64,000 bases of DNA from positions 124,001-188,000 of the forward strand of contig JAUSCD010000008.1 of assembly GCA_030651695.1 (NCBI GenBank), written 5' to 3'. Shown here in pieces: positions 1 to 64,000 of this stretch (position 1 is the stretch's first letter; each line of letters opens with the position of its first letter). A model generated the notes under the pieces. The model was not told the DNA's origin and ran no database searches. It worked only from the letters and a program-made list of their open reading frames with translations. Origin of the DNA: Pseudohongiella sp. GTDB taxonomy: Bacteria; Pseudomonadota; Gammaproteobacteria; Pseudomonadales; Pseudohongiellaceae. Both the position numbers and the translations under genes were made by a program.

Positions 1-777
1 TTGGCAAGCGCGTGAGATGCGCTGTAAAGTGCGCTGAAAAGATACCGACTGACCGGAGGCCTGCGATTCCAGCACTTCCACCGCTCCCATGACTACCGAC
101 AATGGCGTGCGCAATTCATGACTGGCAGCTACCGCAAAATATTTTTCGCGCTCAACAAAACGATCAAGACGCTCCAGATACAGATCAAAAGCGTGGGCAA
201 TACGCGCCACTTCATTGCCATAGGGGCCGGATGCCACACGCACCCCGCGTTGATCCGGTCGTATAGCAGAGAGTTTTTTCGTCAGCGCCTGCAACGGTGA
301 CAATACTGCCAGCGAGGCCCAGTACCCTGCAAAAATTGCGACTACCAACACCAATAGCACACCCGCTGCCAATAGCCGCAGCAGCCAGTGTTCCTGTTGC
401 TCCCACTCGGATATATCCTGACTGAGCACTACAGGTCCCGCCGCAGAGTAGCGCACCTCAACCTGAAAATATCGATCGGACACCCGGACACTGTGATGTG
501 AACCTTCAGACAATGAGGCAAACTGCGCTGGCATAGCCTCCAATCCCGGACCGTAATATAAATGCCAGTCGCTCAACAGACTGTCATCAAACTGAGCAGG
601 ACCGCCGGGTGATTCCATGATCAATGTGAGTTGATCGGACACCATATGCCCGAACGCCACCGCCTCAAGTCTGACTTTGATCTCCCAGATAACCCCCACA
701 AATAATGTGCTGATCACCGTTACCAGCAACACAATTGCCAGCATGACTCTTGCACGCAGACTCAACTGCCTGATCAT
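1..777 (-). CDS. Sensor histidine kinase, N-terminal part (cut by window edge)
   Basis: This is the first 259 codons of a membrane sensor kinase whose ATPase domain lies outside the window. Translating the minus strand from ATG at 777 gives a first membrane helix (about residues 10-32), a periplasmic loop of roughly 110 residues, a second helix (about 145-165), a HAMP-like linker and the phosphoacceptor box SHELRTPLS with His220. The start overlaps the stop of the response regulator gene by 4 bases (ATGA), so the two are translationally coupled. The pair diverges from a CzcCBA-type efflux operon, so it probably senses periplasmic metal ions and controls that operon, as CzcRS and CusRS do; that role is inferred from position. 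Confidence 0.88.
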   Translation of the reverse strand, partial: MIRQLSLRARVMLAIVLLVTVISTLFVGVIWEIKVRLEAVAFGHMVSDQLTLIMESPGGPAQFDDSLLSDWHLYYGPGLEAMPAQFASLSEGSHHSVRVSDRYFQVEVRYSAAGPVVLSQDISEWEQQEHWLLRLLAAGVLLVLVVAIFAGYWASLAVLSPLQALTKKLSAIRPDQRGVRVASGPYGNEVARIAHAFDLYLERLDRFVEREKYFAVAASHELRTPLSVVMGAVEVLESQASGQSVSFQRTLQRISRACQ

Positions 778-1484
778 CGGACTTCTCTCTGCGCGCACAA
801 GCGATAACCTATACCGTGTACGGTATGAATCAGTTTTTCGGAAAAAGGTTTGTCTACTATCATACGCAAGGCGTAAATGTGAGTACGCAGAATATCATTG
901 TCCGGAGGACTGTCGCCCCAGACATGCTGCTCCAGCTCCTCACGTGTCACCACTCTGTTCGAGTTACGCATCAGCGACTCCAGCAGACGACGCTGTACCG
1001 GGTTCAGCTCCAGCATCACACCCTGACGCTGAGCTTGGCGTTTGTCGGGCGTGTAAACCAGATCTTCCACCTCAAGTGCAGCCGCAGCTGAACGTTGCGA
1101 ACCGCGTTTGACCAGTGCCATCAGTCTGGCTTCCAGCTCCCTTATCGAGAACGGTTTCACCAGATAGTCATCTGCACCTGCTGCAAATCCCTCCAGCTTA
1201 TCGTCCAGCTGATCACGCGCAGTCAACATCAGTACCGGCGTGGTGACACCCCATTGCTGACGCAGCTGCTGGCACAGCTCTAAACCACTTATGCCGGGTA
1301 GCATTACATCCATCACTATGACATCAAATCCTGCTGCCCTTGTCTGGCTATTCAGATGAGCAGTAGCCAGCATAAGCCCAGCCGTACCGGTAGCGGCAAA
1401 GTCTAGGGTGTGCCCGAGCGGCTCAAGGTAGTCCGCTATATTGGCAGCGATATCGCGATTATCTTCTATCACCAGAATATTCAT
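774..1484 (-). CDS. OmpR/PhoB-family response regulator
   Basis: A 236-residue transcriptional regulator with an N-terminal receiver domain (acidic pair in VIEDN, phosphoacceptor Asp59 in VIVMDVMLPG, conserved Lys in DYLVKPF) and a C-terminal winged helix (RNSNRVVTREELEQHVWG and the end VHGIGYRL). I chose ATG at 1484 over the in-frame GTG at 1499 because the receiver fold starts at MNILVIEDN and GAGGTGG lies 11 bases upstream. It is co-transcribed with the kinase and diverges from the metal efflux operon, its likely target. About 200 bases separate the two divergent starts and should hold the promoters. Confidence 0.92.
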   Translation of the reverse strand: MNILVIEDNRDIAANIADYLEPLGHTLDFAATGTAGLMLATAHLNSQTRAAGFDVIVMDVMLPGISGLELCQQLRQQWGVTTPVLMLTARDQLDDKLEGFAAGADDYLVKPFSIRELEARLMALVKRGSQRSAAAALEVEDLVYTPDKRQAQRQGVMLELNPVQRRLLESLMRNSNRVVTREELEQHVWGDSPPDNDILRTHIYALRMIVDKPFSEKLIHTVHGIGYRLCAQREVR

Positions 1485-1687
1485 ATAACCCAATTCCACC
1501 TCAGGTTGCCAGACCCAGTATGGACGGCGTTATGCAAAAATTTTGTCAACAGACATAACAGTACCCCAGCATGGCCGACTCAACCGGCGAATTGCGTTAT
1601 TTAACTCATGGTGCCGGCTTTTCGACAAAATTTCGACATCTTAAAACCTATTCTTGTCGCCTGATGACGTCTTTGGAGAAACTGAAC

Positions 1688-2956
1688 GTGACTGGGCGAT
1701 TTTACAAACTGCATTGCCTGACGCTGGCTCTGGCGACAGCACTGTCCTGTAGTCAATCCACCTTGCGGGCGGCTGAACATCCGCCGGAGCATCCACCTTT
1801 GCAAAAAAGTTCCGGCATTCACTTTGCTGACGCATTTGAGGAAGCACTGAAACAGGCTCCGGAAGATCTGCTCAGACATTCTGCCCGCAATCAGGCAGAC
1901 AGCGTTGCATCTGTGGCTGAACGCTGGATTGTAGGCACACCTGCCTGGCAAACCTCTGTCATTGATGACCGGCTGCGGAGCGATCGCGGACAGCGAGAAC
2001 TGGAAAGCGGTCTTACGGTTAATCTGTGGCGACCAGGTGAACGCCGTAACGCCCGCGCTCGCGGCACAGCCTATGAACAGCGTAGTACCGCCTTGCAAAA
2101 TTACCTACGGTGGCTGGTTGCCGGCCGTGTGCGCAGCAATCTGGCCGAACTTGAGCTGGCTGATCTGCAGCTGGCAGCCGCCCGCCAGGCACAACAGGAT
2201 GCCATGCAGTTGCTTGAAACTACACGCCGCCTGCAAAGCGCCGGTGCAGCATCTGCCCTGGATGTGCTTCAGGCTGAAAGTCTTTGGCTTCAACACGGAC
2301 GTCTGGTGCTCCGCGCGAGTGCGGCGCAGGTCGATGCTGAACGCACGTGGCAAGTGCTGACCGGACTCCCGGTTCGCCCTGCTGATGCCCACCAGGAAAC
2401 ACGAGCAACGCAGGAAGATATTCAGCCTGATCATCCGCTGCTGGCATTGCGCCAGAGTGAAATCATAATCAGCGAAAGCAATATCGCTGAAGCCGAGCGT
2501 CATGCCAAAGGCAGCCCGAGCGTGAGCCTGGGTGTGCGTCGTGAACGGGGTGACTGGCAACAGAATTACATGGAAAGTGTTGGCGTCAGTGTGTCGATTC
2601 CCATAACCAATCGTGCGGTAGTTGCAGCCGGCAGCACGGATGCACGGGCGGCCAGAACTGACACTGAACTCGCCAGACTGCAGGACTTGCGCGCATTAAC
2701 AGCGCAGCTACACGAGGTGGAGCATGAGCTGTTCACACTTGAGCAGGCGCTTCCGTTGACTGAGCGCCAGAATGCAGTCAGTAAACAACAGTGGCAGATG
2801 GCACAAACAGCATTTGCTGTTGGCGAAACCGATCTCACACACGTCATCATGGCCATGCAGCGTGTGCAGGAAAGTGCCCTTGAACATCAGCTGCAGCTGC
2901 AGCGCCAGCAACATCTGATTTCCGAATACAACCAGATTATTGGAGTACTGCCATGA
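1688..2956 (+). CDS. CzcC/TolC-like outer-membrane efflux protein
   Basis: The outer-membrane channel of a tripartite metal efflux pump. The protein has the two long helical repeats of the OEP/TolC family, rich in Ala, Gln, Leu and Glu (for example LAELELADLQLAAARQAQ), and ends close to the adaptor start with a 4-base overlap. I prefer the GTG at 1688: GGAGA lies about 9 bases upstream and the resulting N-terminus is a plausible signal peptide (basic start, hydrophobic LTLALATALSC). An in-frame ATG at 1664 and an earlier start at 1571 add residues that do not look like a signal. Length is about 422 residues, normal for CzcC. First gene of the efflux operon. Confidence 0.87.
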   Translation: MTGRFYKLHCLTLALATALSCSQSTLRAAEHPPEHPPLQKSSGIHFADAFEEALKQAPEDLLRHSARNQADSVASVAERWIVGTPAWQTSVIDDRLRSDRGQRELESGLTVNLWRPGERRNARARGTAYEQRSTALQNYLRWLVAGRVRSNLAELELADLQLAAARQAQQDAMQLLETTRRLQSAGAASALDVLQAESLWLQHGRLVLRASAAQVDAERTWQVLTGLPVRPADAHQETRATQEDIQPDHPLLALRQSEIIISESNIAEAERHAKGSPSVSLGVRRERGDWQQNYMESVGVSVSIPITNRAVVAAGSTDARAARTDTELARLQDLRALTAQLHEVEHELFTLEQALPLTERQNAVSKQQWQMAQTAFAVGETDLTHVIMAMQRVQESALEHQLQLQRQQHLISEYNQIIGVLP

Positions 2957-4065
2957 AGATTCTAAAACCGCTGGTGCTGGCCGTGATGATGCCCATTGTG
3001 ATCACTCCTGCCACTCTGGGCAATCTGGCACAGGCACAAGAATCAATCACACTGACGACCGATGATCTGCAACGGATGGCGATTATATTTGCCCCTGTTC
3101 AGGCAGTTGCCGACAGTGATGGCGACAGGGTGCCGGCCACGGTGATCACCCCGCCGGATGTGTCGGGCACGCTTAATGCGATGTTTGAAGGCCAACTGCA
3201 GAGCTGGCATGTGGAAACCGGCGCCGAGGTCAGCGCGGGTCAGTTGCTTGCTACCCTGCGCAGTGAAGATCTGCTGGCAGCTCAGCAGATTTTTATGGAC
3301 GCTGCGATTGCCCAGAGCCACGCCGATGCTGCGCTGGCGCGCGATCAGCGCCTGTTCGATGAAGGCATTATTTCTGAACAACGTTTGCAAGTCAGCAACC
3401 GAGACCGGCAGCTGACGGCTGTCGCTGAATCCAGTGCGCGTCGCCGACTTGTTTCAGCAGGCTTCGACACCAATGACCTGAACCAGTTGAAAAGCGGCAA
3501 CATCACACTTGGACAGTATCAAATAAGGGCACCCCGCGCGGGAATTATCACCCAGCGGCTTGTACAGGCTGGCGCAAAAGTCAGTGACGGTGATGCTCTG
3601 CTGGCAATGCGCGACGACAACCAGCTCTGGATCAGCGCCCGTATACCTGCGCGTCTCACTGTCAGCCTGCGCACAGGCAGCAGCCTGACGATGGCAGACA
3701 GTGCGGCAACAATCACGTTACGGCAGCTTGACAGACAAATTGATAGTGCCAGCCAGACTGTGGGCATTCTGGCTGAATTCGATGCTGGCAGCGATGCGGC
3801 CGTGCTGCCGGGGCAGATTTTGACTCTGATTCTGCCGCCGGCAGAACGAGGGGTGCGCGTGCCGGCTGATGCAGTTGTGCATGCTGGTGAAGAAACCACC
3901 GTCTATGTGCGCAATTCAAACGGGGCTGAAGCCAGAGTGCTGCAACTGACGCCATCAGGTCGTCATTACATTTCGACAGAAGGTCTGCGCGCTGGCGAAG
4001 AAGTGGTAGTTCAGGGTGCTGCTGTACTTAAAGGCATACAGATGGGACTGGGGGGAACAGAATAA
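2953..4065 (+). CDS. Efflux RND periplasmic adaptor subunit (CzcB/CusB type)
   Basis: A 370-residue membrane-fusion protein joining the inner-membrane RND pump to the outer-membrane channel. It has a Sec signal (MKILKPLVLAVMMPIVIT... to AQAQ), a biotinyl-lipoyl-like half (WHVETGAEVSAGQLLATL), a short helical hairpin, the second lipoyl half (APRAGIITQRLVQAGAKV) and a beta-barrel/membrane-proximal C-terminus (GVRVPADAVV). Overlaps the stop of the channel gene by ATGA, and its own stop shares a base with the pump start (TAATG). No His/Met-rich N-terminal metal-binding extension is visible, so the metal cannot be read from this subunit. Confidence 0.92.
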   Translation: MKILKPLVLAVMMPIVITPATLGNLAQAQESITLTTDDLQRMAIIFAPVQAVADSDGDRVPATVITPPDVSGTLNAMFEGQLQSWHVETGAEVSAGQLLATLRSEDLLAAQQIFMDAAIAQSHADAALARDQRLFDEGIISEQRLQVSNRDRQLTAVAESSARRRLVSAGFDTNDLNQLKSGNITLGQYQIRAPRAGIITQRLVQAGAKVSDGDALLAMRDDNQLWISARIPARLTVSLRTGSSLTMADSAATITLRQLDRQIDSASQTVGILAEFDAGSDAAVLPGQILTLILPPAERGVRVPADAVVHAGEETTVYVRNSNGAEARVLQLTPSGRHYISTEGLRAGEEVVVQGAAVLKGIQMGLGGTE

Positions 4066-7000
4066 TGCTGGCGAAACTGGTTCAGCTTTCTCTCAGCCAA
4101 CGGTTGCTGACCGGCCTGTTGGCCCTGCTACTGGCAGGCTTTGGCACGCGCGCGCTGCTGCAGCTGCCCATTGATGCTTTTCCGGATATCTCACCCACGC
4201 AGGTGAAAATCATCATCAAGGCACCCGGCATGACACCCGAGGAAGTCGAGTCCCTGATCACCCAGCCTATTGAAGTTGAGCTGTTAGGTATACCACGCAA
4301 AACCATACTGCGGTCCATTTCCAAGTATGCGCTGAGCTCAATCACACTGGATTTTGAAGAAGGCACTGATATTTACTGGGCGCGCCAGCAGGTCAGCGAA
4401 CGCATCACAAATGTCTGGGAAAATCTGCCCGGTGATATTAGTGGCGGGCTGGCGCCAATGAGCACTCCTTTGGGTGACATGTTTATGTTCACCATCGAAA
4501 GCGACACGCTGACACTGGAACAGAAGCGTTATCTGGTGGACTGGGTCATACGCCCGGCCCTGCGCACCGTGCCCGGTGTGGCGGACGTAAACGCACTCGG
4601 TGGTTTTGTGCGCACCTATGAAGTGACACCCGATACTGCTGCCATGGCCCAGCTTAATGTCGACACTGACGCCTTGATTGAAGCACTGGAACTGAACAAT
4701 AAAAATGACGGAGCAGGCCGCATCAATCAGGGTGAAGAAGCCATGCTGATCCGGGTGGCTGGTGCCATTGGTCAGATATCGGATATCGGAAACATTCAGG
4801 TCAGCACTGCCAATGGCTCTCATGTGCCATTGGCACAGATTGCAAGCGTCGGCATTGGGTCGCTGGAACGTTATGGCTCAGTGACTGCAGACGGAAACTC
4901 GGAAGCGGTACAGGCACTGATCATTGGTCTGGCTGGCGCTAACGCACGCGAAGTGGTCACTGGTGTCAAAAACAAACTGGCTGACATTGAAGCCACCTTG
5001 CCGGCGGGCACACACACGGATATTTTTTATGACCGAAGTGTATTGATAGAAGGTGCTGTCAACACAGTTTCCATGGCGCTGATTGAGGCTGTGGTGCTGG
5101 TAATTGTGCTACTGGTGTTATTCCTCGGCAATATACGTGCTGCGATCACCGCAGCCCTGATTCTGCCGCTATCGGCATTGGTAACATTTTTGCTGATGAA
5201 CAGCATGTCCATGAGTGCAAATCTGATGAGCCTCGGTGGCTTGGTGATAGCCATCGGCATGCTGGTGGATTCCGCCATAGTGGTGGTGGAAAATATCGTG
5301 TCGTCCATGAGCCGTCACAGAAAAAGCACCCGATTGCCACGTCTTCATATTATTTACCGCGCAGTCAAGGATGTTGCTGCACCAGTGACCGCAGGCATTC
5401 TGATTATTATTATTGTGTTCCTGCCCTTACTCACTCTGGAAGGTCTGGAAGGCAAGCTGTTCGGCCCGGTAACCATGACTATTGTATTCGCATTGATTGG
5501 CTCTTTGGTGTTGTCACTGACCGTGATACCGGTGATAGCATCCTTCCTGATCAAGGCTGAAGGCCACGAGGAGCCTTGGCTGGCCAGAAACCTGCTCAAA
5601 ATCTATCAACCGCTTTTAGTCAAGGCGCTTGCCAGACCCATCTATGTATTGGCGGTGGCCGCCGGCTTGCTCGCTGTAACTGTGGCGATATACCCTTTGG
5701 TTGGCAAAACCTTCATGCCTACGATGGATGAAGGCGACATCATCATTCAGCTGGAAATGATTCCCTCTGTCAATCTGGAAACCTCAACACATCTGGTGCA
5801 GCAAGTTGAAAAGGAACTGATCAAACAGGTATCCGAAATTTTGCGCATAGTCTCGCGTACCGGTTCTGATGAAATTGGCCTGGACCCGATGGGTCTCAAC
5901 GAAACTGATATGTTTCTGCATCTGAAACCACATAACGAATGGGAAGTCAGAACCAAAGCAGAGTTGGAAACTCGACTGAGGTCAGTGATGGATCAGTTTG
6001 TTGGAATCAACTATGGCTTTACCATGCCGATTGATATGCGGATCTCAGAAATGCTTACCGGTTCGCGTGGCGATGTCGCCATCAAACTGTTCGGTCCGGA
6101 TATGGACGCACTCAATGCGCTTGCGCAGCGGATCTCCGACACAGTGTCAGGAGTGTCGGGTGCCATTGACACTACTGCCACTCTTAATGAAGGCGCCCAG
6201 TATCTTCAGGTCAGCATTGACCGGCAGCGTGCCGGCCAGTTCGGTATCAACGCGGATCAGTTGCAACGACGACTGCGTGCGGAAATTGAAGGTCTGCAGA
6301 CAGGCACCGTGATCGAAGACGGTGCGCGTATTGCATTGATGATACGCTTTGACAAAGTGCGCGGGGATGGCCTGGCCCTGATGAATAGTAACCTGATCAA
6401 TCTGCCCGGTGGCGGTTTTGTATCATTGGCAGATCTTGCTGATATCCGGCGCATCGAAGGCCCGGTTGCGATCAACCGCGAAAACGGTCAACGCTTTGCA
6501 GTCATACGCACCAATGTTGAAGGCAGGGACCTGGTAGGTTTCGTCGATGAAGCGCGTAGCAGAATAGCTGAACAGATTGAACTGCCTTCAGGGTACACAC
6601 TGGAATGGGGTGGTGAGTTTGAAAACCAACAGCGGGCCGCGGCAAGACTCAGTCTGGTGATACCGGTGGCGTTGTTGTTGATAGCACTGGTTTTGTTCAT
6701 GACATTCCATTCCATTAAACAAACGCTGATTATTTTGTCCAACATCCCTTTTGCCATGACCGGGGGCTTGATTGCACTGTGGCTGACCGGTGAGTTTTTG
6801 TCAGTACCGGCCTCGGTAGGTTTTATAGCACTACTCGGGGTAGCGGTACTCAACGGTGTTGTGATGATGTCTCACTTTAATCAACTGGCGGAGAAAGGTC
6901 TGGACATTGCCCATGTGGTGCAGGAAGGCTCGATGCGGCGGCTGCGCCCGGTAATGATGACAGCAACTATTTGCGCCATTGGCCTGATGCCACTACTACT

Positions 7001-7172
7001 GGCTACAGGACCGGGCTCGGAAATACAGAAACCGCTGGCAATTGTGGTGATTGGCGGCTTGATCAGCTCAACTTTGTTGACATTGTTTCTACTACCCATT
7101 ACCTATCGACGATTCCATCAACCGGTACAACACTCCAGCCATCCAACCGCGATAGAAACAGGAACTCATTAA
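4065..7172 (+). CDS. Heavy-metal efflux RND transporter (CzcA/CusA family)
   Basis: A 1035-residue proton-driven inner-membrane pump with the full RND layout: first helix near residues 10-28, a large periplasmic loop, helices 2-6, a second helix set and loop, and helices 8-12. DAFPDISPTQVKI and APGMTPEEVESLIT near the N-terminus are typical of the heavy-metal efflux branch. The helix-4 segment IAIGMLVDSAIVVVEN has the Asp used in proton relay but is not an exact match to the classical CzcA (DFG...DGAV) or CusA (IAIGAMVDAAIVMIEN) signatures as I know them, so I leave the substrate open. Start and stop codons overlap both neighbours, showing tight coupling. Confidence 0.93.
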   Translation: MLAKLVQLSLSQRLLTGLLALLLAGFGTRALLQLPIDAFPDISPTQVKIIIKAPGMTPEEVESLITQPIEVELLGIPRKTILRSISKYALSSITLDFEEGTDIYWARQQVSERITNVWENLPGDISGGLAPMSTPLGDMFMFTIESDTLTLEQKRYLVDWVIRPALRTVPGVADVNALGGFVRTYEVTPDTAAMAQLNVDTDALIEALELNNKNDGAGRINQGEEAMLIRVAGAIGQISDIGNIQVSTANGSHVPLAQIASVGIGSLERYGSVTADGNSEAVQALIIGLAGANAREVVTGVKNKLADIEATLPAGTHTDIFYDRSVLIEGAVNTVSMALIEAVVLVIVLLVLFLGNIRAAITAALILPLSALVTFLLMNSMSMSANLMSLGGLVIAIGMLVDSAIVVVENIVSSMSRHRKSTRLPRLHIIYRAVKDVAAPVTAGILIIIIVFLPLLTLEGLEGKLFGPVTMTIVFALIGSLVLSLTVIPVIASFLIKAEGHEEPWLARNLLKIYQPLLVKALARPIYVLAVAAGLLAVTVAIYPLVGKTFMPTMDEGDIIIQLEMIPSVNLETSTHLVQQVEKELIKQVSEILRIVSRTGSDEIGLDPMGLNETDMFLHLKPHNEWEVRTKAELETRLRSVMDQFVGINYGFTMPIDMRISEMLTGSRGDVAIKLFGPDMDALNALAQRISDTVSGVSGAIDTTATLNEGAQYLQVSIDRQRAGQFGINADQLQRRLRAEIEGLQTGTVIEDGARIALMIRFDKVRGDGLALMNSNLINLPGGGFVSLADLADIRRIEGPVAINRENGQRFAVIRTNVEGRDLVGFVDEARSRIAEQIELPSGYTLEWGGEFENQQRAAARLSLVIPVALLLIALVLFMTFHSIKQTLIILSNIPFAMTGGLIALWLTGEFLSVPASVGFIALLGVAVLNGVVMMSHFNQLAEKGLDIAHVVQEGSMRRLRPVMMTATICAIGLMPLLLATGPGSEIQKPLAIVVIGGLISSTLLTLFLLPITYRRFHQPVQHSSHPTAIETGTH

Positions 7173-7462
7173 TGAAAACCATGCTGATGCTGAGCACCTC
7201 CCCGGCACTCGAAGAGGACATGGTGGATTATTTACTCGAGCACCCGGGTGTAGACGGGTTCACGTCTCTGGCTGCTTATGGACATGGTAGCGCCCTCTAC
7301 ATGTCGGTGACTGAGCAGGTGGCAGGCAGACGCAAACGTATACAGTTCCAGATCATCCTGGAGACCGACGAGGTGGAGTCTGTCACCAGCCAACTCGCTG
7401 ATCGGGTAGGCCAGGACATTGTGTACTGGCAAGTGCCGGTATCAGGACTGGGCAGAACCTGA
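7172..7462 (+). CDS. DUF3240 family protein
   Basis: A 96-residue cytosolic protein (MKTMLMLSTSPALEEDMVDY) that begins within the stop of the RND pump gene and closes the operon. Length and opening fit the DUF3240 family, small PII-like-fold proteins repeatedly found at the end of CzcCBA-type operons; the biochemical role is unknown to me. I see no signal peptide or obvious metal-binding cluster. It ends 27 bases before the convergent serine hydrolase stop. Family assignment rests on recall of size, sequence style and context. Confidence 0.8.
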   Translation: MKTMLMLSTSPALEEDMVDYLLEHPGVDGFTSLAAYGHGSALYMSVTEQVAGRRKRIQFQIILETDEVESVTSQLADRVGQDIVYWQVPVSGLGRT

Positions 7463-7489
7463 TACCGAACCACTCAATGCTGATCCGGT

Positions 7490-8794
7490 CTATTCCAGCG
7501 CTTCGTAAACCATAGTCTTGAAGCGTTCACGAAAGCCATTACCACCGGCCGGTGAGACCTGCGCCATGATGATGGTGATCATATTTTCATGCGGGTCTAT
7601 CCAGAAGCGCGTACCCGCAGACCCGTCCCACCAATATTCGCCTTCATTGACCTTGTGATTATAAGTAGCGGGGTCAAGTGCCACAGCAAAACCACCCAGA
7701 CTCCAGCCCGAACCCGCCCAGTAACCGTTGCTGCCGATTGGCATCAATGCGTCAGGCACGGCATTTTCTGCCGCCTGACGCACACCCTCTTCACTCAGCA
7801 CACGCTGCCCGCCTGCCATACCATTGTCCAGAAACAGCTGCGAGAAGCGCAGGAAATCGGCAGTTGACGACACCAAACCTACACCACTGCTTTTTAAGGC
7901 ACGCTCTTCTGTAACCGGGATGGTTTCCATTTCGTGTGGCCGTAATTGGCCGTCCGCGCCCGGGCGATAGACCGTGGCCAGACGTTCACGACGACTTTCG
8001 TCAACAAAAAATACAGTGTCCGTCATACCCAGTGGCTCAAATATTTCCTGCTCATAAAAGCTCAGAACATCCTGACCAGAGACGACCTCGATTATGCGAC
8101 CCAGTATCTCTGAATGCATGCCGTAGCGGTAAACTGTACCGGGGTCTTCGAACAAAGGCAGTGCCGCGACATTATTTACCACCTGTTCCAGAGTCTGGTC
8201 GTAACCATGCACGGCATTGGCGCGGTAAAAAGCGCTGTTGCGATCACCTATGCCCGAGGTATGGGTGAGCAATTGTGCAATAGTGATGTCACCATTACGG
8301 TCGCGAACTTCTTGCACATCGGTATTGTTCGAATCCTGAAAAACTTTTTGTGCTGCAAATTGCGGCAGGTACTTTTGCACAGGATCATTGACGCTCAGCA
8401 GTCCCTGGTCCTGAAGAATCAGAATACCCAGCGCAGTAACAGGCCGCGTCATTGAGTAGGTGCGAAACAGCGCATCTGCAGTCATAGGCTGTTGCGATTC
8501 AATGTGTTTGTAGCCTAGCGCCTGAGAGTAGACCAGCTTGCCGTCCTTCATCACGGCTGCCACAACGCCCGGAACATCGCCGGCATCAATCTGAGCCTGC
8601 AGGGCTGCTGTTACGGCGCCCAGTGCGGCCGCTGACAAGCCGACGGATGCCGCACTGGCCGTTTCAAATCCTGGCAGCTCTGCTGACTGGGCAATCACAT
8701 GCGCCGGCAAAGCCAGCGTCGCGGCAGCAAGGCTGCATACCAGCAGGCAGTGGCGATTAAATTGCAGAAATTCAGCTATACCGGTATGTCTCAT
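7490..8794 (-). CDS. Exported beta-lactamase-fold serine hydrolase
   Basis: A 434-residue protein of the class C beta-lactamase/DD-peptidase superfamily (COG1680-like, esterase rather than true beta-lactamase). It has a signal peptide ending about ALPAHVIAQ, the nucleophile segment FRTYSMTRPVTALG, the second motif VYRYGMHSEILGRIIEVVSG with Tyr224, and a C-terminal WDGSAGTRFWIDP block typical of the group. The family SxxK motif appears as S114-M-T-R117, so the general-base Lys is replaced by Arg. GGAG lies about 8 bases before the ATG at 8794. Convergent with the efflux operon; substrate unknown. Confidence 0.9.
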   Translation of the reverse strand: MRHTGIAEFLQFNRHCLLVCSLAAATLALPAHVIAQSAELPGFETASAASVGLSAAALGAVTAALQAQIDAGDVPGVVAAVMKDGKLVYSQALGYKHIESQQPMTADALFRTYSMTRPVTALGILILQDQGLLSVNDPVQKYLPQFAAQKVFQDSNNTDVQEVRDRNGDITIAQLLTHTSGIGDRNSAFYRANAVHGYDQTLEQVVNNVAALPLFEDPGTVYRYGMHSEILGRIIEVVSGQDVLSFYEQEIFEPLGMTDTVFFVDESRRERLATVYRPGADGQLRPHEMETIPVTEERALKSSGVGLVSSTADFLRFSQLFLDNGMAGGQRVLSEEGVRQAAENAVPDALMPIGSNGYWAGSGWSLGGFAVALDPATYNHKVNEGEYWWDGSAGTRFWIDPHENMITIIMAQVSPAGGNGFRERFKTMVYEALE

Positions 8795-8894
8795 TTTTAT
8801 GCTCCATCTAAGGCCACGACGTTACTGCTGTGCATCATGGGCTTTTTAATACGTGGTCACTCAAGGGCTGACCTTCATAGTCAGAGCATCAAGC

Positions 8895-9167
8895 TTACCC
8901 GCCGCTGAGCGCACCTACAATCTGAACTCTGTCATTGTCGGAAATAACTGCGTCCAATGTATGCACCATGCATTCCCCGACGAACATGGCAATATGGCGC
9001 CGGATAGCCCCCTGTTCGTCGACCAGCCTGAATCTTATGCCCGGGAAACGCTGTTCGAGCTGCCACATAAGATCAGCAAGCGTACACAGGCCGCCGGCAG
9101 CAAACTCCTGTTCGCGCTCGCCCCGGGTGTAGGAATCAACCTGGGTTGGCAACACCACCCGGATCAT
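8895..9167 (-). CDS. MoaD/ThiS-like small sulfur-carrier protein
   Basis: A 90-residue ubiquitin-fold protein (MIRVVLPTQVDSYTR) with central LADLMWQLEQRFPGI and a C-terminus ending GALSGG. The terminal Gly-Gly is the feature that lets MoaD/ThiS-type carriers be adenylated and thiocarboxylated. Its start overlaps the stop of the upstream propeller gene by 4 bases (ATGA), so the two are translated together. No moaE, moeB or thi gene is nearby, so a role in molybdopterin or thiamine synthesis is not supported by context. Confidence 0.82.
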   Translation of the reverse strand: MIRVVLPTQVDSYTRGEREQEFAAGGLCTLADLMWQLEQRFPGIRFRLVDEQGAIRRHIAMFVGECMVHTLDAVISDNDRVQIVGALSGG

Positions 9168-10309
9168 GACCCTGGCACCACTTCGATAGAATAGATATGA
9201 GGCAGATCACTGGCCAGGCATTGCCAGTTGTTGCCTTCATCATAACTGGCCCATACCTGTCCCTGCGTATTGCCCAGAAACAGCGACGCTGGAGAGGACC
9301 CATCGACCGCCATACACTGGCGCTTGACTGTCCACCACGCCTGGCTGGTCGGAAAACCGTTGTGCTGGCGCGCAAAACTGGCGCCACCATCACGACTGCA
9401 ATAGACAGCAGGCTTTCCATCAGGGCTGGTGCGAGGCCATAAACCAGATCCATCCATCGGGAAGACCCAGATGCAATCAGGGTCAGTCGGATGCACCAGT
9501 ATCGGGAAACCGATATCACCAACGTCCTTGGGCATGTTGTCGCCGATACGCTGCCAGACATCGCTGACGTCGCGGTCCATGCGATACAGACCACAGTGGT
9601 TCTGGTGATAAAGCCGGTTGTTGTATAACGGATGCATCACAATGCAATGAGGATCGTGCCCGTATTCGTACTCACTGCCATCATCTTTTGGCGGATAAAA
9701 GTCCATTGCCACACCCTTGTTCAGGGGTTTCCAGGTGCCGCCCTCGTCAAAACTCTCGAAGATACCGCCGCCCGACATCCCTACAATAAGATGTTTGTAG
9801 TTGGAAGGATCGACAATGATTGAGTGCAGCTTGGGGCCGTCTGGTGTGCCATCCTTGTCGCCACCGCGCCACTGATAGAAGTCCGCATGGTGATTCAAAC
9901 CGGTAACTTCCTGCCAGGTATTGCCGGCATCGTCGGAGCGAAACAAACCCTGCGGCGAGGTGCCCGCATACCAGACATCCGGCGCGCTGTCATGCCCCGG
10001 CGTCAACCAGAACACATGATCCACCGTGCGCCCCTCTCCTGTTTCAGTTGCTACCGGGGCAAACGCCGGGGGCTTCGGGGCCTCGCTCCAGCTGACACCT
10101 GCATCGCAGGAGATAAATATCGACGGCCCCAGATGGCCGCTGCCAACAGACATCAGCTGATAAGAGGGTTTGCGCGGATCAGCCACATAATGACTGACTA
10201 CTGAACCCAGATGCATAGGGCCTTTCAGCTCGCGGGTTCCCCGCCCTCCTTTGCCTTCCAATACCCAGGCGCCTTTGCGAGTGCCGACAAGAACGGTTTG
10301 TGTTCCCAT
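9164..10309 (-). CDS. Asp-box (BNR) beta-propeller protein, sialidase-like
   Basis: A 381-residue protein built from beta-propeller blades. Five Asp-box-like motifs are visible: SCDAGVSW, SDDAGNTW, SFDEGGTW, SRDGGASF and SYDEGNNW. It starts MGTQTVLVGTRKGAWVLEG with no signal peptide, so it looks cytosolic, unlike secreted sialidases. Such proteins are often labelled exo-alpha-sialidase or glycosyl hydrolase, but I see no evidence of sialidase catalytic residues and do not assign an activity. It is the first gene of a two-gene unit with the overlapping MoaD/ThiS-like protein. Confidence 0.85.
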   Translation of the reverse strand: MGTQTVLVGTRKGAWVLEGKGGRGTRELKGPMHLGSVVSHYVADPRKPSYQLMSVGSGHLGPSIFISCDAGVSWSEAPKPPAFAPVATETGEGRTVDHVFWLTPGHDSAPDVWYAGTSPQGLFRSDDAGNTWQEVTGLNHHADFYQWRGGDKDGTPDGPKLHSIIVDPSNYKHLIVGMSGGGIFESFDEGGTWKPLNKGVAMDFYPPKDDGSEYEYGHDPHCIVMHPLYNNRLYHQNHCGLYRMDRDVSDVWQRIGDNMPKDVGDIGFPILVHPTDPDCIWVFPMDGSGLWPRTSPDGKPAVYCSRDGGASFARQHNGFPTSQAWWTVKRQCMAVDGSSPASLFLGNTQGQVWASYDEGNNWQCLASDLPHIYSIEVVPGS

Positions 10310-10892
10310 GACTGACGATCCCTCTGAATTATTTGTTTACTATTTTGTTGTGAATGTGCGGTCCGGCAGCCTGACCAGAATAGCCCTGCCGTTAACTTGT
10401 CGTCTACAAAGCCCGTAATTCGACACTTAATTGCAACAAAAATTGACTCAATTGAAACAACTGGTTTATGCTGCCGAGCGATCGGTCGTACAGAAAGTGA
10501 TGTCAAAACAAAGTGTTATGAAAAGTAACAAACTGATCATTCTGTGCAGATTGGTAACACTTCCCGGGTTATCGGGAATTTGTAACATCGTCTGATCTGA
10601 TCCACGTTAGTAAGTTAGACAATATAAAAACAAGCAAAGAACGAGCACGCAGGGCTGCATCCAGCCCCTGAAAGCGCCGGGAGAGCAGACTTAGATGCCG
10701 AGCACTCAGCATCAGGTTCAATCGGGCGCGAGTGATAGAGACGAGTTTTACTATTACCGCCATAGCAAACGGGGTACTGCATACCGGCAAGTGTCGGCTT
10801 TGCTTTTTTTGTACGCAAAATTTGTGTCCCAAAAAAAACAGACGATTAACTTAACTGCAGTAACAATAAGTATTATAAGGGGGGGAAACCCG
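10310..10892. other. 583-base divergent intergenic region before a TonB-dependent receptor
   Basis: No convincing gene. The strand towards the receptor has a plausible but distant sigma-70-like pair, TTGACT at 10443-10448 and TATGCT at 10467-10472 (18-base spacer). A short inverted repeat TTCCCG/CGGGAA sits at 10561-10578. A weak hairpin followed by a T-run ends near 10811 and could be a leader attenuator or noise. A strong purine-rich ribosome-binding stretch (AAGGGGGGG) lies at about 10878-10885 before the ATG at 10893. In-frame codons upstream of that ATG do not encode a signal peptide, so I treat them as leader. Confidence 0.5.
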
Positions 10893-13800
10893 ATGAAATT
10901 AAAAGAACTGTATCGGAGTATAGCTTGCGTGACTCTGGTTGCGCCCGTAATGGTGTTTGCTCAGCAAGCTCCTGAAATAGAAGAGGTTGTTGTTACAGGT
11001 TCCTTGATTCGCGGTACACCTGTAGACGCAGCATTGCCAGTGGAAGTATATACTCAGGAAGACCTGAAGCTGTCTGGCTCACCATCCGCTCTCGACTTCG
11101 CAAAAAGCCTGAGTATCTCCGGTGCCACATCCGGTGAATCCTACTACTTCGGCGGCGCTGGCCTGACCGGTAGCGTAAGCTACAACCTGCGTGGTATCGG
11201 CGCGGACAAAACTCTGTCCCTGTTCAATGGCCGACGTGTCACCCAGAACACTTCCGTTATCCCATCCATCGCCCTGTCGCGTACTGAAATCCTGAAGGAC
11301 GGCGCCGCCGTAACTTACGGGGCGGACGCAACCGGTGGTGTTGTTAACTTCATCAGCCGTGACAGTTTCGACGGCGTTGAAGTACAGTCTTCCTACAAAG
11401 CAATCGACGGCTCCGACGGTGACTACACTCTCGGCATCATCGGTGGCCTCAGCGGCGACCAGTCTGACTTTATCTGGGCTGCACAGTGGGAACATCGTTC
11501 ACGTCTGGACGCCAAAGAGCGCTCATTCACCGATCTGCCATATGGTGTGAACCCTGCACCCTGGTCAAACCTGACCAACCTGGCATCCTGGCAGCCACGT
11601 GGTGCTCTGCCGGCAATCCCGAACAACACTGCCAATGGTGAATGGGGTGCTCCACTGACCTCCCCGGGCGTTGTTGTACCTGACTTCACCCAGTCATCCT
11701 GTGAAGCTGTAGGCGGTGTATTCTCCCCGGCTGTTGGCAACACAACCTGCTACTACAACTATATCCCGTACTACAACCTGGTATCCGATAACGACATCTA
11801 TCGTCTGTATACCCAGTTCAAGACTTCTGTACATGATCGTATGGACTTCTACGTACGCGCCGCCTACTCCATGGTAGACACACCGTACCAGTATGGCTCG
11901 CCTTCACAGCCGGTAATCCGCGGCCCTGCTCGTGCAGCCGGTGCGACTCACCAGCTCTACGTTCCAATGGCTAACCCTTACGTGAATGACTTTGTCCGCC
12001 GTACCGGCTGGATCAATAACCCTGCGTACGCTCAGACTGCCGGTTTCACACCTGTAACTTACCGTGCATTTGCGCACGGTGGCCTGGACACCTTTGCTGA
12101 AAGTGGCAAGTACAGCACACCCAGCAAGATCCGCAACAAGTTCGCACACCTGTCCTCAGGTTTTGACGGTGAGTTCAGCAATGGCATCTCTTATGACATC
12201 GCTGCAACTTATAACCAGTCGAACCTGTATGCCGACAGCCCGGACATGATCCTGTACCGAACCCAGCAAGCGCTGAACGGTCTGGGTGGTCCAAACTGTA
12301 ACGCGACAGATCTTGATCCGAACCGTTTTGGTATCCAGAACCCTGCCATGGCAGGCACTGCAGGCTGCATGTGGTACAACCCCTTTGCATCCAACTTTGC
12401 TTCTCAGCCAGTATATGGCCTGGCTAACCCCAGCTATGTTCCCGGCGCCGAAAACTCCGACGAACTGATTGCGTGGATGTTCAACGAACGCGCTACCCGC
12501 TCAGTCAACTGGAACCTGACCTTCGACGCAGTATTCAGCGGCGAAACGCCAATCCAGTTGCCAGGCGGCACAGTAGGTTGGGCACTGGGTGCTCAGTACC
12601 GTACTACTGAAAACCAGGAAACTGTAGAAGATCCGTTGTACAACGGTTCTACTCCTTGCCAGAACCCTGCTTCAGAAGGCCAGGTGCCACGCAACCCGAC
12701 CGACCCGCTGTACAACGGTTGTACTCCTGACGGCCCGGGCCCGTTCCAGTTCTTCGGAACCAACGTGCCTGATTACACAACGCAGGATCAGACTTCAGTA
12801 TTCGGCGAAGTAAGTGTGCCTTTGTTTGATTCACTGTTCCTGTCCGCAGCTGTTCGTTATGAAGAGTTCACAGGCGGCCTGGATGCGACCGTATACAAGG
12901 TTTCCGGTCAGTACACATTGACTGACAATCTGTCATTCCGTGGCTCGTACGGCACCAACTATCAGGCACCTGGCGCGGGCGTTGTTCCCGGCGAAGTTGC
13001 CAACGGCACCAACAGCTACACGATCGCTGGCGGCAACTGGCGTGGTGCACAGACTGTAACCCAGTCCGGCATCCAGCCAGAAGAAGCTGTGGTATGGAGC
13101 TCAGGCGCAATCTGGCAGTCAGAAGGTTTCACGGCTGGCAGTAACTTCCGCTTCATTGTTGACTACTTCAACATCGAAACTGAAAACGAACTTGGCCTGC
13201 TGGCATCAGCCAACCAGATAGCAAGTGCTGTATTCAGCATTTCTCCGACGGGCTCTGCCACCATCCCGACCAACGGTTCGGCGCTGGCTAACTGCTCACA
13301 CCCACTGGCTGGCCGTGTTGTATTCAACGGCACCTGTGTACAGGGCGTAACCAATGCAAACGATTTTGCACAGGTCCGCACTGACTACGGTAATGGCCCT
13401 GGCCAGACCACTGCAGGCTTTGATGTTCAGACCTCCTACAGCCTCCCGGCTTTCCGTGGTGATCTGACTTTCAGCGCAACTGCAACCAAAATCCAGAAGT
13501 TCGAGCTCACCCCGACAATTCTGGATGGTTTCCAGATTGCTCCGGGCGCAAGCCGTCTGGGCTTCCTGAACTTTGCTACCATTGCTAACGCAGTATCTGA
13601 ATGGCGCGGCAACTTCACCACTAACTACTCTGAAGGCGATCACAACTATCGTCTGACTGCACAGTATGTCAAAGGCGTGAAAGATGACCGTTTCTTCACT
13701 GCTGCCGGCGACCGTGTAGGTGATGCAGCTCTGACACCAGCTGGTCGTCAGCCTGGCACCAACACTCCGTTTGGTCCATCAACCTACGGCGTATTCGGTG

Positions 13801-13988
13801 AAGACTGGATCTCCTTTGATTTCCACTACACGCTGGATCTGCCACGTTGGGACGCAACAGTTAACGCTTCTGTGGTGAACATCGCAGACGAAATGCCACC
13901 AGCATCACGCCAGGAAATGGGTTACGACCCACGTATCGGCAGCCCGCTGGGCCGTACTTTCGAAGTGGGCCTGACCAAGCGTTTCTGA
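10893..13988 (+). CDS. TonB-dependent outer-membrane receptor
   Basis: A 1031-residue TonB-dependent receptor. It has a signal peptide (MKLKELYRSIACVTLVAP to VFAQ), a TonB-box-like EEVVVTGSLIRG, a plug domain (VSYNLRGIGADKTLSLFNGRR and EILKDGAAVTYGADATGGVV), a 22-strand-type barrel and a C-terminal barrel signature ending in Phe (GRTFEVGLTKRF). I use ATG 10893, after AAGGGGGGG, rather than the upstream in-frame codon. It belongs to the large plug style often used for oligosaccharides, peptides or other bulky nutrients; the substrate cannot be read. Monocistronic: a strong terminator follows. Confidence 0.93.
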   Translation: MKLKELYRSIACVTLVAPVMVFAQQAPEIEEVVVTGSLIRGTPVDAALPVEVYTQEDLKLSGSPSALDFAKSLSISGATSGESYYFGGAGLTGSVSYNLRGIGADKTLSLFNGRRVTQNTSVIPSIALSRTEILKDGAAVTYGADATGGVVNFISRDSFDGVEVQSSYKAIDGSDGDYTLGIIGGLSGDQSDFIWAAQWEHRSRLDAKERSFTDLPYGVNPAPWSNLTNLASWQPRGALPAIPNNTANGEWGAPLTSPGVVVPDFTQSSCEAVGGVFSPAVGNTTCYYNYIPYYNLVSDNDIYRLYTQFKTSVHDRMDFYVRAAYSMVDTPYQYGSPSQPVIRGPARAAGATHQLYVPMANPYVNDFVRRTGWINNPAYAQTAGFTPVTYRAFAHGGLDTFAESGKYSTPSKIRNKFAHLSSGFDGEFSNGISYDIAATYNQSNLYADSPDMILYRTQQALNGLGGPNCNATDLDPNRFGIQNPAMAGTAGCMWYNPFASNFASQPVYGLANPSYVPGAENSDELIAWMFNERATRSVNWNLTFDAVFSGETPIQLPGGTVGWALGAQYRTTENQETVEDPLYNGSTPCQNPASEGQVPRNPTDPLYNGCTPDGPGPFQFFGTNVPDYTTQDQTSVFGEVSVPLFDSLFLSAAVRYEEFTGGLDATVYKVSGQYTLTDNLSFRGSYGTNYQAPGAGVVPGEVANGTNSYTIAGGNWRGAQTVTQSGIQPEEAVVWSSGAIWQSEGFTAGSNFRFIVDYFNIETENELGLLASANQIASAVFSISPTGSATIPTNGSALANCSHPLAGRVVFNGTCVQGVTNANDFAQVRTDYGNGPGQTTAGFDVQTSYSLPAFRGDLTFSATATKIQKFELTPTILDGFQIAPGASRLGFLNFATIANAVSEWRGNFTTNYSEGDHNYRLTAQYVKGVKDDRFFTAAGDRVGDAALTPAGRQPGTNTPFGPSTYGVFGEDWISFDFHYTLDLPRWDATVNASVVNIADEMPPASRQEMGYDPRIGSPLGRTFEVGLTKRF

Positions 13989-14029
13989 TCAGTTGAAATA
14001 CCAGAGCCTTTCCGGAGGCTCTGACTGAA

Positions 14030-14067
14030 AGCCCCGCCCCGTCTTGTACCGGGCGGGGCTTTTTTTT
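14030..14067 (+). terminator. Rho-independent terminator of the TonB receptor gene
   Basis: AGCCCCGCCC (14030-14039) and GGGCGGGGCT (14051-14060) form a perfect 10-base stem with an 11-base loop, directly followed by a run of T to 14067. A smaller 8-base hairpin (CAGAGCCT/AGGCTCTG) precedes it. Confidence 0.92.
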
Positions 14068-14197
14068 GATCCGTCTGGTCGCAGCAGGTATAAACCTGGT
14101 CTGTAAAAACAGGGTTTAGCTTTACCGCACCGATACGAATGTTTTACTGTGAACAGCAGACATTGAGTCCGGCAGGCCGGAAACAGGGAGATTGGGC

Positions 14198-14650
14198 ATG
14201 AGTGCAACATTGTTGTGGATAGTGCTGGGAATCATACTGATTATTTCAGAACTATTGATGACCAGCGTAATCGCAGTGTTTTTCGGCATTGCGGCCGTGG
14301 TTGTCGGGGTGTTGTTACAGCTGGGAATCATAGAGTCAATGACTGCCCAGTTTACCGTGTTTGGGGTCATCAGCTTATTGTCGCTGTTTCTGGCTCGTGG
14401 CAAGTTAAAGCTGTGGTTCAAAGGATATACTGCCGACAGGAGTGAAGGTCAGGGCGACTTCCAGCACGATATTGGCGCCCGCGGCATCGTAGTAGACGAT
14501 TTTGCTCAGGGCAGCGGCCGGATTACTTTAAATGGCGTGCGCTGGACGGCATTCTCGGATGAAGACCTGAAGTCGGGAGACACCGTCTGGGTCAGCAGCA
14601 ACAATGGAATCGAGCTGACCGTTTCACGGAAAAAGCCGGAAATTGGCTAA
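14198..14650 (+). CDS. NfeD family membrane protein
   Basis: A 150-residue protein with two to three hydrophobic helices (LLWIVLGIILIISELLMTSV, FFGIAAVVVGVLLQLGII, FTVFGVISLLSLFLA) and a C-terminal soluble OB-fold-like domain (IGARGIVVDDF to GDTVWVSSNNGIELTV), the layout of short NfeD1b proteins. ATG at 14198 is chosen because GGGAG lies 7 bases upstream. NfeD proteins work with stomatin-like SPFH proteins in membrane organisation, and a paraslipin gene follows 53 bases downstream. Confidence 0.9.
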   Translation: MSATLLWIVLGIILIISELLMTSVIAVFFGIAAVVVGVLLQLGIIESMTAQFTVFGVISLLSLFLARGKLKLWFKGYTADRSEGQGDFQHDIGARGIVVDDFAQGSGRITLNGVRWTAFSDEDLKSGDTVWVSSNNGIELTVSRKKPEIG

Positions 14651-14703
14651 CTCATATACTACAAAATACTATGAAGACAATGGATTCATAACAGGGGAAT
14701 AAC

Positions 14704-15648
14704 ATGGAAGAACTTAGCATCGGCAATATATTGGCAATTGGTTTTGCACTTGTTGCGGTAGTCACCATCGCCAAATCAGCACGTATTGTGCCGCAGCGTT
14801 CCAACTATGTGATCGAGCGCCTCGGCAAATATTCCCGCACACTGGACTCGGGGTTTCATCTCCTGATTCCGTTTATCGACAAGGTCGCTTATCAACACAC
14901 TTTGAAAGAAGAAGTGATCGACGTCGAGCGCCAGAACTGTGTCACCAAAGACAATATTCAGGTAGGTATTAACGGCGTGCTGTACATGCAGGTGGTTGAT
15001 GCGCACAAAGCCAGTTACGGCATCAACAATTACCGTTACGCCGCCAGCCAGCTTGCCCAGACCACCATGCGCTCTGTCATCGGCCAGACTGATCTGGACA
15101 AGACCTTTGAAGAACGCGCCAAGATCAATGAAGACGTGGTGATGGCACTGGATGAGGCAGCGACTCCCTGGGGCATCAAGGTGCTGCGTTACGAGATTTC
15201 CGACATTGAGCTACCCGCGAGCATCAAGGATGCGCTGGAGCAGCAAATGAGGGCCGAGCGCGAGCGTCGCGCTGCTATTGCCAAGTCCGAAGGTGAGCGC
15301 CAGGCCATGATCAACGTATCCGAAGGCCAGAAGCAGGAAGTCATCAATCACTCTGAAGGCGACAAAATGCGCCAGATCAATGAAGCTGAGGGACGCGCCA
15401 GAGAGATTGAGTTGATCGCCGAAGCAACCGCTGCCGGACTCAGGCTGATCGCGGCGGCGATTCAGGAACCCGGCGGTAAAGACGCCGTCAATCTGCGCGT
15501 CGCCGAGCAGTACGTAAAAGAGTTCGGTAATCTTGCCAAGACCAACAACACCATGATTGTGCCTGCCGAACTGGCTAATATCGGCGGGGCTGTGGCCGGG
15601 CTGACTGAAATACTTGGAGCAGCCAGGGTCAAGCAGGTAGCTCCCTGA
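14704..15648 (+). CDS. SPFH/Band 7 paraslipin (stomatin-like, QmcA type)
   Basis: A 314-residue protein with an N-terminal membrane anchor (IGNILAIGFALVAVVTIA), the SPFH domain opening RIVPQRSNYVIERLGKYSRT, GFHLLIPFIDKVAYQHTLKE and the long charged helix AERERRAAIAKSEGERQAMI typical of stomatins. Such proteins form cage- or raft-like oligomers in the inner membrane with their NfeD partner and are linked to membrane protein quality control. GGGG lies 8 bases before the start. It is probably one transcript with the NfeD gene. Confidence 0.93.
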   Translation: MEELSIGNILAIGFALVAVVTIAKSARIVPQRSNYVIERLGKYSRTLDSGFHLLIPFIDKVAYQHTLKEEVIDVERQNCVTKDNIQVGINGVLYMQVVDAHKASYGINNYRYAASQLAQTTMRSVIGQTDLDKTFEERAKINEDVVMALDEAATPWGIKVLRYEISDIELPASIKDALEQQMRAERERRAAIAKSEGERQAMINVSEGQKQEVINHSEGDKMRQINEAEGRAREIELIAEATAAGLRLIAAAIQEPGGKDAVNLRVAEQYVKEFGNLAKTNNTMIVPAELANIGGAVAGLTEILGAARVKQVAP

Positions 15649-15655
15649 AATCCAC

Positions 15656-15686
15656 CTCCCCTCTGTTTACCATAAACGGAGGGGAG
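15656..15686 (+). terminator. Hairpin after the paraslipin gene (no T-tract)
   Basis: CTCCCCTC (15656-15663) pairs with GAGGGGAG (15679-15686), with further pairing inside (GTTTA/TAAAC). It sits 8 bases after the paraslipin stop but has no run of T, so it may be a 3' stabilising hairpin rather than a true terminator. Confidence 0.45.
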
Positions 15687-15904
15687 CTCCTCCCCCGGTA
15701 CAAATCTTGCTACATCCCCTGCTGAGACATAAAGCTCTGTAAAAACCTCTGTTTTTTCAGCATTTTTATGCCTTCACGCCCTGTAAGTGGGCGTTGGTTT
15801 TGCGAGCGCGCCAAAAGCAGGCAGCATACGTCGGCGTGTGCGAACACTTTGATCTGTCATGAAGCACCGGATTGTGGTCATGGCGGGTTGTGGACCACGG
15901 CTGG

Positions 15905-18900
15905 ATGAAAGCGACACAACAGATCTTCCGCGTACGACGCAAGTACAACGTCTGGGTAGGCAACGAGACGCTGGAGGACTACGCGCTGCGTTTTACCGCT
16001 GTCAAAGCACGCCGCTGGAGCATCGATCATGTGGCCAAAACGGCACTGGGTGCTACTGCGTTTCTGGCTCTGGAAGCGATTGCAGCCACCATCACGCTCA
16101 GTTACGGTGCGGTCAACGCCATCGCAGCCATGCTGGCGGTGGGGCTGGTCATTATTGTCACCGGCTTTCCGATTGCCTATAACGCGGCCAAATACGGCCT
16201 GGATATCGATCTGCTGACACGTGGCGCGGGTTTTGGTTATCTGGGCTCCACCATCACTTCGCTGATTTACGCTTCGTTCACTTTTATCTTTTTTGCAATC
16301 GAGGGTGCCATTCTTGCGGCGGCGCTGCGTGCACTGCTCGGCATACCATTGTGGCTGGGTTATATCATTTGCGCGATAGCGGTCATTCCGATCGTGACCC
16401 ACGGCATCACTCTGATCTCAAAATTCCAGGTTGGTACCCAGACGTTCTGGCTCACTCTGCAATGTACAGCGCTGGCAGTCGTCGCCTGGTTCGAGTTCGC
16501 CCGCGTGGATGACTGGACTGCCTATATGCCTGCTTCAGCAGGTGAAGGCATGGGTGGTTTTAACCTCGCGCTGTTCGGGGCCTCCGCCGCTATCCTGTTT
16601 GCTCTGGTGGCACAGATTGGCGAGCAAGTGGATTACCTGCGTTTTATGCCGGAAAAAACCAAAGAGAATTCCAGACGCTGGTGGTTCTGGTTAACACTGG
16701 CCGGGCCGGGCTGGATTCTGATAGGCATTATCAAAATGCTGCTGGGTTCCTTTCTTGCCTATCTGGCCATCACTGCGGGTGACAGCCCGGAGCGCGCGGC
16801 CGATCCAACCTATATGTATCAGATGGTGTTCAACTACATCAGTAGCTCACCTACCCTGTCTTTAGTCCTCGCTGGCCTGATGGTGGTGATCTCGCAAATG
16901 AAGATCAACGTCACCAACGCCTATGCCGGCTCTATTGCCTGGTCAAACTTTTTTTCACGGCTGACACACAGTCATCCCGGGCGTGTGGTGTGGCTGGTGT
17001 TTAACGTAGCAATCGCATTATTGCTGATGGAATTAGGACTATATCGCGCGCTGGAAGCCATTCTCGGCCTGTTCTCGATTGTGACGCTAAGCTGGCTGGG
17101 CTCTTTGTCAGCGGATCTGATGATCAACAAGCCATTAAAGCTCAGCCCTTCATTTGTTGAATTCAAACGCGCTCATCTTTACGACATCAACCCGGTTGGC
17201 ACAGTGTCTGTTTTACTGGCATCGGTGACCGGAGTTTTATGTTATCTGGGACTGTTTGGTGAAACTGCGCGCCACCTCGCCCACTTTATCAGTCTCGGCA
17301 TGTGTTTTGTTACGGTACCCCTCATCGCCGTACTGACGCGAGGCCGCTTTTACCTTGCGCGTCAGTCACCCGAAATAATTGAACTGCTGCAGACTCAAAC
17401 CAATAACGAAAATCTGCAGTGCTGCATCTGTGAGAACCCGTTCGAACGCCAGGATATGGCTTACTGCCCTGCCTATCAGGGCGCCATCTGCTCATTATGC
17501 TGCTCTCTTGACTCGCGCTGTATGGACAGCTGCAAACCCAACGGGCGTCTGGCTAATCAACTGGAGAACTGGTTAAAACCCTGGCTGCACACTGCATTTT
17601 TCCAACCTGTTGGCCGGCGTATGGTGCGCTTTTTTACACTATTTGGTACTGCCAATGCTATCAGCGCATCATTGCTGGGTCTGGTCTACTATCAGATGCT
17701 ACCTGATACCGGCAGTGAGATTGCACTGCTGCAACAAGCACTGACCATGTTGTTCTTTGTCATGTTGATTATTCTCGGTGTGATCTGCTGGCTGTACTTG
17801 CTGGCGAGTGAAAGCCGGGAAGTTGCACAACAGGAATCAACACGCCAGACCAGCCGCCTGATGCAGGAAATCGAAGCGCACAGTCACACTGACGAGCAAC
17901 TGCAACGCGCCAAGGATCTGGCAGAGCGCGCCAATGAAGCAAAAAGTCGCTACCTGTCTGGCATCAGTCACGAACTGCGCACACCACTACAGGCCATTCT
18001 GGGGTACGCACAACTCCTTACACAGCGTGAAGAAATTCCGCTGCGCAATCGCGAGGCCATTCAGATCATCAAACGCAGCGGTGAACACCTCGCCGGATTG
18101 ATCGAAGGCCTGCTGGACATTTCAAAAATTGAAGCCGGCAGACTGGAAATTTACCGCAACCATGTCAAGTTGCCAGAACTCATTGAGCAGATGATTCAGA
18201 TGTTCCGCACCATGGCGATGGAAAAAGATATTCTGTTTACCTGTCATGTGCACAACAAATTACCTGAGGTTGTGACCACAGATGAAAAACGTTTACGCCA
18301 GATTCTGATCAACCTGTTATCCAACGCAATCAAATACACTCAGCAGGGCAGCGTCGAATTCCACGTTCGTTATCGTAATCAGGTCGCGGAATTTTCCGTG
18401 GTTGATACTGGTGTAGGCATCAATGAAAAAGACATGCAACGGATACTGGACCCGTTTGAACGTGTGCGCGGCCCCGATGCACCCAACGTGCCCGGCACAG
18501 GCCTGGGCCTGACCATCGTGCGTCTGCTAACCGATATTATGGGTGGAGAACTGGATATCACCAGCACCCCCGGCACAGGCAGTTGTTTTAAAGTCAGTCT
18601 GATGATGTCGCGTGTCACCGAGCCGTTGATTCTGACACCGCCCCAGCGCCATATCGAAGGATATGCCGGTGCACGCAAAGTCGTCATGGTGGTCGATGAC
18701 GATCCCATCCATCGCGGCCTGATGGCGGAATTATTACCGCCACTTGGTTTTACCCTGTTTGAATCACCTGACGCCTTTGATTGTCTGGAAGTCGTCAAAA
18801 CTATGACGCCGGATATTTTCCTGCTTGATGTCAGCATGCCTGGCATGGATGGCCTGGCACTGGCGAGTCGGTTACGCGATCTGGGCTTCCAGCAGCCGAT

Positions 18901-19351
18901 TATCATGATTTCCGCTGATGCCCAGGAGCGTCACCGCAATCTTCAAACCCTCAGCGATCACAATGCCTATCTGGTGAAACCCATTAACCATCAGCAACTG
19001 CTGGACAAAATTGGCAGCCTGTTGACTTTGCAATGGCTGCACAAAAAACCGGATGATGATGACTCAGAATCCAAAGTCCTTATTCCACTAACTGATCTGA
19101 CAGCTCTGTCGAACAACGACCTGGCGCGCGAGTTGGTAGCGTGCGCGGAGCTTGGTTACAAACGCGGTGTTCAGAACAAGCTGGATGAAATGACTCAAAA
19201 AGGGCTGATCAATGAGCCTGCACGCCGTTACTTGAAAAGTCTTCTTGATGTTATGCAATTCAATCAAATAGTACGTAGTTTTCAACAGGCAAAAACCCAA
19301 CTTTCAGACACGCCTGATACAGGCGATAACACGGGCGTTTCCGGATCATGA
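15905..19351 (+). CDS. Permease-domain hybrid sensor histidine kinase
   Basis: A large (about 1148 residues from ATG 15905; an upstream in-frame TTG at 15872 is less likely) fusion. Residues about 30-470 are a polytopic region resembling an NCS1/APC-type purine-cytosine permease (RGAGFGYLGSTITSLIYA; QIGEQVDYLRFMP). Then come a Cys-rich segment (C506 to about C547, with CCIC, SLCC and CMDSC) that could bind a metal, two more membrane helices, a coiled-coil linker, HisKA with His689 (SHELRTPLQ), an ATPase domain (NLLSNAIKY, GTGLGLTIV), and a receiver with Asp975 (LLDVSMPG) followed by a roughly 130-residue tail. It overlaps the LuxR-type regulator by 4 bases. The convergent urea operon beside it suggests a nitrogen-compound signal; that is inference. 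Confidence 0.88.
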   Translation: MKATQQIFRVRRKYNVWVGNETLEDYALRFTAVKARRWSIDHVAKTALGATAFLALEAIAATITLSYGAVNAIAAMLAVGLVIIVTGFPIAYNAAKYGLDIDLLTRGAGFGYLGSTITSLIYASFTFIFFAIEGAILAAALRALLGIPLWLGYIICAIAVIPIVTHGITLISKFQVGTQTFWLTLQCTALAVVAWFEFARVDDWTAYMPASAGEGMGGFNLALFGASAAILFALVAQIGEQVDYLRFMPEKTKENSRRWWFWLTLAGPGWILIGIIKMLLGSFLAYLAITAGDSPERAADPTYMYQMVFNYISSSPTLSLVLAGLMVVISQMKINVTNAYAGSIAWSNFFSRLTHSHPGRVVWLVFNVAIALLLMELGLYRALEAILGLFSIVTLSWLGSLSADLMINKPLKLSPSFVEFKRAHLYDINPVGTVSVLLASVTGVLCYLGLFGETARHLAHFISLGMCFVTVPLIAVLTRGRFYLARQSPEIIELLQTQTNNENLQCCICENPFERQDMAYCPAYQGAICSLCCSLDSRCMDSCKPNGRLANQLENWLKPWLHTAFFQPVGRRMVRFFTLFGTANAISASLLGLVYYQMLPDTGSEIALLQQALTMLFFVMLIILGVICWLYLLASESREVAQQESTRQTSRLMQEIEAHSHTDEQLQRAKDLAERANEAKSRYLSGISHELRTPLQAILGYAQLLTQREEIPLRNREAIQIIKRSGEHLAGLIEGLLDISKIEAGRLEIYRNHVKLPELIEQMIQMFRTMAMEKDILFTCHVHNKLPEVVTTDEKRLRQILINLLSNAIKYTQQGSVEFHVRYRNQVAEFSVVDTGVGINEKDMQRILDPFERVRGPDAPNVPGTGLGLTIVRLLTDIMGGELDITSTPGTGSCFKVSLMMSRVTEPLILTPPQRHIEGYAGARKVVMVVDDDPIHRGLMAELLPPLGFTLFESPDAFDCLEVVKTMTPDIFLLDVSMPGMDGLALASRLRDLGFQQPIIMISADAQERHRNLQTLSDHNAYLVKPINHQQLLDKIGSLLTLQWLHKKPDDDDSESKVLIPLTDLTALSNNDLARELVACAELGYKRGVQNKLDEMTQKGLINEPARRYLKSLLDVMQFNQIVRSFQQAKTQLSDTPDTGDNTGVSGS

Positions 19352-20286
19352 GCAAAAAATCACATTCCAATGTTGTACTGGTAGTGGATGATTCCCCTGA
19401 GTCATTGAGTTTTGTCAACGATACGCTGGAGGAGGCCGGTTACAACGTACTGGTCGCGCTTGAAGGCCGTCAGGCACTGACCATCGCTCGGCGCATCCGC
19501 CCTGACATGATATTGATGGACGCGCTGATGCCAAACAAAGACGGGTTTGAAACCTGTCGCGAACTGCGGGGCATCCCTGAGCTGGCGGCAATTCCCGTGA
19601 TATTCATGACCGGATTAACCGATTCCGCCAGTATCGTTAAAGGCCTGGAAGCTGGCGGGGTCGACTACCTCACCAAACCCATCAAACCGGAAGAATTGCT
19701 GGCACGCATGAGTGTGCATCTGAACAATGCGCGGTTGACCAGCAGCGCCTACAACGCGCTGGATTCTGCCGGCCAGCACCTGTTCTCTGTCAGCAGACAA
19801 GGCAGGATCTTGTGGGCGACACCACAAACTTTATCGTTGTTTGCACGCGCAGGAGCCAGTGAGGAGTGGCAGATGACGTCCCTGGCAACTGCACTCAATA
19901 ACTGGCTTTCACCACCCGCGCAGCGTGAAGCCGATCAGATGTTGTCACTGACAGTCATCTCCGGCGCAGGCGCCTCAGAGCAGGAAAAACGTCTGAGCGT
20001 AACGTTTATACGCCACATCAGCGAGGACGAAAAACTGCTGCGTTTATCAGAGGCGGCGGAAACTACCGGCGAGGAACTACTGCGTGAGAAACTCAATCTG
20101 ACCAAACGAGAATCAGAAGTACTGGCCTGGATCAGCCAAGGTAAAACAAACTGGGAAGCGGCACAGATTCTTCAGATGAGCCCACGTACGGTGAACAAAC
20201 ATCTGGAGCAGATTTTCAAGAAACTGAGTGTGCAGAATCGCACAGCTGCTGCGCGTATAGCGCTCAGTATTCTCGAACGGGATTAA
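19348..20286 (+). CDS. LuxR/FixJ-type response regulator
   Basis: A 312-residue regulator: receiver domain with VVDDS, phosphoacceptor Asp58 in ILMDALMPNKDG and the Lys in DYLTKPIKPEE, a middle region of about 90 residues without a domain I recognise, and a C-terminal LuxR helix-turn-helix (LTKRESEVLAWISQGKTNWE, SPRTVNKHLEQIFKKL). Its ATG overlaps the kinase stop (ATGA), so it is the cognate output. Candidate targets are the neighbouring urt/ure operon or the guanidino-compound island; no binding site is proven. Confidence 0.93.
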   Translation: MSKKSHSNVVLVVDDSPESLSFVNDTLEEAGYNVLVALEGRQALTIARRIRPDMILMDALMPNKDGFETCRELRGIPELAAIPVIFMTGLTDSASIVKGLEAGGVDYLTKPIKPEELLARMSVHLNNARLTSSAYNALDSAGQHLFSVSRQGRILWATPQTLSLFARAGASEEWQMTSLATALNNWLSPPAQREADQMLSLTVISGAGASEQEKRLSVTFIRHISEDEKLLRLSEAAETTGEELLREKLNLTKRESEVLAWISQGKTNWEAAQILQMSPRTVNKHLEQIFKKLSVQNRTAAARIALSILERD

Positions 20287-20309
20287 ACCATTAAATGCCG
20301 GTAGAGCAA

Positions 20310-20333
20310 CGCCGCTTAATCGCGGCGATTTTT
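20310..20333 (+). terminator. Terminator after the LuxR-type regulator
   Basis: CGCCGC (20310-20315), loop TTAATC, GCGGCG (20322-20327), then ATTTTT. It stops transcription from the plus strand, and its loop contains the stop codon of the convergent small gene at 20316. Confidence 0.8.
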
Positions 20334-20543
20334 CTCTGACATATGTTTGTCTGCGTATCGTACTGACACACTGAACACCAGCAATATCAAAACAGACCCA
20401 AGTACAAGAGCACCGGCCAGCCAGCCGGCGTGCTCCAGATCGTGCGCTATACTACCGACTATGGCATGACCTTCATGGGCTTGCAGTGTTGCAGCGGACA
20501 AAGAAGCAGCCGCAGCCACTACCAGCTTGGAAAATTTTTTCAT
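20316..20543 (-). CDS. Small exported single-helix protein in the urease operon
   Basis: A 75-residue protein: signal-like [18 protein letters not shown] to LQA, then a His/acidic segment HEGHAIVGSIAHDLEHAGW, one transmembrane helix (LAGALVLGSVLILLVFSV) and a charged tail (YADKHMSEKNRRD). Its ATG shares one base with the ureG stop (TGATG), so it is coupled to the urease operon and is its last gene. The four His residues after the predicted cleavage site could bind Ni or another metal. I do not recognise the family with certainty; small proteins of this kind occur beside urease genes elsewhere. Confidence 0.75.
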   Translation of the reverse strand: MKKFSKLVVAAAASLSAATLQAHEGHAIVGSIAHDLEHAGWLAGALVLGSVLILLVFSVSVRYADKHMSEKNRRD

Positions 20544-21280
20544 CAGGCACCTCTTCCTTCGGCAACATTGGCCTCAGCATGCATCTCTGTACGGGCGAAG
20601 CCAGCACCGGCCGCAGTGACACCAGCCATCATGTTGACCAATGCCGAGCCACTGAGACGCTCCGGCAACATGCCGTACTCAACTATAAAATCGATAATCT
20701 GATCGAGGCCTTGCCCCGTTTTCAGGTTGCTGAACACAAACGGGCGCTCACCGCGCATACGGGCAGCATCTTCGCGCATGACTTCCAACGATGCACCTAC
20801 CAAGGGAGCCAGGTCGGTTTTATTGATAATCAACAGATCAGACTTCGTGATACCGGGACCGCCTTTGCGTGGAATCTTGTCACCGGCAGATACATCGATT
20901 ACGTACAGTGTAAGGTCGGAAAGCTCGGGGCTGAACGTGGCGCTGAGATTATCTCCACCGCTTTCCACAAATATCATTTCCACCGGACCATGCCGGCGTA
21001 GCAGCTCATCGATTGCTGCCAGATTCATCGATGCGTCTTCACGAATTGCAGTATGCGGACAGCCACCGGTTTCAACACCGATAATCCGGTCTGCGCTGAG
21101 TGCCTCGTGTTTGGTCAGAAAGTTGGCATCCTCTTTTGTGTAGATATCGTTGGTCACTACGGCAATATCGTAGTGTTCCCGCATGGCAGTGCAAAGCGCA
21201 CGCAACAAAGCAGTTTTGCCGGAACCAACCGGACCACCCACACCGATTCTGAGTGTTTGCACAGGTTTTTTTGACAACAT
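20543..21280 (-). CDS. ureG: Urease accessory GTPase UreG
   Basis: The GTPase that delivers Ni to apo-urease together with UreD, UreF and UreE. P-loop GPVGSGKT, the Ni-binding Cys74-Pro75-His76 motif ([13 protein letters not shown]), FVESGGDN and the specificity motif NKTD are all present. ATG at 21280 is chosen: GGGAGG lies 8 bases upstream and the family starts here, not at the in-frame codon at 21295. At 245 residues it is about 40 longer than usual, because an Ala/Gly-rich tail (after about residue 205) follows the normal end. Confidence 0.95.
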
Positions 21281-21323
21281 TTCAAATCCTCCCATCTGCC
21301 AGCTATGCGGTAGATACCAACTC

Positions 21324-21992
21324 CTACGAGCGGAACAATCGCGTATATTGAGTTTCGTGGTACATGCTGGCCAGGCTCAGAGCGGGCAAACTCATGCCCA
21401 GTTCATCATCTGCCAGACTTTTGGCCTGTGTAATGGCCAGCGGTATTTTTTCCTGTAATGTGTGCAACAATTTCTGTGCCTGGGTCTGTCCAAGTGGTAC
21501 CAGCTTGGTGGCAGCATTCACCTGATTTTCCAGCCAGGCCCAGCAATATCCCAGCGCTGCCATATCCACACCGATCTGCCAACTGACAGCTGCCTGCGCA
21601 TAACAGGTGACAAAACTCAAAGGCGGCACTGAAATTAATGACGACACCGACAAGCTAGGCAATAGACGCTGCAGCGCCAGTCCTGTTGCGGTATCGGTCA
21701 ATTGTAATTCCCGCGTCTCACGACTGGCTAAAACGTAGTCATTCCACCATTGGGCTTGCGCGACATTGTTATCCTGTATGGCTTGGTGCAGTCGCATCAG
21801 CACCGGAATATCCAGACGCGCCAGCGCAAAAAACAGCTGCATTTCCAACCAATGGCTGACGTCTTCATCAGTGCGCAACCAACCTGTGTCGATGGCGAAC
21901 TCCAGTCCATGCGAAAAAGCGTAAGCACCTACCGGCAGCCCCGGGCTGCTTAAATGCATCAGTCTGAGCAAAGCATGTTCAGTGGTGTTCAT
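21324..21992 (-). CDS. ureF: Urease accessory protein UreF
   Basis: A 222-residue all-helical chaperone that bridges UreD-bound apo-urease and UreG. Signature features are [20 protein letters not shown] at the start and the C-terminal [21 protein letters not shown]. It overlaps the ureE end by 14 bases, indicating coupled translation, and lies about 40 bases upstream of ureG. Length is normal for the family. Confidence 0.95.
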
Positions 21993-22572
21993 GGCGCCCT
22001 TTGTCTATGGCGGGGGAAACCAGCTCCAGACTGTCGATAGCGCTCAGAACGGCGCGGCCATTCTCCCTCGCACCAGATCCTGGTTTGCTTGCCGGCATCA
22101 GTGCAGAGGCATGCTCATGAGAACCATGTCCGTGTCCGTGGCTACCGCCTGCGTATGCACCGGACTCCGGAACAAAAACATGCCGGGAGTGTTCAATCAC
22201 CAATCCAAGCTGTTGCAACATTTCCTCGAGCACATGGTCAGGCAGTATGCGCAACAGCCGCTCTCCGACCTGAACCTTGACGTGACGATTTCCAAGGTGA
22301 TAACAGGCACGTGCAAACGTGAGCCAGTCATCACAACGCGCAACGGCAACCGGTTCAATGGCACCTTCAATCAGTACGTAGCGACCACAATGGGTGCGCA
22401 GTGTTTCACCTACCAACAGCGGCGTTCCACGGGCCAGAAAAATTCTTACCTCTATACCCTCGGGAGAAAATACACGCAGACGCCCCCGGTCACGCTGCTC
22501 ATGCGTGAGGATAACCCGTGTATCAATCGGGTAATTACCCCGCGTGCCCAGTCGCTCGTACACTTCCAGCAT
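21979..22572 (-). CDS. ureE: Urease nickel metallochaperone UreE
   Basis: A 197-residue Ni carrier with the peptide-binding N-domain (GRLRVFSPEGIEVRIFLARG), a metallochaperone domain (ACYHLGNRHVKVQV, RILPDHVLEEMLQQLGL) and a His-rich stretch (GGSHGHGHGSHEHA, about residues 142-155) plus a HEHH end, which give high Ni-binding capacity. It follows ureC after 25 bases and overlaps ureF. Confidence 0.95.
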   Translation of the reverse strand: MLEVYERLGTRGNYPIDTRVILTHEQRDRGRLRVFSPEGIEVRIFLARGTPLLVGETLRTHCGRYVLIEGAIEPVAVARCDDWLTFARACYHLGNRHVKVQVGERLLRILPDHVLEEMLQQLGLVIEHSRHVFVPESGAYAGGSHGHGHGSHEHASALMPASKPGSGARENGRAVLSAIDSLELVSPAIDKGRHEHH

Positions 22573-22597
22573 GCTGACATTCCTTTCTATTCAGGCT

Positions 22598-24316
22598 TTA
22601 AAACAAGCTATATCGTTGTGCAAGCGGCAAAACACTGGCTGGCTCACATGTCAGCAACTCACCATTGGCACGCACCTCGTAAGTTTGTGCATCCACTTCA
22701 ATATGTGGCAACCAATTGTTCAACAGCATGTCGTGTTTGCGGATGTTGCGCGTATTGCGACAGGCACTGAAGCGACGGGTCAACCCAAGGGTGGGCAATG
22801 TGCCTGACTCCAGAGCAAGTTGACTGGTAAAGGTCACTGACAAAGCAGCCGCTGCGGCACCGTAGGCACCAAACATAGGGCGATAATGCACAGGCTGTGG
22901 CGTCGGAATTGATGCATTGGGATCGCCCATCGGCGCAGCGGCGATCATTCCGGACTTGATAATCAGCGACGGTTTGATGCCAAAAAACGCTGGCTTCCAC
23001 AGCACCAGGTCAGCCAGCTTACCCACTTCAATTGAACCCACTTCGTGTGCAATGCCATGGGTGATAGCCGGGTTGATGGTGTACTTGGCGATATAACGCC
23101 GGACACGGAAATTATCTGCAGGACTGTTTTTTCCGGCAGCATCCGGGTCGCTCAAAGCGCCACGTTGCACTTTCATTTTATGTGCGGTCTGCCAGGTACG
23201 GGTGATCACTTCGCCAACACGGCCCATGGCCTGGGAGTCCGAGGCAATCATACTGAAAGCGCCCAGATCATGAAGAATGTCTTCAGCTGCAATAGTTTCT
23301 TTGCGTATACGCGAATCAGCAAACGCCACATCTTCCGGTATGGAAGCATCCAGATGATGACAGACCATCAACATGTCCAGATGCTCGTCAACTGTGTTGA
23401 CGGTGTACGGCCGCGTCGGATTTGTCGAAGATGGCAATACATTTGGCAACGAGCAGGCCTTGATAATGTCTGGCGCATGCCCCCCTCCCGCACCTTCAGT
23501 GTGGTAGGTGTGAATGGCACGTCCTTTAAAGGCATCGATGGTGTCATCCACAAATCCTGACTCATTGAGCGTGTCTGTGTGAATGGCAATCTGAACGTCA
23601 AAATCCTCTGCGACGTTCAGACAGTTGTTGATGGATGCCGGTGTTGTTCCCCAGTCCTCATGTAGCTTGAGTCCGAAGGCGCCAGCCCGCAGTTGTTCGA
23701 TCAAAGGGTCGGGCAAACTGCCGTTGCCTTTACCGAGAAAACCAAAATTCATCGGCAGCTGATCAGTCGCCTGCAGCATTCGCTGCATGTACCAGATACC
23801 CGGGGTGCACGTGGTTGCCTTGGTCCCTGTTGCCGGACCAGTGCCCCCACCCAGCATCGTGGTGACACCCGACATCAGGGCTTCTTCGATCTGTTGCGGG
23901 CAAATGAAATGGATGTGCGAATCAATTCCGCCAGCAGTCAGGATTGCGCCCTCCCCGGCGATAATTTCTGTGCCGGGACCAATGATGATATCCACACCTT
24001 CCTGCACATCAGGATTACCGGCTTTACCTATTTTCCGGATGCGTCCGTGCTTGATACCAACGTCGGCTTTAACGATACCCCAATGATCAATGATCAGTGC
24101 GTTGGTAATCACCAGATCCATGCTATCAATGTCGCCACGCTGGCTCTGGCCCATGCCGTCGCGAATAACTTTGCCGCCACCAAATTTGACTTCGTCACCG
24201 TAGCGTGTGAAGTCCTTTTCAACCTGTACCCACAAGTCGGTGTCGGCCAGCCGGACACGATCACCGACCGTCGGGCCGAACATCTGTGCATAAGTTACGC
24301 GATCAATTGTTGCCAA
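22598..24316 (-). CDS. ureC: Urease catalytic subunit alpha
   Basis: A 572-residue cytosolic Ni-dependent amidohydrolase that splits urea to ammonia and carbamate. Metal ligands and catalytic residues are all present: His134 and His136 (GIDSHIHF), the Lys217 to be carbamylated (FGLKLHEDW), His246 (AIHTDTL), His272 ([10 protein letters not shown]), the flap His320 (MVCHHLD) and Asp360 ([11 protein letters not shown]). Full length, so the enzyme should be active once matured by UreDEFG. Third structural gene in the ureABC order. Confidence 0.97.
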
Positions 24317-24359
24317 TGCCGTTCTCCCACGAAGATCCGATGAACCTCCGGTTTAATTG

Positions 24360-24698
24360 TCAGTCCAGCGCGCCCATCACTTCGCCACGGAAACCAAATA
24401 CCTGCCTGGCTCCTGCGTAAGCCACCAGCTCTACCTGACGGCTTTGGCCCGGCTCAAACCTGACAGCAGTGCCGGCGGCTATATTCAGATGAAAACCACG
24501 CGCGCTTGCACGATCAAAACGCAGTGCAGGGTTCACTTCTGCGAAGTGATAATGTGAACCAATCTGCACAGGCCGGTCGCCGGTATTTTCTACCAGCACT
24601 GAGATGGTTTTTCTGCCAACGTTAATCTCTATGTCCGGGCCGTCGGTGATAATTTCACCGGGGATAAAACCGGCAGTGCTTACGGTGTTCGCGCTCAT
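24360..24698 (-). CDS. ureB: Urease subunit beta
   Basis: A 112-residue urease structural subunit with family motifs [32 protein letters not shown] and [19 protein letters not shown]. It is encoded separately from ureA and ureC, as in most proteobacteria. It lies 48 bases after ureA and 43 bases before ureC. Confidence 0.96.
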
Positions 24699-24746
24699 TT
24701 ATAGTCATCTCTGTGTGTGAGTGGCACCGTGTTTAAAATCAGCAGG

Positions 24747-25049
24747 TCAATTGATCGGATTGTGAACGGTGACCAATTTGGTGCCATCCGGAAATGTGGC
24801 TTCTACCTGGACTTCGGGAATCAGCTCGGGAATTCCATCCATGACCTGGTCTGCACGCAGCACCTGTTTACCCTCGCTCATCAGCTGGGCCACAGTTTTG
24901 CCATCACGGGCACCTTCCATGATTGCCATTGAAATAAGCGCCACAGCTTCCGGATAATTCAGCTTCAGACCGCGAGCCAGCCGACGCTCGGCAAGCAGAG
25001 CAGCTGTGAATAACAGCAGCTTGTCTTTTTCTCTGGGTAATAATTCCAT
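24747..25049 (-). CDS. ureA: Urease subunit gamma
   Basis: A 100-residue urease structural subunit: [41 protein letters not shown] and the end VTVHNPIN are diagnostic. It forms the (ABC)3 trimer with the ureB and ureC products. The gene follows ureD after about 65 bases. Confidence 0.96.
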
Positions 25050-25114
25050 ATTTTATCGGTCCGCGATTAAATCCAATTCCTGTTGACTACAACCATGCAC
25101 AAAACCTGCCACTG

Positions 25115-26026
25115 TCACGTTGCCCAGATGCGCGGGGCACAGGCTTCGCGCCCGGTCAGCTGTGGCCTCAGTACTTGCCACAAGCTGATAAACAGTCGTT
25201 TGGCTTCATCGGCGTTACTGCCGAGATAACGTGCAACAACAAATCCATTCAGCACAGTGACAGCGCACAGCGATGTCTGCTTAAAATTTACATAGGACTG
25301 GTATACAGCGATCACAGCACGCAGCGTCTCAAGAAGATGCTCCATGACTGGCTCTGAGCGCTGTTCCTCATCAAACGGGCCGGCTACCATCAGGGCGGTT
25401 ACCGGCTGCCCCCGCAGACCCACTGCCGATTCATACAGTTCACGATTAAGATCATTAAGCTCAAAACGCTCGACCAGCAGAGGTCTGGAACCGGCGGAAA
25501 TGCTCAATCGCTGACTGAGTTCGCCGTCGGAAAAACGCAGATCACTTGCTGGCAACCCAAGACAACAGATTTCCCAACCGATAAATCGGCTACCTGGCGC
25601 CATCTCTATTTTTGTATCCAGTCTGGCTGAAGCCGAAGGATAAATAATATTCTCCTGAGGCAAATACTCCATGACCGCATCGTTTTCCAGCACCAAGGTA
25701 GTGCACTGCTGCTGCAATGTGCGATCACTACGCGCGCGGTAAACCCGCCCTGCACCAGGTGTGGTCACCAGTACGCGGGCATCCTTTTCAAGCCGGATAT
25801 CAATACTCAATCTGTCGCCGGAGACCAGGCCCCCGGGGGGATGCAGCAGATAAACGTGCGCCAGATCTGAGCCTTCGGGATAAAAAGGTTTCTGCACATA
25901 CAGAGGGCCCTGATGCGCGCTATGCATCAACCGGCAACCACGGTTTGACTGAGCAAAACGCAACTGCAGCGAGGCGCGCCAATGACTGGCTTCGGCGGGC
26001 GCGGGTAAAGTATCTGTGGAAATCAT
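25115..26026 (-). CDS. ureD: Urease accessory protein UreD
   Basis: A roughly 303-residue chaperone that binds apo-urease and recruits UreF and UreG. Family features: YVQKPFYPEG, HVYLLHPPGGLVSGD, LVTTPGAGRVYR, YLPQENIIYPSA and the C-terminal CAPRIWAT. ATG at 26026 is preferred over an upstream TTG at 26041 because GAGGGCGG lies just before it. It starts 12 bases after the urtE stop, joining transporter and enzyme genes into one operon. Confidence 0.94.
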   Translation of the reverse strand: MISTDTLPAPAEASHWRASLQLRFAQSNRGCRLMHSAHQGPLYVQKPFYPEGSDLAHVYLLHPPGGLVSGDRLSIDIRLEKDARVLVTTPGAGRVYRARSDRTLQQQCTTLVLENDAVMEYLPQENIIYPSASARLDTKIEMAPGSRFIGWEICCLGLPASDLRFSDGELSQRLSISAGSRPLLVERFELNDLNRELYESAVGLRGQPVTALMVAGPFDEEQRSEPVMEHLLETLRAVIAVYQSYVNFKQTSLCAVTVLNGFVVARYLGSNADEAKRLFISLWQVLRPQLTGREACAPRIWAT

Positions 26027-26037
26027 GGGCCCCGCCC

Positions 26038-26730
26038 TCAAACGGCGAGATGGCGTTTGATCAGCTCTTCACTCAGCCCGCTCATGACGTCACTGGCCAC
26101 CACACGACCTTTCTCCATCAGACGAAACTCGCTGCCAACACGGCGTGCAAACCCGAGTTTCTGCTCTACCAGAATGACCGTAAGGCCTTCACTGTTCAAT
26201 TTCATGATTACATCCCCAATTTGGCTCACGATATTAGGCTGGATGCCCTCATTTGGTTCATCCAGTACTAACACTTGCGGATCTGTCACCAGCGCACGCC
26301 CTATTGCGAGCTGTTGCTGCTGCCCTCCAGACAGATCTCCACCACGACGATGCAACATCTCTGCCAGTACCGGAAACAATTCAAATATTCTGTCAGGAAT
26401 GGTTTTGAGCCCGTCTTTACGACAAGGCAATCCGGTGAGCAGGTTTTCTTCCACACTGAGCATGGGAAAAATATCCCTGCCCTGCGGCACGAATCCGATC
26501 CCGGCGCGTGCACGCTGATGTGCAGGCAGACTTTGGATCGGTTTGTTGTCCAGATAGATGGCGCCGCTTTGCAGCGGCAACAAACCCATCAGACACTTGA
26601 GCAACGTTGTTTTGCCCACACCATTGCGACCCATGATGCAGGTGCATGAACCTTGTTTTATCTCAAGATCAACATCCCACAGAATTTGAGAGCCGCCATA
26701 ACGTTGATTGAGCTTTTCGATTTTTATCAT
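26038..26730 (-). CDS. urtE: Urea ABC transporter ATP-binding protein UrtE
   Basis: A 230-residue cytosolic ATPase (LivF type) with Walker A GRNGVGKT, signature LSGGQQQQLAIG, Walker B VLVLDEP and EGIQPNIVSQIG typical of the UrtE branch. The ATGA overlap with urtD and close junction with ureD place it in the middle of the urea operon. It powers urea import together with UrtD. Confidence 0.95.
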   Translation of the reverse strand: MIKIEKLNQRYGGSQILWDVDLEIKQGSCTCIMGRNGVGKTTLLKCLMGLLPLQSGAIYLDNKPIQSLPAHQRARAGIGFVPQGRDIFPMLSVEENLLTGLPCRKDGLKTIPDRIFELFPVLAEMLHRRGGDLSGGQQQQLAIGRALVTDPQVLVLDEPNEGIQPNIVSQIGDVIMKLNSEGLTVILVEQKLGFARRVGSEFRLMEKGRVVASDVMSGLSEELIKRHLAV

Positions 26731-27548
26731 GGCGTCTCCCCCAGATAAACCTGTATCACGTCGGGATTGCTCTGAATCTGATCCATTGTGCCCTCAGCCA
26801 GCACAGAACCCTGATGCAACACTGTGACTGTGCGCGCGATACTGCGCACAAACTCCATATCATGTTCCACCACAATCACCGTGCGCTCACCGGCCAATGA
26901 GGTCAGCAGTTCGGCTGTATGCTCAGTCTCCTGCGCTGTCATACCGGCCACCGGCTCATCAATTAACATCACACGTGGCTGTGACACCAGCAGCATGCCT
27001 ATTTCCAGCCACTGTTTTTGCCCGTGTGACAACACTCCGGCCGGACGCAGGCGTTCGTGTGTCAGGCCGATTGTCTGCAACACCTGATCAATCAGATCAC
27101 GCTGCTCTCCGTCAATGCGGGCAAACAAGGTAGACCACACCCCTTTGGCACTGCGCAACGACAGTTCCAGATTTTCAAACACAGTCAGCGCTTCAAATAC
27201 AGTGGGTTTTTGAAACTTGCGTCCGATACCGAGACGCGCGATGGCAGCCTCGTCATGTTTAAGCAGGTCAATGGTCTGACCAAACCAGACCTGACCGCTA
27301 TCACACCTGGTTTTGCCCGTGATAACGTCCATCAATGTGGTTTTCCCGGCACCATTGGCGCCGATCAGACAGCGCAGTTCGCCATCATTGATATACAGAC
27401 TCAGATTATTCAGCGCCTTGAAGCCATCAAAACTGACCGACAGATCTTCGATATACAGAATGACGTTGTGAGACACATCCGGTTTCGGTGGTGAAGAGCG
27501 CGACAGTTTTGGCCAGGACACTGGCATGGAGAACGGACTCATGCTCAT
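26727..27548 (-). CDS. urtD: Urea ABC transporter ATP-binding protein UrtD
   Basis: A 273-residue ATPase (LivG type): Walker A GANGAGKT, signature LSHGQKQWLEIG (the HGQKQWLEIG form typical of UrtD) and Walker B VMLIDEP. An extra N-terminal stretch of about 28 residues precedes the ABC domain. The first Met is coupled to the urtC stop by a 4-base overlap. Confidence 0.95.
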   Translation of the reverse strand: MSMSPFSMPVSWPKLSRSSPPKPDVSHNVILYIEDLSVSFDGFKALNNLSLYINDGELRCLIGANGAGKTTLMDVITGKTRCDSGQVWFGQTIDLLKHDEAAIARLGIGRKFQKPTVFEALTVFENLELSLRSAKGVWSTLFARIDGEQRDLIDQVLQTIGLTHERLRPAGVLSHGQKQWLEIGMLLVSQPRVMLIDEPVAGMTAQETEHTAELLTSLAGERTVIVVEHDMEFVRSIARTVTVLHQGSVLAEGTMDQIQSNPDVIQVYLGETP

Positions 27549-28738
27549 GAGCGGCTCTCCGCTGGTGTTGCACCGCTGCGGTGTGATCCTCTACTGTCTG
27601 ATGCGCCCGGATCCGATCCGGGGTCTTCAGACCCTGCTTTACCCCGGATCAAACCTGCGAGGCCTTTGGGCAGGAAGATGGTCACAATCACAAACAGCGC
27701 CCCCAGCATAAAAATCCAGCTTTCCGGCACCAGCGCGGTAAAACGCGTTTTGGCATAACTCACAAGGATGGCGCCGACTGCTGCGCCATAGAGCGTGCCG
27801 CGTCCACCCACCGCCACCCACACCACCACTTCAATCGAGTTGATCGGGCTGAATTCACCAGGGTTGATAATGCCTACCTGCGGCACATATAAAGCACCGG
27901 CAATGGCAGCAATCAATGCGGAGTAGACAAACAACCACACCTTGTAGTTCTCCGTGCGATAGCCCAGAAAACGCGCACGTGCTTCGCTGTCGCGCACTGC
28001 CACAATGACGCGCCCGAGTCGTGATTTCATGATCAGTTGACTACATACAAAAGCAATACCGAGCAACAGCGCGGTAATCATAAACAGTGACACCCGCGTG
28101 GTATCCGCGCTCAGGCTGAATCCAAGCAGTTCTTTGAAATCGGTCATGCCGTTGTTGCCGCCAAAACCCATTTCATTGCGGAAAAAAGCCAGCATCAGGG
28201 CGTAGGTCAGCGCCTGTGTCATGATGGACAAATACACGCCGGTCACCCGCGAACGGAATGCCAGCCAGCCGAACACAAAAGCCAGCAGACCCGGCACCAC
28301 CATCACCATCAGCATGGCAAACCAGAACTGATCCATTCCCAGCCAGAACCAGGGCAAGGAATCCCAGTTCAGGAACACCATAAAATCCGGCAACCCGGCA
28401 TTGCCATACACGCCACGATCACCAATCTGGCGCATCAGATACATACCCATGGCATAACCACCGAGCGCAAAAAAAGCGCCGTGACCCAAGCTCAGAATTC
28501 CGCAGTAGCCCCAGATCACATCCACGGCCAAAGCCAGCATGGCATAACACAAATACTTGCCAAGCAAGGTGATTGTATAAGTGCTGACGTGGAAAGCCGA
28601 ATCCACTGGCAGCATCAGATTGGAAAACGAAGCCAGCACAGTCAGGATAAACAGCACGGCAACAAACACCGTGATCGTGTTGCCCCCACGTCTGACTTCG
28701 GCCCAGGTGTTCAGTAAACTGCTTAATGACCTTTTCAT
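27545..28738 (-). CDS. urtC: Urea ABC transporter permease UrtC
   Basis: A 397-residue inner-membrane permease of the LivM type with about nine to ten helices. Characteristic segments are DVIWGYCGILSLGHGAFFAL, FRSRVTGVYLSIMTQALTYA, the coupling region RVIVAVRDSEARARFLGY and VGGRGTLYGAAVGAILVSYA. The hydrophilic C-terminal tail is longer than the fold needs. Its start overlaps urtB by ATGA. Confidence 0.95.
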   Translation of the reverse strand: MKRSLSSLLNTWAEVRRGGNTITVFVAVLFILTVLASFSNLMLPVDSAFHVSTYTITLLGKYLCYAMLALAVDVIWGYCGILSLGHGAFFALGGYAMGMYLMRQIGDRGVYGNAGLPDFMVFLNWDSLPWFWLGMDQFWFAMLMVMVVPGLLAFVFGWLAFRSRVTGVYLSIMTQALTYALMLAFFRNEMGFGGNNGMTDFKELLGFSLSADTTRVSLFMITALLLGIAFVCSQLIMKSRLGRVIVAVRDSEARARFLGYRTENYKVWLFVYSALIAAIAGALYVPQVGIINPGEFSPINSIEVVVWVAVGGRGTLYGAAVGAILVSYAKTRFTALVPESWIFMLGALFVIVTIFLPKGLAGLIRGKAGSEDPGSDPGASDSRGSHRSGATPAESRS

Positions 28739-30450
28739 TCTGCAGCCCTGCCTTTTTGTGGAAACAGACCTTTAGGCCGGAACTGAATAAACAGAATGAT
28801 GAAAACCAGTGTGATAATTTTTGCCAGCACAGCACCTGTCACCGGCTCCAGGAATTTGGTGGATATACCCAGTGTGAAAGCACCCACCAGGGTACCAAAC
28901 AGATTACCCACGCCACCAAACACCACCACCATAAATGAATCAATGATGTAGGCCTGTCCGAGATTCGGCCCAACGTTAGTGAGCTGACTCAATGCAACTC
29001 CGGCGATGCCGGCAATACCAGAACCCAATCCAAACGTCATGGCATCAACCCAGTCGGTGCGGATACCCATGGCTTTAGCCATATTGCGATTCTGTGATAC
29101 TGCACGCACCTGCAAACCGAGTGAGGTCTTTTTCAGGATCATCAACAGTGCAAAAAACACCATCAGCGAAAAAATCAGAATATATAAACGATTATTGGTG
29201 AATGACAGTACCGGGTTGATCTGCCAGGTGCCGCTCATCCAGTCCGGTGATACCACAAGGCGATTGAGCGGAGAAAAAATCGTGCGCACCAGTTGTTGCA
29301 GAATCAGACTGATACCAAAAGTCGCCAGCAGCGTCTCCAGCGGCCGCCCGTTGAGATATCGGATAACAAAGCGCTGTATCAGCATACCCACCAGCGCAGC
29401 CACCATAAACGCTGCAGGGATCGCTACCCACAATGAGTAATTGATGAAGTTGGGCATCAGCATCTGGACTACATAAGTAGTGTACGCGCCAAGCATCAGC
29501 ATTTCACCATGTGCCATATTGATAACACCCATCACACCAAAAGTGACAGCAAGGCCAATGGCGGCGAGCAGCAACACTGATCCCAGACTCAGCCCATAAA
29601 ACAACTCCTCAACAAACCGGAAAAACTTGATGCGGGTCTGTATAGATTCCAGCGCTTCGTCGATTGCCTCAAGCACAAGCGGGTCTTGTTCATTACGACC
29701 GGAAGGATCCTGCAAACTCGCGAGCAGATTACGCACAGGGTTTTCAAGACGGCCACGCAAAACTTCTACTGCCTGGATACGCTGCTCTTGTGTTGTCTGC
29801 ATCACCAGCAAATTCATGGCTATGCCGACCTCTATCATCGCACGTACGGAACCGTCCTCCTCGTCGGCGAGCGCTTCGCGTAGCAGAGCCAGGTTGGACT
29901 CATTCAGATCACTGAGCATGTTCAGGGCTGCGGCTTCGCGCTGTCTGTCAGTGCCTTCAAACAGACTGATACGCGCGATGCCATCACGCAGCAATACACG
30001 CAGCCGGTTATTCAGACGAATGCGTTGCAGCGAATCAATATTGAGTGTTTCTGCGGCAGGTTCTCCGCTGAACACGTCGCGTACTGACATTGCATTGGCA
30101 GCTTCAGTGCGGACGTAAAGCAGACGGGTTTCAGGATCAAACACCAGCTCGTTGGCGAGCATGGCGCTAAACAGCGGCAGCACTTCACGGCCGCCCTGTT
30201 CTTCCAGACGCGGGATCAGCGCAGCGGCTTCTCCCAGACTGGCCTCAGTCAATTGCAGTAGCAGAGCATCGAGCCCGGGTTGCTCTGGCGCAGGTTCTGG
30301 CACAGGCCCTGGCTGAATCTCCGACTCAGCCCCAGCAGCCTCCACAAGCGGTGCAGGATCGTCTGTCTGCACATCTGTCTGACCATAAACCGCTGAGACT
30401 AAACAGGCTCCCAGCGTTATTGCAAACAAACTTCTCCAGACACGTCTCAC
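28735..30450 (-). CDS. urtB: Urea ABC transporter permease UrtB
   Basis: A 571-residue LivH-type permease. Residues 1 to about 280 form a signal peptide plus a periplasmic, helix-rich region (Pro/Glu-rich linker, then HEAT-like repeats), an extension common in UrtB proteins. The membrane part begins near LFYGLSLGSVLLLAAIGLAV and includes GVMGVINMAHGEMLMLGAYT and FGLGSGIAGIAGVALSQLTN. It pairs with UrtC as the urea channel. Confidence 0.94.
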   Translation of the reverse strand: MRRVWRSLFAITLGACLVSAVYGQTDVQTDDPAPLVEAAGAESEIQPGPVPEPAPEQPGLDALLLQLTEASLGEAAALIPRLEEQGGREVLPLFSAMLANELVFDPETRLLYVRTEAANAMSVRDVFSGEPAAETLNIDSLQRIRLNNRLRVLLRDGIARISLFEGTDRQREAAALNMLSDLNESNLALLREALADEEDGSVRAMIEVGIAMNLLVMQTTQEQRIQAVEVLRGRLENPVRNLLASLQDPSGRNEQDPLVLEAIDEALESIQTRIKFFRFVEELFYGLSLGSVLLLAAIGLAVTFGVMGVINMAHGEMLMLGAYTTYVVQMLMPNFINYSLWVAIPAAFMVAALVGMLIQRFVIRYLNGRPLETLLATFGISLILQQLVRTIFSPLNRLVVSPDWMSGTWQINPVLSFTNNRLYILIFSLMVFFALLMILKKTSLGLQVRAVSQNRNMAKAMGIRTDWVDAMTFGLGSGIAGIAGVALSQLTNVGPNLGQAYIIDSFMVVVFGGVGNLFGTLVGAFTLGISTKFLEPVTGAVLAKIITLVFIILFIQFRPKGLFPQKGRAAE

Positions 30451-30492
30451 AGTCCTGCTCCAATCGGGTCAATCAACTTCAGTGAGGCGCAA

Positions 30493-31794
30493 TCAGTATG
30501 ATTGGCCCGAGCACACACCAGTCACAGTGTTGTAGTTGCCACAGCGGATCGGAGCGGTCCAGTCCGCCTCAAGATCTTTTGATCCATCCAGAAAGTCAGA
30601 CCAGGCATCCCCTTCAATCAGACCTTCGGTTTCCCACACGACCTCAAACTGCCCATTGGCCTGGATTTCACCAATCAGCACCGGTTTGGAAATGTGGTGG
30701 TTTTTGCCCATCACCGCAATGCCACCAGTCAGATTAGGTGTCTCCATACCAATCATCGCCTGCTCTACCGCATCTACATCAGTGGCGCCGGCTTTCTCAA
30801 CTGCTTTTACCCACATGTTGAAGCCGATGTAGGTCGCTTCCATAGGGTCATTTGTCACACGATTGGTATTGCCGATAAAGCTGTGCCACTTCTGAATAAA
30901 TTCGGCGTTCTCGGGCGTTTCGACGCTCTGGAAATAATTCCAGGCTGCCATGTGGCCAACCAGTGGCCGGGTATCAATGCCCGAAAGCTCTTCTTCACCA
31001 ACAGAGAAAGCAATCACCGGAATATCTTGTGCGGAAACGCCCTGATTGGCGAGCTCGCGGTAGAAAGGAACGTTGGCATCGCCGTTGATTGTGGACACCA
31101 CTGCAGTGGCTTTGCCGGCGTTACCAAAACGCTGGATTTCAGCCACGATGCTCTGCCAGTCGGAGTGACTGAACGGAGTGTAATTGATCATGATGTCGGC
31201 GTCGGCTACACCATGGGATTTGAGGTAGGCTTCCAGAATACGGTTGGTAGTGCGCGGGTATACATAGTCTGTACCTGCCAGCACCCAACGCTCTATGCCG
31301 AGATCATTCATCAGGTAATCCACAGCCGGAATTGCCTGCGTATTTGGTGCTGCTCCGGTGTAGAAAATATTTTTCGAAGACTCTTCGCCCTCATACTGTA
31401 CAGGGTAGAACAAAAGACCGTTCAATTCTTCGAGCACTGGCAGCATGGACTTACGTGACACTGACGTCCAGGCACCAAAAATCACATCCACTTTTTCCTG
31501 CGATAACAATTCGCGGGTTTTTTCCGCAAACAAAGGCCAGTCTGACGCGGGATCAACCACTACTGCCTGCAGCTGCCTGCCCAGCACACCGCCTTTTTTG
31601 TTCTGCTCATCAATCATCATCAGCACGGTGTCTTTCAGCGTCGTTTCGCTGATAGCCATCGTTCCGGACAGGGAGTGGAGCACACCTACTTTGATGGTGT
31701 CCTGGGCAATAACCATGTGACTGAACGCAGTCAATCCCAGCAAACAAACGCCGGCTTTTCTGACCAACTGAGACACCATTTTTCTACTGCTCAT
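30493..31794 (-). CDS. urtA: Urea ABC transporter substrate-binding protein UrtA
   Basis: A 433-residue periplasmic urea binder of the LivK/AmiC type: signal peptide to about MVIAQ, then DTIKVGVLHSLSGTMAISET, VVDPASDWPLFAEKTRELL, FGAWTSVSRKSMLPVLEE and NGLLFYPVQYEGEESSKNIF, all typical of UrtA. AGGAG lies 6 bases before the ATG. It is the first gene of the urea operon, with a 200-base promoter region upstream. It would capture urea from outside or from periplasmic ureohydrolases encoded upstream. Confidence 0.96.
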   Translation of the reverse strand: MSSRKMVSQLVRKAGVCLLGLTAFSHMVIAQDTIKVGVLHSLSGTMAISETTLKDTVLMMIDEQNKKGGVLGRQLQAVVVDPASDWPLFAEKTRELLSQEKVDVIFGAWTSVSRKSMLPVLEELNGLLFYPVQYEGEESSKNIFYTGAAPNTQAIPAVDYLMNDLGIERWVLAGTDYVYPRTTNRILEAYLKSHGVADADIMINYTPFSHSDWQSIVAEIQRFGNAGKATAVVSTINGDANVPFYRELANQGVSAQDIPVIAFSVGEEELSGIDTRPLVGHMAAWNYFQSVETPENAEFIQKWHSFIGNTNRVTNDPMEATYIGFNMWVKAVEKAGATDVDAVEQAMIGMETPNLTGGIAVMGKNHHISKPVLIGEIQANGQFEVVWETEGLIEGDAWSDFLDGSKDLEADWTAPIRCGNYNTVTGVCSGQSY

Positions 31795-31945
31795 ATTTCA
31801 CTCCTGAAAATTTCTTTGATGTACAGAATGGGACGCATGAATGAGGCACAAGGAACAAACTTTTCAATGATCCGCTCACACCAATTTAGTCTGGATTGTG
31901 GCGAATCGGGGCATGGGGTAACAAGTCGGTGATTGACTGCCGGAA

Positions 31946-31980
31946 CTACGTCATTTCACGTATTACGCAAAATGACGTAG
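31946..31980. promoter_or_regulatory. Perfect inverted repeat between the hupE-like gene and urtA
   Basis: CTACGTCATTT (31946-31956) and AAATGACGTAG (31970-31980) are perfect 11-base arms around a 13-base spacer containing TACGCAAAA. There is no T-run on the minus strand, so an operator for the urt/ure operon (152 bases before urtA) is at least as likely as a terminator for the arginase cluster, whose last stop is 15 bases away. The binding protein is unknown. Confidence 0.55.
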
Positions 31981-31994
31981 TCGAAACGGATGAC

Positions 31995-33029
31995 TCAGAC
32001 ACCAAGCACCCGCTCGACTGTCCAGAACACTCCCAGCCCCCCAACAACTCCCAACGCAGCGCGGATGAAATACATATCAAAGCGGATGGTGCGGCAAAGC
32101 CTGACAAATGCCAGCACAGCGAGCACAAACAATACCTGTCCGACTTCAACGCCTATGTTGAAAAACGCCAGGGCGATAACAGTATCTGAGGGAGAAACAC
32201 CTAACTCACCCAGCACCGATGCAAATCCCAGTCCGTGAATCAGACCAAACGCTGCCGTCAGTGCCATCTTCCCGCGCTGACTTTTCAGACTGCCTTCGTT
32301 GGTTACTGCATTTGTCGAGAAACGGTTGTAGAAAATGGCCTCTCGCGCCATAAACACCACCGACAGCGCAATCACAGCTTCAACCGGACCAATAGGAACA
32401 CTGACGATTCCAAAGAACGATAACGCCAGTGACAAAGAATGTCCGACCGTAAATGCGGTGATCAGCCAAAGTAAGGATACACCTGACGCCAACATTGCCA
32501 GACAGAATACAAACGCGAGATGATCCCAGCCGATCAGAACGTGCTCGGTACCTAAAGTCAGGTACAGCCATGCTGTGCTGGCCGCAGAGCGTGCGACAAT
32601 CTCTTCATCAAAGTCGGGTAGCGCCAGCGTGATGCCGGAACGTGCGCCGGTCAGCATCATAGAACTGCTGGTGCCGTCCCGGTATTCGAATACCACACGG
32701 CCACCGTCACGCCCCCACTGCGTACTGATTACACCCTGTGTGCCGCCTGCACAACCAATCTCAAACTCTACACTGGGCAGAAAACCCGGACTGCTCTGCT
32801 GGCGACTCAACAATTCGCAGCCCTGCGGCCATTGCACCGGCTGCACGGGATTGGAACTTTGGGGAAGATTATCTACACGTAAACGGAAACGGCCGGCCTC
32901 TTCACTTTCATAGAAAGTAAACTGGGCAATATCCAGGTAATGCGCACTGGCTGTCTGGGCACCCTGCAGAATCCACACAATAACGAACAAGACAGCGATT
33001 CTGCAGTAGCCGGACCTAATCTTTGACAT
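31995..33029 (-). CDS. HupE/UreJ family membrane protein with exported N-domain
   Basis: About 344 residues. A signal peptide ends near QTASA, then comes a roughly 140-residue beta-rich extracytoplasmic domain (HYLDIAQFTFYESEEAGRF), then six or seven membrane helices with the HupE/UreJ motifs TEHVLIGWDHLAF (His-x4-Asp-His), TVGHSLSLALS and GLIHGLGFASVLG. Members are proposed Ni/Co permeases. ATG 33029 is chosen because GAGGTGG lies 6 bases upstream; it overlaps the isomerase gene by 14 bases. As last gene of the arginase cluster and neighbour of urease, a Ni supply role is attractive but inferred. Confidence 0.85.
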   Translation of the reverse strand: MSKIRSGYCRIAVLFVIVWILQGAQTASAHYLDIAQFTFYESEEAGRFRLRVDNLPQSSNPVQPVQWPQGCELLSRQQSSPGFLPSVEFEIGCAGGTQGVISTQWGRDGGRVVFEYRDGTSSSMMLTGARSGITLALPDFDEEIVARSAASTAWLYLTLGTEHVLIGWDHLAFVFCLAMLASGVSLLWLITAFTVGHSLSLALSFFGIVSVPIGPVEAVIALSVVFMAREAIFYNRFSTNAVTNEGSLKSQRGKMALTAAFGLIHGLGFASVLGELGVSPSDTVIALAFFNIGVEVGQVLFVLAVLAFVRLCRTIRFDMYFIRAALGVVGGLGVFWTVERVLGV

Positions 33030-33882
33030 TGACATCCACCTCGTACACAACATCAAACTGCGGGCGGATTACCTCCACCTGCTCGCTGATACGACGACGC
33101 TGTTCAGCGCCGGTCCAGCTTGTTCTGACACGTGAATATATGTCTTCAAATCTGAGCGGAAGCGCCGCAGTTACTTCACTTACCGATACATAGTGATATC
33201 CGCGCGGTGAAGTAAGCGGGCCTATCCAGCTTCCCAACGGCGCAACTTTCAGAGCTTCATAGAAGTCCCCACCGAAATTTGTCCGCAGTACACTCTCGGC
33301 GTAACTGTCTATGCTGTTACCCAACCAGTAGGCATCCCCTGGTATCGTCTCTCCTGCATTAAGACGGGCCGGAATATTTTCACTGTTCTCCGGCAACTGA
33401 TTAAAATACAGCTGCACAAATGATGCTTTGGGTTCAGAGTAGTAGAACGCAATATTGTCCATATAATGCTGCAGTACCTGCTCATCGGTAGGATCGTCCG
33501 GTAGGCCTGCCCATAACAGACTGATTTTTTCGATCATGTGCTCGCGCACCTTGCCGTCGTTAAGATGCTGTTCGGTGATCAGGGTATGACGGAAGATGAT
33601 TTCCTCTTCTAACCACTCAGCAACGATCTGTTCAGTTTCCTCAGCACTTGGCTGACGGCCAGCCAGCCAACTGAACTCCTCTTGTAATGCGACCAGCAGA
33701 GGCTCATTGACTTCAATGCGCGCAAGATTGGACATACCCGATGCCGACTGCCCGGCCTCAAAGACCTGCTCAGGCTGATCTGGCCTGAGCATATCCAGTA
33801 CAAAAATCAGCACCGCGACTATCGAGAATATTGTTAAAGGTTCCTTGATGAAACTCGCCGGAGAAAACGTTTTATCAGTCAT
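33016..33882 (-). CDS. Membrane-anchored parvulin-type peptidyl-prolyl isomerase
   Basis: A 288-residue protein: short cytosolic start, one membrane helix (LTIFSIVAVLIFVLDML), a SurA/PpiD-like helical chaperone part (SAEETEQIVAEWLEEEIIFR) and a parvulin-like region (SEPKASFVQLYFNQL, APLGSWIGPLTSPRGYHYVS). It should act in the periplasm on exported proteins. It lies between the exported arginase-family genes and the HupE/UreJ gene; isomerase plus HupE-like pairs are common. The substrate could be the HupE-like protein or the arginases. Confidence 0.82.
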   Translation of the reverse strand: MTDKTFSPASFIKEPLTIFSIVAVLIFVLDMLRPDQPEQVFEAGQSASGMSNLARIEVNEPLLVALQEEFSWLAGRQPSAEETEQIVAEWLEEEIIFRHTLITEQHLNDGKVREHMIEKISLLWAGLPDDPTDEQVLQHYMDNIAFYYSEPKASFVQLYFNQLPENSENIPARLNAGETIPGDAYWLGNSIDSYAESVLRTNFGGDFYEALKVAPLGSWIGPLTSPRGYHYVSVSEVTAALPLRFEDIYSRVRTSWTGAEQRRRISEQVEVIRPQFDVVYEVDVNVKD

Positions 33883-33897
33883 GTTTTAAATCCGAAG

Positions 33898-35298
33898 TTA
33901 GTTAGAGCCATGGTCGAGTGTCAACGGAGCAAGGTAGTCCGTGTCGCTGGCTACCCCTGACTTGTACAACGCTACCCCGGCCAGACACGCATTCATTACA
34001 TAATTCGCATTCAGGGCGCTGGTGTAGGTGATATCAAGCATCGGAGCCAAATCAAGAATCTCGAAACCGGCTACAGGATTTTCAGCACACAGGCGACGTA
34101 CCAATGGCAATACTTCGCGCATTGTCAGACCACCGGGAACTGCGCGTCCGGCCGCTGGCAACTGCGAAATATCAAGTACGGACACATCAAAACTGATATA
34201 GACCGGAAGCCCTGACTGGCTGGCTTCACGTAAAACCCTGGTCGCCACGGCGTCCCAGCCCCTGCGTTCGACCTCCGCCATTGTGTGGTATTTGACACCT
34301 TGCTGTCGCAGCCACTGTAGTTCCTGCCTCCCTGCCTGCGGCCCGCGCAGGCCAACCTGTATCAGGTTGCCACCTGCAAGTTTGTTTTCAGTGATCAATT
34401 TATAAATAACATCGCGATCTGAAACCTGGTGGGCACCAACGGGCTCGCCATTGAAGTGCGCACCCAGATGCACAACTGTGACACCGCTTTTGTACTGACT
34501 GCTGATGGCTTTAATCGAGGAATAACTTACAGAGAAATCGCCACCGATCAGAAAAGGTATTGTCCCCGTCTCCACGATACTGCTTACCATCGCGCTGATA
34601 TGTTCAATGGTGCGGTCTTTCAGCATGCGGTCGACATTAAAGTTGCCGTAGTCAACAATGTTCAGCACTGCATGTGGGTCTTGAAGTGTAAACAGATTGC
34701 GGTCGGCAATGCCGTGCATCAGCCGCATCGCTTTGGGACCATTATCAGAATCGCGGGTGCCACTGCTCATACTCTGAGGAACACCGGCAATAGCGACATC
34801 GACTTTGCCGGCAATCAGATCTTCCGGGAAAACCGCCACCGGTGCACCTGCAAACGTCGGCACACCGCCTCCACCGATATAACGCGATACGTTTACCGGG
34901 CCAAAATCCCGTCGTCGTGTCCAAAGGGCAGCAGGACGCAGTGTGGTAGCGCTGTTGAATCCCTCATTTTCCCTGTTCAGTACTATCTCGCCCATATCTA
35001 TGCCGGGACGCCAGGCCAGCACAGAAACGGTGCTCATCATGTCCGAGACAAACACAAGATTCTGTTCAGGGTTGCGTCTCATCAGCTCATCCGTCAGCCT
35101 CGACGCTGACGCAAAAAGACGCAGAGGTTCTTCACTGAAAAGGAACTCACGCTGTGCTTCATCAAGCAGAGCCAGCCTTGACTGCAGGTCTGCAGTGTTG
35201 CTCACCAAGGCTGTCGGTTGCGACCGCGGCTGTGTTCCGGAACAGGCTGCCAGCAGAACTGAGCACGCCATCGCCGTTACTAATGTTCTTACATTCAT
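33898..35298 (-). CDS. Arginase-family lipoprotein with degenerate metal site
   Basis: A 466-residue arginase/agmatinase-fold protein with a lipoprotein signal (lipobox LAAC, Cys19). The ureohydrolase core is full length, but metal ligands are replaced: GGDHS is GGDFS (His to Phe255), DAHxD is GAHFN (Asp to Gly279 and Asn283), and DxD is DVS (Ser373). So it should not bind the usual two metal ions. Conservation with the 36747-38105 protein (VKYHTMAEVERRGW, AAGRAVPGGLTMREV, SALNANY) is high, which argues for a selected non-enzymatic subunit. ATG 35298 has AAGGG upstream; the earlier in-frame start at 35352 is unlikely. Last of four tandem paralogs. Confidence 0.88.
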   Translation of the reverse strand: MNVRTLVTAMACSVLLAACSGTQPRSQPTALVSNTADLQSRLALLDEAQREFLFSEEPLRLFASASRLTDELMRRNPEQNLVFVSDMMSTVSVLAWRPGIDMGEIVLNRENEGFNSATTLRPAALWTRRRDFGPVNVSRYIGGGGVPTFAGAPVAVFPEDLIAGKVDVAIAGVPQSMSSGTRDSDNGPKAMRLMHGIADRNLFTLQDPHAVLNIVDYGNFNVDRMLKDRTIEHISAMVSSIVETGTIPFLIGGDFSVSYSSIKAISSQYKSGVTVVHLGAHFNGEPVGAHQVSDRDVIYKLITENKLAGGNLIQVGLRGPQAGRQELQWLRQQGVKYHTMAEVERRGWDAVATRVLREASQSGLPVYISFDVSVLDISQLPAAGRAVPGGLTMREVLPLVRRLCAENPVAGFEILDLAPMLDITYTSALNANYVMNACLAGVALYKSGVASDTDYLAPLTLDHGSN

Positions 35299-35314
35299 CT
35301 GTAGACCCTTACGT

Positions 35315-36739
35315 TTACTGTAACCCTTCCACATATTGCCGCTGGTAGTCATCTTGCCCGTGATCCAACGTGGTCGGATTGAGGTAGTGCGGATCGGTCA
35401 AACCTTTTTTGCGCATCGCCACGCCAGTCAGACAGGCTTTTACAATCGCGGCGCTGTGAAGCGTGGTTTTGTAGGTCGGATCCAGAGCCGGCGCCACCTC
35501 AACCAGTTCAAAACCACGGACATCACTTTCAGCGCATAGACGGCGCACTATCGGAATTGCTTCGCGGGGAGTAATACCACCTGACACCGGCGTTCCTGTA
35601 CCGCCTGTATAAACCGGATCCAGGATGTCGACATCAAAGGAGATAAAAAGCACCTTCTCCTGATCGGTATCGGCACGCGCTTCCTTCAAAACCCGTTCCA
35701 TAACCCAGTCCCAGCCGAATCGTTCTACTTCGGCCATCGAGTGATACCGGAACCCCTCCTCCTGCAGCCATTTGTAAGTTTCTTCATCCGGGCTGCCGGA
35801 GCGCAGGCCGACCTGGATGTAGTCCTTGCCTTCGATCAGCCCCTCTACCATCAGGCGATGCACAGGCTGACCGTGATCTATCAAATGAGTGCGATCGCGC
35901 CCCACGTCGTAATGCGCATCGAAGTGAACCACAGCAACCTTGCCCTTGCCATAAAAGTCGACCATGGCTGCCACATCAGGATAAGCCAGCGAGTGGTCGC
36001 CGCCGATGATGACCGGCATGGCACCCGCTTCAAGAATCTCGTAAACAACTCTGCGCACTTCCTGTGTGCTGCGCTCAGTGCTGTTGTTGTCGATTGCGAT
36101 ATCCCCGTAATCAACGATATTGAGTTCGGCGCTGGGGTTGACCTGCACATACTGATCATTGCCGGACATGCCATACATACTTCGCAGCGCAAGCGGGCCA
36201 TGATCTGCATCTCTCCAGCCAGAGCCCATGTTCAGAGGCGCGCCCACAATTGCCACATCAACTTTTCCGGCAATCAGATCTTCCGGAGTCAGTGCGATGG
36301 GCGCGCCTGCGAACGTTGACAAACCACCACCAAAACCACCGGCATAACGACCCAGATCCAGCGGGCCTGCCTCGCGAGACGGGTTGAATGAGCCGGGGCG
36401 CAAGGTCACCCACGCATTAAAGTCCGGATCGTTTGTATTCATCGGAATATTATCGAGATCACGACCTTCCCTGAATTTTCGTTGATCGGCCATCCACATC
36501 AGCGCATCGACGTAAGCCACAACTTCCTCCGCCGTGCGCTTCTCAAGCGCTTCAAACAGATTGTCGCGGTTACGGGTTTCGCGGTTCAGATAATCAAGCT
36601 GTTCCGCTGACAGGCCTGTAAGCCGGCCCTGTAATTCAGGCGGGAACTCAATTGGTTCACGCTCCCCGTTCTGCTCCTGAGCAAACGAAGAAACGGCTAC
36701 CAACATCATTGCGGCCATAAGACTTGCGTAATGTTTCAT
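35315..36739 (-). CDS. Exported arginase/agmatinase-family ureohydrolase, complete metal site
   Basis: A 474-residue protein with a Sec signal (MKHYASLMAAMMLVAVSSFA), a helical N-domain of about 120 residues and a ureohydrolase core with all six metal ligands: His249 (GGDHS), Asp274, His276 and Asp278 (FDAHYD), Asp369 and Asp371 (SFDVDILDP). It should hydrolyse a guanidino compound to urea in the periplasm; the substrate (arginine, agmatine, guanidine or other) cannot be read. ATG 36739 is preceded by GAGGG and gives the signal peptide; the in-frame codon at 36817 does not. It ends TLDHGQDDYQ like the 38132 copy. Confidence 0.9.
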   Translation of the reverse strand: MKHYASLMAAMMLVAVSSFAQEQNGEREPIEFPPELQGRLTGLSAEQLDYLNRETRNRDNLFEALEKRTAEEVVAYVDALMWMADQRKFREGRDLDNIPMNTNDPDFNAWVTLRPGSFNPSREAGPLDLGRYAGGFGGGLSTFAGAPIALTPEDLIAGKVDVAIVGAPLNMGSGWRDADHGPLALRSMYGMSGNDQYVQVNPSAELNIVDYGDIAIDNNSTERSTQEVRRVVYEILEAGAMPVIIGGDHSLAYPDVAAMVDFYGKGKVAVVHFDAHYDVGRDRTHLIDHGQPVHRLMVEGLIEGKDYIQVGLRSGSPDEETYKWLQEEGFRYHSMAEVERFGWDWVMERVLKEARADTDQEKVLFISFDVDILDPVYTGGTGTPVSGGITPREAIPIVRRLCAESDVRGFELVEVAPALDPTYKTTLHSAAIVKACLTGVAMRKKGLTDPHYLNPTTLDHGQDDYQRQYVEGLQ

Positions 36740-36746
36740 AGAGCCC

Positions 36747-38105
36747 TCACTGACCATGATCCAGCGCAAGCGGCGACAGATAGTTCGCCTCGGTGATTCC
36801 TTCCTTACGCAACGCAATTCCTGCCAGACAGGCGTTCATCAGATAGTTGGCGTTTAATGCAGAGACATACGTGAAATCCAGCATAGGGGCCATATCGGCG
36901 AGTTCAAAACCGGCAATTTCGGTCTCTGCACACAGGCGTCTGAGCAAGGGCATAACTTCGCGCATCGTCAGTCCACCTGGCACAGCACGACCGGCCGCCG
37001 TCATTTGCGCGGTATCCATAACGCTGACGTCGAGAGAGATGAAAACGGGTTTGCGTGTCGCCTTGGCCTCGTCAACCACTCTGGTCAGCACACTGCCCCA
37101 GCCTCTGCGCTCAACCTCGGCCATCGTGTGGTATTTGACCCCTTGCTCACGCAGCCAGAGCAGATTCTGTTCTGTGAGTTGCGGCCCGTTTAAACCCACC
37201 TGAATCAGATCCGGACCATCTACGATGCCCTCAACCAGAAGACGGTAAGCGGCGTCCTGATCGGACAGCGTATGAGCGCCAGTGCGTTTGGTATCAGAAT
37301 GCGCACCCAGTTGAACAACTGCGATTCCGGCATCCCGCGAGCTTTGCACACCTTTGACAGCTGAGTACATGACACTGTGGTCACCGCCAATCAGAAATGG
37401 TCTGGCTCCGGTGTCTGCGATGTCTTTTACTTCCTGCGTAATGAAGTCAACGCTGCGCTCGATGGCCATGCGGTCCACATTGATATCACCAAAATCAGCA
37501 AGATTCAGTGTCGCAGCAGGGTCAACCAGCAGATACAGATTACGGTCGGCCATCCCGTGCGAACCACGCACACTACGCGGGGCATTGCGCGCGTCACGAT
37601 TTCCGCTGCTCAGACTTTGCGGCACACCTGCAAACGCCACTTCAACTTTGCCTGCTACCAGGTCGTCGTGATTGATCGCCACCGGAGCCCCGGCAAACGT
37701 GGGGATACCTGAGCTCGGACGAATATAACGATGCACGCTGAAAGGCCCCGGACTGCGACGCATTGTCCACAGTGCCGCTGGCTGGCGAATAAGGTTGTTG
37801 AAGGTTGTAGCTTCAGTATTCAGCGGGATTGCGCCCATATCATTGGCCGGATCGTAGGCCAGCCCGGCTAACACACTCATCATATCGCTGACGTAGGTCA
37901 CGATCTGCGAAGGTGTTCGGATTTCAAATGCTTCATTCAGTTGCCGCTCGTTAAACAGCCTGAGCGGAGCGTCGCTGTCGAGAAAAGACCGCTGCTCAGC
38001 TGAAAGCGCACTGAACTTTTGTGTGATGGCCGATGGAAAATCCACCGCCATCGCCTGACCGGACAACAGCACCGCACCCAGGGTTAACACTAACTTGTTT
38101 TTCAT
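36747..38105 (-). CDS. Exported arginase-family protein with partly lost metal site
   Basis: A 452-residue paralog with a Sec signal (MKNKLVLTLGAVLLSGQAMA). GGDHS is kept (His243), but DAHxD is GAHSD (first Asp to Gly267) and SFDVDxxDP is SLDVSVMDT (second Asp to Ser361), so at least two bridging ligands are missing. GTPVSGG of the active copies is GRAVPGG here, as in the 33898 protein. It is intact and well conserved, so a pseudoenzyme partner fits better than a decaying gene. Seven bases separate its stop from the next active copy's start. Confidence 0.88.
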   Translation of the reverse strand: MKNKLVLTLGAVLLSGQAMAVDFPSAITQKFSALSAEQRSFLDSDAPLRLFNERQLNEAFEIRTPSQIVTYVSDMMSVLAGLAYDPANDMGAIPLNTEATTFNNLIRQPAALWTMRRSPGPFSVHRYIRPSSGIPTFAGAPVAINHDDLVAGKVEVAFAGVPQSLSSGNRDARNAPRSVRGSHGMADRNLYLLVDPAATLNLADFGDINVDRMAIERSVDFITQEVKDIADTGARPFLIGGDHSVMYSAVKGVQSSRDAGIAVVQLGAHSDTKRTGAHTLSDQDAAYRLLVEGIVDGPDLIQVGLNGPQLTEQNLLWLREQGVKYHTMAEVERRGWGSVLTRVVDEAKATRKPVFISLDVSVMDTAQMTAAGRAVPGGLTMREVMPLLRRLCAETEIAGFELADMAPMLDFTYVSALNANYLMNACLAGIALRKEGITEANYLSPLALDHGQ

Positions 38106-38131
38106 GACTACTTATCCTTGCAGGTCAGCTG

Positions 38132-39562
38132 CTACTGGTTTTCCTCTACCCATCGGCTCTGATAATCATCCTGCCCATGATCCAATGTCGTTGGATTCAG
38201 GTAGTGAGGATCGGTCAGTCCCAGCTTTCGCATTGCGAGACCGGTCAGACAAGCTTTCGCGATCGCGGCACTGTGCAGTGCAGTGGTATAGGTCGGGTCA
38301 AGGGCAGGCGCCACTTCAACCATATCGATACCCACGACATTGGCTTCCGCGCACAGACGACGCATGATGGGGATTGCTTCACGAGGTGTCATACCTCCGG
38401 ACACTGGCGTTCCCGTACCAACGATGTAGCTGGGATCAAGCACGTCAACGTCAAAGGAGATGTAGAGTTTGCGATCTCCTTCTTTGGCTTCTGCCAGTAC
38501 ACGCTCCATCACCCAGTCCCAACCAAAACGCTCAACCTCAGCCATGGAGTGGTAACGAAACCCTTCCTCCTGCAACCATTTGTAAACCTCTTCATTCGGG
38601 CTACCCGATCTCAGACCAACCTGTATGTAGTCTTTGCCTTCGATGTGGCCGTCTTTCAAAAGACGATAAATGGGTGAACCGTGGGTGATGCCATGTACGC
38701 CGCCACGACCGACGTCGTAGTGCGCATCAAAGTGAATGACTGACAGATTGCCTTTGCCGACTACATCGACCAGACCGGCAACGTTCGGGTACTCAAGAGA
38801 ATGGTCACCACCGATGATGAATGGGATGGCGCCGGTTTCTGTGATCTCACGCACGACTGCGCGCACGTGCTGCATACTGCGCTCGGTATTATCATTATCG
38901 ATGGCGATATCGCCGTAATCGACTATGTTCAGTTCGCTGTTGGCATTGACCTGGGTGTACTGGTCGTTACCAGCCATACCGCCCTGCATACGCATCACCA
39001 GCGGGCCGTGGTCAGCATCACGCCACCCGGAACCCATATTCAGTGGAGCGCCCACAATCGCCACATCAACTTTGCCTGCAATCAGATCCTCTACCGTCAG
39101 CGCCAGAGGGGCTCCGGCAAAAGTTGGAACACCACTGGGCAAACGCACCGGGCCGGGCTCCCGGTCGGGGTCAAAGCTGCTTGGCCGGCGTGTCATCCAG
39201 GCATTAAAATCAGGATCTGCTGTGTTTAGGGGAATTGACGCCTGATCACGTCCTTCGACGAATTTCTGTTGATCGGCAACCCAGCGCATCGCCTCCACAT
39301 ATTCAACAACTTCCTGCGGCGTACGCTTGCCTATGGCTTCCAGAAGAAGCTCTGTGGTTCTGGCATAACGCCGTGTGTTGGAGGGTGTACTCAGATACTC
39401 GAGCTGATCGTCGCTAAGCAGCGACAGCCTGTCGTTCAATTCTGCCGGAAACTCGACGCGTTGCGGCGGTCTTTCTTCCTCTTCTTCCTGCGCGGAAAGC
39501 GGCCCGGCGAGACTCAAGGCCAGTATTGCGGGCAGCAGGCCTCTGGTTTTGAACTTAAACAT
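38132..39562 (-). CDS. Exported arginase/agmatinase-family ureohydrolase, complete metal site
   Basis: A 476-residue protein, first in the cluster. Sec signal MFKFKTRGLLPAILALSLAG, an acidic linker (QEEEEERPPQ), a helical N-domain, then the ureohydrolase core with His254 (GGDHS), Asp279/His281/Asp283 (FDAHYD) and Asp371/Asp373 (SFDVDVLDP). All ligands for a binuclear metal centre (Mn in most relatives, Ni in guanidine hydrolases) are present. Very similar to the 35315 copy through GAPLNMGSGWRDADHGPL and LTDPHYLNPTTLDHGQDDYQ. It lies 146 bases downstream of a TonB-dependent receptor on the same strand and may share its transcript. Confidence 0.9.
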   Translation of the reverse strand: MFKFKTRGLLPAILALSLAGPLSAQEEEEERPPQRVEFPAELNDRLSLLSDDQLEYLSTPSNTRRYARTTELLLEAIGKRTPQEVVEYVEAMRWVADQQKFVEGRDQASIPLNTADPDFNAWMTRRPSSFDPDREPGPVRLPSGVPTFAGAPLALTVEDLIAGKVDVAIVGAPLNMGSGWRDADHGPLVMRMQGGMAGNDQYTQVNANSELNIVDYGDIAIDNDNTERSMQHVRAVVREITETGAIPFIIGGDHSLEYPNVAGLVDVVGKGNLSVIHFDAHYDVGRGGVHGITHGSPIYRLLKDGHIEGKDYIQVGLRSGSPNEEVYKWLQEEGFRYHSMAEVERFGWDWVMERVLAEAKEGDRKLYISFDVDVLDPSYIVGTGTPVSGGMTPREAIPIMRRLCAEANVVGIDMVEVAPALDPTYTTALHSAAIAKACLTGLAMRKLGLTDPHYLNPTTLDHGQDDYQSRWVEENQ

Positions 39563-39708
39563 GTGTTCGTCCTATATCAGCTGACTCAAATTCTTGGTGC
39601 GTGTTAATGCATCAGACTAATCAAACTATGACGCGCCGCCTATTCGTCAAACTACTCATAGCAAAAGACGGCGCGCCGGTTTTCAGAGGGTTATGTCAGT
39701 GGGTTTTG

Positions 39709-42700
39709 TCAGAAAGTCATATCCACACCGACATAGTAAGACCGGCCCATCATTGTTACTGGCGTGGAGCTTGACGTGACATAAGGCTGTTCATTCGTCA
39801 CGTTACCGACGCCTCCAAACACGCTCAATGAGTCGCTATAACCATAGCGGGCAGACAGGTTGTGAGAGAAAAAGTCTTTGCTGAAAACCATATCACCATA
39901 GTTCTGTCTCGCAGTCTCAATCTGTCCGGTCATGACTTGCTCACCCTGCCAGCGTGTTCTCCAGTTCAGTGAGAAGTCGTTGTACGCTGCGTTCATCGAG
40001 AACTGGCCACCCCACTCCGGACGATTGAGCTCACCCAGACCTACGTTCACTCTGGGGACCTGGCCCGGGTTGGCCGGTTCGATGACGTCATGCTGTTTCA
40101 ACTTGGTAACGGTGCCGTTCAGCCCCATCCTCACCGGGCCAAGATCAAAGCGATAGCCAGCGGTCATGTCGATACCGCGCGCTTTGACGCTGCTCATGTT
40201 AGCCAATCCCTGCAGCAGGTAGGAAAAACCACCTACTTGCGGGCTTGCCGCGCTATTCTGACGGCGAAGCAAGGCACAGAAAGGATTGTTCAGCGTGGCT
40301 GCGTCGTAACAACCATTCACGATATCCTGAGCAGCGATAGTCTCGATTGAGCCCATTATCTCGATATCCCAGTAATCCACTGTCAGAGAAAGCCCCGGAA
40401 TAAACCGTGGCTGCACTACCACACCAAAGGTCTCCGTGGTGCCGGTTTCCGGCAGCAGATTAAGATTGCCACCGGTCTCACCAGAAAAAGAAGCTGTCAG
40501 TGGATTGATCCACGAGTAATTTCCGGACTCGTCGAATATCGGATTACCACCACCCTGCAGAGGAACGTTGTAAGACTGCAACGAAGCCACACAGTTGGTC
40601 TGACGGATCCCGGGGTTCGGAGCTGCCTTTATATTCTCGACAGAGCACGGATCACGGGGATTGAAAGTGGCACCCTGAATAGGCGCAAACAGCTCATAAA
40701 TATTTGGCACCCGTACCGCTTCATTGATGCTGTAACGGAACCGAATATCGTCCACCGGCATCCAGACCAGACCAGCGCCCCAGGTAGTGCTTTTGCCGAA
40801 GGTTGAGTAGTCGGAGCTGCGCACAGCTGCGTCAAGTGTCAACTCCTCCACCATGAACACACCGTTTAGCAGCGGGATTGATGTCTCGGCATAGAAATCC
40901 AGAACATCGTACTGGCCACTACCATTTTTCAGCAGATTGCTTGGGCTGCTCCCCAGGCTCTTTGCACTGTTGGCGAAGCCACCCGTAGTCACATCGCCAA
41001 CCCAGTCACCCGGTTTGTAGGCAACACCGTATTGTGTGACACCGGCCACCTGGATAATCCCGCGGTCGTATTCGTGCCAGTTTTGCTTTGAAGTCTCTTC
41101 GCGCCATTCAAAACCGGCAGCAAAAGCAATTGAACCTGCCGGTAGTTCGAACCAGGGCGCCGAGGTGCCACTGACAAAACCACCGACCACACTCTGTGAG
41201 ATTTTTTCTTTGACCGGCCGATCGTACGTAAAGAACTCAGATGCTGCGTCCAAACCGCCATGGCCGCCGAAGACATTTGCCGGTACACATTGCCCATCAC
41301 CGGGGCTGAAGGTGAAAAACGGAGTACGCGCTGTCTGCCCCAGATATCGCGGGAAGTTCCATGGCGATGTTGGCGCGTAGGCAGTCGGGTCCAGATCCGA
41401 ACGGCACACAGGCTGACCTGTTGCAGGATTGGTTACAACGTCAAGAGAAGCAAAGAACCTGTCGATAATAACCGTGTCATGTTCGATGGCGGTGCGCCGG
41501 AACTCGCCATAGTTGGCAGAGAGTTCGTAATTGAGTTCCCATCGATCAATTGTCCCGCTCACCCCTCCCACAAAACGATAGGTATCGCGTTTGTTTTCCC
41601 GCATGGCGTTGCCGTAGTCTTCGGAATCACGGCTGGTGTAGATGCCGGGACCATACCAGCCATTGGTGGGCTGCCGGGCATAGGGCTGCAGCGCAGCAGG
41701 GATAAACGGGTTGTCGGGAGCTGAGTAGAGCAAGTCGGTCGAGAACAGAACGCCGCCACCCGAGGTGACTTCATGGCGTACGTACTTGGCTTCGCCAAAG
41801 AATCTCATATTGTCATTGACGTCATATTTTGACGTCAGGTTGATACTGACCTTTGCATCCTCTGGCATCAGATACGAAGGGTTGACCACACCACGAAAAC
41901 TTTGTGTTGCTCCGTACTGGTTATCGCCGTCGATAACAAGTCCGTCCTGATAAGGAATCAGATTCCCCGCGGCGTCGATATACCAGCACCCACCACCACC
42001 AAAGGCCGGAGAATTGAACCCGGTCCAGCTTTGCAGACAGTCTGCAACGCCATTACCGTCAAGGTCAGGTGAGGTAGCCAGGTTGCGCTGAGTGTTAGAG
42101 GTAATTGCGCCATAACCCACCACACCATAAGGAGAGGTAATGTTAAAGACGTAGCCGGGCGCCAAAGTGAGTGGAGTGACCTGATTGGGACGATCCAGCA
42201 AATCCCGCTCCGCCTGTGTCAGATTGGGCGCTGCGCCGAATGCACTCGTGAACTGGGTGTTGAACCCGGTGTTCGTCGGAATTGGCATCCCCCAAGGGAA
42301 TCGACGGGTATTTGTGTAGTTATAGAAGCGCGCCAGGTTGGGCATGGTTGCAGCGTCAATATCGCCCTGCTGAAATCTGCGCATCGGGTTTGCACCAGAA
42401 GTCCAGTTACCACCTTCCGCATGCCGGCCGCGTTGATCAGATTTCAAACCACTAAATGAATCATGTTGCACGGCCACCGTCACGTTGCCACGACCGTCAT
42501 CGAAGTTTCGGCCGAACAGCGCTTCCAACCCGTAGTTTTCACCGTCGCCTTCTCCGGATATGCCGCCTCTGGCCGAGAACTGCACTCCTTCAAAATCCTC
42601 CTTGAGCACAAAGTTCACAACTCCGGTAACCGCGTCTGCACCATACACTGCCGATGCGCCACCGGTCAGCACTTCAACGCGCTCAATCAAGCCAGAAGGA

Positions 42701-43143
42701 ATAGTGGTAACGTCTACAGAAGAAGTACCTTCGATTCCGGACACGTGACGGCGACCATTAACCAGTGTCAGCGTGCGGTTGGAGCCAAGACTGCGCAGAT
42801 TGAGCGCACTGCCGCCGACGTTGCCCGAGCGACCGGTGTTACCGGTAGAGGAGTTATTCGAACTGATGGAGGACGCCATCAGCGCGGGATTTTCCGTCAG
42901 CAGATCCGCAAGATCGGTAACCGCCGAATTCCCGATGGTCTCCGCGTCGATAGTCTGGACAGGTTGCGCCGATGTCATATTCGGATCACGCTGCAGGCGA
43001 CTGCCGGTAACCACAACTTCTTCCAGTGTTGGTTCACCCAAGGCCTGACCATACACAGTGGGCACGGCCGAGGCGGATGCCAGAAGCGCAACAGCAAAAC
43101 TTAATCGTCGACGTCGAAATGAACTCAGTGACTTGGTATTCAT
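39709..43143 (-). CDS. TonB-dependent receptor, paralog 2
   Basis: About 1144 residues from ATG 43143. N-terminus MNTKSLSSFRRRRLSFAVAL with an Arg-rich start to its signal peptide, TonB-box-like LEEVVVTGSRLQRD, plug motifs (NLRSLGSNRTLTLVNGRRHV, EVLTGGASAVYGADAVTGVV) and a barrel ending with Phe (SYYVGVDMTF). Codons upstream of 43143 do not encode a signal. It is a close paralog of the 43733-47152 gene, sharing an almost identical first 14 codons and upstream leader. It lies just upstream of the exported arginase cluster, so the ligand may be a guanidino compound or peptide (inference). Confidence 0.93.
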   Translation of the reverse strand: MNTKSLSSFRRRRLSFAVALLASASAVPTVYGQALGEPTLEEVVVTGSRLQRDPNMTSAQPVQTIDAETIGNSAVTDLADLLTENPALMASSISSNNSSTGNTGRSGNVGGSALNLRSLGSNRTLTLVNGRRHVSGIEGTSSVDVTTIPSGLIERVEVLTGGASAVYGADAVTGVVNFVLKEDFEGVQFSARGGISGEGDGENYGLEALFGRNFDDGRGNVTVAVQHDSFSGLKSDQRGRHAEGGNWTSGANPMRRFQQGDIDAATMPNLARFYNYTNTRRFPWGMPIPTNTGFNTQFTSAFGAAPNLTQAERDLLDRPNQVTPLTLAPGYVFNITSPYGVVGYGAITSNTQRNLATSPDLDGNGVADCLQSWTGFNSPAFGGGGCWYIDAAGNLIPYQDGLVIDGDNQYGATQSFRGVVNPSYLMPEDAKVSINLTSKYDVNDNMRFFGEAKYVRHEVTSGGGVLFSTDLLYSAPDNPFIPAALQPYARQPTNGWYGPGIYTSRDSEDYGNAMRENKRDTYRFVGGVSGTIDRWELNYELSANYGEFRRTAIEHDTVIIDRFFASLDVVTNPATGQPVCRSDLDPTAYAPTSPWNFPRYLGQTARTPFFTFSPGDGQCVPANVFGGHGGLDAASEFFTYDRPVKEKISQSVVGGFVSGTSAPWFELPAGSIAFAAGFEWREETSKQNWHEYDRGIIQVAGVTQYGVAYKPGDWVGDVTTGGFANSAKSLGSSPSNLLKNGSGQYDVLDFYAETSIPLLNGVFMVEELTLDAAVRSSDYSTFGKSTTWGAGLVWMPVDDIRFRYSINEAVRVPNIYELFAPIQGATFNPRDPCSVENIKAAPNPGIRQTNCVASLQSYNVPLQGGGNPIFDESGNYSWINPLTASFSGETGGNLNLLPETGTTETFGVVVQPRFIPGLSLTVDYWDIEIMGSIETIAAQDIVNGCYDAATLNNPFCALLRRQNSAASPQVGGFSYLLQGLANMSSVKARGIDMTAGYRFDLGPVRMGLNGTVTKLKQHDVIEPANPGQVPRVNVGLGELNRPEWGGQFSMNAAYNDFSLNWRTRWQGEQVMTGQIETARQNYGDMVFSKDFFSHNLSARYGYSDSLSVFGGVGNVTNEQPYVTSSSTPVTMMGRSYYVGVDMTF

Positions 43144-43732
43144 CAGAAATATTACCCCCGGTACGTGTCTGGTTGACCAGCCTGTTACGGCTCCCGCTAT
43201 TAATTTTCTTTGCAGACTTTTTAAAGTCATCGTGTTTGGTGTTTTTTTTGAAGGCACTAAATATATTTCTATGCACAAACAAAGCACCGCAATAGTCAGG
43301 AGCAACATCTGTGCCATATTGCGTAAATAATATTTATCAAGAACTTATACAAATGAAGGGAATTTTATTACTAAAATGGTGTCACTTTGCAGCGCAGGAA
43401 AGCACTAAAAGGCACTTAATAGGAGCACACGAGGAAGATATTTACTGTTATATAATAATATCTTACGAACTTTTATTTACCTTTTGTTTTAAAACAATCC
43501 GGCACAAATAGCATTAATCTACGCACCATAATAAATTATAGAAATACGCCGCATCACGTAGCACAAAAGGAACAGTACGCACACATAAGAAGGCCGGAAC
43601 GTATTGCGGTACGCACAATAACTCAGATGGAGAATTAATCAGGGCGAAAAAAAACCACCAGCGTTACGCAGACACGTAATGCTGGTGGATATTTTTATTT
43701 ATCTTACTTTTTGAAGCGCGTTCAGCCCGCCA
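43144..43732. other. 589-base AT-rich region: leader of receptor paralog 2 and end of paralog 1
   Basis: No credible gene. Positions about 43144-43430 are the leader of the 39709-43143 receptor and align with the leader of the other receptor (see 47153). Shared blocks include TTACCCCCGGTAC, ATGCACAAACAAA, AATATTTATCA and TGTCACTT. Positions 43430-43640 are AT-rich with TACGCACAATA at 43610-43620. The rest holds the terminator of the upstream receptor. Confidence 0.6.
43647..43688 (-). terminator. Terminator of receptor paralog 1
   Basis: CCACCAGCGTTACG (43655-43668) pairs with CGTAATGCTGGTGG (43675-43688) with one wobble position around a six-base loop. On the minus strand the stem is followed by eight T residues (plus-strand A-run 43647-43654), 45 bases after the receptor stop. 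Confidence 0.9.
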
Positions 43733-46700
43733 CTACAGCGTCACATTGATACCTACAAAGTATGCCCGTCCAACAGGGCTCACCGGGTACGCACGCTCAG
43801 TGATGTAGGGTTTCTCATCAGTGATGTTGCTGATACCACCATAGAAACGCACTGTGTCACTGAAATCATAGTTACCTGACAGATTGTGTGTGTAGAAGTC
43901 TTTGGTGAAGATATCCGGACCAAAGTTCTGCACTGCGGTTTCTATTGCGCCACTCAGAACCATTTTACTCAGGTACTGTGAACGCAGACTGACGCTGAGC
44001 GGACCTTTTGCCACGTTGAGGGACATCTGGCCCGACCATTCCGGACGGCGCATTTCAAGCAGATCGTCGTCGATTACCGCTTCTTCGCCGGGACTGGCTG
44101 GTTCGACAAAGTTCAGTTTGAGTTGCTTGGTGACCGAACCACCTGCGCTCATACGGTAGCCGGCAACTTCAAAACGATAGTTCAGGTTGAGATCCACACC
44201 TTCAGCAACCGCCTCTCCGAAGTTAAGCTGTGTCTGGCGCAGGAAAGTGAAACCACCTGACTGCGCTGAAGTCGGCACGCGGTTACGGTCAAGCAGTGCA
44301 CAGAAGTCGTTCTGGATCGTAGGAGCGTCATAACAGCTGTCCACGATATTCTGTGATGAGATTTCGGAGATAGCATCCTCGATGTCGATTGCCCAGTAGT
44401 CCATGCTGATCATGAAACCCTGCAGAAAGCTTGGCTCGTAAACAAAACCGACAGTCTCAGTGATGGCCGTTTCCTGGCGCAGATTGGGGTTACCGCCCAC
44501 TACACCGGGGAAGCCTGCTGACAGCGGGTCAACGAACTTGTAGTTGCCGTTGGCATCGAATATGGTGCTTTGCAACACACCTTTGGCGGTCAGGTCTGCT
44601 ACGCAGTTTGCCTGTCGCAGCGCCGGATTCGGCGCGCTGCTCAGTTGCGATACGTCACAGGGGTCAGCCGGGCGGAAGTTCTGACCTTGCTCGGGAGAGT
44701 ACAGCTCGAACAGGTTAGGTACACGTACCGCCTGACTGTAATTTGCGCGGATACGGAAGTCTTCGATTGGGGCCCATACACCACCAAACTTGTAGGTATC
44801 GCTCGATCCGAAAGTTGAGTAGTCAGCCCGACGGAATGCGGCATCAACTACCAATGATTCAGCAAGGAACACACCAGAGAGCAGTGGCAATTCTATTTCA
44901 GCAAACACATCCCACACATCATACTTCGAACTTGTATCCAGCAACCGGTTACCCGGTGAGCCACCAAGGCTCTTGGCGTTGCTGACATTACCTACCCAAT
45001 CGCCGGCACTGAATGATCGGCCCTGAGGTGTTACACCACTGACCAGAGCGATACCTTTATCAAAGTTGTCAAAAGACTGTGAGCTTTTCTCTTCGCGCCA
45101 TTCAGCACCGGCCGCAAATGAAATCGGGCCGGCAGGAAGCGTGAACCACTCGCTGCTGTTGCCAGTGACAAAACCGCTGAGTACGGACTGTTCGATAGTT
45201 TCTTCAACTGTGCGGGTGTATGAAAAGAAATCAATGGCTTCCTGGCTGATGGAGTTTTTACCACCCCAGATATTTGCTGGCTGACACTGACCATCGCCGG
45301 GCGCGAAAGTGAAAAATGGCGAGTAGGCGCGACCACCTAAATAGGCCGGGAAATTAAACGGCGTAGTGTACGGATAGGCAGTCGGGTTGAGATCCGACCG
45401 ACATACCGGCTGGCCAGTTGCCGGATCAGTTACTACATCGATCGCTGCGAAGAACCGGTCGGTGATGGGCACGTTCGGCGCTTCCAGCTTACGATCGAAA
45501 CGGCCATAGTTGGCTGACACTTCATAGTCCAGTCCCAAGGTATCCAATGTCCCGCGCAGACCAGTTACCAGACGGTAAGTGTGGCGCTCGTTGCGCGACT
45601 CATTATTACCCCAGTCATCAGAGTCACGTGAGATATACAGACCACCCGGACCCACAAAACTCACACCTGGGTTGGTTGCAAAACCGGCCAGCTGCGCCGG
45701 CAGGAAGGGGTTATCGGGTGCACCATAAAGCAAATCGGTAGCCTGGTTACCGCCACCACCAAAGGTCACTTCATGGTAGACGTACTTGGATTCAGCGAAC
45801 AGCTCCATATTGGGAGCCAACTCATAGTGGCCGTTCAGGTTGACTGCAAACTTGCTGTCTTCAGGGATCACAAACGGGCGATTGGGCGCAATGTAAGTCT
45901 GCGCGGCACCAAACTGGTTGAAGTTACCCGCTACCAGACCGTCGTTATGTGTAGTCAGATTGCCGTTTTCATCAACGACCCAGCATCCTCCGGCGGCACC
46001 AAATGAGGCGGCTCCATTAAGGCTGGAGTTATAGCCGGTGAAACTGTCAAGACAGTCTGACACACCGTTGCCATTAAGATCCGGCTCTGACCCGAGCGGC
46101 ACGCGAGTACCAAAGTCACCTAACGCGATCACACCATAAGGTGAGGTAATATTAAATGTGCGACCCGGCAGCAATGCGCGCGGGGGCAAGCCATTGATGC
46201 GACCAAGTAGCGCCGTTTCTGCCGCGGTCAGCGTCGGCGCCGAACCAAAAGCGCGCGAGTAGTTGGTAGCAAATGCTGTCGGCGTTGGAATTCTCAGACC
46301 AAAGGGATACTGTTTGGTGTTCTGGAAGTTGTAGAAAGCCGCCAGGTTAGGCATTGTGGTTGGATTGATATCACCCTTCTGAAAACGCAAGAGCGGATTT
46401 ACATCACTGGTGTATCGACCGGCGTTCGCCAGGAAGTCACGATCGCCGGCACGCAGGCCTTCAGTGTAGTCGTGTTGCAGCGACAGATTGATGTTACCCC
46501 GACCATCATCGAGGTTACGACCCATCAGAGCACGGACGCTGGTAGTACCTGCATCGCCTTCGCCGGAAATTCCTGTGCGAAAATCGATATCAACACCTTC
46601 AAAATCGTTTTTCAGAACAAAGTTCACTACGCCGGTCACCGCGTCAGCACCATATACTGCGGAAGCGCCACCGGTCAGTACTTCAACACGTTCGATCAGT

Positions 46701-47152
46701 GCAGAAGGAATGGTGGAAACGTCAACAGACGATGTGCCTTCAATACCGGATACGTGACGACGTCCGTTCACCAGTGTCAGTGTGCGTTGTGAACCCAGCG
46801 CACGCAGGTTAAGGGCACTACCGCCCACGTTACCTGCGCGGCCGTTGTTTTGCGCCGCTCCGCCGATCGAGTCGGTACTGGTGACTGACGACAATAATGC
46901 AGGGTTCTCGTTAAGAATCTCGCCAATATCGATAGATGCCGAACTTGTCAGATCGTCAGCGCTGATGACAGACAGCGGCTGGGGTGAAGTAGCGTTGTCG
47001 GCACGTTGCATGCGGCTGCCTGTTACAACCAGTTCTTCGATTGCTGGTGCGTCCTGGGCATGTAGCACAGGCATAGCAGAAACTCCTGCCAGAACAGCGA
47101 TCGCATAATGCAGACGTCGGCGTCGAAATGAACTCAGTGACTTGGTATTCAT
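43733..47152 (-). CDS. TonB-dependent receptor, paralog 1
   Basis: A 1139-residue receptor starting MNTKSLSSFRRRRLHYAIAV with a signal peptide to VLHAQ, TonB-box-like IEELVVTGSRMQRA, plug (NLRALGSQRTLTLVNGRRHV, EVLTGGASAVYGADAVTGVV) and a 22-strand-type barrel. It has its own leader and a strong terminator. The last residue is Leu (FVGINVTL), not the usual Phe/Trp of barrel proteins. It is a tandem paralog of the 39709-43143 gene; together they flank the exported arginase and urea gene island. Confidence 0.93.
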   Translation of the reverse strand: MNTKSLSSFRRRRLHYAIAVLAGVSAMPVLHAQDAPAIEELVVTGSRMQRADNATSPQPLSVISADDLTSSASIDIGEILNENPALLSSVTSTDSIGGAAQNNGRAGNVGGSALNLRALGSQRTLTLVNGRRHVSGIEGTSSVDVSTIPSALIERVEVLTGGASAVYGADAVTGVVNFVLKNDFEGVDIDFRTGISGEGDAGTTSVRALMGRNLDDGRGNINLSLQHDYTEGLRAGDRDFLANAGRYTSDVNPLLRFQKGDINPTTMPNLAAFYNFQNTKQYPFGLRIPTPTAFATNYSRAFGSAPTLTAAETALLGRINGLPPRALLPGRTFNITSPYGVIALGDFGTRVPLGSEPDLNGNGVSDCLDSFTGYNSSLNGAASFGAAGGCWVVDENGNLTTHNDGLVAGNFNQFGAAQTYIAPNRPFVIPEDSKFAVNLNGHYELAPNMELFAESKYVYHEVTFGGGGNQATDLLYGAPDNPFLPAQLAGFATNPGVSFVGPGGLYISRDSDDWGNNESRNERHTYRLVTGLRGTLDTLGLDYEVSANYGRFDRKLEAPNVPITDRFFAAIDVVTDPATGQPVCRSDLNPTAYPYTTPFNFPAYLGGRAYSPFFTFAPGDGQCQPANIWGGKNSISQEAIDFFSYTRTVEETIEQSVLSGFVTGNSSEWFTLPAGPISFAAGAEWREEKSSQSFDNFDKGIALVSGVTPQGRSFSAGDWVGNVSNAKSLGGSPGNRLLDTSSKYDVWDVFAEIELPLLSGVFLAESLVVDAAFRRADYSTFGSSDTYKFGGVWAPIEDFRIRANYSQAVRVPNLFELYSPEQGQNFRPADPCDVSQLSSAPNPALRQANCVADLTAKGVLQSTIFDANGNYKFVDPLSAGFPGVVGGNPNLRQETAITETVGFVYEPSFLQGFMISMDYWAIDIEDAISEISSQNIVDSCYDAPTIQNDFCALLDRNRVPTSAQSGGFTFLRQTQLNFGEAVAEGVDLNLNYRFEVAGYRMSAGGSVTKQLKLNFVEPASPGEEAVIDDDLLEMRRPEWSGQMSLNVAKGPLSVSLRSQYLSKMVLSGAIETAVQNFGPDIFTKDFYTHNLSGNYDFSDTVRFYGGISNITDEKPYITERAYPVSPVGRAYFVGINVTL

Positions 47153-47699
47153 CAGTAGTCTTACCCCCGGTACTTCACCCGTTGTTAGTTGGCGTTCCGA
47201 AATGAGTGCACCGCGAACACCCGATGCACAAACAAAACGCAGTCGAGGTGCCTGAGCAAGTTGTGTGCCACGTCAGGCGTTACAATATTTATCAGAAGCT
47301 TAGAGCGAATGAGGGATTTTTTTTAGAAAAATGCTGTCACTTAATAGTGCACAACAAAATCAAAAGGCACACATAAGAAGCACAATTAACCACGCTTTTT
47401 GCCTTATTTTATAGCAACTTACAAACTATAAAAAACCAATTATTTAAAAACAAAAATTACATAAATAGTGATAAGTTACGCTTCATGAAAAAATATAAAT
47501 ATACGCCGGCTTACTTAGCGCATTGACATGACTACGCGTATTGACACAGTCAGGATATGAACTGCGTAAGATGACTCAGGCACTACGCAAAACATGAGTC
47601 AGATGACTTATATTGCATGACTACCGATTCGCTCTTGAGAAATCAGATGCCTGTCTGTAGGCTAGATCCAAAATATCAAGGGAGGCTGGTTGCACCAAT
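47153..47699. other. 547-base divergent AT-rich region with possible operators
   Basis: No gene found. Positions 47153-47390 are the receptor leader, homologous to that at 43144-43430. Further right is an AT-rich block, two TTGACA hexamers (47523-47528 and 47541-47546), an inverted repeat TGACTCA/TGAGTCA (47572-47578 and 47595-47601) and TACGCAAAA at 47584-47592 between the arms. TACGCAAAA also lies in the inverted repeat before urtA. GGGAGG lies about 14 bases before the plus-strand ATG at 47700. Confidence 0.5.
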
Positions 47700-49340
47700 A
47701 TGAAGCTGCCCCGCGCTTATCTCCAGTCAGCTTATAACACTGTGATCAACACTTGTTGCTCCAACACATCACTGGCTGCATCGCTGCTGGCTCTGTGGAT
47801 TCTGCTCAGCACCTCCCTGGCGTGGAGCCAGATCAACGAGCCTTCACCGCTCCTCGCCTCGCAGACAGGTCCGGATTCAATTGACCGCACTGGCTTTGCG
47901 GCGCCCGGGCAGTTGAGCTGGTCCCCAATGACAGACTTTGAGCAAACCCTGCTCGAGCGCTTTATCAGCGAAGATGTATTCACTGCAAATGATCTGTTGT
48001 CTTTGTACTTGTTGGCTTCGGGTGACGTCCGTAACCGGCAACAAGTGCAAGACTTTCAGGCAAAGATTGACGCATTTTTTGAGCGGCATGACGATATCCT
48101 GCATATCCCGGATGAACGCGGACGCGGAGCTGCACTTCTGCAGCGCATGCATCACTATTTTTTACGCGTCGATGAAAGCACTCCGCTGGCCGGCTACGAC
48201 GAAGATCAAAGCCAACTCAGTGAGCTGCTGAGAAGCGGTGTCTACAACTGCATCAGTTCCGCCCTGTTGTATCTGGTGCTGGCTGAAACTGCGGGCCTGA
48301 CTACCGCTGGCGTGATCATGCCATCTCACGCTTTTGTGCAAGTGACGCTACCCGACGGACGTGTAGCCGATGTCGAAACCACGGCTGCCGACGGTTTTGA
48401 TGTAGTGCGCAATCAGGCATTTTTTGATCGCAGCGCTGACGAATGGTTCAGATCGAGACGTCTGGTGGTCCCAAGCTTTGCTGACTACGAACAGCGCCGC
48501 GTCGTCAGCGTCGCGGGACTGGGGTATGAAAGCCTCTGGAGTCAGCACACCACTGAAGCGCGCATGGATTACGCGGACCGACTGCGCCTGGCTGAATTCA
48601 GAGGTCTACTACAATCGGCAATACCGGATGCCCAGCACAATCGGCTGGTGTACTACTACAGAGAAGCGGAGTTCCTGCGCAACCAGAATGACGTTTTATT
48701 ATTCGATCGGTTGATGGCGCGGATAGATCCGTTTCTTGCCGGATTTGCCAATGTTGTTGCCTCCGACCTGTTCAGCGATCCGGTTTCTGCTGTGCCTCTG
48801 CTATTGCTTCAGGCTGAGCGCGCCGAGTGGAGGATCGGTCGGGGCAACGACACTGACGCGGCTGTGACACTGGCATTTGATGTGCTGCAGCAAGTGGATA
48901 CAGCAGTCATGAATGTGGATGTTATTCGCGATCTGGCCTACCGCGCTCTCCACACGCGGGTTTTATCGCTACTGAGCAGCGCTCAGTTTGCGCAGGCGCG
49001 CGGCCTCATTGAGCGCTTTCCTGCCGACTGCGCCGAATCCGGTTTCTGCATCAATGCACTCGAACAATACTATGTCACTCATGGGCGACAGTACTGGCAG
49101 GACAGCAACTGGCGGCGCACGATTTCGCTATATGAAGAGTATCTTGCCCGTGGCCTGCAGACGGAAAACCGGGAAGTTTTTGTAAGCAATCTGGAAACAG
49201 CTTACCTGAATCAGGCCGAGCAACATTGGTTCGACGAAGAGCGCGACGAAGCAGAATCTATTCTCGAGGTTTGTATTATCAGGGCACCGCAATCGCAGCG
49301 TTGTCAGCAACGTCTGCAAGCTGCGCGTCAGCGTCGTTAA
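47700..49340 (+). CDS. Exported transglutaminase-like protein with helical repeat tail
   Basis: A 546-residue protein with an N-terminal signal/anchor (LAASLLALWILLSTSLAWSQ). Residues about 100-250 look like a transglutaminase-like/SirB1-like papain fold, with a possible Cys-His-acid triad in GVYNCISSALLYL, IMPSHAFVQV and RVADVETTA. The C-terminal 250 residues are helical, TPR-like (AEQHWFDEERDEAESILEVC). Substrate unknown; it may cross-link or cleave envelope material. Its last 62 bases overlap the end of the convergent gene. Confidence 0.78.
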   Translation: MKLPRAYLQSAYNTVINTCCSNTSLAASLLALWILLSTSLAWSQINEPSPLLASQTGPDSIDRTGFAAPGQLSWSPMTDFEQTLLERFISEDVFTANDLLSLYLLASGDVRNRQQVQDFQAKIDAFFERHDDILHIPDERGRGAALLQRMHHYFLRVDESTPLAGYDEDQSQLSELLRSGVYNCISSALLYLVLAETAGLTTAGVIMPSHAFVQVTLPDGRVADVETTAADGFDVVRNQAFFDRSADEWFRSRRLVVPSFADYEQRRVVSVAGLGYESLWSQHTTEARMDYADRLRLAEFRGLLQSAIPDAQHNRLVYYYREAEFLRNQNDVLLFDRLMARIDPFLAGFANVVASDLFSDPVSAVPLLLLQAERAEWRIGRGNDTDAAVTLAFDVLQQVDTAVMNVDVIRDLAYRALHTRVLSLLSSAQFAQARGLIERFPADCAESGFCINALEQYYVTHGRQYWQDSNWRRTISLYEEYLARGLQTENREVFVSNLETAYLNQAEQHWFDEERDEAESILEVCIIRAPQSQRCQQRLQAARQRR

Positions 49341-50961
49341 CAGCACCCCAGTGCTGATCCCACTCCAGCAGATCAAACAGCCCGGCTGAAGGGAAGGCTG
49401 GCGGCCGACTGTAATTAAAACGCGGGTCATACCTGATATGGGTATAGAAGCGTGGTTCGGTGGCTGACACAGAACCTGCCACCAATGAACCATACACATG
49501 CAGTGTGCCTTGATGCCGGTCTCTGAAGCGGCGCACACTGAACCGTTGGCGGGCAAACAATGCGCCATGTATCTGCAAGTCTCCGTTGCCCGTGACCGAA
49601 ACCGGAGCTATTTCTATGCTGCCATCGCTGATCAGCGCCAGCGTGTCGGCAGAGTCCGCTGTGCTGTCTGCGTAAACCAGATTACCGGTAATCAGCACCT
49701 GTCTGGGGGAGTACACCAACACCCGTCCCGTAACCGTCCCTGACACCTCAATTCGCTTGCGCCCCTCACCAATAATTACCAGCCCGGCGGCCGGAATCTG
49801 CAGCTGCGTTTTTTGATTGTTCCCGATGTCAGTCAATAACACTCCGTCACTGCCTTGAAATTCCAGCCGGGCATCCGATCCCAACTCCACCACTGTTGCT
49901 CCGGAGTCGTACCATGACGCCGGCAGACTCTCACGGGGCACTGCAATACGTCCGGTGCCCGTGCGTATGCCGTTGGCAAACATCGTTGACTGGCGTACTC
50001 GTGAGGCCACTGACTGACGACTGGCAATCGTCACCTCACCTGCAAACTGCGGTCTGGCATGAGCTGCGACTTCAAAGTTTACTTCGGAATTGGCATGGAA
50101 CCTGCCCTCTATGCGGTCGTTGGACAACATCACGTTATCGTCCCAACGATTGACAAACTTGGCGTAGTGCGACAGCGCCCGCTCCTGCAAACGCGCACTC
50201 AACTGAAACGGCCTGCCATTGATCCGCCGCGTGACCGTAACGTTGATCTGTTGCAAACCTGTGAGAGCATCGACCGGCACAGCCACAGCGCTCACCTGAT
50301 CTGCCTCAGACAATCCCGGCAACTGCGACGTAAGTTGATTCAATGACAATAAACCTGATTCCACGCCGGACTGATTTATACGGTCAAGCAGATGTTGTAT
50401 CGCTGAGCGCATCTCACTGACAGCCGGCTCTGTCATTGGCAGGAAAGCAGGCGCTATTGCAGGGACGGGAGGCGGAAGCGATGTGCTGATTTCAGCAGTT
50501 GTGGTAAGCGGTGTTTGCAGAGATTCAATTATTTCGGTAACAGCAGACATAGGTTCGGTAGCAGCAGGCATAGAGCTGCCTGTCAGGGTCTGTACGATTG
50601 CCCGTGCCCCGGGGTTAACAAAACGCTCCTGACCAGGTTGCCCCTGATCCGGCTCAGCAAGGGGTGACGGCTGCGGGCCCTGCTCTGTCTCAGCGCGTTG
50701 TAGCGACGCAGCGCTTTTCATATCCGCAACGTCTGGCATCGTCGCAACGCCCGGCTGACTCTCATCGGGCGAGTCAGATTCGGTGGATGGCAGGAGCGTC
50801 AGTAACATGCCCTCTTCCATGGGCTGCTCATTCCGGGACATCTGCAGCGACAGCAGCGCCAGCACGGGCAAATGTAAAACAATAGAACATAACGCAGCCC
50901 ACAACAGCGGGCGACGCAGCATGTCAGAAAAAAACTGTGTTGTTTTTGGTCTAACGTTCAT
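49279..50961 (-). CDS. Single-pass envelope protein with bactofilin-like beta domain
   Basis: About 560 residues from ATG 50961. One membrane helix near the N-terminus (LLWAALCSIVLHLPVLALLSL, TonB-like in style), a long Pro/Ser/Glu-rich linker (to about residue 190), a short helix region, then a C-terminal beta-rich domain of repeated short strands (EGRFHANSEVNFEVAAHA, LVIIGEGRKRIEVSGTVTGR, ISDGSIEIAPVSVTGNGDLQ) reminiscent of bactofilin or DUF4900-type beta-helices. I do not recognise the gene. It lies beside a transglutaminase-like gene whose 3' end it overlaps. Confidence 0.7.
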   Translation of the reverse strand: MNVRPKTTQFFSDMLRRPLLWAALCSIVLHLPVLALLSLQMSRNEQPMEEGMLLTLLPSTESDSPDESQPGVATMPDVADMKSAASLQRAETEQGPQPSPLAEPDQGQPGQERFVNPGARAIVQTLTGSSMPAATEPMSAVTEIIESLQTPLTTTAEISTSLPPPVPAIAPAFLPMTEPAVSEMRSAIQHLLDRINQSGVESGLLSLNQLTSQLPGLSEADQVSAVAVPVDALTGLQQINVTVTRRINGRPFQLSARLQERALSHYAKFVNRWDDNVMLSNDRIEGRFHANSEVNFEVAAHARPQFAGEVTIASRQSVASRVRQSTMFANGIRTGTGRIAVPRESLPASWYDSGATVVELGSDARLEFQGSDGVLLTDIGNNQKTQLQIPAAGLVIIGEGRKRIEVSGTVTGRVLVYSPRQVLITGNLVYADSTADSADTLALISDGSIEIAPVSVTGNGDLQIHGALFARQRFSVRRFRDRHQGTLHVYGSLVAGSVSATEPRFYTHIRYDPRFNYSRPPAFPSAGLFDLLEWDQHWGAVNDADAQLADVADNAAIAVP

Positions 50962-51015
50962 ACGCGTACCTGGCGGGCAGCTTTTAAGAACGTGCAACCT
51001 GATTATAATTAAGTC

Positions 51016-53475
51016 TTAGCGTTTTGCCAGCGCCGGCTCAACCAGCGCTTTCAGCAGTACTGGAAGCAGGCACAGGCCGGTCAGCAGCGCCAGAATCATC
51101 GCCAGCGCTGTCAGCAGACCAAACAGAATACTGGGTACAAAGTCCGAAAATGCCAATATCGAAAAGCCAGCCACAATCAGCAACGAGGTGTACAGAATAG
51201 CTATCCCCACACTGCCGTGTGTGCGCCTGATGGCATCAGCGTAGCTATGCTGTTTACGCTCTTCCAGATAACGGTGGATAAAGTGAATGGTGTCATCCAC
51301 TGCGATGCCCATCGCTATCGCCGCAATTGTTATTGTCATCAGATCCAGCGGAATTCCCAGCCAGCCCATGGTGCCCAGAATAGCCAGTGTCGAAAGTATA
51401 TTGGGAACAATGGCTGCAATCGCCACACGGAACGAGCGGAAGATCACCAGAAACGTTAACAGCAATACTGCAAACACAATCCCCATCGTGAGAATCTGTG
51501 ACGTGTACAGTTGCTGCATGATGTCCTGATACAGTACAAACAGGTTGGTCAGCTGATAGTCTGATTCATCAACTCCGCTCTCAGCCAGATCCGTGCGAAT
51601 GTCGTCGAGCAACTGTTGCCGGTTTAATCCTTCTGTCAGATCCTGAATCCAGATGTTCATACGAATCTGCCCGGTCTCCTCATCAAGAAAAGCGCCCAGC
51701 AGATCTTCCCGGAAAGTTTCATCCATCATCCAGTACACGGCAGTCAGCTCGTACTCAGTCAATGGCGCGTTGTTGTTAAGTTCGCGCGCAAGATCAGTCA
51801 GATTGACCGCTGAAAGAATGCGACCCGTCGCCTCATGTTCGCCGATGCGGTGTTGTATGAGCTGAAGTCTCTGCACCGTTTCAGCAGACATGATCAGATC
51901 AGGATTACCCGGACGCTGTGGCGGCGTGTAGATCAGATCCAGTGGTGTGGAGCCACCAAACTCCCTGTCAATATAAGCCAGTTCCTGATGTACCTGTGTT
52001 GACGCGCGAAAATAGTTTATAAAACTGTTTTCCACCGTCAGCCACAGTATTCCACTCAGACTGAACGCCGCCAGTGCCAGACTCAATACTGTGATAATAC
52101 CGGTTCGCTTTAATGCAAAACGGCTGAATCCTGCCACTATTGCGTTGGCAAAACCGAGTTCCGGCTTCTCCCGCTTTTTTGCCAGCAGCTCGAGTACGAC
52201 AGGAAAAACAATCAGGCTGACGGCAATGGATACGAACATCGCGATGATCATCATCCAGCCAAAACTGATGACCGGTTGCAGACCACTGAAGACCAGCGAG
52301 CCAAAACCCACGGAAGTGGTTATGCCAGCAAAAAAACATGGTCCGACTTTGCGCATCAGCGTTTCACGAATAAGACTTCGCTGATTCTGTTCGCTGTCTG
52401 ATTTGGTATCAGATGCGTTGGCCAGTTCGCGATACTGCACGATCAGGTGAATCACAATGGCCAGCGTGAGTATCAGCTGCAAGGCTATAAAATTGGATGA
52501 AATGACGGTTGCTTTCATGCCCAGCATGGCAAACAGACCGATGGTGGTCAGTACGCTGATAGAACAGCACACAACAGGAATCAGCACCCAACGCAGCGCC
52601 CGGAAAAGCACCAGCAGCATCAGACAAATGCCGAGCGCCATGGCGCTGCCGAACACCACCAGATCGTTGACGATAATCTGGATCAATTGATAAGCGAGCA
52701 CATGAACGCCGCCAAGATGAATATCAGCTTCGGTATTGTAGTTTTGCAATATCTGCCGAATCTGTTCGATCTCCTGGGTGCGCGCTTGCGAGAGTTCAGT
52801 CTGCAGCGGTTCAACAGCAGCCTCGAGCCGCTTCATTTCCTGCTCATCTTCAGCAGAATAATTACCCTGCTGATACCGCACGTTCAGATCCGTCATCTGC
52901 GAGTTCAGCTCACTCAACTCTGGATTGCTGCGGAACAACACCTGCAAGGCTGCAGCTGTCAGATCTTCATTGACCAACAGATTTTCGTAAATCGGGTGAC
53001 CGCTGAACTCTTCCTCCAGCGCTGCAAGATTAAAACTTCCGGCTTCAATAGTAAGCTGGGTCAAATCCACATTGCCTGAGAGCAGATTCTGACTTTGAGA
53101 AAAAACCGGGACATTTAAAATGGATCGCACAGATTCAACACGGTCAAGTGCCAACAACTCATCGCTCAGGCGCGACAGTGCAGCAAAAGACTGTTCGGAG
53201 ATAACCGGATAATTCAGCGGCTCAAAGGTAACCAGCAAAAATTCCTGTGGTGCAAAACGCTGACCAACCAACTGTGTCTGCACATAGAGTTCATTGTCGC
53301 GAGTCAGCAGCGTGTCCGGTGAAGCATCAATGCTGAAGTTTGGTGCCTGTGAACCAACAGCCGCAGTGATAATCAGGAAAGCGGTCAATACGGTTTTAGG
53401 CCAGCTCAATAACAGATCAACAGACTTGCCCAACAAGGTATCAATCATGGTTTTATTGCTGTCTGTACTGGGCAT
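51016..53475 (-). CDS. RND/MMPL-type exporter (HpnN-like)
   Basis: An 819-residue inner-membrane protein with two repeats of one helix, a periplasmic domain and five helices. Motifs are FAPQEFLLVTFEPLNYPVIS in loop 1 and IAAIAMGIAVDDTIHFIHRY in the second helix set (the usual Asp-Asp proton relay). Its ATG (GGGAG 8 bases upstream) lies inside the end of mlaA, an overlap of 23 bases. The link with MlaA suggests transport of phospholipid, hopanoid or other lipid across the envelope. Confidence 0.87.
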   Translation of the reverse strand: MPSTDSNKTMIDTLLGKSVDLLLSWPKTVLTAFLIITAAVGSQAPNFSIDASPDTLLTRDNELYVQTQLVGQRFAPQEFLLVTFEPLNYPVISEQSFAALSRLSDELLALDRVESVRSILNVPVFSQSQNLLSGNVDLTQLTIEAGSFNLAALEEEFSGHPIYENLLVNEDLTAAALQVLFRSNPELSELNSQMTDLNVRYQQGNYSAEDEQEMKRLEAAVEPLQTELSQARTQEIEQIRQILQNYNTEADIHLGGVHVLAYQLIQIIVNDLVVFGSAMALGICLMLLVLFRALRWVLIPVVCCSISVLTTIGLFAMLGMKATVISSNFIALQLILTLAIVIHLIVQYRELANASDTKSDSEQNQRSLIRETLMRKVGPCFFAGITTSVGFGSLVFSGLQPVISFGWMMIIAMFVSIAVSLIVFPVVLELLAKKREKPELGFANAIVAGFSRFALKRTGIITVLSLALAAFSLSGILWLTVENSFINYFRASTQVHQELAYIDREFGGSTPLDLIYTPPQRPGNPDLIMSAETVQRLQLIQHRIGEHEATGRILSAVNLTDLARELNNNAPLTEYELTAVYWMMDETFREDLLGAFLDEETGQIRMNIWIQDLTEGLNRQQLLDDIRTDLAESGVDESDYQLTNLFVLYQDIMQQLYTSQILTMGIVFAVLLLTFLVIFRSFRVAIAAIVPNILSTLAILGTMGWLGIPLDLMTITIAAIAMGIAVDDTIHFIHRYLEERKQHSYADAIRRTHGSVGIAILYTSLLIVAGFSILAFSDFVPSILFGLLTALAMILALLTGLCLLPVLLKALVEPALAKR

Positions 53476-54247
53476 CCCGCAATCTCCCTTGCAGATGAAG
53501 ATTTCTCATGAATATATAGGGATCTTCACTTTCCGCACGCAGTGTCAGATAGCCCTCTGCTGTGGGCGAGAACTCCTGGAAATTGTCAAACACCCGAATC
53601 ACCGTTGATTCCGGGTTGTCCATATAACCCAGCGGATTCAGCAGACTGTCAAAAAATACGGAACTGCCATCCCGGATATTGGAAGGCCCTATAAAAGGCA
53701 GCACCAGATAAGCCCCATAACCGGCGCCATACTGAGTCAGGGTCTGACGCATGCCGGTTTGATTGCGCGCAATATCAAAGCTGCTGGTGGCAGGATCCAT
53801 AATGCCCACGATACCCACTGTGGAGTTGATCAGAAACCGCGCTGTTTCTCTGCCCGCTTCACGGCCGTTAAGCTGCAGCAGATGATTCACAATGGAAATG
53901 GGGGATTTGATATTGTCGAAAAAATTGCCGATGCCGGTGCGAATGGGAACCGGGGCTTTCTGGTAAGTACGGGCCGCAGGGATGAGAACGTACCGGTAGG
54001 ACACATCATTAAAGGCAAATATGGCACGGTTCAGACGTATCAAGGGGTCGTCAAATCCGGTCTCGGCTTCACTGTCGCTATACGCCACTACGTTGGGCTG
54101 AATTCCCGTACCTGCCAACGGCCCGGTTTCCGCCTGACTCAAGGCCTCGGGGCGGGTCTGCTGATTCTGCTCCGACACTGCAGCGCAGGCACCGAGCGAG
54201 ACAATAGACAGAAAAATCACTACCTTCAATGGATACAACGGACGCAT
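53453..54247 (-). CDS. mlaA: MlaA (VacJ) family outer-membrane lipoprotein
   Basis: A 264-residue lipoprotein (lipobox SLGAC) of the MlaA family: FDDPLIRLNRAIFAFNDVSYRYVL, VRTGIGNFFDN-like PIRTGIGNFFDNIKSPISIV, TRFLINSTVG-like ARFLINSTVGIVGIMDPA and YGAYLVLPFIGPSNIRD. These proteins remove mislocalised phospholipid from the outer-membrane outer leaflet. AGGAGGAGAAG precedes ATG 54247. It is co-transcribed with an RND exporter rather than mlaBCDEF. Confidence 0.9.
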   Translation of the reverse strand: MRPLYPLKVVIFLSIVSLGACAAVSEQNQQTRPEALSQAETGPLAGTGIQPNVVAYSDSEAETGFDDPLIRLNRAIFAFNDVSYRYVLIPAARTYQKAPVPIRTGIGNFFDNIKSPISIVNHLLQLNGREAGRETARFLINSTVGIVGIMDPATSSFDIARNQTGMRQTLTQYGAGYGAYLVLPFIGPSNIRDGSSVFFDSLLNPLGYMDNPESTVIRVFDNFQEFSPTAEGYLTLRAESEDPYIFMRNLHLQGRLRDAQYRQQ

Positions 54248-54609
54248 AGTCACTTCTCCTCCTGAGTCTGGCTGACATTGTGCACTTACCTGAGACAAAG
54301 ACAACCTTTGCCAGGTCTTCATGTCTGAACCGGCTGGTCGCGGCTCACGGTGCGATTCAGGTCCGGTTAAGGCCCGGAACTGTAATCTCTTTTTATCGAA
54401 TGGACTGTGCGTTCCGTCTCGTACGGCAAGGGGCTATAGGTGTGTCAACTTGATTACAGAGTAGGGATGGCTTATTCTTCGGTCGTCCGATTTTTGACTA
54501 CCATCACACCCCCTCAAATCCAATCGCTGCGAGCTTAGTGGCCGGAGAACGAGGCCGAGTCGGCTGCCTATTGAGCAAGAAATAAAGACCTGAATCCGGG
54601 GAGAGAAGA
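54248..54609. other. 362-base divergent region before the PQQ dehydrogenase
   Basis: No gene. It holds the promoters of mlaA (minus) and of the PQQ dehydrogenase (plus). The best plus-strand candidate is listed separately. A purine-rich ribosome-binding site (GGGGAGAGAAG) stands directly before the ATG at 54610. Confidence 0.5.
54450..54478 (+). promoter_or_regulatory. Possible sigma-70 promoter of the PQQ dehydrogenase operon
   Basis: TTGATT (54450-54455), a 17-base spacer and TATTCT (54473-54478) match the -35/-10 pattern in five and four of six positions. It would give a leader of about 125 bases. Confidence 0.35.
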
Positions 54610-56535
54610 ATGATAAAAAGCAAACGTTTGTTGTCGGCGCTTATTGTAAGTGCCGGTACCCTCATGAGTGCCCCTATGGCTTTCAGCCAGTCAGGCACCG
54701 ATGTCTCAATGGGAGACTGGCCTGATTACAACGGCAATATGGCCGCCCAGCGCTATTCACCACTTGACCAGATCAATGCTGACAATGTCAGCTCATTGCA
54801 GATTGCCTGGCGCTTTCCCACTGATAGCTTTGGCTCCCAGCCTGAGTTCGGTGCAACTTTTACGCCACTGGAAGTCGATGGTGTGTTGTACACCACTGTA
54901 GGCGCTCAGCGTGACATCGTGGCTATTGATGCTGTCACCGGTGAGATGCTGTGGCAGTGGCAGGCCAATGAAGGTGCACGCTTTGATGCGGCGCCGCGCA
55001 AGGGCTCAGGCCGTGGCGTGGCGTTCTGGCGCGATGGCGACAAACGCCGTGTAATCACTATCACTCCGGGCTTCTTCCTGGTGTCTCTGGATGCCGCTAC
55101 CGGCCTGCCAGATCCTGAATTCGGGGAAAACGGCATCATTGATATGCAACAGGGCCTGCGTCTGGGCCTTGGCCGTGAAGATCTCGACATCGGCTCCTCC
55201 ATGCCGCCATTTGTTATGGATGATGTGATTGTTGTTGGTCCGGCCATGGCGGTATCCATGCGTCCACCATCAAAATACAACGTCAAAGGTGATGTGCGCG
55301 CTTATAGTGCTCACACCGGCGAGCATCTGTGGACCTTCAAAACCATTCCTGAACGCGGCGAACCCGGCAGCGAGACCTGGCTGGGCGATGGCGCGGAAAT
55401 TTCTGGTAACGCCGGCGTATGGGCACCAATGTCTGGTGACCCCGAGCTTGGCCTGGTGTATCTGCCTGTTGAATCAGCCACTGGCGACCGCTACGGCGGA
55501 GACCGCCCGGGCGACAACCTTTACACCAATAGCGTAGTAGCCGTGGATGTGAAAACCGGTGAGCGCAAGTGGCACTACCAGCTGATCCATCACGACATCT
55601 GGGACTGGGACAACCCCGCCGCTCCGATTCTGGCGGATCTGCCTAATGGTCGAAAGATTGTCATGCAGGTCACCAAACAGTCGTTTGTGTACACCTTCGA
55701 CCGCGCAACCGGCGAACCCATCTGGGACATCGAAGAACTGCCGGTTCCCGCTGGCGATGTTCCTGGTGAGTGGTACTCCCCGACTCAACCTTTCCCGACC
55801 AGGCCTGCCGGCTTTGATCGCCAGGGTATTACCGAAGACGACCTGATCGATTTCACGCCTGAGCTGCGCGCTGCAGCACTGGAAGCGATCAAGCCTTTCC
55901 GTCTTGGCACTAACCTGTATTCACCGCCTTCTCTGGCAGATGCACCTGATGGTACAACCGGCACGCTGAGCCTGCCGTCTGCCACCGGTGGCGCAAACTG
56001 GGAAGGTGCTGCGATGGATCCGGACACCGGCATGCTGTACGTGCCGTCCAGAACAACAGTTGCAGTGCTGTCAGTTGCCAAAGATGAAAACTCGGATGTC
56101 GACTACAGCATGGCCTTGGGTGTGCGTGTTCCGCGCGCCATGGGCCTGCCGATTGTGAAGCCGCCTTATGGCCGTATCACAGCGATCGATATGAACAGCG
56201 GTGATCACCAGTGGATGATTGCCAATGCCGATACCCCGGCAGCAATCGCCAGCAACCCTGCCCTGGCTGGCATTGAGCTGCCCAGAACCGGCGTAGAAAC
56301 CAAATCCGGCCTGCTGTTGACCAAAACCCTGCTGTTTGCCGGCGAAGGCGTTGGTGGTGGCCCGATGCTGCGCGCACATGACAAGCAGACTGGTGAAATC
56401 GTAGCCGAAATTGAAATGCCCGGCACTCAGACCGGACAGCCATTTACTTACGAACACAATGGCAAGCAGTATATTGGCATGGTGGTGAGTGCACGCGGTT
56501 CGGCTTCCGAACTGGTGGTGTACGCACTTCCGTAA
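54610..56535 (+). CDS. PQQ-dependent quinoprotein dehydrogenase, no cytochrome domain
   Basis: A 641-residue periplasmic eight-blade propeller dehydrogenase. Signal peptide to SAPMAFSQ; GDWPDYNGNMAAQRYSPLDQ at the start of the first blade; repeated W-motifs such as VDVKTGERKWHYQLIHHDIW; and QLIHHDIWDWDNPAAP, a family hallmark near the PQQ pocket. There is no CxxCH, so unlike type II alcohol dehydrogenases it lacks a haem domain and needs another electron acceptor. No pqq biosynthesis gene is present in the window. Two YceI genes follow in the same direction. The oxidised sugar or alcohol is not known. Confidence 0.92.
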   Translation: MIKSKRLLSALIVSAGTLMSAPMAFSQSGTDVSMGDWPDYNGNMAAQRYSPLDQINADNVSSLQIAWRFPTDSFGSQPEFGATFTPLEVDGVLYTTVGAQRDIVAIDAVTGEMLWQWQANEGARFDAAPRKGSGRGVAFWRDGDKRRVITITPGFFLVSLDAATGLPDPEFGENGIIDMQQGLRLGLGREDLDIGSSMPPFVMDDVIVVGPAMAVSMRPPSKYNVKGDVRAYSAHTGEHLWTFKTIPERGEPGSETWLGDGAEISGNAGVWAPMSGDPELGLVYLPVESATGDRYGGDRPGDNLYTNSVVAVDVKTGERKWHYQLIHHDIWDWDNPAAPILADLPNGRKIVMQVTKQSFVYTFDRATGEPIWDIEELPVPAGDVPGEWYSPTQPFPTRPAGFDRQGITEDDLIDFTPELRAAALEAIKPFRLGTNLYSPPSLADAPDGTTGTLSLPSATGGANWEGAAMDPDTGMLYVPSRTTVAVLSVAKDENSDVDYSMALGVRVPRAMGLPIVKPPYGRITAIDMNSGDHQWMIANADTPAAIASNPALAGIELPRTGVETKSGLLLTKTLLFAGEGVGGGPMLRAHDKQTGEIVAEIEMPGTQTGQPFTYEHNGKQYIGMVVSARGSASELVVYALP

Positions 56536-56586
56536 TGAGCTTTACCCTGATTCGCCTTACCGTGATTAGAACCGAGGAGTTGTAGT

Positions 56587-57150
56587 ATGCGTAATTTCTT
56601 TGCTAAAGCGGCGCTTGCGCCGCTGCTGTTGGCCTCCAGTGTGTCTGCGCAGGCAGCCACCTGGGTCATGGATCCGGAAGGCTCCAGCGTGATTTTCAAG
56701 TATTCGTACTCAGACACGCCGTATCAGGGTGAATTCAAGAATGTCACAGCGACTTTCGAGATCGATCCGCTGAGCCCGTCAAACTGCAAATTCGAAGTGA
56801 ATATCCCTATTGCCGACATCGATGTCGGCGACGAGGAAACATTGAGTTACATGCTGGATATCGAACTGTTCGATGTTGACCAGTTCCCGACAGCACGTTT
56901 TGTGGCGGACAAGTGTACGCTGGATTCACTGAACTCCTTTACGGCAGCTGGCTCAGTCACCATCCGTGATGTAACCCAGCCGATCAGCTTCCCATTTAAA
57001 CTGGATATCGAAGGCATGCGTTTCCGTCTGACCAGTGAAGTGACTCTGAAGCGTCTGGATTTTGGTGTAGGTCAAGGTTACTTCGCAAACACATCGGCGA
57101 TTCCGAACGACGTAGTCGTATCGGTAGACGTCTATGCTGTGATGAAGTAG
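56587..57150 (+). CDS. YceI family periplasmic protein
   Basis: A 187-residue lipocalin-like protein with a Sec signal (MRNFFAKAALAPLLLASSVS to AQA). Features of the YceI fold: TWVMDPEGSSVIFKYSYSDT, FDVDQFPTARFVAD and GSVTIRDVTQPISFPFKLD. Family members bind long polyisoprenoids such as ubiquinone. Its GAGGAG site is 8 bases before the ATG. It lies 51 bases after the PQQ dehydrogenase and is probably in the same operon. Confidence 0.92.
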   Translation: MRNFFAKAALAPLLLASSVSAQAATWVMDPEGSSVIFKYSYSDTPYQGEFKNVTATFEIDPLSPSNCKFEVNIPIADIDVGDEETLSYMLDIELFDVDQFPTARFVADKCTLDSLNSFTAAGSVTIRDVTQPISFPFKLDIEGMRFRLTSEVTLKRLDFGVGQGYFANTSAIPNDVVVSVDVYAVMK

Positions 57151-57183
57151 TTCAACAGATCACGTTTCGTATAGGACATGTAA

Positions 57184-57825
57184 ATGTTTTCCAATTTTAT
57201 TGTTAAGTATCGTCGGTTCTCGGTAATTGTGGCTTGCGCCGCACTGCTGGTGTCATGTGATCGTATTCTCACGCCGGGTTTCGAAACCAGTGTGCAGGAT
57301 CTTCGCGGTGGCGCTTACGTGTTGGATAAAGACCACGCCACACTGCTGTGGAAAATCAACCACCTCGGTTTCTCAAGTTACATCGGCCGTTTTAACGAGT
57401 TTGATGCGTCACTGGATTTTGATCCGGCGAATGTTGAGAACTCCAGCCTTGAAGTGATCGTTAACACCTCCTCGCTGGATGTGAACAACGCTGCATTTGC
57501 AGACGATCTTCGTGGTGGCAGCTGGTTCAATGTGGAAGCCTTTCCACAAGCAGTCTTCAGAACCACCTCATTTGTTGAGGCGATCGATGAAGACACGTTT
57601 GTGTTTGAAGGCGATCTGACGCTGCTGGGCGTAACCGCACCAATCACGCTGACCGTGAACTTTAACGGTGGTGGCCGTAACTTCCTGACCCGTCGTTACA
57701 CCCTCGGCTTCTCTGCAACCACCAGTTTCAAGCGCTCAGTCTATGGCCTGGATAATCTGGTGGCTTTTGGTGTTGGCGACGACATCGACCTGGAGATTCA
57801 CGTGGAGTTCCAGGAAAGCCAGTAA
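57184..57825 (+). CDS. YceI family lipoprotein
   Basis: A 213-residue second YceI protein with an apparent lipoprotein signal (VACAALLVSCDRI; lipobox LVSC). Core motifs are YVLDKDHATLLWKINHLGFS, ADDLRGGSWFNVEAFPQAVF and GDLTLLGVTAPITLTVNF. It differs from its neighbour in anchoring, so the pair may form a soluble and a membrane-tethered isoprenoid or quinone carrier. The operon ends at a palindromic terminator-like repeat. Confidence 0.9.
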   Translation: MFSNFIVKYRRFSVIVACAALLVSCDRILTPGFETSVQDLRGGAYVLDKDHATLLWKINHLGFSSYIGRFNEFDASLDFDPANVENSSLEVIVNTSSLDVNNAAFADDLRGGSWFNVEAFPQAVFRTTSFVEAIDEDTFVFEGDLTLLGVTAPITLTVNFNGGGRNFLTRRYTLGFSATTSFKRSVYGLDNLVAFGVGDDIDLEIHVEFQESQ

Positions 57826-57843
57826 CACGCAATTCTTAAAAAA

Positions 57844-57873
57844 GGGGACGGAGGAGCTTGCTCCTGCGTCCCC
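57844..57873. repeat. GGGGACGGAGGAG palindromic repeat, copy 1
   Basis: Arms GGGGACGGAGGAG (57844-57856) and CTCCTGCGTCCCC (57861-57873), one mismatch, loop CTTG. An A-run before and a T-run after allow it to act as a bidirectional terminator of the YceI operon. The same core recurs at 60080-60165 and 63732-63761. Confidence 0.9.
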
Positions 57874-57903
57874 TTTTTTATTCTTTGCCGATCCCGCCTG
57901 GAG

Positions 57904-57920
57904 TGCGACAGTGTGTCGCA
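57904..57920 (+). promoter_or_regulatory. Inverted repeat TGCGACA-GTG-TGTCGCA upstream of the copper receptor
   Basis: Perfect 7-base arms with a 3-base spacer, 93 bases before the copper-receptor ATG and shortly before a TAGTATATAT-type AT-rich stretch that could be a -10 region. Placement and symmetry fit an operator for a dimeric regulator, plausibly copper-responsive. The regulator is not identified here. Confidence 0.6.
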
Positions 57921-58012
57921 TTGTGGGTATCCGGTTTTCCCCTAGTATATATGTCAGATACCGCACTTTCTCAGAATGCGATGCGGACAACATCACTCAG
58001 GGGAGATTGACC

Positions 58013-60073
58013 ATGATAAGTACCAGAAAAAAGTTACTGGCGGCCAGTATCGCTGCATTGCTTTCACAAGCAGGCATGAATTCGCTGCAAGCGCAGGAAG
58101 TGATCGACGAGATGGTTGTCACCACCGTGCGCATGTCCGAGCCACTACTGGTGGAAACCGATCCGCGCAAACCGCGCCAGCCACTTCCAGCCCATGATGG
58201 TGCGGATTTTCTGAAAACCATTCCCGGTTTTTCAGTGATTCGTAAAGGTGGCGCTGATGGTGACCCAGTGTTCAGAGGTATGGCAGGTTCACGCCTGTCG
58301 CTTCAGGTTGACGGGGAGTCTGTACTTGGTGGTTGCGGTCATCGCATGGATCCACCTACTGCCTATATTTTCCCGGAAGCATTCGAAAGCATCCAAGTCA
58401 TCAAAGGCCCACAAAGTGTACAACATGGCCCCGGCAACGCTGCCGGCGTGGTCAAGTTCGAGCGTAACCGCACACGTGTGACTGAACCAACAGTAGCCAT
58501 ACATACCAGCGCACTGGGTGCCAGCTTTGGCCGTCACGACGAAGTGCTGGATGCCAGTTATAAAACCCCTGAGTTCACTGTTCGCGCAATAGGAACCAAC
58601 GCCGCCCAAAATAACTATAAAGATGGTGATGGCACCGAAGTACATTCCAACTATCAACGCTGGAGCACACAGCTATCTGCGGCGTGGACACCAACTGATA
58701 CACAGTTTTATGAAATCACCGCCGGGCGCAGCGACGGCGAAGCCGCATACGCTGACCGCGGTATGGATGGCAGTCTGTTCGAGCGCGAGCACTACGGATT
58801 TAAAGGCAGCATCGATAACGTCAGTACGCTGGTCAGTAATATCGAATTTCAGTACTACTACCAATACATCGATCACGTGATGGACAACTACTCATTACGA
58901 ACTCGCCCTGCAGGCGTAACCGAGCGCGCCATGAACCCGGACAGAGAGACTCGCGGCGGAAAATTTGCCGTGACCTTGCAACCTTTTGCGGGCCTGACCT
59001 GGGTAATGGGCATGGATGCACAGGGCAACAAACACAGCGATCGTAGCAGCATGAACATGGCGATGACTGATTACAGAAATCTGCTGCGCAAACGCGATGC
59101 GGAATTCAGCCAGACTGGGGCCTTTACCGAAGTCAGCTGGGATTACAACACCACCCAGACGCTGAGTGCCGGCGTTCGCGCAGATCGCTGGAGCGCCAAA
59201 GACCATCGTTCCATGGTGATGCTGACTCATATGATGACATTGCCTAACCCAACAACCGGTATGAAGCGTGACGATACCTTGACCAGTGCCTTCGTGCGTC
59301 TGGAGTCCCAGCTCGGTGATATGCCGGGTACAGTTTATGTAGGCGTTGGGCACAATGAACGCTTCCCCGACTACTGGGAACTGATCAGCAAGGAAAGTGC
59401 TGCGACCACCAGCGCGTTTAACAGCACTGATCCGGAAAAACTCACTCAGCTTGATGCTGGTTATATCTACAACCGTGGCAATCTGCGCGGCAGCTTCTCG
59501 GTGTTTTATAACGAGATTAAAGACTACATCCTGATTGACTCTGCATTCAGAAAACCAGCTGCCATGATGGGTATGACTCGTGTAGCAACCATCGCACGCA
59601 ATGTGGACGCCCGCAGCTGGGGTGCGGAAGCGGATTTCACCTACGGATTTGCCGACAACTGGCGCGCAGAACTGACGCTGGCATCAGTGCGCGGCGAAAA
59701 CAAAACTGACAACCGCACGCTGGCTCAGTTACCTCCGCTGGAAGCCCGGCTCGGTGTGCATTACGACAACCAGACGTGGTCATTTGGTACCTTGCTGCGC
59801 GCCATTGGAAGCCAGGACCGGGTAGACATAGGCCGCGGCAATATAGCTGGTCAGGATTTCAGCGCTACCAACAGCGCCAACGTGCTGTCCATCAATGCGG
59901 GCTGGAAGCCGGCAGCACGCTGGATGGTGACGGCAGGTGTCGACAATGCGCTTGATAAAACCTATGCCGAACACATCAGCCGCGCCGGCACAGATGTAGC
60001 AGGTTACACCCAGATCGCACGTGTGAATGAGCCTGGCCGTACGCTGTGGATGAAGGCGCAGTTTACGTTCTGA
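58013..60073 (+). CDS. oprC: TonB-dependent copper receptor (OprC family)
   Basis: A 686-residue receptor from ATG 58013 (GGGGAGA upstream) with a signal peptide to LQAQ, a plug (FRGMAGSRLSLQVDGESVLG, IQVIKGPQSVQHGPGNAAG) and a barrel ending in Phe (LWMKAQFTF). The copper site known from Pseudomonas OprC, CxxxM plus HxM, is present: Cys108 and Met112 in GGCGHRMD, His288 and Met290 in IDHVMDN. The 180-residue distance between Cys and His equals that of OprC as I recall it (143 and 323). Imports copper to the periplasm with TonB energy. Confidence 0.94.
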   Translation: MISTRKKLLAASIAALLSQAGMNSLQAQEVIDEMVVTTVRMSEPLLVETDPRKPRQPLPAHDGADFLKTIPGFSVIRKGGADGDPVFRGMAGSRLSLQVDGESVLGGCGHRMDPPTAYIFPEAFESIQVIKGPQSVQHGPGNAAGVVKFERNRTRVTEPTVAIHTSALGASFGRHDEVLDASYKTPEFTVRAIGTNAAQNNYKDGDGTEVHSNYQRWSTQLSAAWTPTDTQFYEITAGRSDGEAAYADRGMDGSLFEREHYGFKGSIDNVSTLVSNIEFQYYYQYIDHVMDNYSLRTRPAGVTERAMNPDRETRGGKFAVTLQPFAGLTWVMGMDAQGNKHSDRSSMNMAMTDYRNLLRKRDAEFSQTGAFTEVSWDYNTTQTLSAGVRADRWSAKDHRSMVMLTHMMTLPNPTTGMKRDDTLTSAFVRLESQLGDMPGTVYVGVGHNERFPDYWELISKESAATTSAFNSTDPEKLTQLDAGYIYNRGNLRGSFSVFYNEIKDYILIDSAFRKPAAMMGMTRVATIARNVDARSWGAEADFTYGFADNWRAELTLASVRGENKTDNRTLAQLPPLEARLGVHYDNQTWSFGTLLRAIGSQDRVDIGRGNIAGQDFSATNSANVLSINAGWKPAARWMVTAGVDNALDKTYAEHISRAGTDVAGYTQIARVNEPGRTLWMKAQFTF

Positions 60074-60079
60074 AGAAGC

Positions 60080-60165
60080 ATGGGGACGGAGGAGCACAGG
60101 AGTAAAGGGGGACGGAGGAGCAAGCTCCTCCGTCCCCCTTTACTCCTGTGCTCCTCCGTCCCCAT
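60080..60165. repeat. Composite 86-base perfect palindrome built from GGGGACGGAGGAG repeats
   Basis: Left arm 60080-60120 and right arm 60125-60165 are exact reverse complements over 41 bases; the centre is CAAG. Each arm contains the core GGGGACGGAGGAG twice, separated by CACAGGAGTAAAG, so one palindromic repeat is nested in another. It fills the gap between the convergent copper receptor (stop 60073) and the IclR gene (stop codon begins at 60165). As RNA it would form a very long hairpin in either direction. Confidence 0.95.
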
Positions 60166-60899
60166 CACCCACCCAGCGCCCGGCTCACATTGGCGCATGC
60201 GCTCAGCAATGGTTGCACCAGCTCTTGCATCTTCTCGTCGGTAAATCTTTCTTTTGACCCCGCCACGGCAATAGCCCCCACCGGCACCCCGTCCGGACCA
60301 CAGATAACACCGGCCATGCTGTTTATCCCGGGCCTCCAATGACTACCCGACATTGCGTAGCCATTTTGTCGAATAGTCTTCAAATCACTGAGCAGGGTTT
60401 CCAGGCCGAACGGCGGACGCGGGGAAACAGCGTCGTAAAGACGTTGCGCACGCTGCGCAGCATCCGCATAAAACGCCATCATCACACGACCGGATATGGT
60501 CATCACAGCAGGTGCGCGCTCCCCTGCTGCAGTGCTGATACGCAGTGGCGCAGAAGCTTCCATCTGATGAATATACAGGCAGTCATCGCCGTCGGGCGCT
60601 ACCAGAGTAACTGTCTCCGTTGTGACCCCTTGCAGAGCATGCATAAATGCGATCGCGGCGCGCCGGAGTTGGTTGCGCTTCATCACCTGCATACCCAACT
60701 CCCAGACTTTCAGACTGGCCTCATAAGTTCCATTTTCCAGACGGCGAACATAACCTGCACTAACCAGCGTTCCTAACGTGCGATGGACATTGCTTTTGGG
60801 CAGGGCCAGCTTCGTTGCCAGCGCAGATACACCAACGGGAACCGGTGACTGTGTCAGCAACTCGAGTAAAGTCAGCCCTTTCAGCAAAGTGCTATCCAC
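60165..60899 (-). CDS. IclR-family transcriptional regulator
   Basis: A 244-residue regulator starting with GTG at 60899 (GAGGAAC upstream). Winged helix-turn-helix in residues about 8-60 (LTLLELLTQSPVPVGVSALA, LPKSNVHRTLGTLVSAGYV) and a C-terminal ligand-binding domain (LRISTAAGERAPAVMTISGR, GAIAVAGSKERFTDEKMQEL). It diverges from a carboxylesterase/hydrolase gene pair, with a good operator candidate between them, so it likely controls degradation of an ester or aromatic compound. Confidence 0.93.
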   Translation of the reverse strand: MDSTLLKGLTLLELLTQSPVPVGVSALATKLALPKSNVHRTLGTLVSAGYVRRLENGTYEASLKVWELGMQVMKRNQLRRAAIAFMHALQGVTTETVTLVAPDGDDCLYIHQMEASAPLRISTAAGERAPAVMTISGRVMMAFYADAAQRAQRLYDAVSPRPPFGLETLLSDLKTIRQNGYAMSGSHWRPGINSMAGVICGPDGVPVGAIAVAGSKERFTDEKMQELVQPLLSACANVSRALGG

Positions 60900-61088
60900 A
60901 TCGGTTCCTCATCTGTGTTGCGCGCAACTCTGGTAGTCAGTTCATTGAAACCTGCACAATCAGCAGGCGACGTTCCATATAGTAGAACAGCCACATCCGT
61001 ATTACATCGACAATTTCCAACCGTTCGCAGTAAGGCGCTTGAGCACTAATCACCCAATCTGCTAGCTTAGCCAAAGATAATAGAACTT

Positions 61089-61107
61089 TGTTCCAATATT
61101 CGGAACA
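61089..61107 (+). promoter_or_regulatory. Candidate IclR operator
   Basis: TGTTCC (61089-61094) and GGAACA (61102-61107) flank the AT-rich spacer AATATTC. It lies 48 bases before the esterase ATG in the divergent IclR-esterase gap of 255 bases. Symmetry and placement fit an IclR-family site. Confidence 0.6.
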
Positions 61108-61154
61108 TAAAAAGCACGTTAGACAATACTCATCAGATCAGGGGCCCACCGATC

Positions 61155-62768
61155 ATGAAAAACACCGCTATGGATCGCAGACAGTTTATTGCACGCAGCT
61201 TTATTGTTACCGCCGCAGGCGTACTCGCACCACGGCTGGTATTCGCCAACACGGAACCCGTAGTGGAAACTGCTCAGGGCAGCGTCAGAGGCCGACTGAA
61301 CGAAGCAGGCATCAATGTCTTTAAAGGCATGCGCTACGGTCAGGCGCCACGCTTTATGCCACCGGTAGCGCCGACTCCCTGGGCGGGAATTCAGGACGCG
61401 TTTGATTACGGCGACCAGAGCCCGCAAGCTCGTACGCGGCTGGCCAGCTCAGAACCGATGACCGACGATTGTCTGCGCATCAACGTATGGACTCCCGGGC
61501 TGGATCAGGCCAAACGTCCGGTATTGTTATGGTTTCACGGAGGCGGATTTGAAGCCGGTTCAGGCTCCAGTCCGCTGTATGAAGGCACCCGCATGGCACG
61601 CCGTGGTGATGTTGTAGTGGCCACCATCAACCACCGGCTGAATGTTTTTGGACACTGCCATCTGGGCAATATACTGGGTGAGGAGTTTGAGCAATCCGGC
61701 AATGTCGGTTATCTGGATCTGATCCGCGCCATGAACTGGGTCAAAGAAAATATTGCAGGCTTTGGCGGCGACCCTGACAACGTCATGATTTATGGTCAGT
61801 CCGGCGGTGGCCGCAAAGTCAGTCTGTGTTATGCGGGACAGGATGCACAAAGCCTGTTCCAAAAAGGAGTCGTGCAAAGCGGTTCACACCTGAAATTACA
61901 GAGCGTCGAGCGGGCCGATGAACTCACCCGCTCTCTTTTGTCCGAGCTTGGTATCAGTGCGGCCAATGCAAGGCAATTACAACAGATCGACATCGAAACA
62001 CTGTCCGCCGCACAGCGCAAAGTGATTGCTGCCGCAGGTGCACGTTTCTCGCCCGTACTGGACAACAAAACATTTATTGCTCACCCATGGCTGCCGGATG
62101 CGCCGACCATATCCAGCCGCATACCCATGATGCTGGGCACTACACGCACTGAACTGTCCAACCAGATGGGCACCATTCCCGGCATTTTTGACATGAGTGT
62201 TGCAGAGGCCAAAGAACGCCTGAATGGTTTTCTGGACGAAGGTGATGTTGATGAAGCATGGGAAATTTTCCAGGCTTCACGCCCGCAGGCCAATCCTTCA
62301 GAAGTGTTTTTTACGATTGTGTCCGCCCGCGGTTATGTGCGCGATCAGACCATTATGGCTGAACAACGGGTTCATGCAGGCAGCACCGACAATACTTACG
62401 TATACCGTTTAATGTGGCGACAGCCTGTTGAGGGCGGGCGCCGGGTGTCCCAACACTCCCTTGACCTGCCATTTATGTTCGACAACGTTGCCGCCGGAGC
62501 CCAGATGACGGGACCGGACACGGAACAGACACGAGCGATGGCTGACAGCATGGCCAATAGCTGGCTGGCCTTTGCACGCAGCGGCAATCCAAACAATAGC
62601 AGTGTACCTGCCTGGGCTGCCTATGATCTGGAACGGCGCAACACCATGCTGTTTGATGTTCCCAGCACGGCGGTTGATGATCCCCACAAAGAGGAGCGCT
62701 TGTTTATGGCACGTTACGCAAGCCAACAGGATGGTGGTAACGCATTACATCGCCAGAACATGGACTAA
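61155..62768 (+). CDS. Tat-exported type B carboxylesterase
   Basis: A 537-residue alpha/beta hydrolase of the carboxylesterase type B/para-nitrobenzyl esterase family. It has a twin-arginine-like start (DRRQFIARSF then a hydrophobic stretch to VFA), the oxyanion segment LLWFHGGGFEAGSGSS, the nucleophile elbow YGQSGGG (Ser in GxSxG), the acid near LGTTRTELSN and the His near VSQHSLDLPFMF. So it is likely a periplasmic esterase. It is divergent from IclR and 64 bases upstream of another hydrolase in the same operon. Confidence 0.92.
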   Translation: MKNTAMDRRQFIARSFIVTAAGVLAPRLVFANTEPVVETAQGSVRGRLNEAGINVFKGMRYGQAPRFMPPVAPTPWAGIQDAFDYGDQSPQARTRLASSEPMTDDCLRINVWTPGLDQAKRPVLLWFHGGGFEAGSGSSPLYEGTRMARRGDVVVATINHRLNVFGHCHLGNILGEEFEQSGNVGYLDLIRAMNWVKENIAGFGGDPDNVMIYGQSGGGRKVSLCYAGQDAQSLFQKGVVQSGSHLKLQSVERADELTRSLLSELGISAANARQLQQIDIETLSAAQRKVIAAAGARFSPVLDNKTFIAHPWLPDAPTISSRIPMMLGTTRTELSNQMGTIPGIFDMSVAEAKERLNGFLDEGDVDEAWEIFQASRPQANPSEVFFTIVSARGYVRDQTIMAEQRVHAGSTDNTYVYRLMWRQPVEGGRRVSQHSLDLPFMFDNVAAGAQMTGPDTEQTRAMADSMANSWLAFARSGNPNNSSVPAWAAYDLERRNTMLFDVPSTAVDDPHKEERLFMARYASQQDGGNALHRQNMD

Positions 62769-62832
62769 GTGGTTTATATCAACACAACAAACATTTTTAT
62801 CAATTGCAAAAGCAGTGCAGGAGCACCGATAG

Positions 62833-63723
62833 ATGACCATGTTAAGGGTATCACCGTACGAGCAATTCAATTCTCCGCGCAAGGATCAGGCTTGCGTCAG
62901 CAGCGGCAGAAAACGCACTGGTTTTTTACTGGCACTCCTGCTCGGAATAGGTACAGCAATGAGCAGTTTTTTTGCATCTGATGCCTCTGCACAGTCCAGC
63001 ACCGGCGAATTAAAAGTCATCTCTGAAAATATTGAGGCCGGCATCAAGGAAACCCGCTTTGATATCGAAGTGGATGGCGTCATTGTGCCCGGCATTTTAT
63101 GGACACCGGAAGGCGCTGAGGGCACGCGTCCTCTGGTGGTATTCGGACATGGCGGGCGACAGCACAAACGTGTCAGTAACATCCTGAGAATGGCCCGCGA
63201 TCTTGTCAGCAATGAACATTACGCTGTAATGGCCATTGATGGCTTCGGACATGGAGACCGTGCAGCAGCAAACGAAGCCGAGCGTCGTGATCGTGCAGAA
63301 GAAAACATGACTGCAGAATCCATGGCAGCCATCGACGCGGTACAAAAACTGAGCTACGTCGGCGAAGGCCCGATCGGATACTGGGGCGTATCCATGGGCA
63401 CCCGTTTTGGTGTGCCGCTGGTTGCCGCAGACTCCCGCTTTAAAGCGGCAGTATTTGGTTTGTTTGGACTGTTTCCCGAAGGCAGCACAGTGCCTGTTGG
63501 TTGGGGAGATGATGCACGCAGCATCACGGTGCCGCTGATTTTTGTGTACCAGCGCAGTGATACTCTGATGACTTTGCAGAACGGTATAGATCTGTTTGAC
63601 GCGTTTGGCTCCACCGAAAAAGCCATGCACATCAATCCCGGTGGTCACACCGCCATACCGGTATCAGAGCGCGAAAAGTGGAAGCCGTTTTTTGTAAGTC
63701 ATTTAGGCAAAGCCCGCTTGTAG
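62833..63723 (+). CDS. Exported alpha/beta hydrolase (dienelactone hydrolase-like)
   Basis: A 296-residue serine hydrolase: a signal/anchor after a basic start (SSGRKRTGFLLALLLGIGTA), the oxyanion loop VVFGHGGRQHKRV, DGFGHGDRAAANEAERRDRA, the nucleophile elbow GYWGVSMGTRFG, Asp near VYQRSDTLM and His in NPGGHTAIPVSE. It is co-transcribed with the carboxylesterase, under probable IclR control. The exact substrate is unknown. Confidence 0.88.
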   Translation: MTMLRVSPYEQFNSPRKDQACVSSGRKRTGFLLALLLGIGTAMSSFFASDASAQSSTGELKVISENIEAGIKETRFDIEVDGVIVPGILWTPEGAEGTRPLVVFGHGGRQHKRVSNILRMARDLVSNEHYAVMAIDGFGHGDRAAANEAERRDRAEENMTAESMAAIDAVQKLSYVGEGPIGYWGVSMGTRFGVPLVAADSRFKAAVFGLFGLFPEGSTVPVGWGDDARSITVPLIFVYQRSDTLMTLQNGIDLFDAFGSTEKAMHINPGGHTAIPVSEREKWKPFFVSHLGKARL

Positions 63724-63731
63724 AGTTTGAG

Positions 63732-63761
63732 GGGGACGGAGGAGCAAGCTCCTCCGTCCCC
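63732..63761. repeat. GGGGACGGAGGAG palindromic repeat, copy 3
   Basis: Perfect 14-base arms GGGGACGGAGGAGC (63732-63745) and GCTCCTCCGTCCCC (63748-63761) around a two-base AA centre. It sits 8 bases after the hydrolase stop codon. No T-run follows, so its role as a terminator is doubtful; it is the same repeat as copies 1 and 2. Confidence 0.93.
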
Positions 63762-63828
63762 ATTTGATCCCTCAATCCCTCTCTTGTAGTATGCCCTCCA
63801 CTTTTAGTGTTTCAGGGTTGCTCAAAAA

Positions 63829-64000
63829 ATGCTTTTTCGCTTTTATTCCCGTCTTCCAATACTTCTCTGCGCCCTCGTGCTTTTTCCGCTGTCTGCATGG
63901 GCCGGCACGGTCGTGCGCGTCAATACACCTCTGGGTGAGTTCTTCATCGAAATGCTTGATGAGACAACACCGGGGACCGTGCGCAACTTCCTCAATTATG
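63829..64000 (+). CDS. Exported cyclophilin-type peptidyl-prolyl isomerase (cut by window edge)
   Basis: The first 57 codons of a cyclophilin. Translation from ATG 63829 gives a signal peptide (MLFRFYSRLPILLCALVLFP to LSAWA) followed by VVRVNTPLGEFFIEMLDE and TPGTVRNFLNY, the classic start of a bacterial PpiA/PpiB fold. The rest is outside the window. It probably acts in the periplasm. Confidence 0.9.
   Translation, partial: MLFRFYSRLPILLCALVLFPLSAWAGTVVRVNTPLGEFFIEMLDETTPGTVRNFLNY

Follow-up and report, generated by a model that had tools for sequence, protein, structure and literature searches.

Four consecutive genes in a 64,000-nucleotide stretch of a Pseudohongiella genome (hereafter the window) raise the question of why a bacterium should keep exported arginase-fold proteins with intact metal sites next to others whose sites have degenerated. 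The host is a marine bacterium. The genes lie in tandem on the minus strand at 33898-39562, with intact (CAT) and degenerate (PSE) copies alternating. CAT1 (38132..39562, 476 aa) carries all six metal ligands (H254, D279, H281, D283, D371 and D373) together with H294, T385 and E416, and its N-terminal part, approximately residues 40-100, is helical. In PSE2 (36747..38105, 452 aa), ligand positions 267 and 361 have changed from D to G and from D to S, and D282, R373 and D404 replace the pocket H, T and E. CAT3 (35315..36739) again has all six ligands, and PSE4 (33898..35298) is lipoprotein-like, with a lipobox (LAAC-S) and the pocket set D-S-R-D. The open reading frames place all four genes where the first-pass annotation had put them; mechanical calling gives longer frames for copies 3 and 4 (35315-36817 and 33898-35352), and the starts chosen earlier, 36739 (MKHYAS...) and 35298 (MNVRTL...), are in-frame ATGs preceding signal peptides. 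The ligand strings it had read also stand, namely HDHDDD in copies 1 and 3, HGHDDS with GGDHS kept in copy 2, and FGHNDS in copy 4, as does the greater likeness of copy 1 to 3 and of 2 to 4 (domain identity 76% and 60%, respectively, versus 44-46% across types). Each protein contains the Pfam Arginase domain (PF00491; 246.6, 166.6, 240.9 and 176.1 bits for copies 1-4, cut-off 22) of the arginase/agmatinase (ureohydrolase) superfamily, whose alpha/beta/alpha fold is seen in the models of CAT1 and PSE2; CAT1 and CAT3 have the six His/Asp ligands that make up the binuclear metal site. All four score below the curated cut-offs of the NCBIfam equivalogs for agmatinase, arginase and hutG/formimidoylglutamase. 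The predicted export of all four is likewise borne out by three Sec signal-peptidase-I-like signals and the lipobox LLAAC-S of copy 4, as called by an ad hoc heuristic rather than SignalP. Promoter-like and terminator-like sites are rarer than in shuffled sequence, and a third CAT/PSE pair of the same genome, unseen by the first-pass annotation, lies on another contig (L008).

The alternation recurs in related genomes, as the first-pass annotation had proposed looking for, and is therefore not a matter of chance. A same-strand CAT lies within 400 bases of the PSE for 40 of 41 non-redundant PSE, the exception being 127 bases from a contig end; these adjacency counts, like those of the neighbourhood below, omit four redundant loci (L089, L090, L091 and L155). 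Evolutionary distances among CAT and among their PSE partners are correlated (r = 0.934 over 38 pairs, with none of 300 shuffles as high), in a comparison that ignores shared descent. CAT and PSE labels were assigned by scores against two seed alignments initially split by ligands, so the class label is not fully independent of those ligands. The independent check is a 102-row tree from which all six ligand columns, the GTGTP motif, H294, G295 and E416 had been removed, as verified on the retained alignment, and in which the 39 PSE form one clade (support 99) and the paired CAT then form a clade of 43 (support 97); another large tree gave a similar result. A smaller tree, built without the six ligand columns and, of the second motif, without G382 and T383 only, also recovers PSE as one clade (100/99, 35 rows). 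For the large trees, two partial CAT (L095 and L145) and a 221-aa PSE fragment (L116) were set aside, as were rows that did not differ over their last 220 residues. The PSE clade arises at a fork that it shares with the paired CAT and with some lineages of exported CAT that have no partner, where the branching order is unsettled, and one CAT (L087) stands alone inside the paired clade. In the lineage of the window, the two CAT group as sisters, as do the two PSE, which the suggested duplication of a two-gene unit would predict; gene conversion may be an alternative source of the same pattern. A separate duplication of this kind is found in another Pseudohongiella lineage.

The family is rare, occurring in 1 of 369 genomes of a class-level sample and 2 of 398 of a phylum-level sample (own genome included, with at most four first-look candidates scored per genome). 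It occurs in Gammaproteobacteria, on a plasmid of an alphaproteobacterium and in a genome labelled Marinimicrobia. A plasmid search with PSE2 matched 498 records, one of which, from Novosphingobium sp. RL4, covered at least 80% of the query; a search with CAT1 at E 1e-50 returned only this plasmid again. No report of exported paired arginases was found in the open-licence literature searched.

Among the genes around the four copies are sets for urea transport and urease, which the first-pass annotation did not mention. Running away from PSE4 on the minus strand are a PpiC-type peptidyl-prolyl isomerase (33016..33882, 288 aa; Pfam Rotamase_2, 30.8 bits, cut-off 27), whose hydrophobic segment near the N-terminus is, by eye, a probable membrane anchor, and a HupE/UreJ-2 permease (31995..33056, 353 aa; Pfam HupE_UreJ_2, 138.6 bits). 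The signal peptide of the permease, if cleaved where it appears by eye (ASA|HYLD...), would leave an N-terminal His, a residue absent in 6 of 19 copies and ambiguous in one. There follow the urea ABC transporter components UrtA (binding protein, 30493..31794; TIGR03407, 565.4 bits, cut-off 492.75) and the permeases UrtB (28735..30450; TIGR03409, 430.5 bits, cut-off 250.3) and UrtC (27545..28738; TIGR03408, 442.8 bits, cut-off 296.2), with a probable UrtD (26727..27548) named from position and size only and a probable UrtE ATPase (26038..26730) from Pfam ABC_tran and position. The urease genes, on the same strand, comprise accessory UreD (25115..26041; PF01774), probable UreA (gamma, 24747..25049, 100 aa) and UreB (beta, 24360..24698, 112 aa) assigned by position and translation, the alpha subunit UreC (22598..24316; PF00449, PF01979), the accessory proteins UreE (21979..22572) and UreF (21324..21992), both by Pfam, and a UreG-like GTPase with a cobW/HypB/UreG domain (20543..21295; PF02492). 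On the other side are two minus-strand TonB-dependent receptors (Pfam), one (43733..47152) conserved in relatives, where homologues 74-88% identical to it head the cluster, and a second (39709..43317) that is 53% identical to the first; relatives L040 and L041 have only one receptor at the locus. No subfamily model reached its cut-off among the best 25 of 29 and 26 matches of these receptors. The plus strand encodes a hybrid histidine kinase (15872..19351; HisKA, HATPase_c, Response_reg) with a multi-pass membrane N-terminus judged from hydrophobic segments, and a LuxR-type response regulator (19348..20286; Pfam). Kinase homologues occur near CAT in L052 (47%), L102 (45%), and L151 and L152 (32-33%), the last two of which may reflect general kinase similarity. 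A guanidine riboswitch, sought as a clue to the substrate, was not detected at the gathering threshold, either in the window or in six further loci.

Because genes for urea uptake and splitting adjoin it, the pair is probably one urea-releasing machine outside the cytoplasm. The reading favoured here, to which we give rather better than even chances, is that CAT and PSE assemble into a heteromeric ureohydrolase that is exported and whose urea passes to Urt and urease, with PSE as an obligate non-catalytic subunit. Also in its favour, the AlphaFold2 models of CAT1 and PSE2 both adopt the arginase fold, and their N-terminal part is confidently modelled as helical. A guanidino compound would enter via the TonB receptors and be hydrolysed by a periplasmic CAT:PSE complex, and the urea released would be imported by UrtABCDE and split by cytosolic urease. 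PpiC, which adjoins CAT/PSE in other genomes too, might aid folding of the Sec-exported subunits, and HupE/UreJ-2 might handle their metal or may simply supply nickel to urease. Complexes containing PSE4 would probably be tethered to a membrane by its lipid. The proposed anchoring role fits the lipobox of copy 4 but does not extend to PSE at large, since lipoproteins are only occasional among them (the heuristic flags 13 of 39, some of them doubtful); the lipoprotein flag falls on 3 of 60 CAT, and no signal was seen in 5 of 60 CAT, at least two of which are partial.

This reading is held less firmly than it might be because the PSE/CAT fork is unsettled and because, of the 51 non-redundant loci, 11 have Urt and/or urease beside CAT/PSE. 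These are the window and the nine other main loci of Pseudohongiella type whose flanks are long enough, to the extent of their contigs, with L052 and L102 counted among them. PpiC and HupE both occur within 6 kb of CAT/PSE in 17 of the 51; the PpiC-HupE pair is missing from 34 and Urt or urease from 40, many of these loci being short-flanked. Third-locus-type pairs with more than 5 kb of flank on each side likewise have none of these genes, so the urea-salvage context is not general to all pairs. Such pairs lend something to the idea, unlikely yet the best placed of the rivals, of a heteromer with a job other than urea salvage (for instance in detoxification, in signalling or in modifying a compound of the envelope) beside which urease is incidental, and a TonB receptor could hint at a substrate larger than guanidine. 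It is opposed by the retention of Urt at the main locus in the Pseudohongiella relatives examined, and of urease as far as their contigs reach, and by L052 and L102, which show the urea link in other orders. Gene sets like that of the window are also found in a genome of the Lysobacterales and on a plasmid of Novosphingobium.

What PSE contributes is suggested by its active site. Four replacements (H294D, D373S, T385R and E416D in CAT1 numbering) are common to all 39 PSE and affect one metal ligand and three guanidinium-contact positions. Among the columns present in CAT1, exactly these four tell the classes apart at a level of at least 90% within both, the CAT residue being present in 53, 54, 53 and 54 of 54 CAT; six of the 60 CAT rows (L151-L154 and two partial sequences) are omitted from this column count and included in per-position counts. 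The first-pass annotation was right that key ligands have been lost, but its wording understates the change because the D-S-R-D set is fixed in 39 of 39 PSE. None of them retains D373 or the pocket H, T and E, and hence none has the six His/Asp ligands of an active ureohydrolase, while ligands other than D373 vary, down to NGNNDS. By alignment, the four positions correspond to H163, D232, T244 and E274 of agmatinase SPEB, whose roles are described in the available part of PMC8049259, where T244 is proposed to contact the substrate guanidinium. The rebuilt PSE site is probably incapable of catalysis. D373S removes one metal ligand, T385R places an arginine where SPEB T244 is proposed to meet the guanidinium, and the two new aspartates offer it acidic partners; plausibly, the pocket is closed by its own arginine, replacing metal and substrate.

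That the fixed residues sit at substrate-binding places, where selection for binding is conceivable, and that lipoproteins occur among PSE would also suit PSE as a protein in its own right that binds guanidino compounds, be it as receptor, scavenger or carrier, and acts beside CAT without being one of its subunits, a somewhat poorer prospect than the non-salvage heteromer. The arginine that PSE has at the contact position would, however, be expected to repel a guanidinium ligand, and PSE is found away from CAT only at one contig end. Furthermore, PSE shares the N-terminal extension of CAT (R134 is present in 39 of 39 PSE), and its family is one of trimers and hexamers. Improbable, though not negligible, is an enzyme with different chemistry using one metal or none in the rebuilt pocket: the pocket is fixed rather than random, and the Novosphingobium PSE keeps five of six ligands (HDHDDS), but the drift of the other ligands in the rest of the clade is something a conserved metal mechanism would forbid. 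The loss of ligands could, finally, mark decaying duplicates or plain dosage copies, an explanation we consider very nearly dead, since dN/dS stays below 0.1, the four replacements are fixed, PSE arose once and its adjacency to CAT is constant. PSE dN/dS is 0.025-0.084 in 11 of 12 comparisons and 0 in the twelfth, and the corresponding CAT range is 0.011-0.069 in 12 comparisons (a further value of 0.306 at dS 0.02 was set aside as uninterpretable); dS is saturated in comparisons of the window with L040. Purifying selection thus supports the earlier view that the degenerate copies are maintained, and together with the fixed pocket changes it is reason to reject their decay.

The heteromeric reading, already put forward in the first-pass annotation, has a precedent in metformin hydrolase, a heterohexamer of catalytic and non-catalytic arginase-fold subunits. 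Metformin or dimethylguanidine hydrolase (MefH, MetCaCb, MfmAB; DmgH) is described in the available parts of PMC11399263 and PMC11271267 as an alpha2beta4 assembly of a catalytic and a dead subunit, each inactive alone, with the N-terminus of the dead subunit capping the active site. As in CAT/PSE, neighbouring genes encode a six-ligand and a ligand-poor subunit. However, its chains (348-378 aa) have no N-terminal extension and it lacks the CAT/PSE neighbourhood, HypA/HypB nickel chaperones adjoining it instead, which makes an independent origin likely. No such chaperones lie beside the pair, where a HypB/UreG-domain GTPase occurs at the urease end only, and HypA (PF01155) has no match in the whole Pseudohongiella genome, in a search whose controls turned up in 7 of the 14 named genomes. 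The term "signal peptide" does not occur in PMC11399263, nor "periplasm" in PMC11271267. Because the CAT and PSE profiles score higher against GdmH and guanidinobutyrase than against the two subunits of metformin hydrolase, the pairing looks independent, and direct descent from the metformin hydrolase pair is unlikely on these scores. Two plasmid loci examined for a MetCb relative did not show a pair of this kind.

Guanidine hydrolase GdmH (PDB 7esr) and guanidinase (9fek) are also among the closest known systems. For both profiles and for both models, 7esr ranks first; identities in structure matches are 25-28%. Neither enzyme is known to have a pseudoenzyme partner. SPEB and guanidinobutyrase resemble CAT in having six metal ligands and the equivalents of H163, T244 and E274, yet their chains of about 306-329 aa lack the extension. 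The window permease resembles the HupE/UreJ-2 'anglerases', whose exported N-terminal part starts with His after signal cleavage (available part of PMC12537917), in both its HupE_UreJ_2 domain and its exported N-terminal part, predicted to start with His, and differs from them in its link to PpiC and an exported ureohydrolase.

In the literature examined, one kind of arginase-fold enzyme made of a catalytic and a dead subunit is described, that of the metformin hydrolase type. A tentative, fuller proposal is that CAT/PSE could be a second, independent enzyme-pseudoenzyme ureohydrolase, exported and sometimes lipid-anchored, whose Asp-Ser-Arg-Asp pocket would hold its own arginine, which would mature outside the cytoplasm with PpiC and HupE, and which would convert TonB-imported guanidino compounds to urea before they reach the cytosol. 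If this is true, a second such enzyme, with its export and its fixed, rebuilt pocket, would offer a route to why enzymes recruit dead copies of themselves. It would also allow one to ask how metal is delivered to a two-metal site outside the cytoplasm, and whether nitrogen from guanidino compounds is gathered in the periplasm of marine bacteria.

The four tandem arginase-family genes lie on the minus strand and are transcribed in the order CAT1 (38132-39562), PSE2 (36747-38105), CAT3 (35315-36739) and PSE4 (33898-35298), where CAT denotes an exported arginase-fold protein with all six metal ligands and PSE a degenerate pseudoenzyme relative. All four exceed the Pfam Arginase cut-off and have export-type N-termini, with a lipobox in PSE4 (both heuristic), bearing out the first-pass annotation of four exported family members. 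The alternation of intact and degenerate metal sites described there also holds, as the six ligand positions read HDHDDD in CAT1 and CAT3, HGHDDS in PSE2 and FGHNDS in PSE4. The Pfam domain starts at residue 155-169 in each protein, and CAT1 residues 40-100, ahead of this domain, are high-confidence predicted helices in the structure model. The 3.86 Mb genome to which the window belongs, most closely related among named genomes to Pseudohongiella (Gammaproteobacteria), contains seven PF00491 matches, namely these four, an ordinary agmatinase-like gene (L009) nearest 4dz4 and E. coli SPEB, and a third pair on another contig (L008:9174-12294, G000:C8), in which the gene order is reversed, with PSE first, and no urease genes are in view. 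Pairs similar to this third one are present in other Pseudohongiella, Glaciecola and further genomes.

A score of 300 bits against whichever of two seed profiles fitted better set this family apart: 77 proteins from the loci of the first collection belong to it, and the 21 remaining ureohydrolases there did not exceed 177 bits. In a larger set, HDHDDD is found in 59/59 CAT rows complete at the ligands, and the final ligand is serine (DxD to DxS) in 39/39 PSE. Thirty-five PSE form a single clade in an 82-row tree (100/99), as do all 39 in a quick 102-row tree (SH-aLRT 100) and in a second one (SH-aLRT 99) from which all ligands, the GTGTP motif, H294, G295 and E416 (CAT1 numbering) were removed. 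Another clade comprises 43 CAT, all paired except L087 (96 and 97 in the two 102-row trees). In these trees, one unresolved fork joins both clades, a lone CAT of L052 (a locus from another bacterial order) and a lone-CAT trio (L102, L144 and L146), with the remaining lone CAT diverging below it. The simplest reading is a single duplication of an exported enzyme that gave rise to CAT and PSE. Distances among CAT and among their PSE partners are correlated (r = 0.934, 38 pairs), with none of 300 shuffles equally high. The proposed duplication of a two-gene unit is supported by the tree, in which the window lineage groups CAT1 with CAT3 (100/99) and PSE2 with PSE4 (97/85). The L044-L046 lineage likewise groups its two CAT (97/92) and its two PSE (100/98), so the pair underwent two or more duplications, provided that the copies were not homogenised by gene conversion. 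Two related loci (L042 and L043) are arranged as CAT-PSE-CAT. A congener without full genes carries a short stretch (L019, G001:C2:914595-915104) with 41% identity to PSE2 residues 169-337, which may be all that is left of a vanished locus.

Such pairs recur in other genomes, as had been anticipated: a same-strand CAT lies less than 400 bases away in 40 of 41 non-redundant PSE, the sole exception being 127 bases from a contig end. No PSE adjoins 19 of 61 non-redundant CAT, three of which are at contig ends. Judged from gene adjacency, the dependence is one-way, as would be predicted if PSE were an obligate non-catalytic subunit. In this respect PSE would resemble the MetCb subunit of metformin hydrolase, described in PMC11271267 and PMC11399263 as inactive by itself and required by MetCa.

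A screen of every column present in CAT1 yielded exactly four class-specific replacements (H294 to D, D373 to S, T385 to R and E416 to D), each found in 39/39 PSE. These positions align with SPEB H163, D232, T244 and E274, of which D232 is a metal ligand and the other three are proposed to contact the substrate guanidinium (PMC8049259). The other five metal ligands vary among PSE, one retaining a single ligand and the Novosphingobium PSE retaining all five. The PSE pocket reads as rebuilt rather than ruined; its invariant Arg, accompanied by two newly acquired Asp, suggests closure by the protein's own guanidinium. As for relaxed selection, dN/dS ranges from 0 to 0.084 in 12 PSE comparisons and from 0.011 to 0.069 in 12 of 13 CAT comparisons (NG86, first 60 aligned codons trimmed, window-L040 dS saturated), and selection on PSE agrees with function.

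Full-length members occur in 9 of 15 genomes of the genus, including the window's own, and none of comparable score was found in 20 family and 21 order genomes outside it. Wider samples contain members in at least 1/369 (class), 2/398 (phylum) and 1/150 (phylum of genome G801) genomes, and samples around other carriers in at least 12/147, 7/200, 1/147 and 6/193; every tally counts the query genome and is a lower bound because scoring was confined to the few top-ranked first-look candidates of each genome. One set resides on a megaplasmid, and this, together with the scatter across orders and phyla, fits horizontal spread. The plasmid locus (L102:3792-34300; Novosphingobium sp. RL4, NZ_CP141945.1, 1.8 Mb) combines a PSE-CAT pair and an unpaired CAT with Urt and urease genes, two PpiC-HupE pairs and a kinase/regulator pair. 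The PSE encoded there, which keeps 5/6 metal ligands, is the least degenerate found.

Downstream (3') of the window's arginase genes are PpiC, HupE/UreJ-2, UrtABC and probable UrtDE of the urea ABC transporter, and then urease genes (UreD, probable UreAB, UreC, UreE, UreF and UreG-like). The order TonB-dependent receptor-CAT-PSE(-CAT-PSE or -CAT)-PpiC-HupE-Urt is kept up to contig limits in the Pseudohongiella-type main loci (L040-L046 and L061). PpiC and HupE also accompany CAT/PSE in L050, L051, L052, L086 and L102 and unpaired CAT in L088, L146 and L147 (HupE only in L144), and 17 of 51 non-redundant loci have the two within 6 kb. Eleven of the 51 show Urt or urease genes (the window, L040-L046, L061, L052 and L102), excluding L084 with its 26% ABC-ATPase match; pairs of the third type mostly lack PpiC, HupE, Urt and urease neighbours. 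With the signal cleavage site placed by eye, 12 of the 19 non-redundant HupE copies would begin with His, whereas six lack it and one has an ambiguous N-terminus. HupE/UreJ-2-type permeases are proposed to fish periplasmic metal (PMC12537917). HypA has no match anywhere in the window's genome.

Several further features accompany these loci. The window has two tandem TonB receptors (39709-47152; 53% mutual identity), the second of which may be a lineage-specific duplicate, because the relatives L040 and L041 have one. Upstream of a third-type PSE-CAT pair lies a haem-peroxidase-like gene (L062:10199-12439; Pfam peroxidase), with same-size ORFs (745-746 aa) at its place in L064 and L065. An Rfam match to the 5' ureB sRNA (23881-24166, 102.5 bits), antisense within ureC and seen also in L045, L052 and L102, probably mirrors urease gene similarity only. 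Adjoining the urease genes, a LuxR regulator and a hybrid kinase whose N-terminus spans the membrane many times (15872-20286) resemble CrbS/CrbR-type sensors. Likeness to this pair is 42-47% in L052 and L102 and only 32-38% in L151 and L152. As relatives are found close to exported ureohydrolases at two other loci, the signal sensed may be urea or a similar solute.

GdmH is the top structure match for both the CAT1 and PSE2 models, followed for CAT1 by guanidinobutyrase and agmatinase (metformin hydrolase from rank 35 on) and for PSE2 by formimidoylglutamase, guanidinopropionase and guanidinase (a metformin hydrolase chain at rank 10). In plant arginases, a neighbouring subunit is known to shape a ureohydrolase active site (PMC7370999). 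We consider it moderately probable that CAT and PSE constitute an exported heteromeric ureohydrolase, which would release urea outside the cytoplasm for uptake by Urt and delivery to urease.
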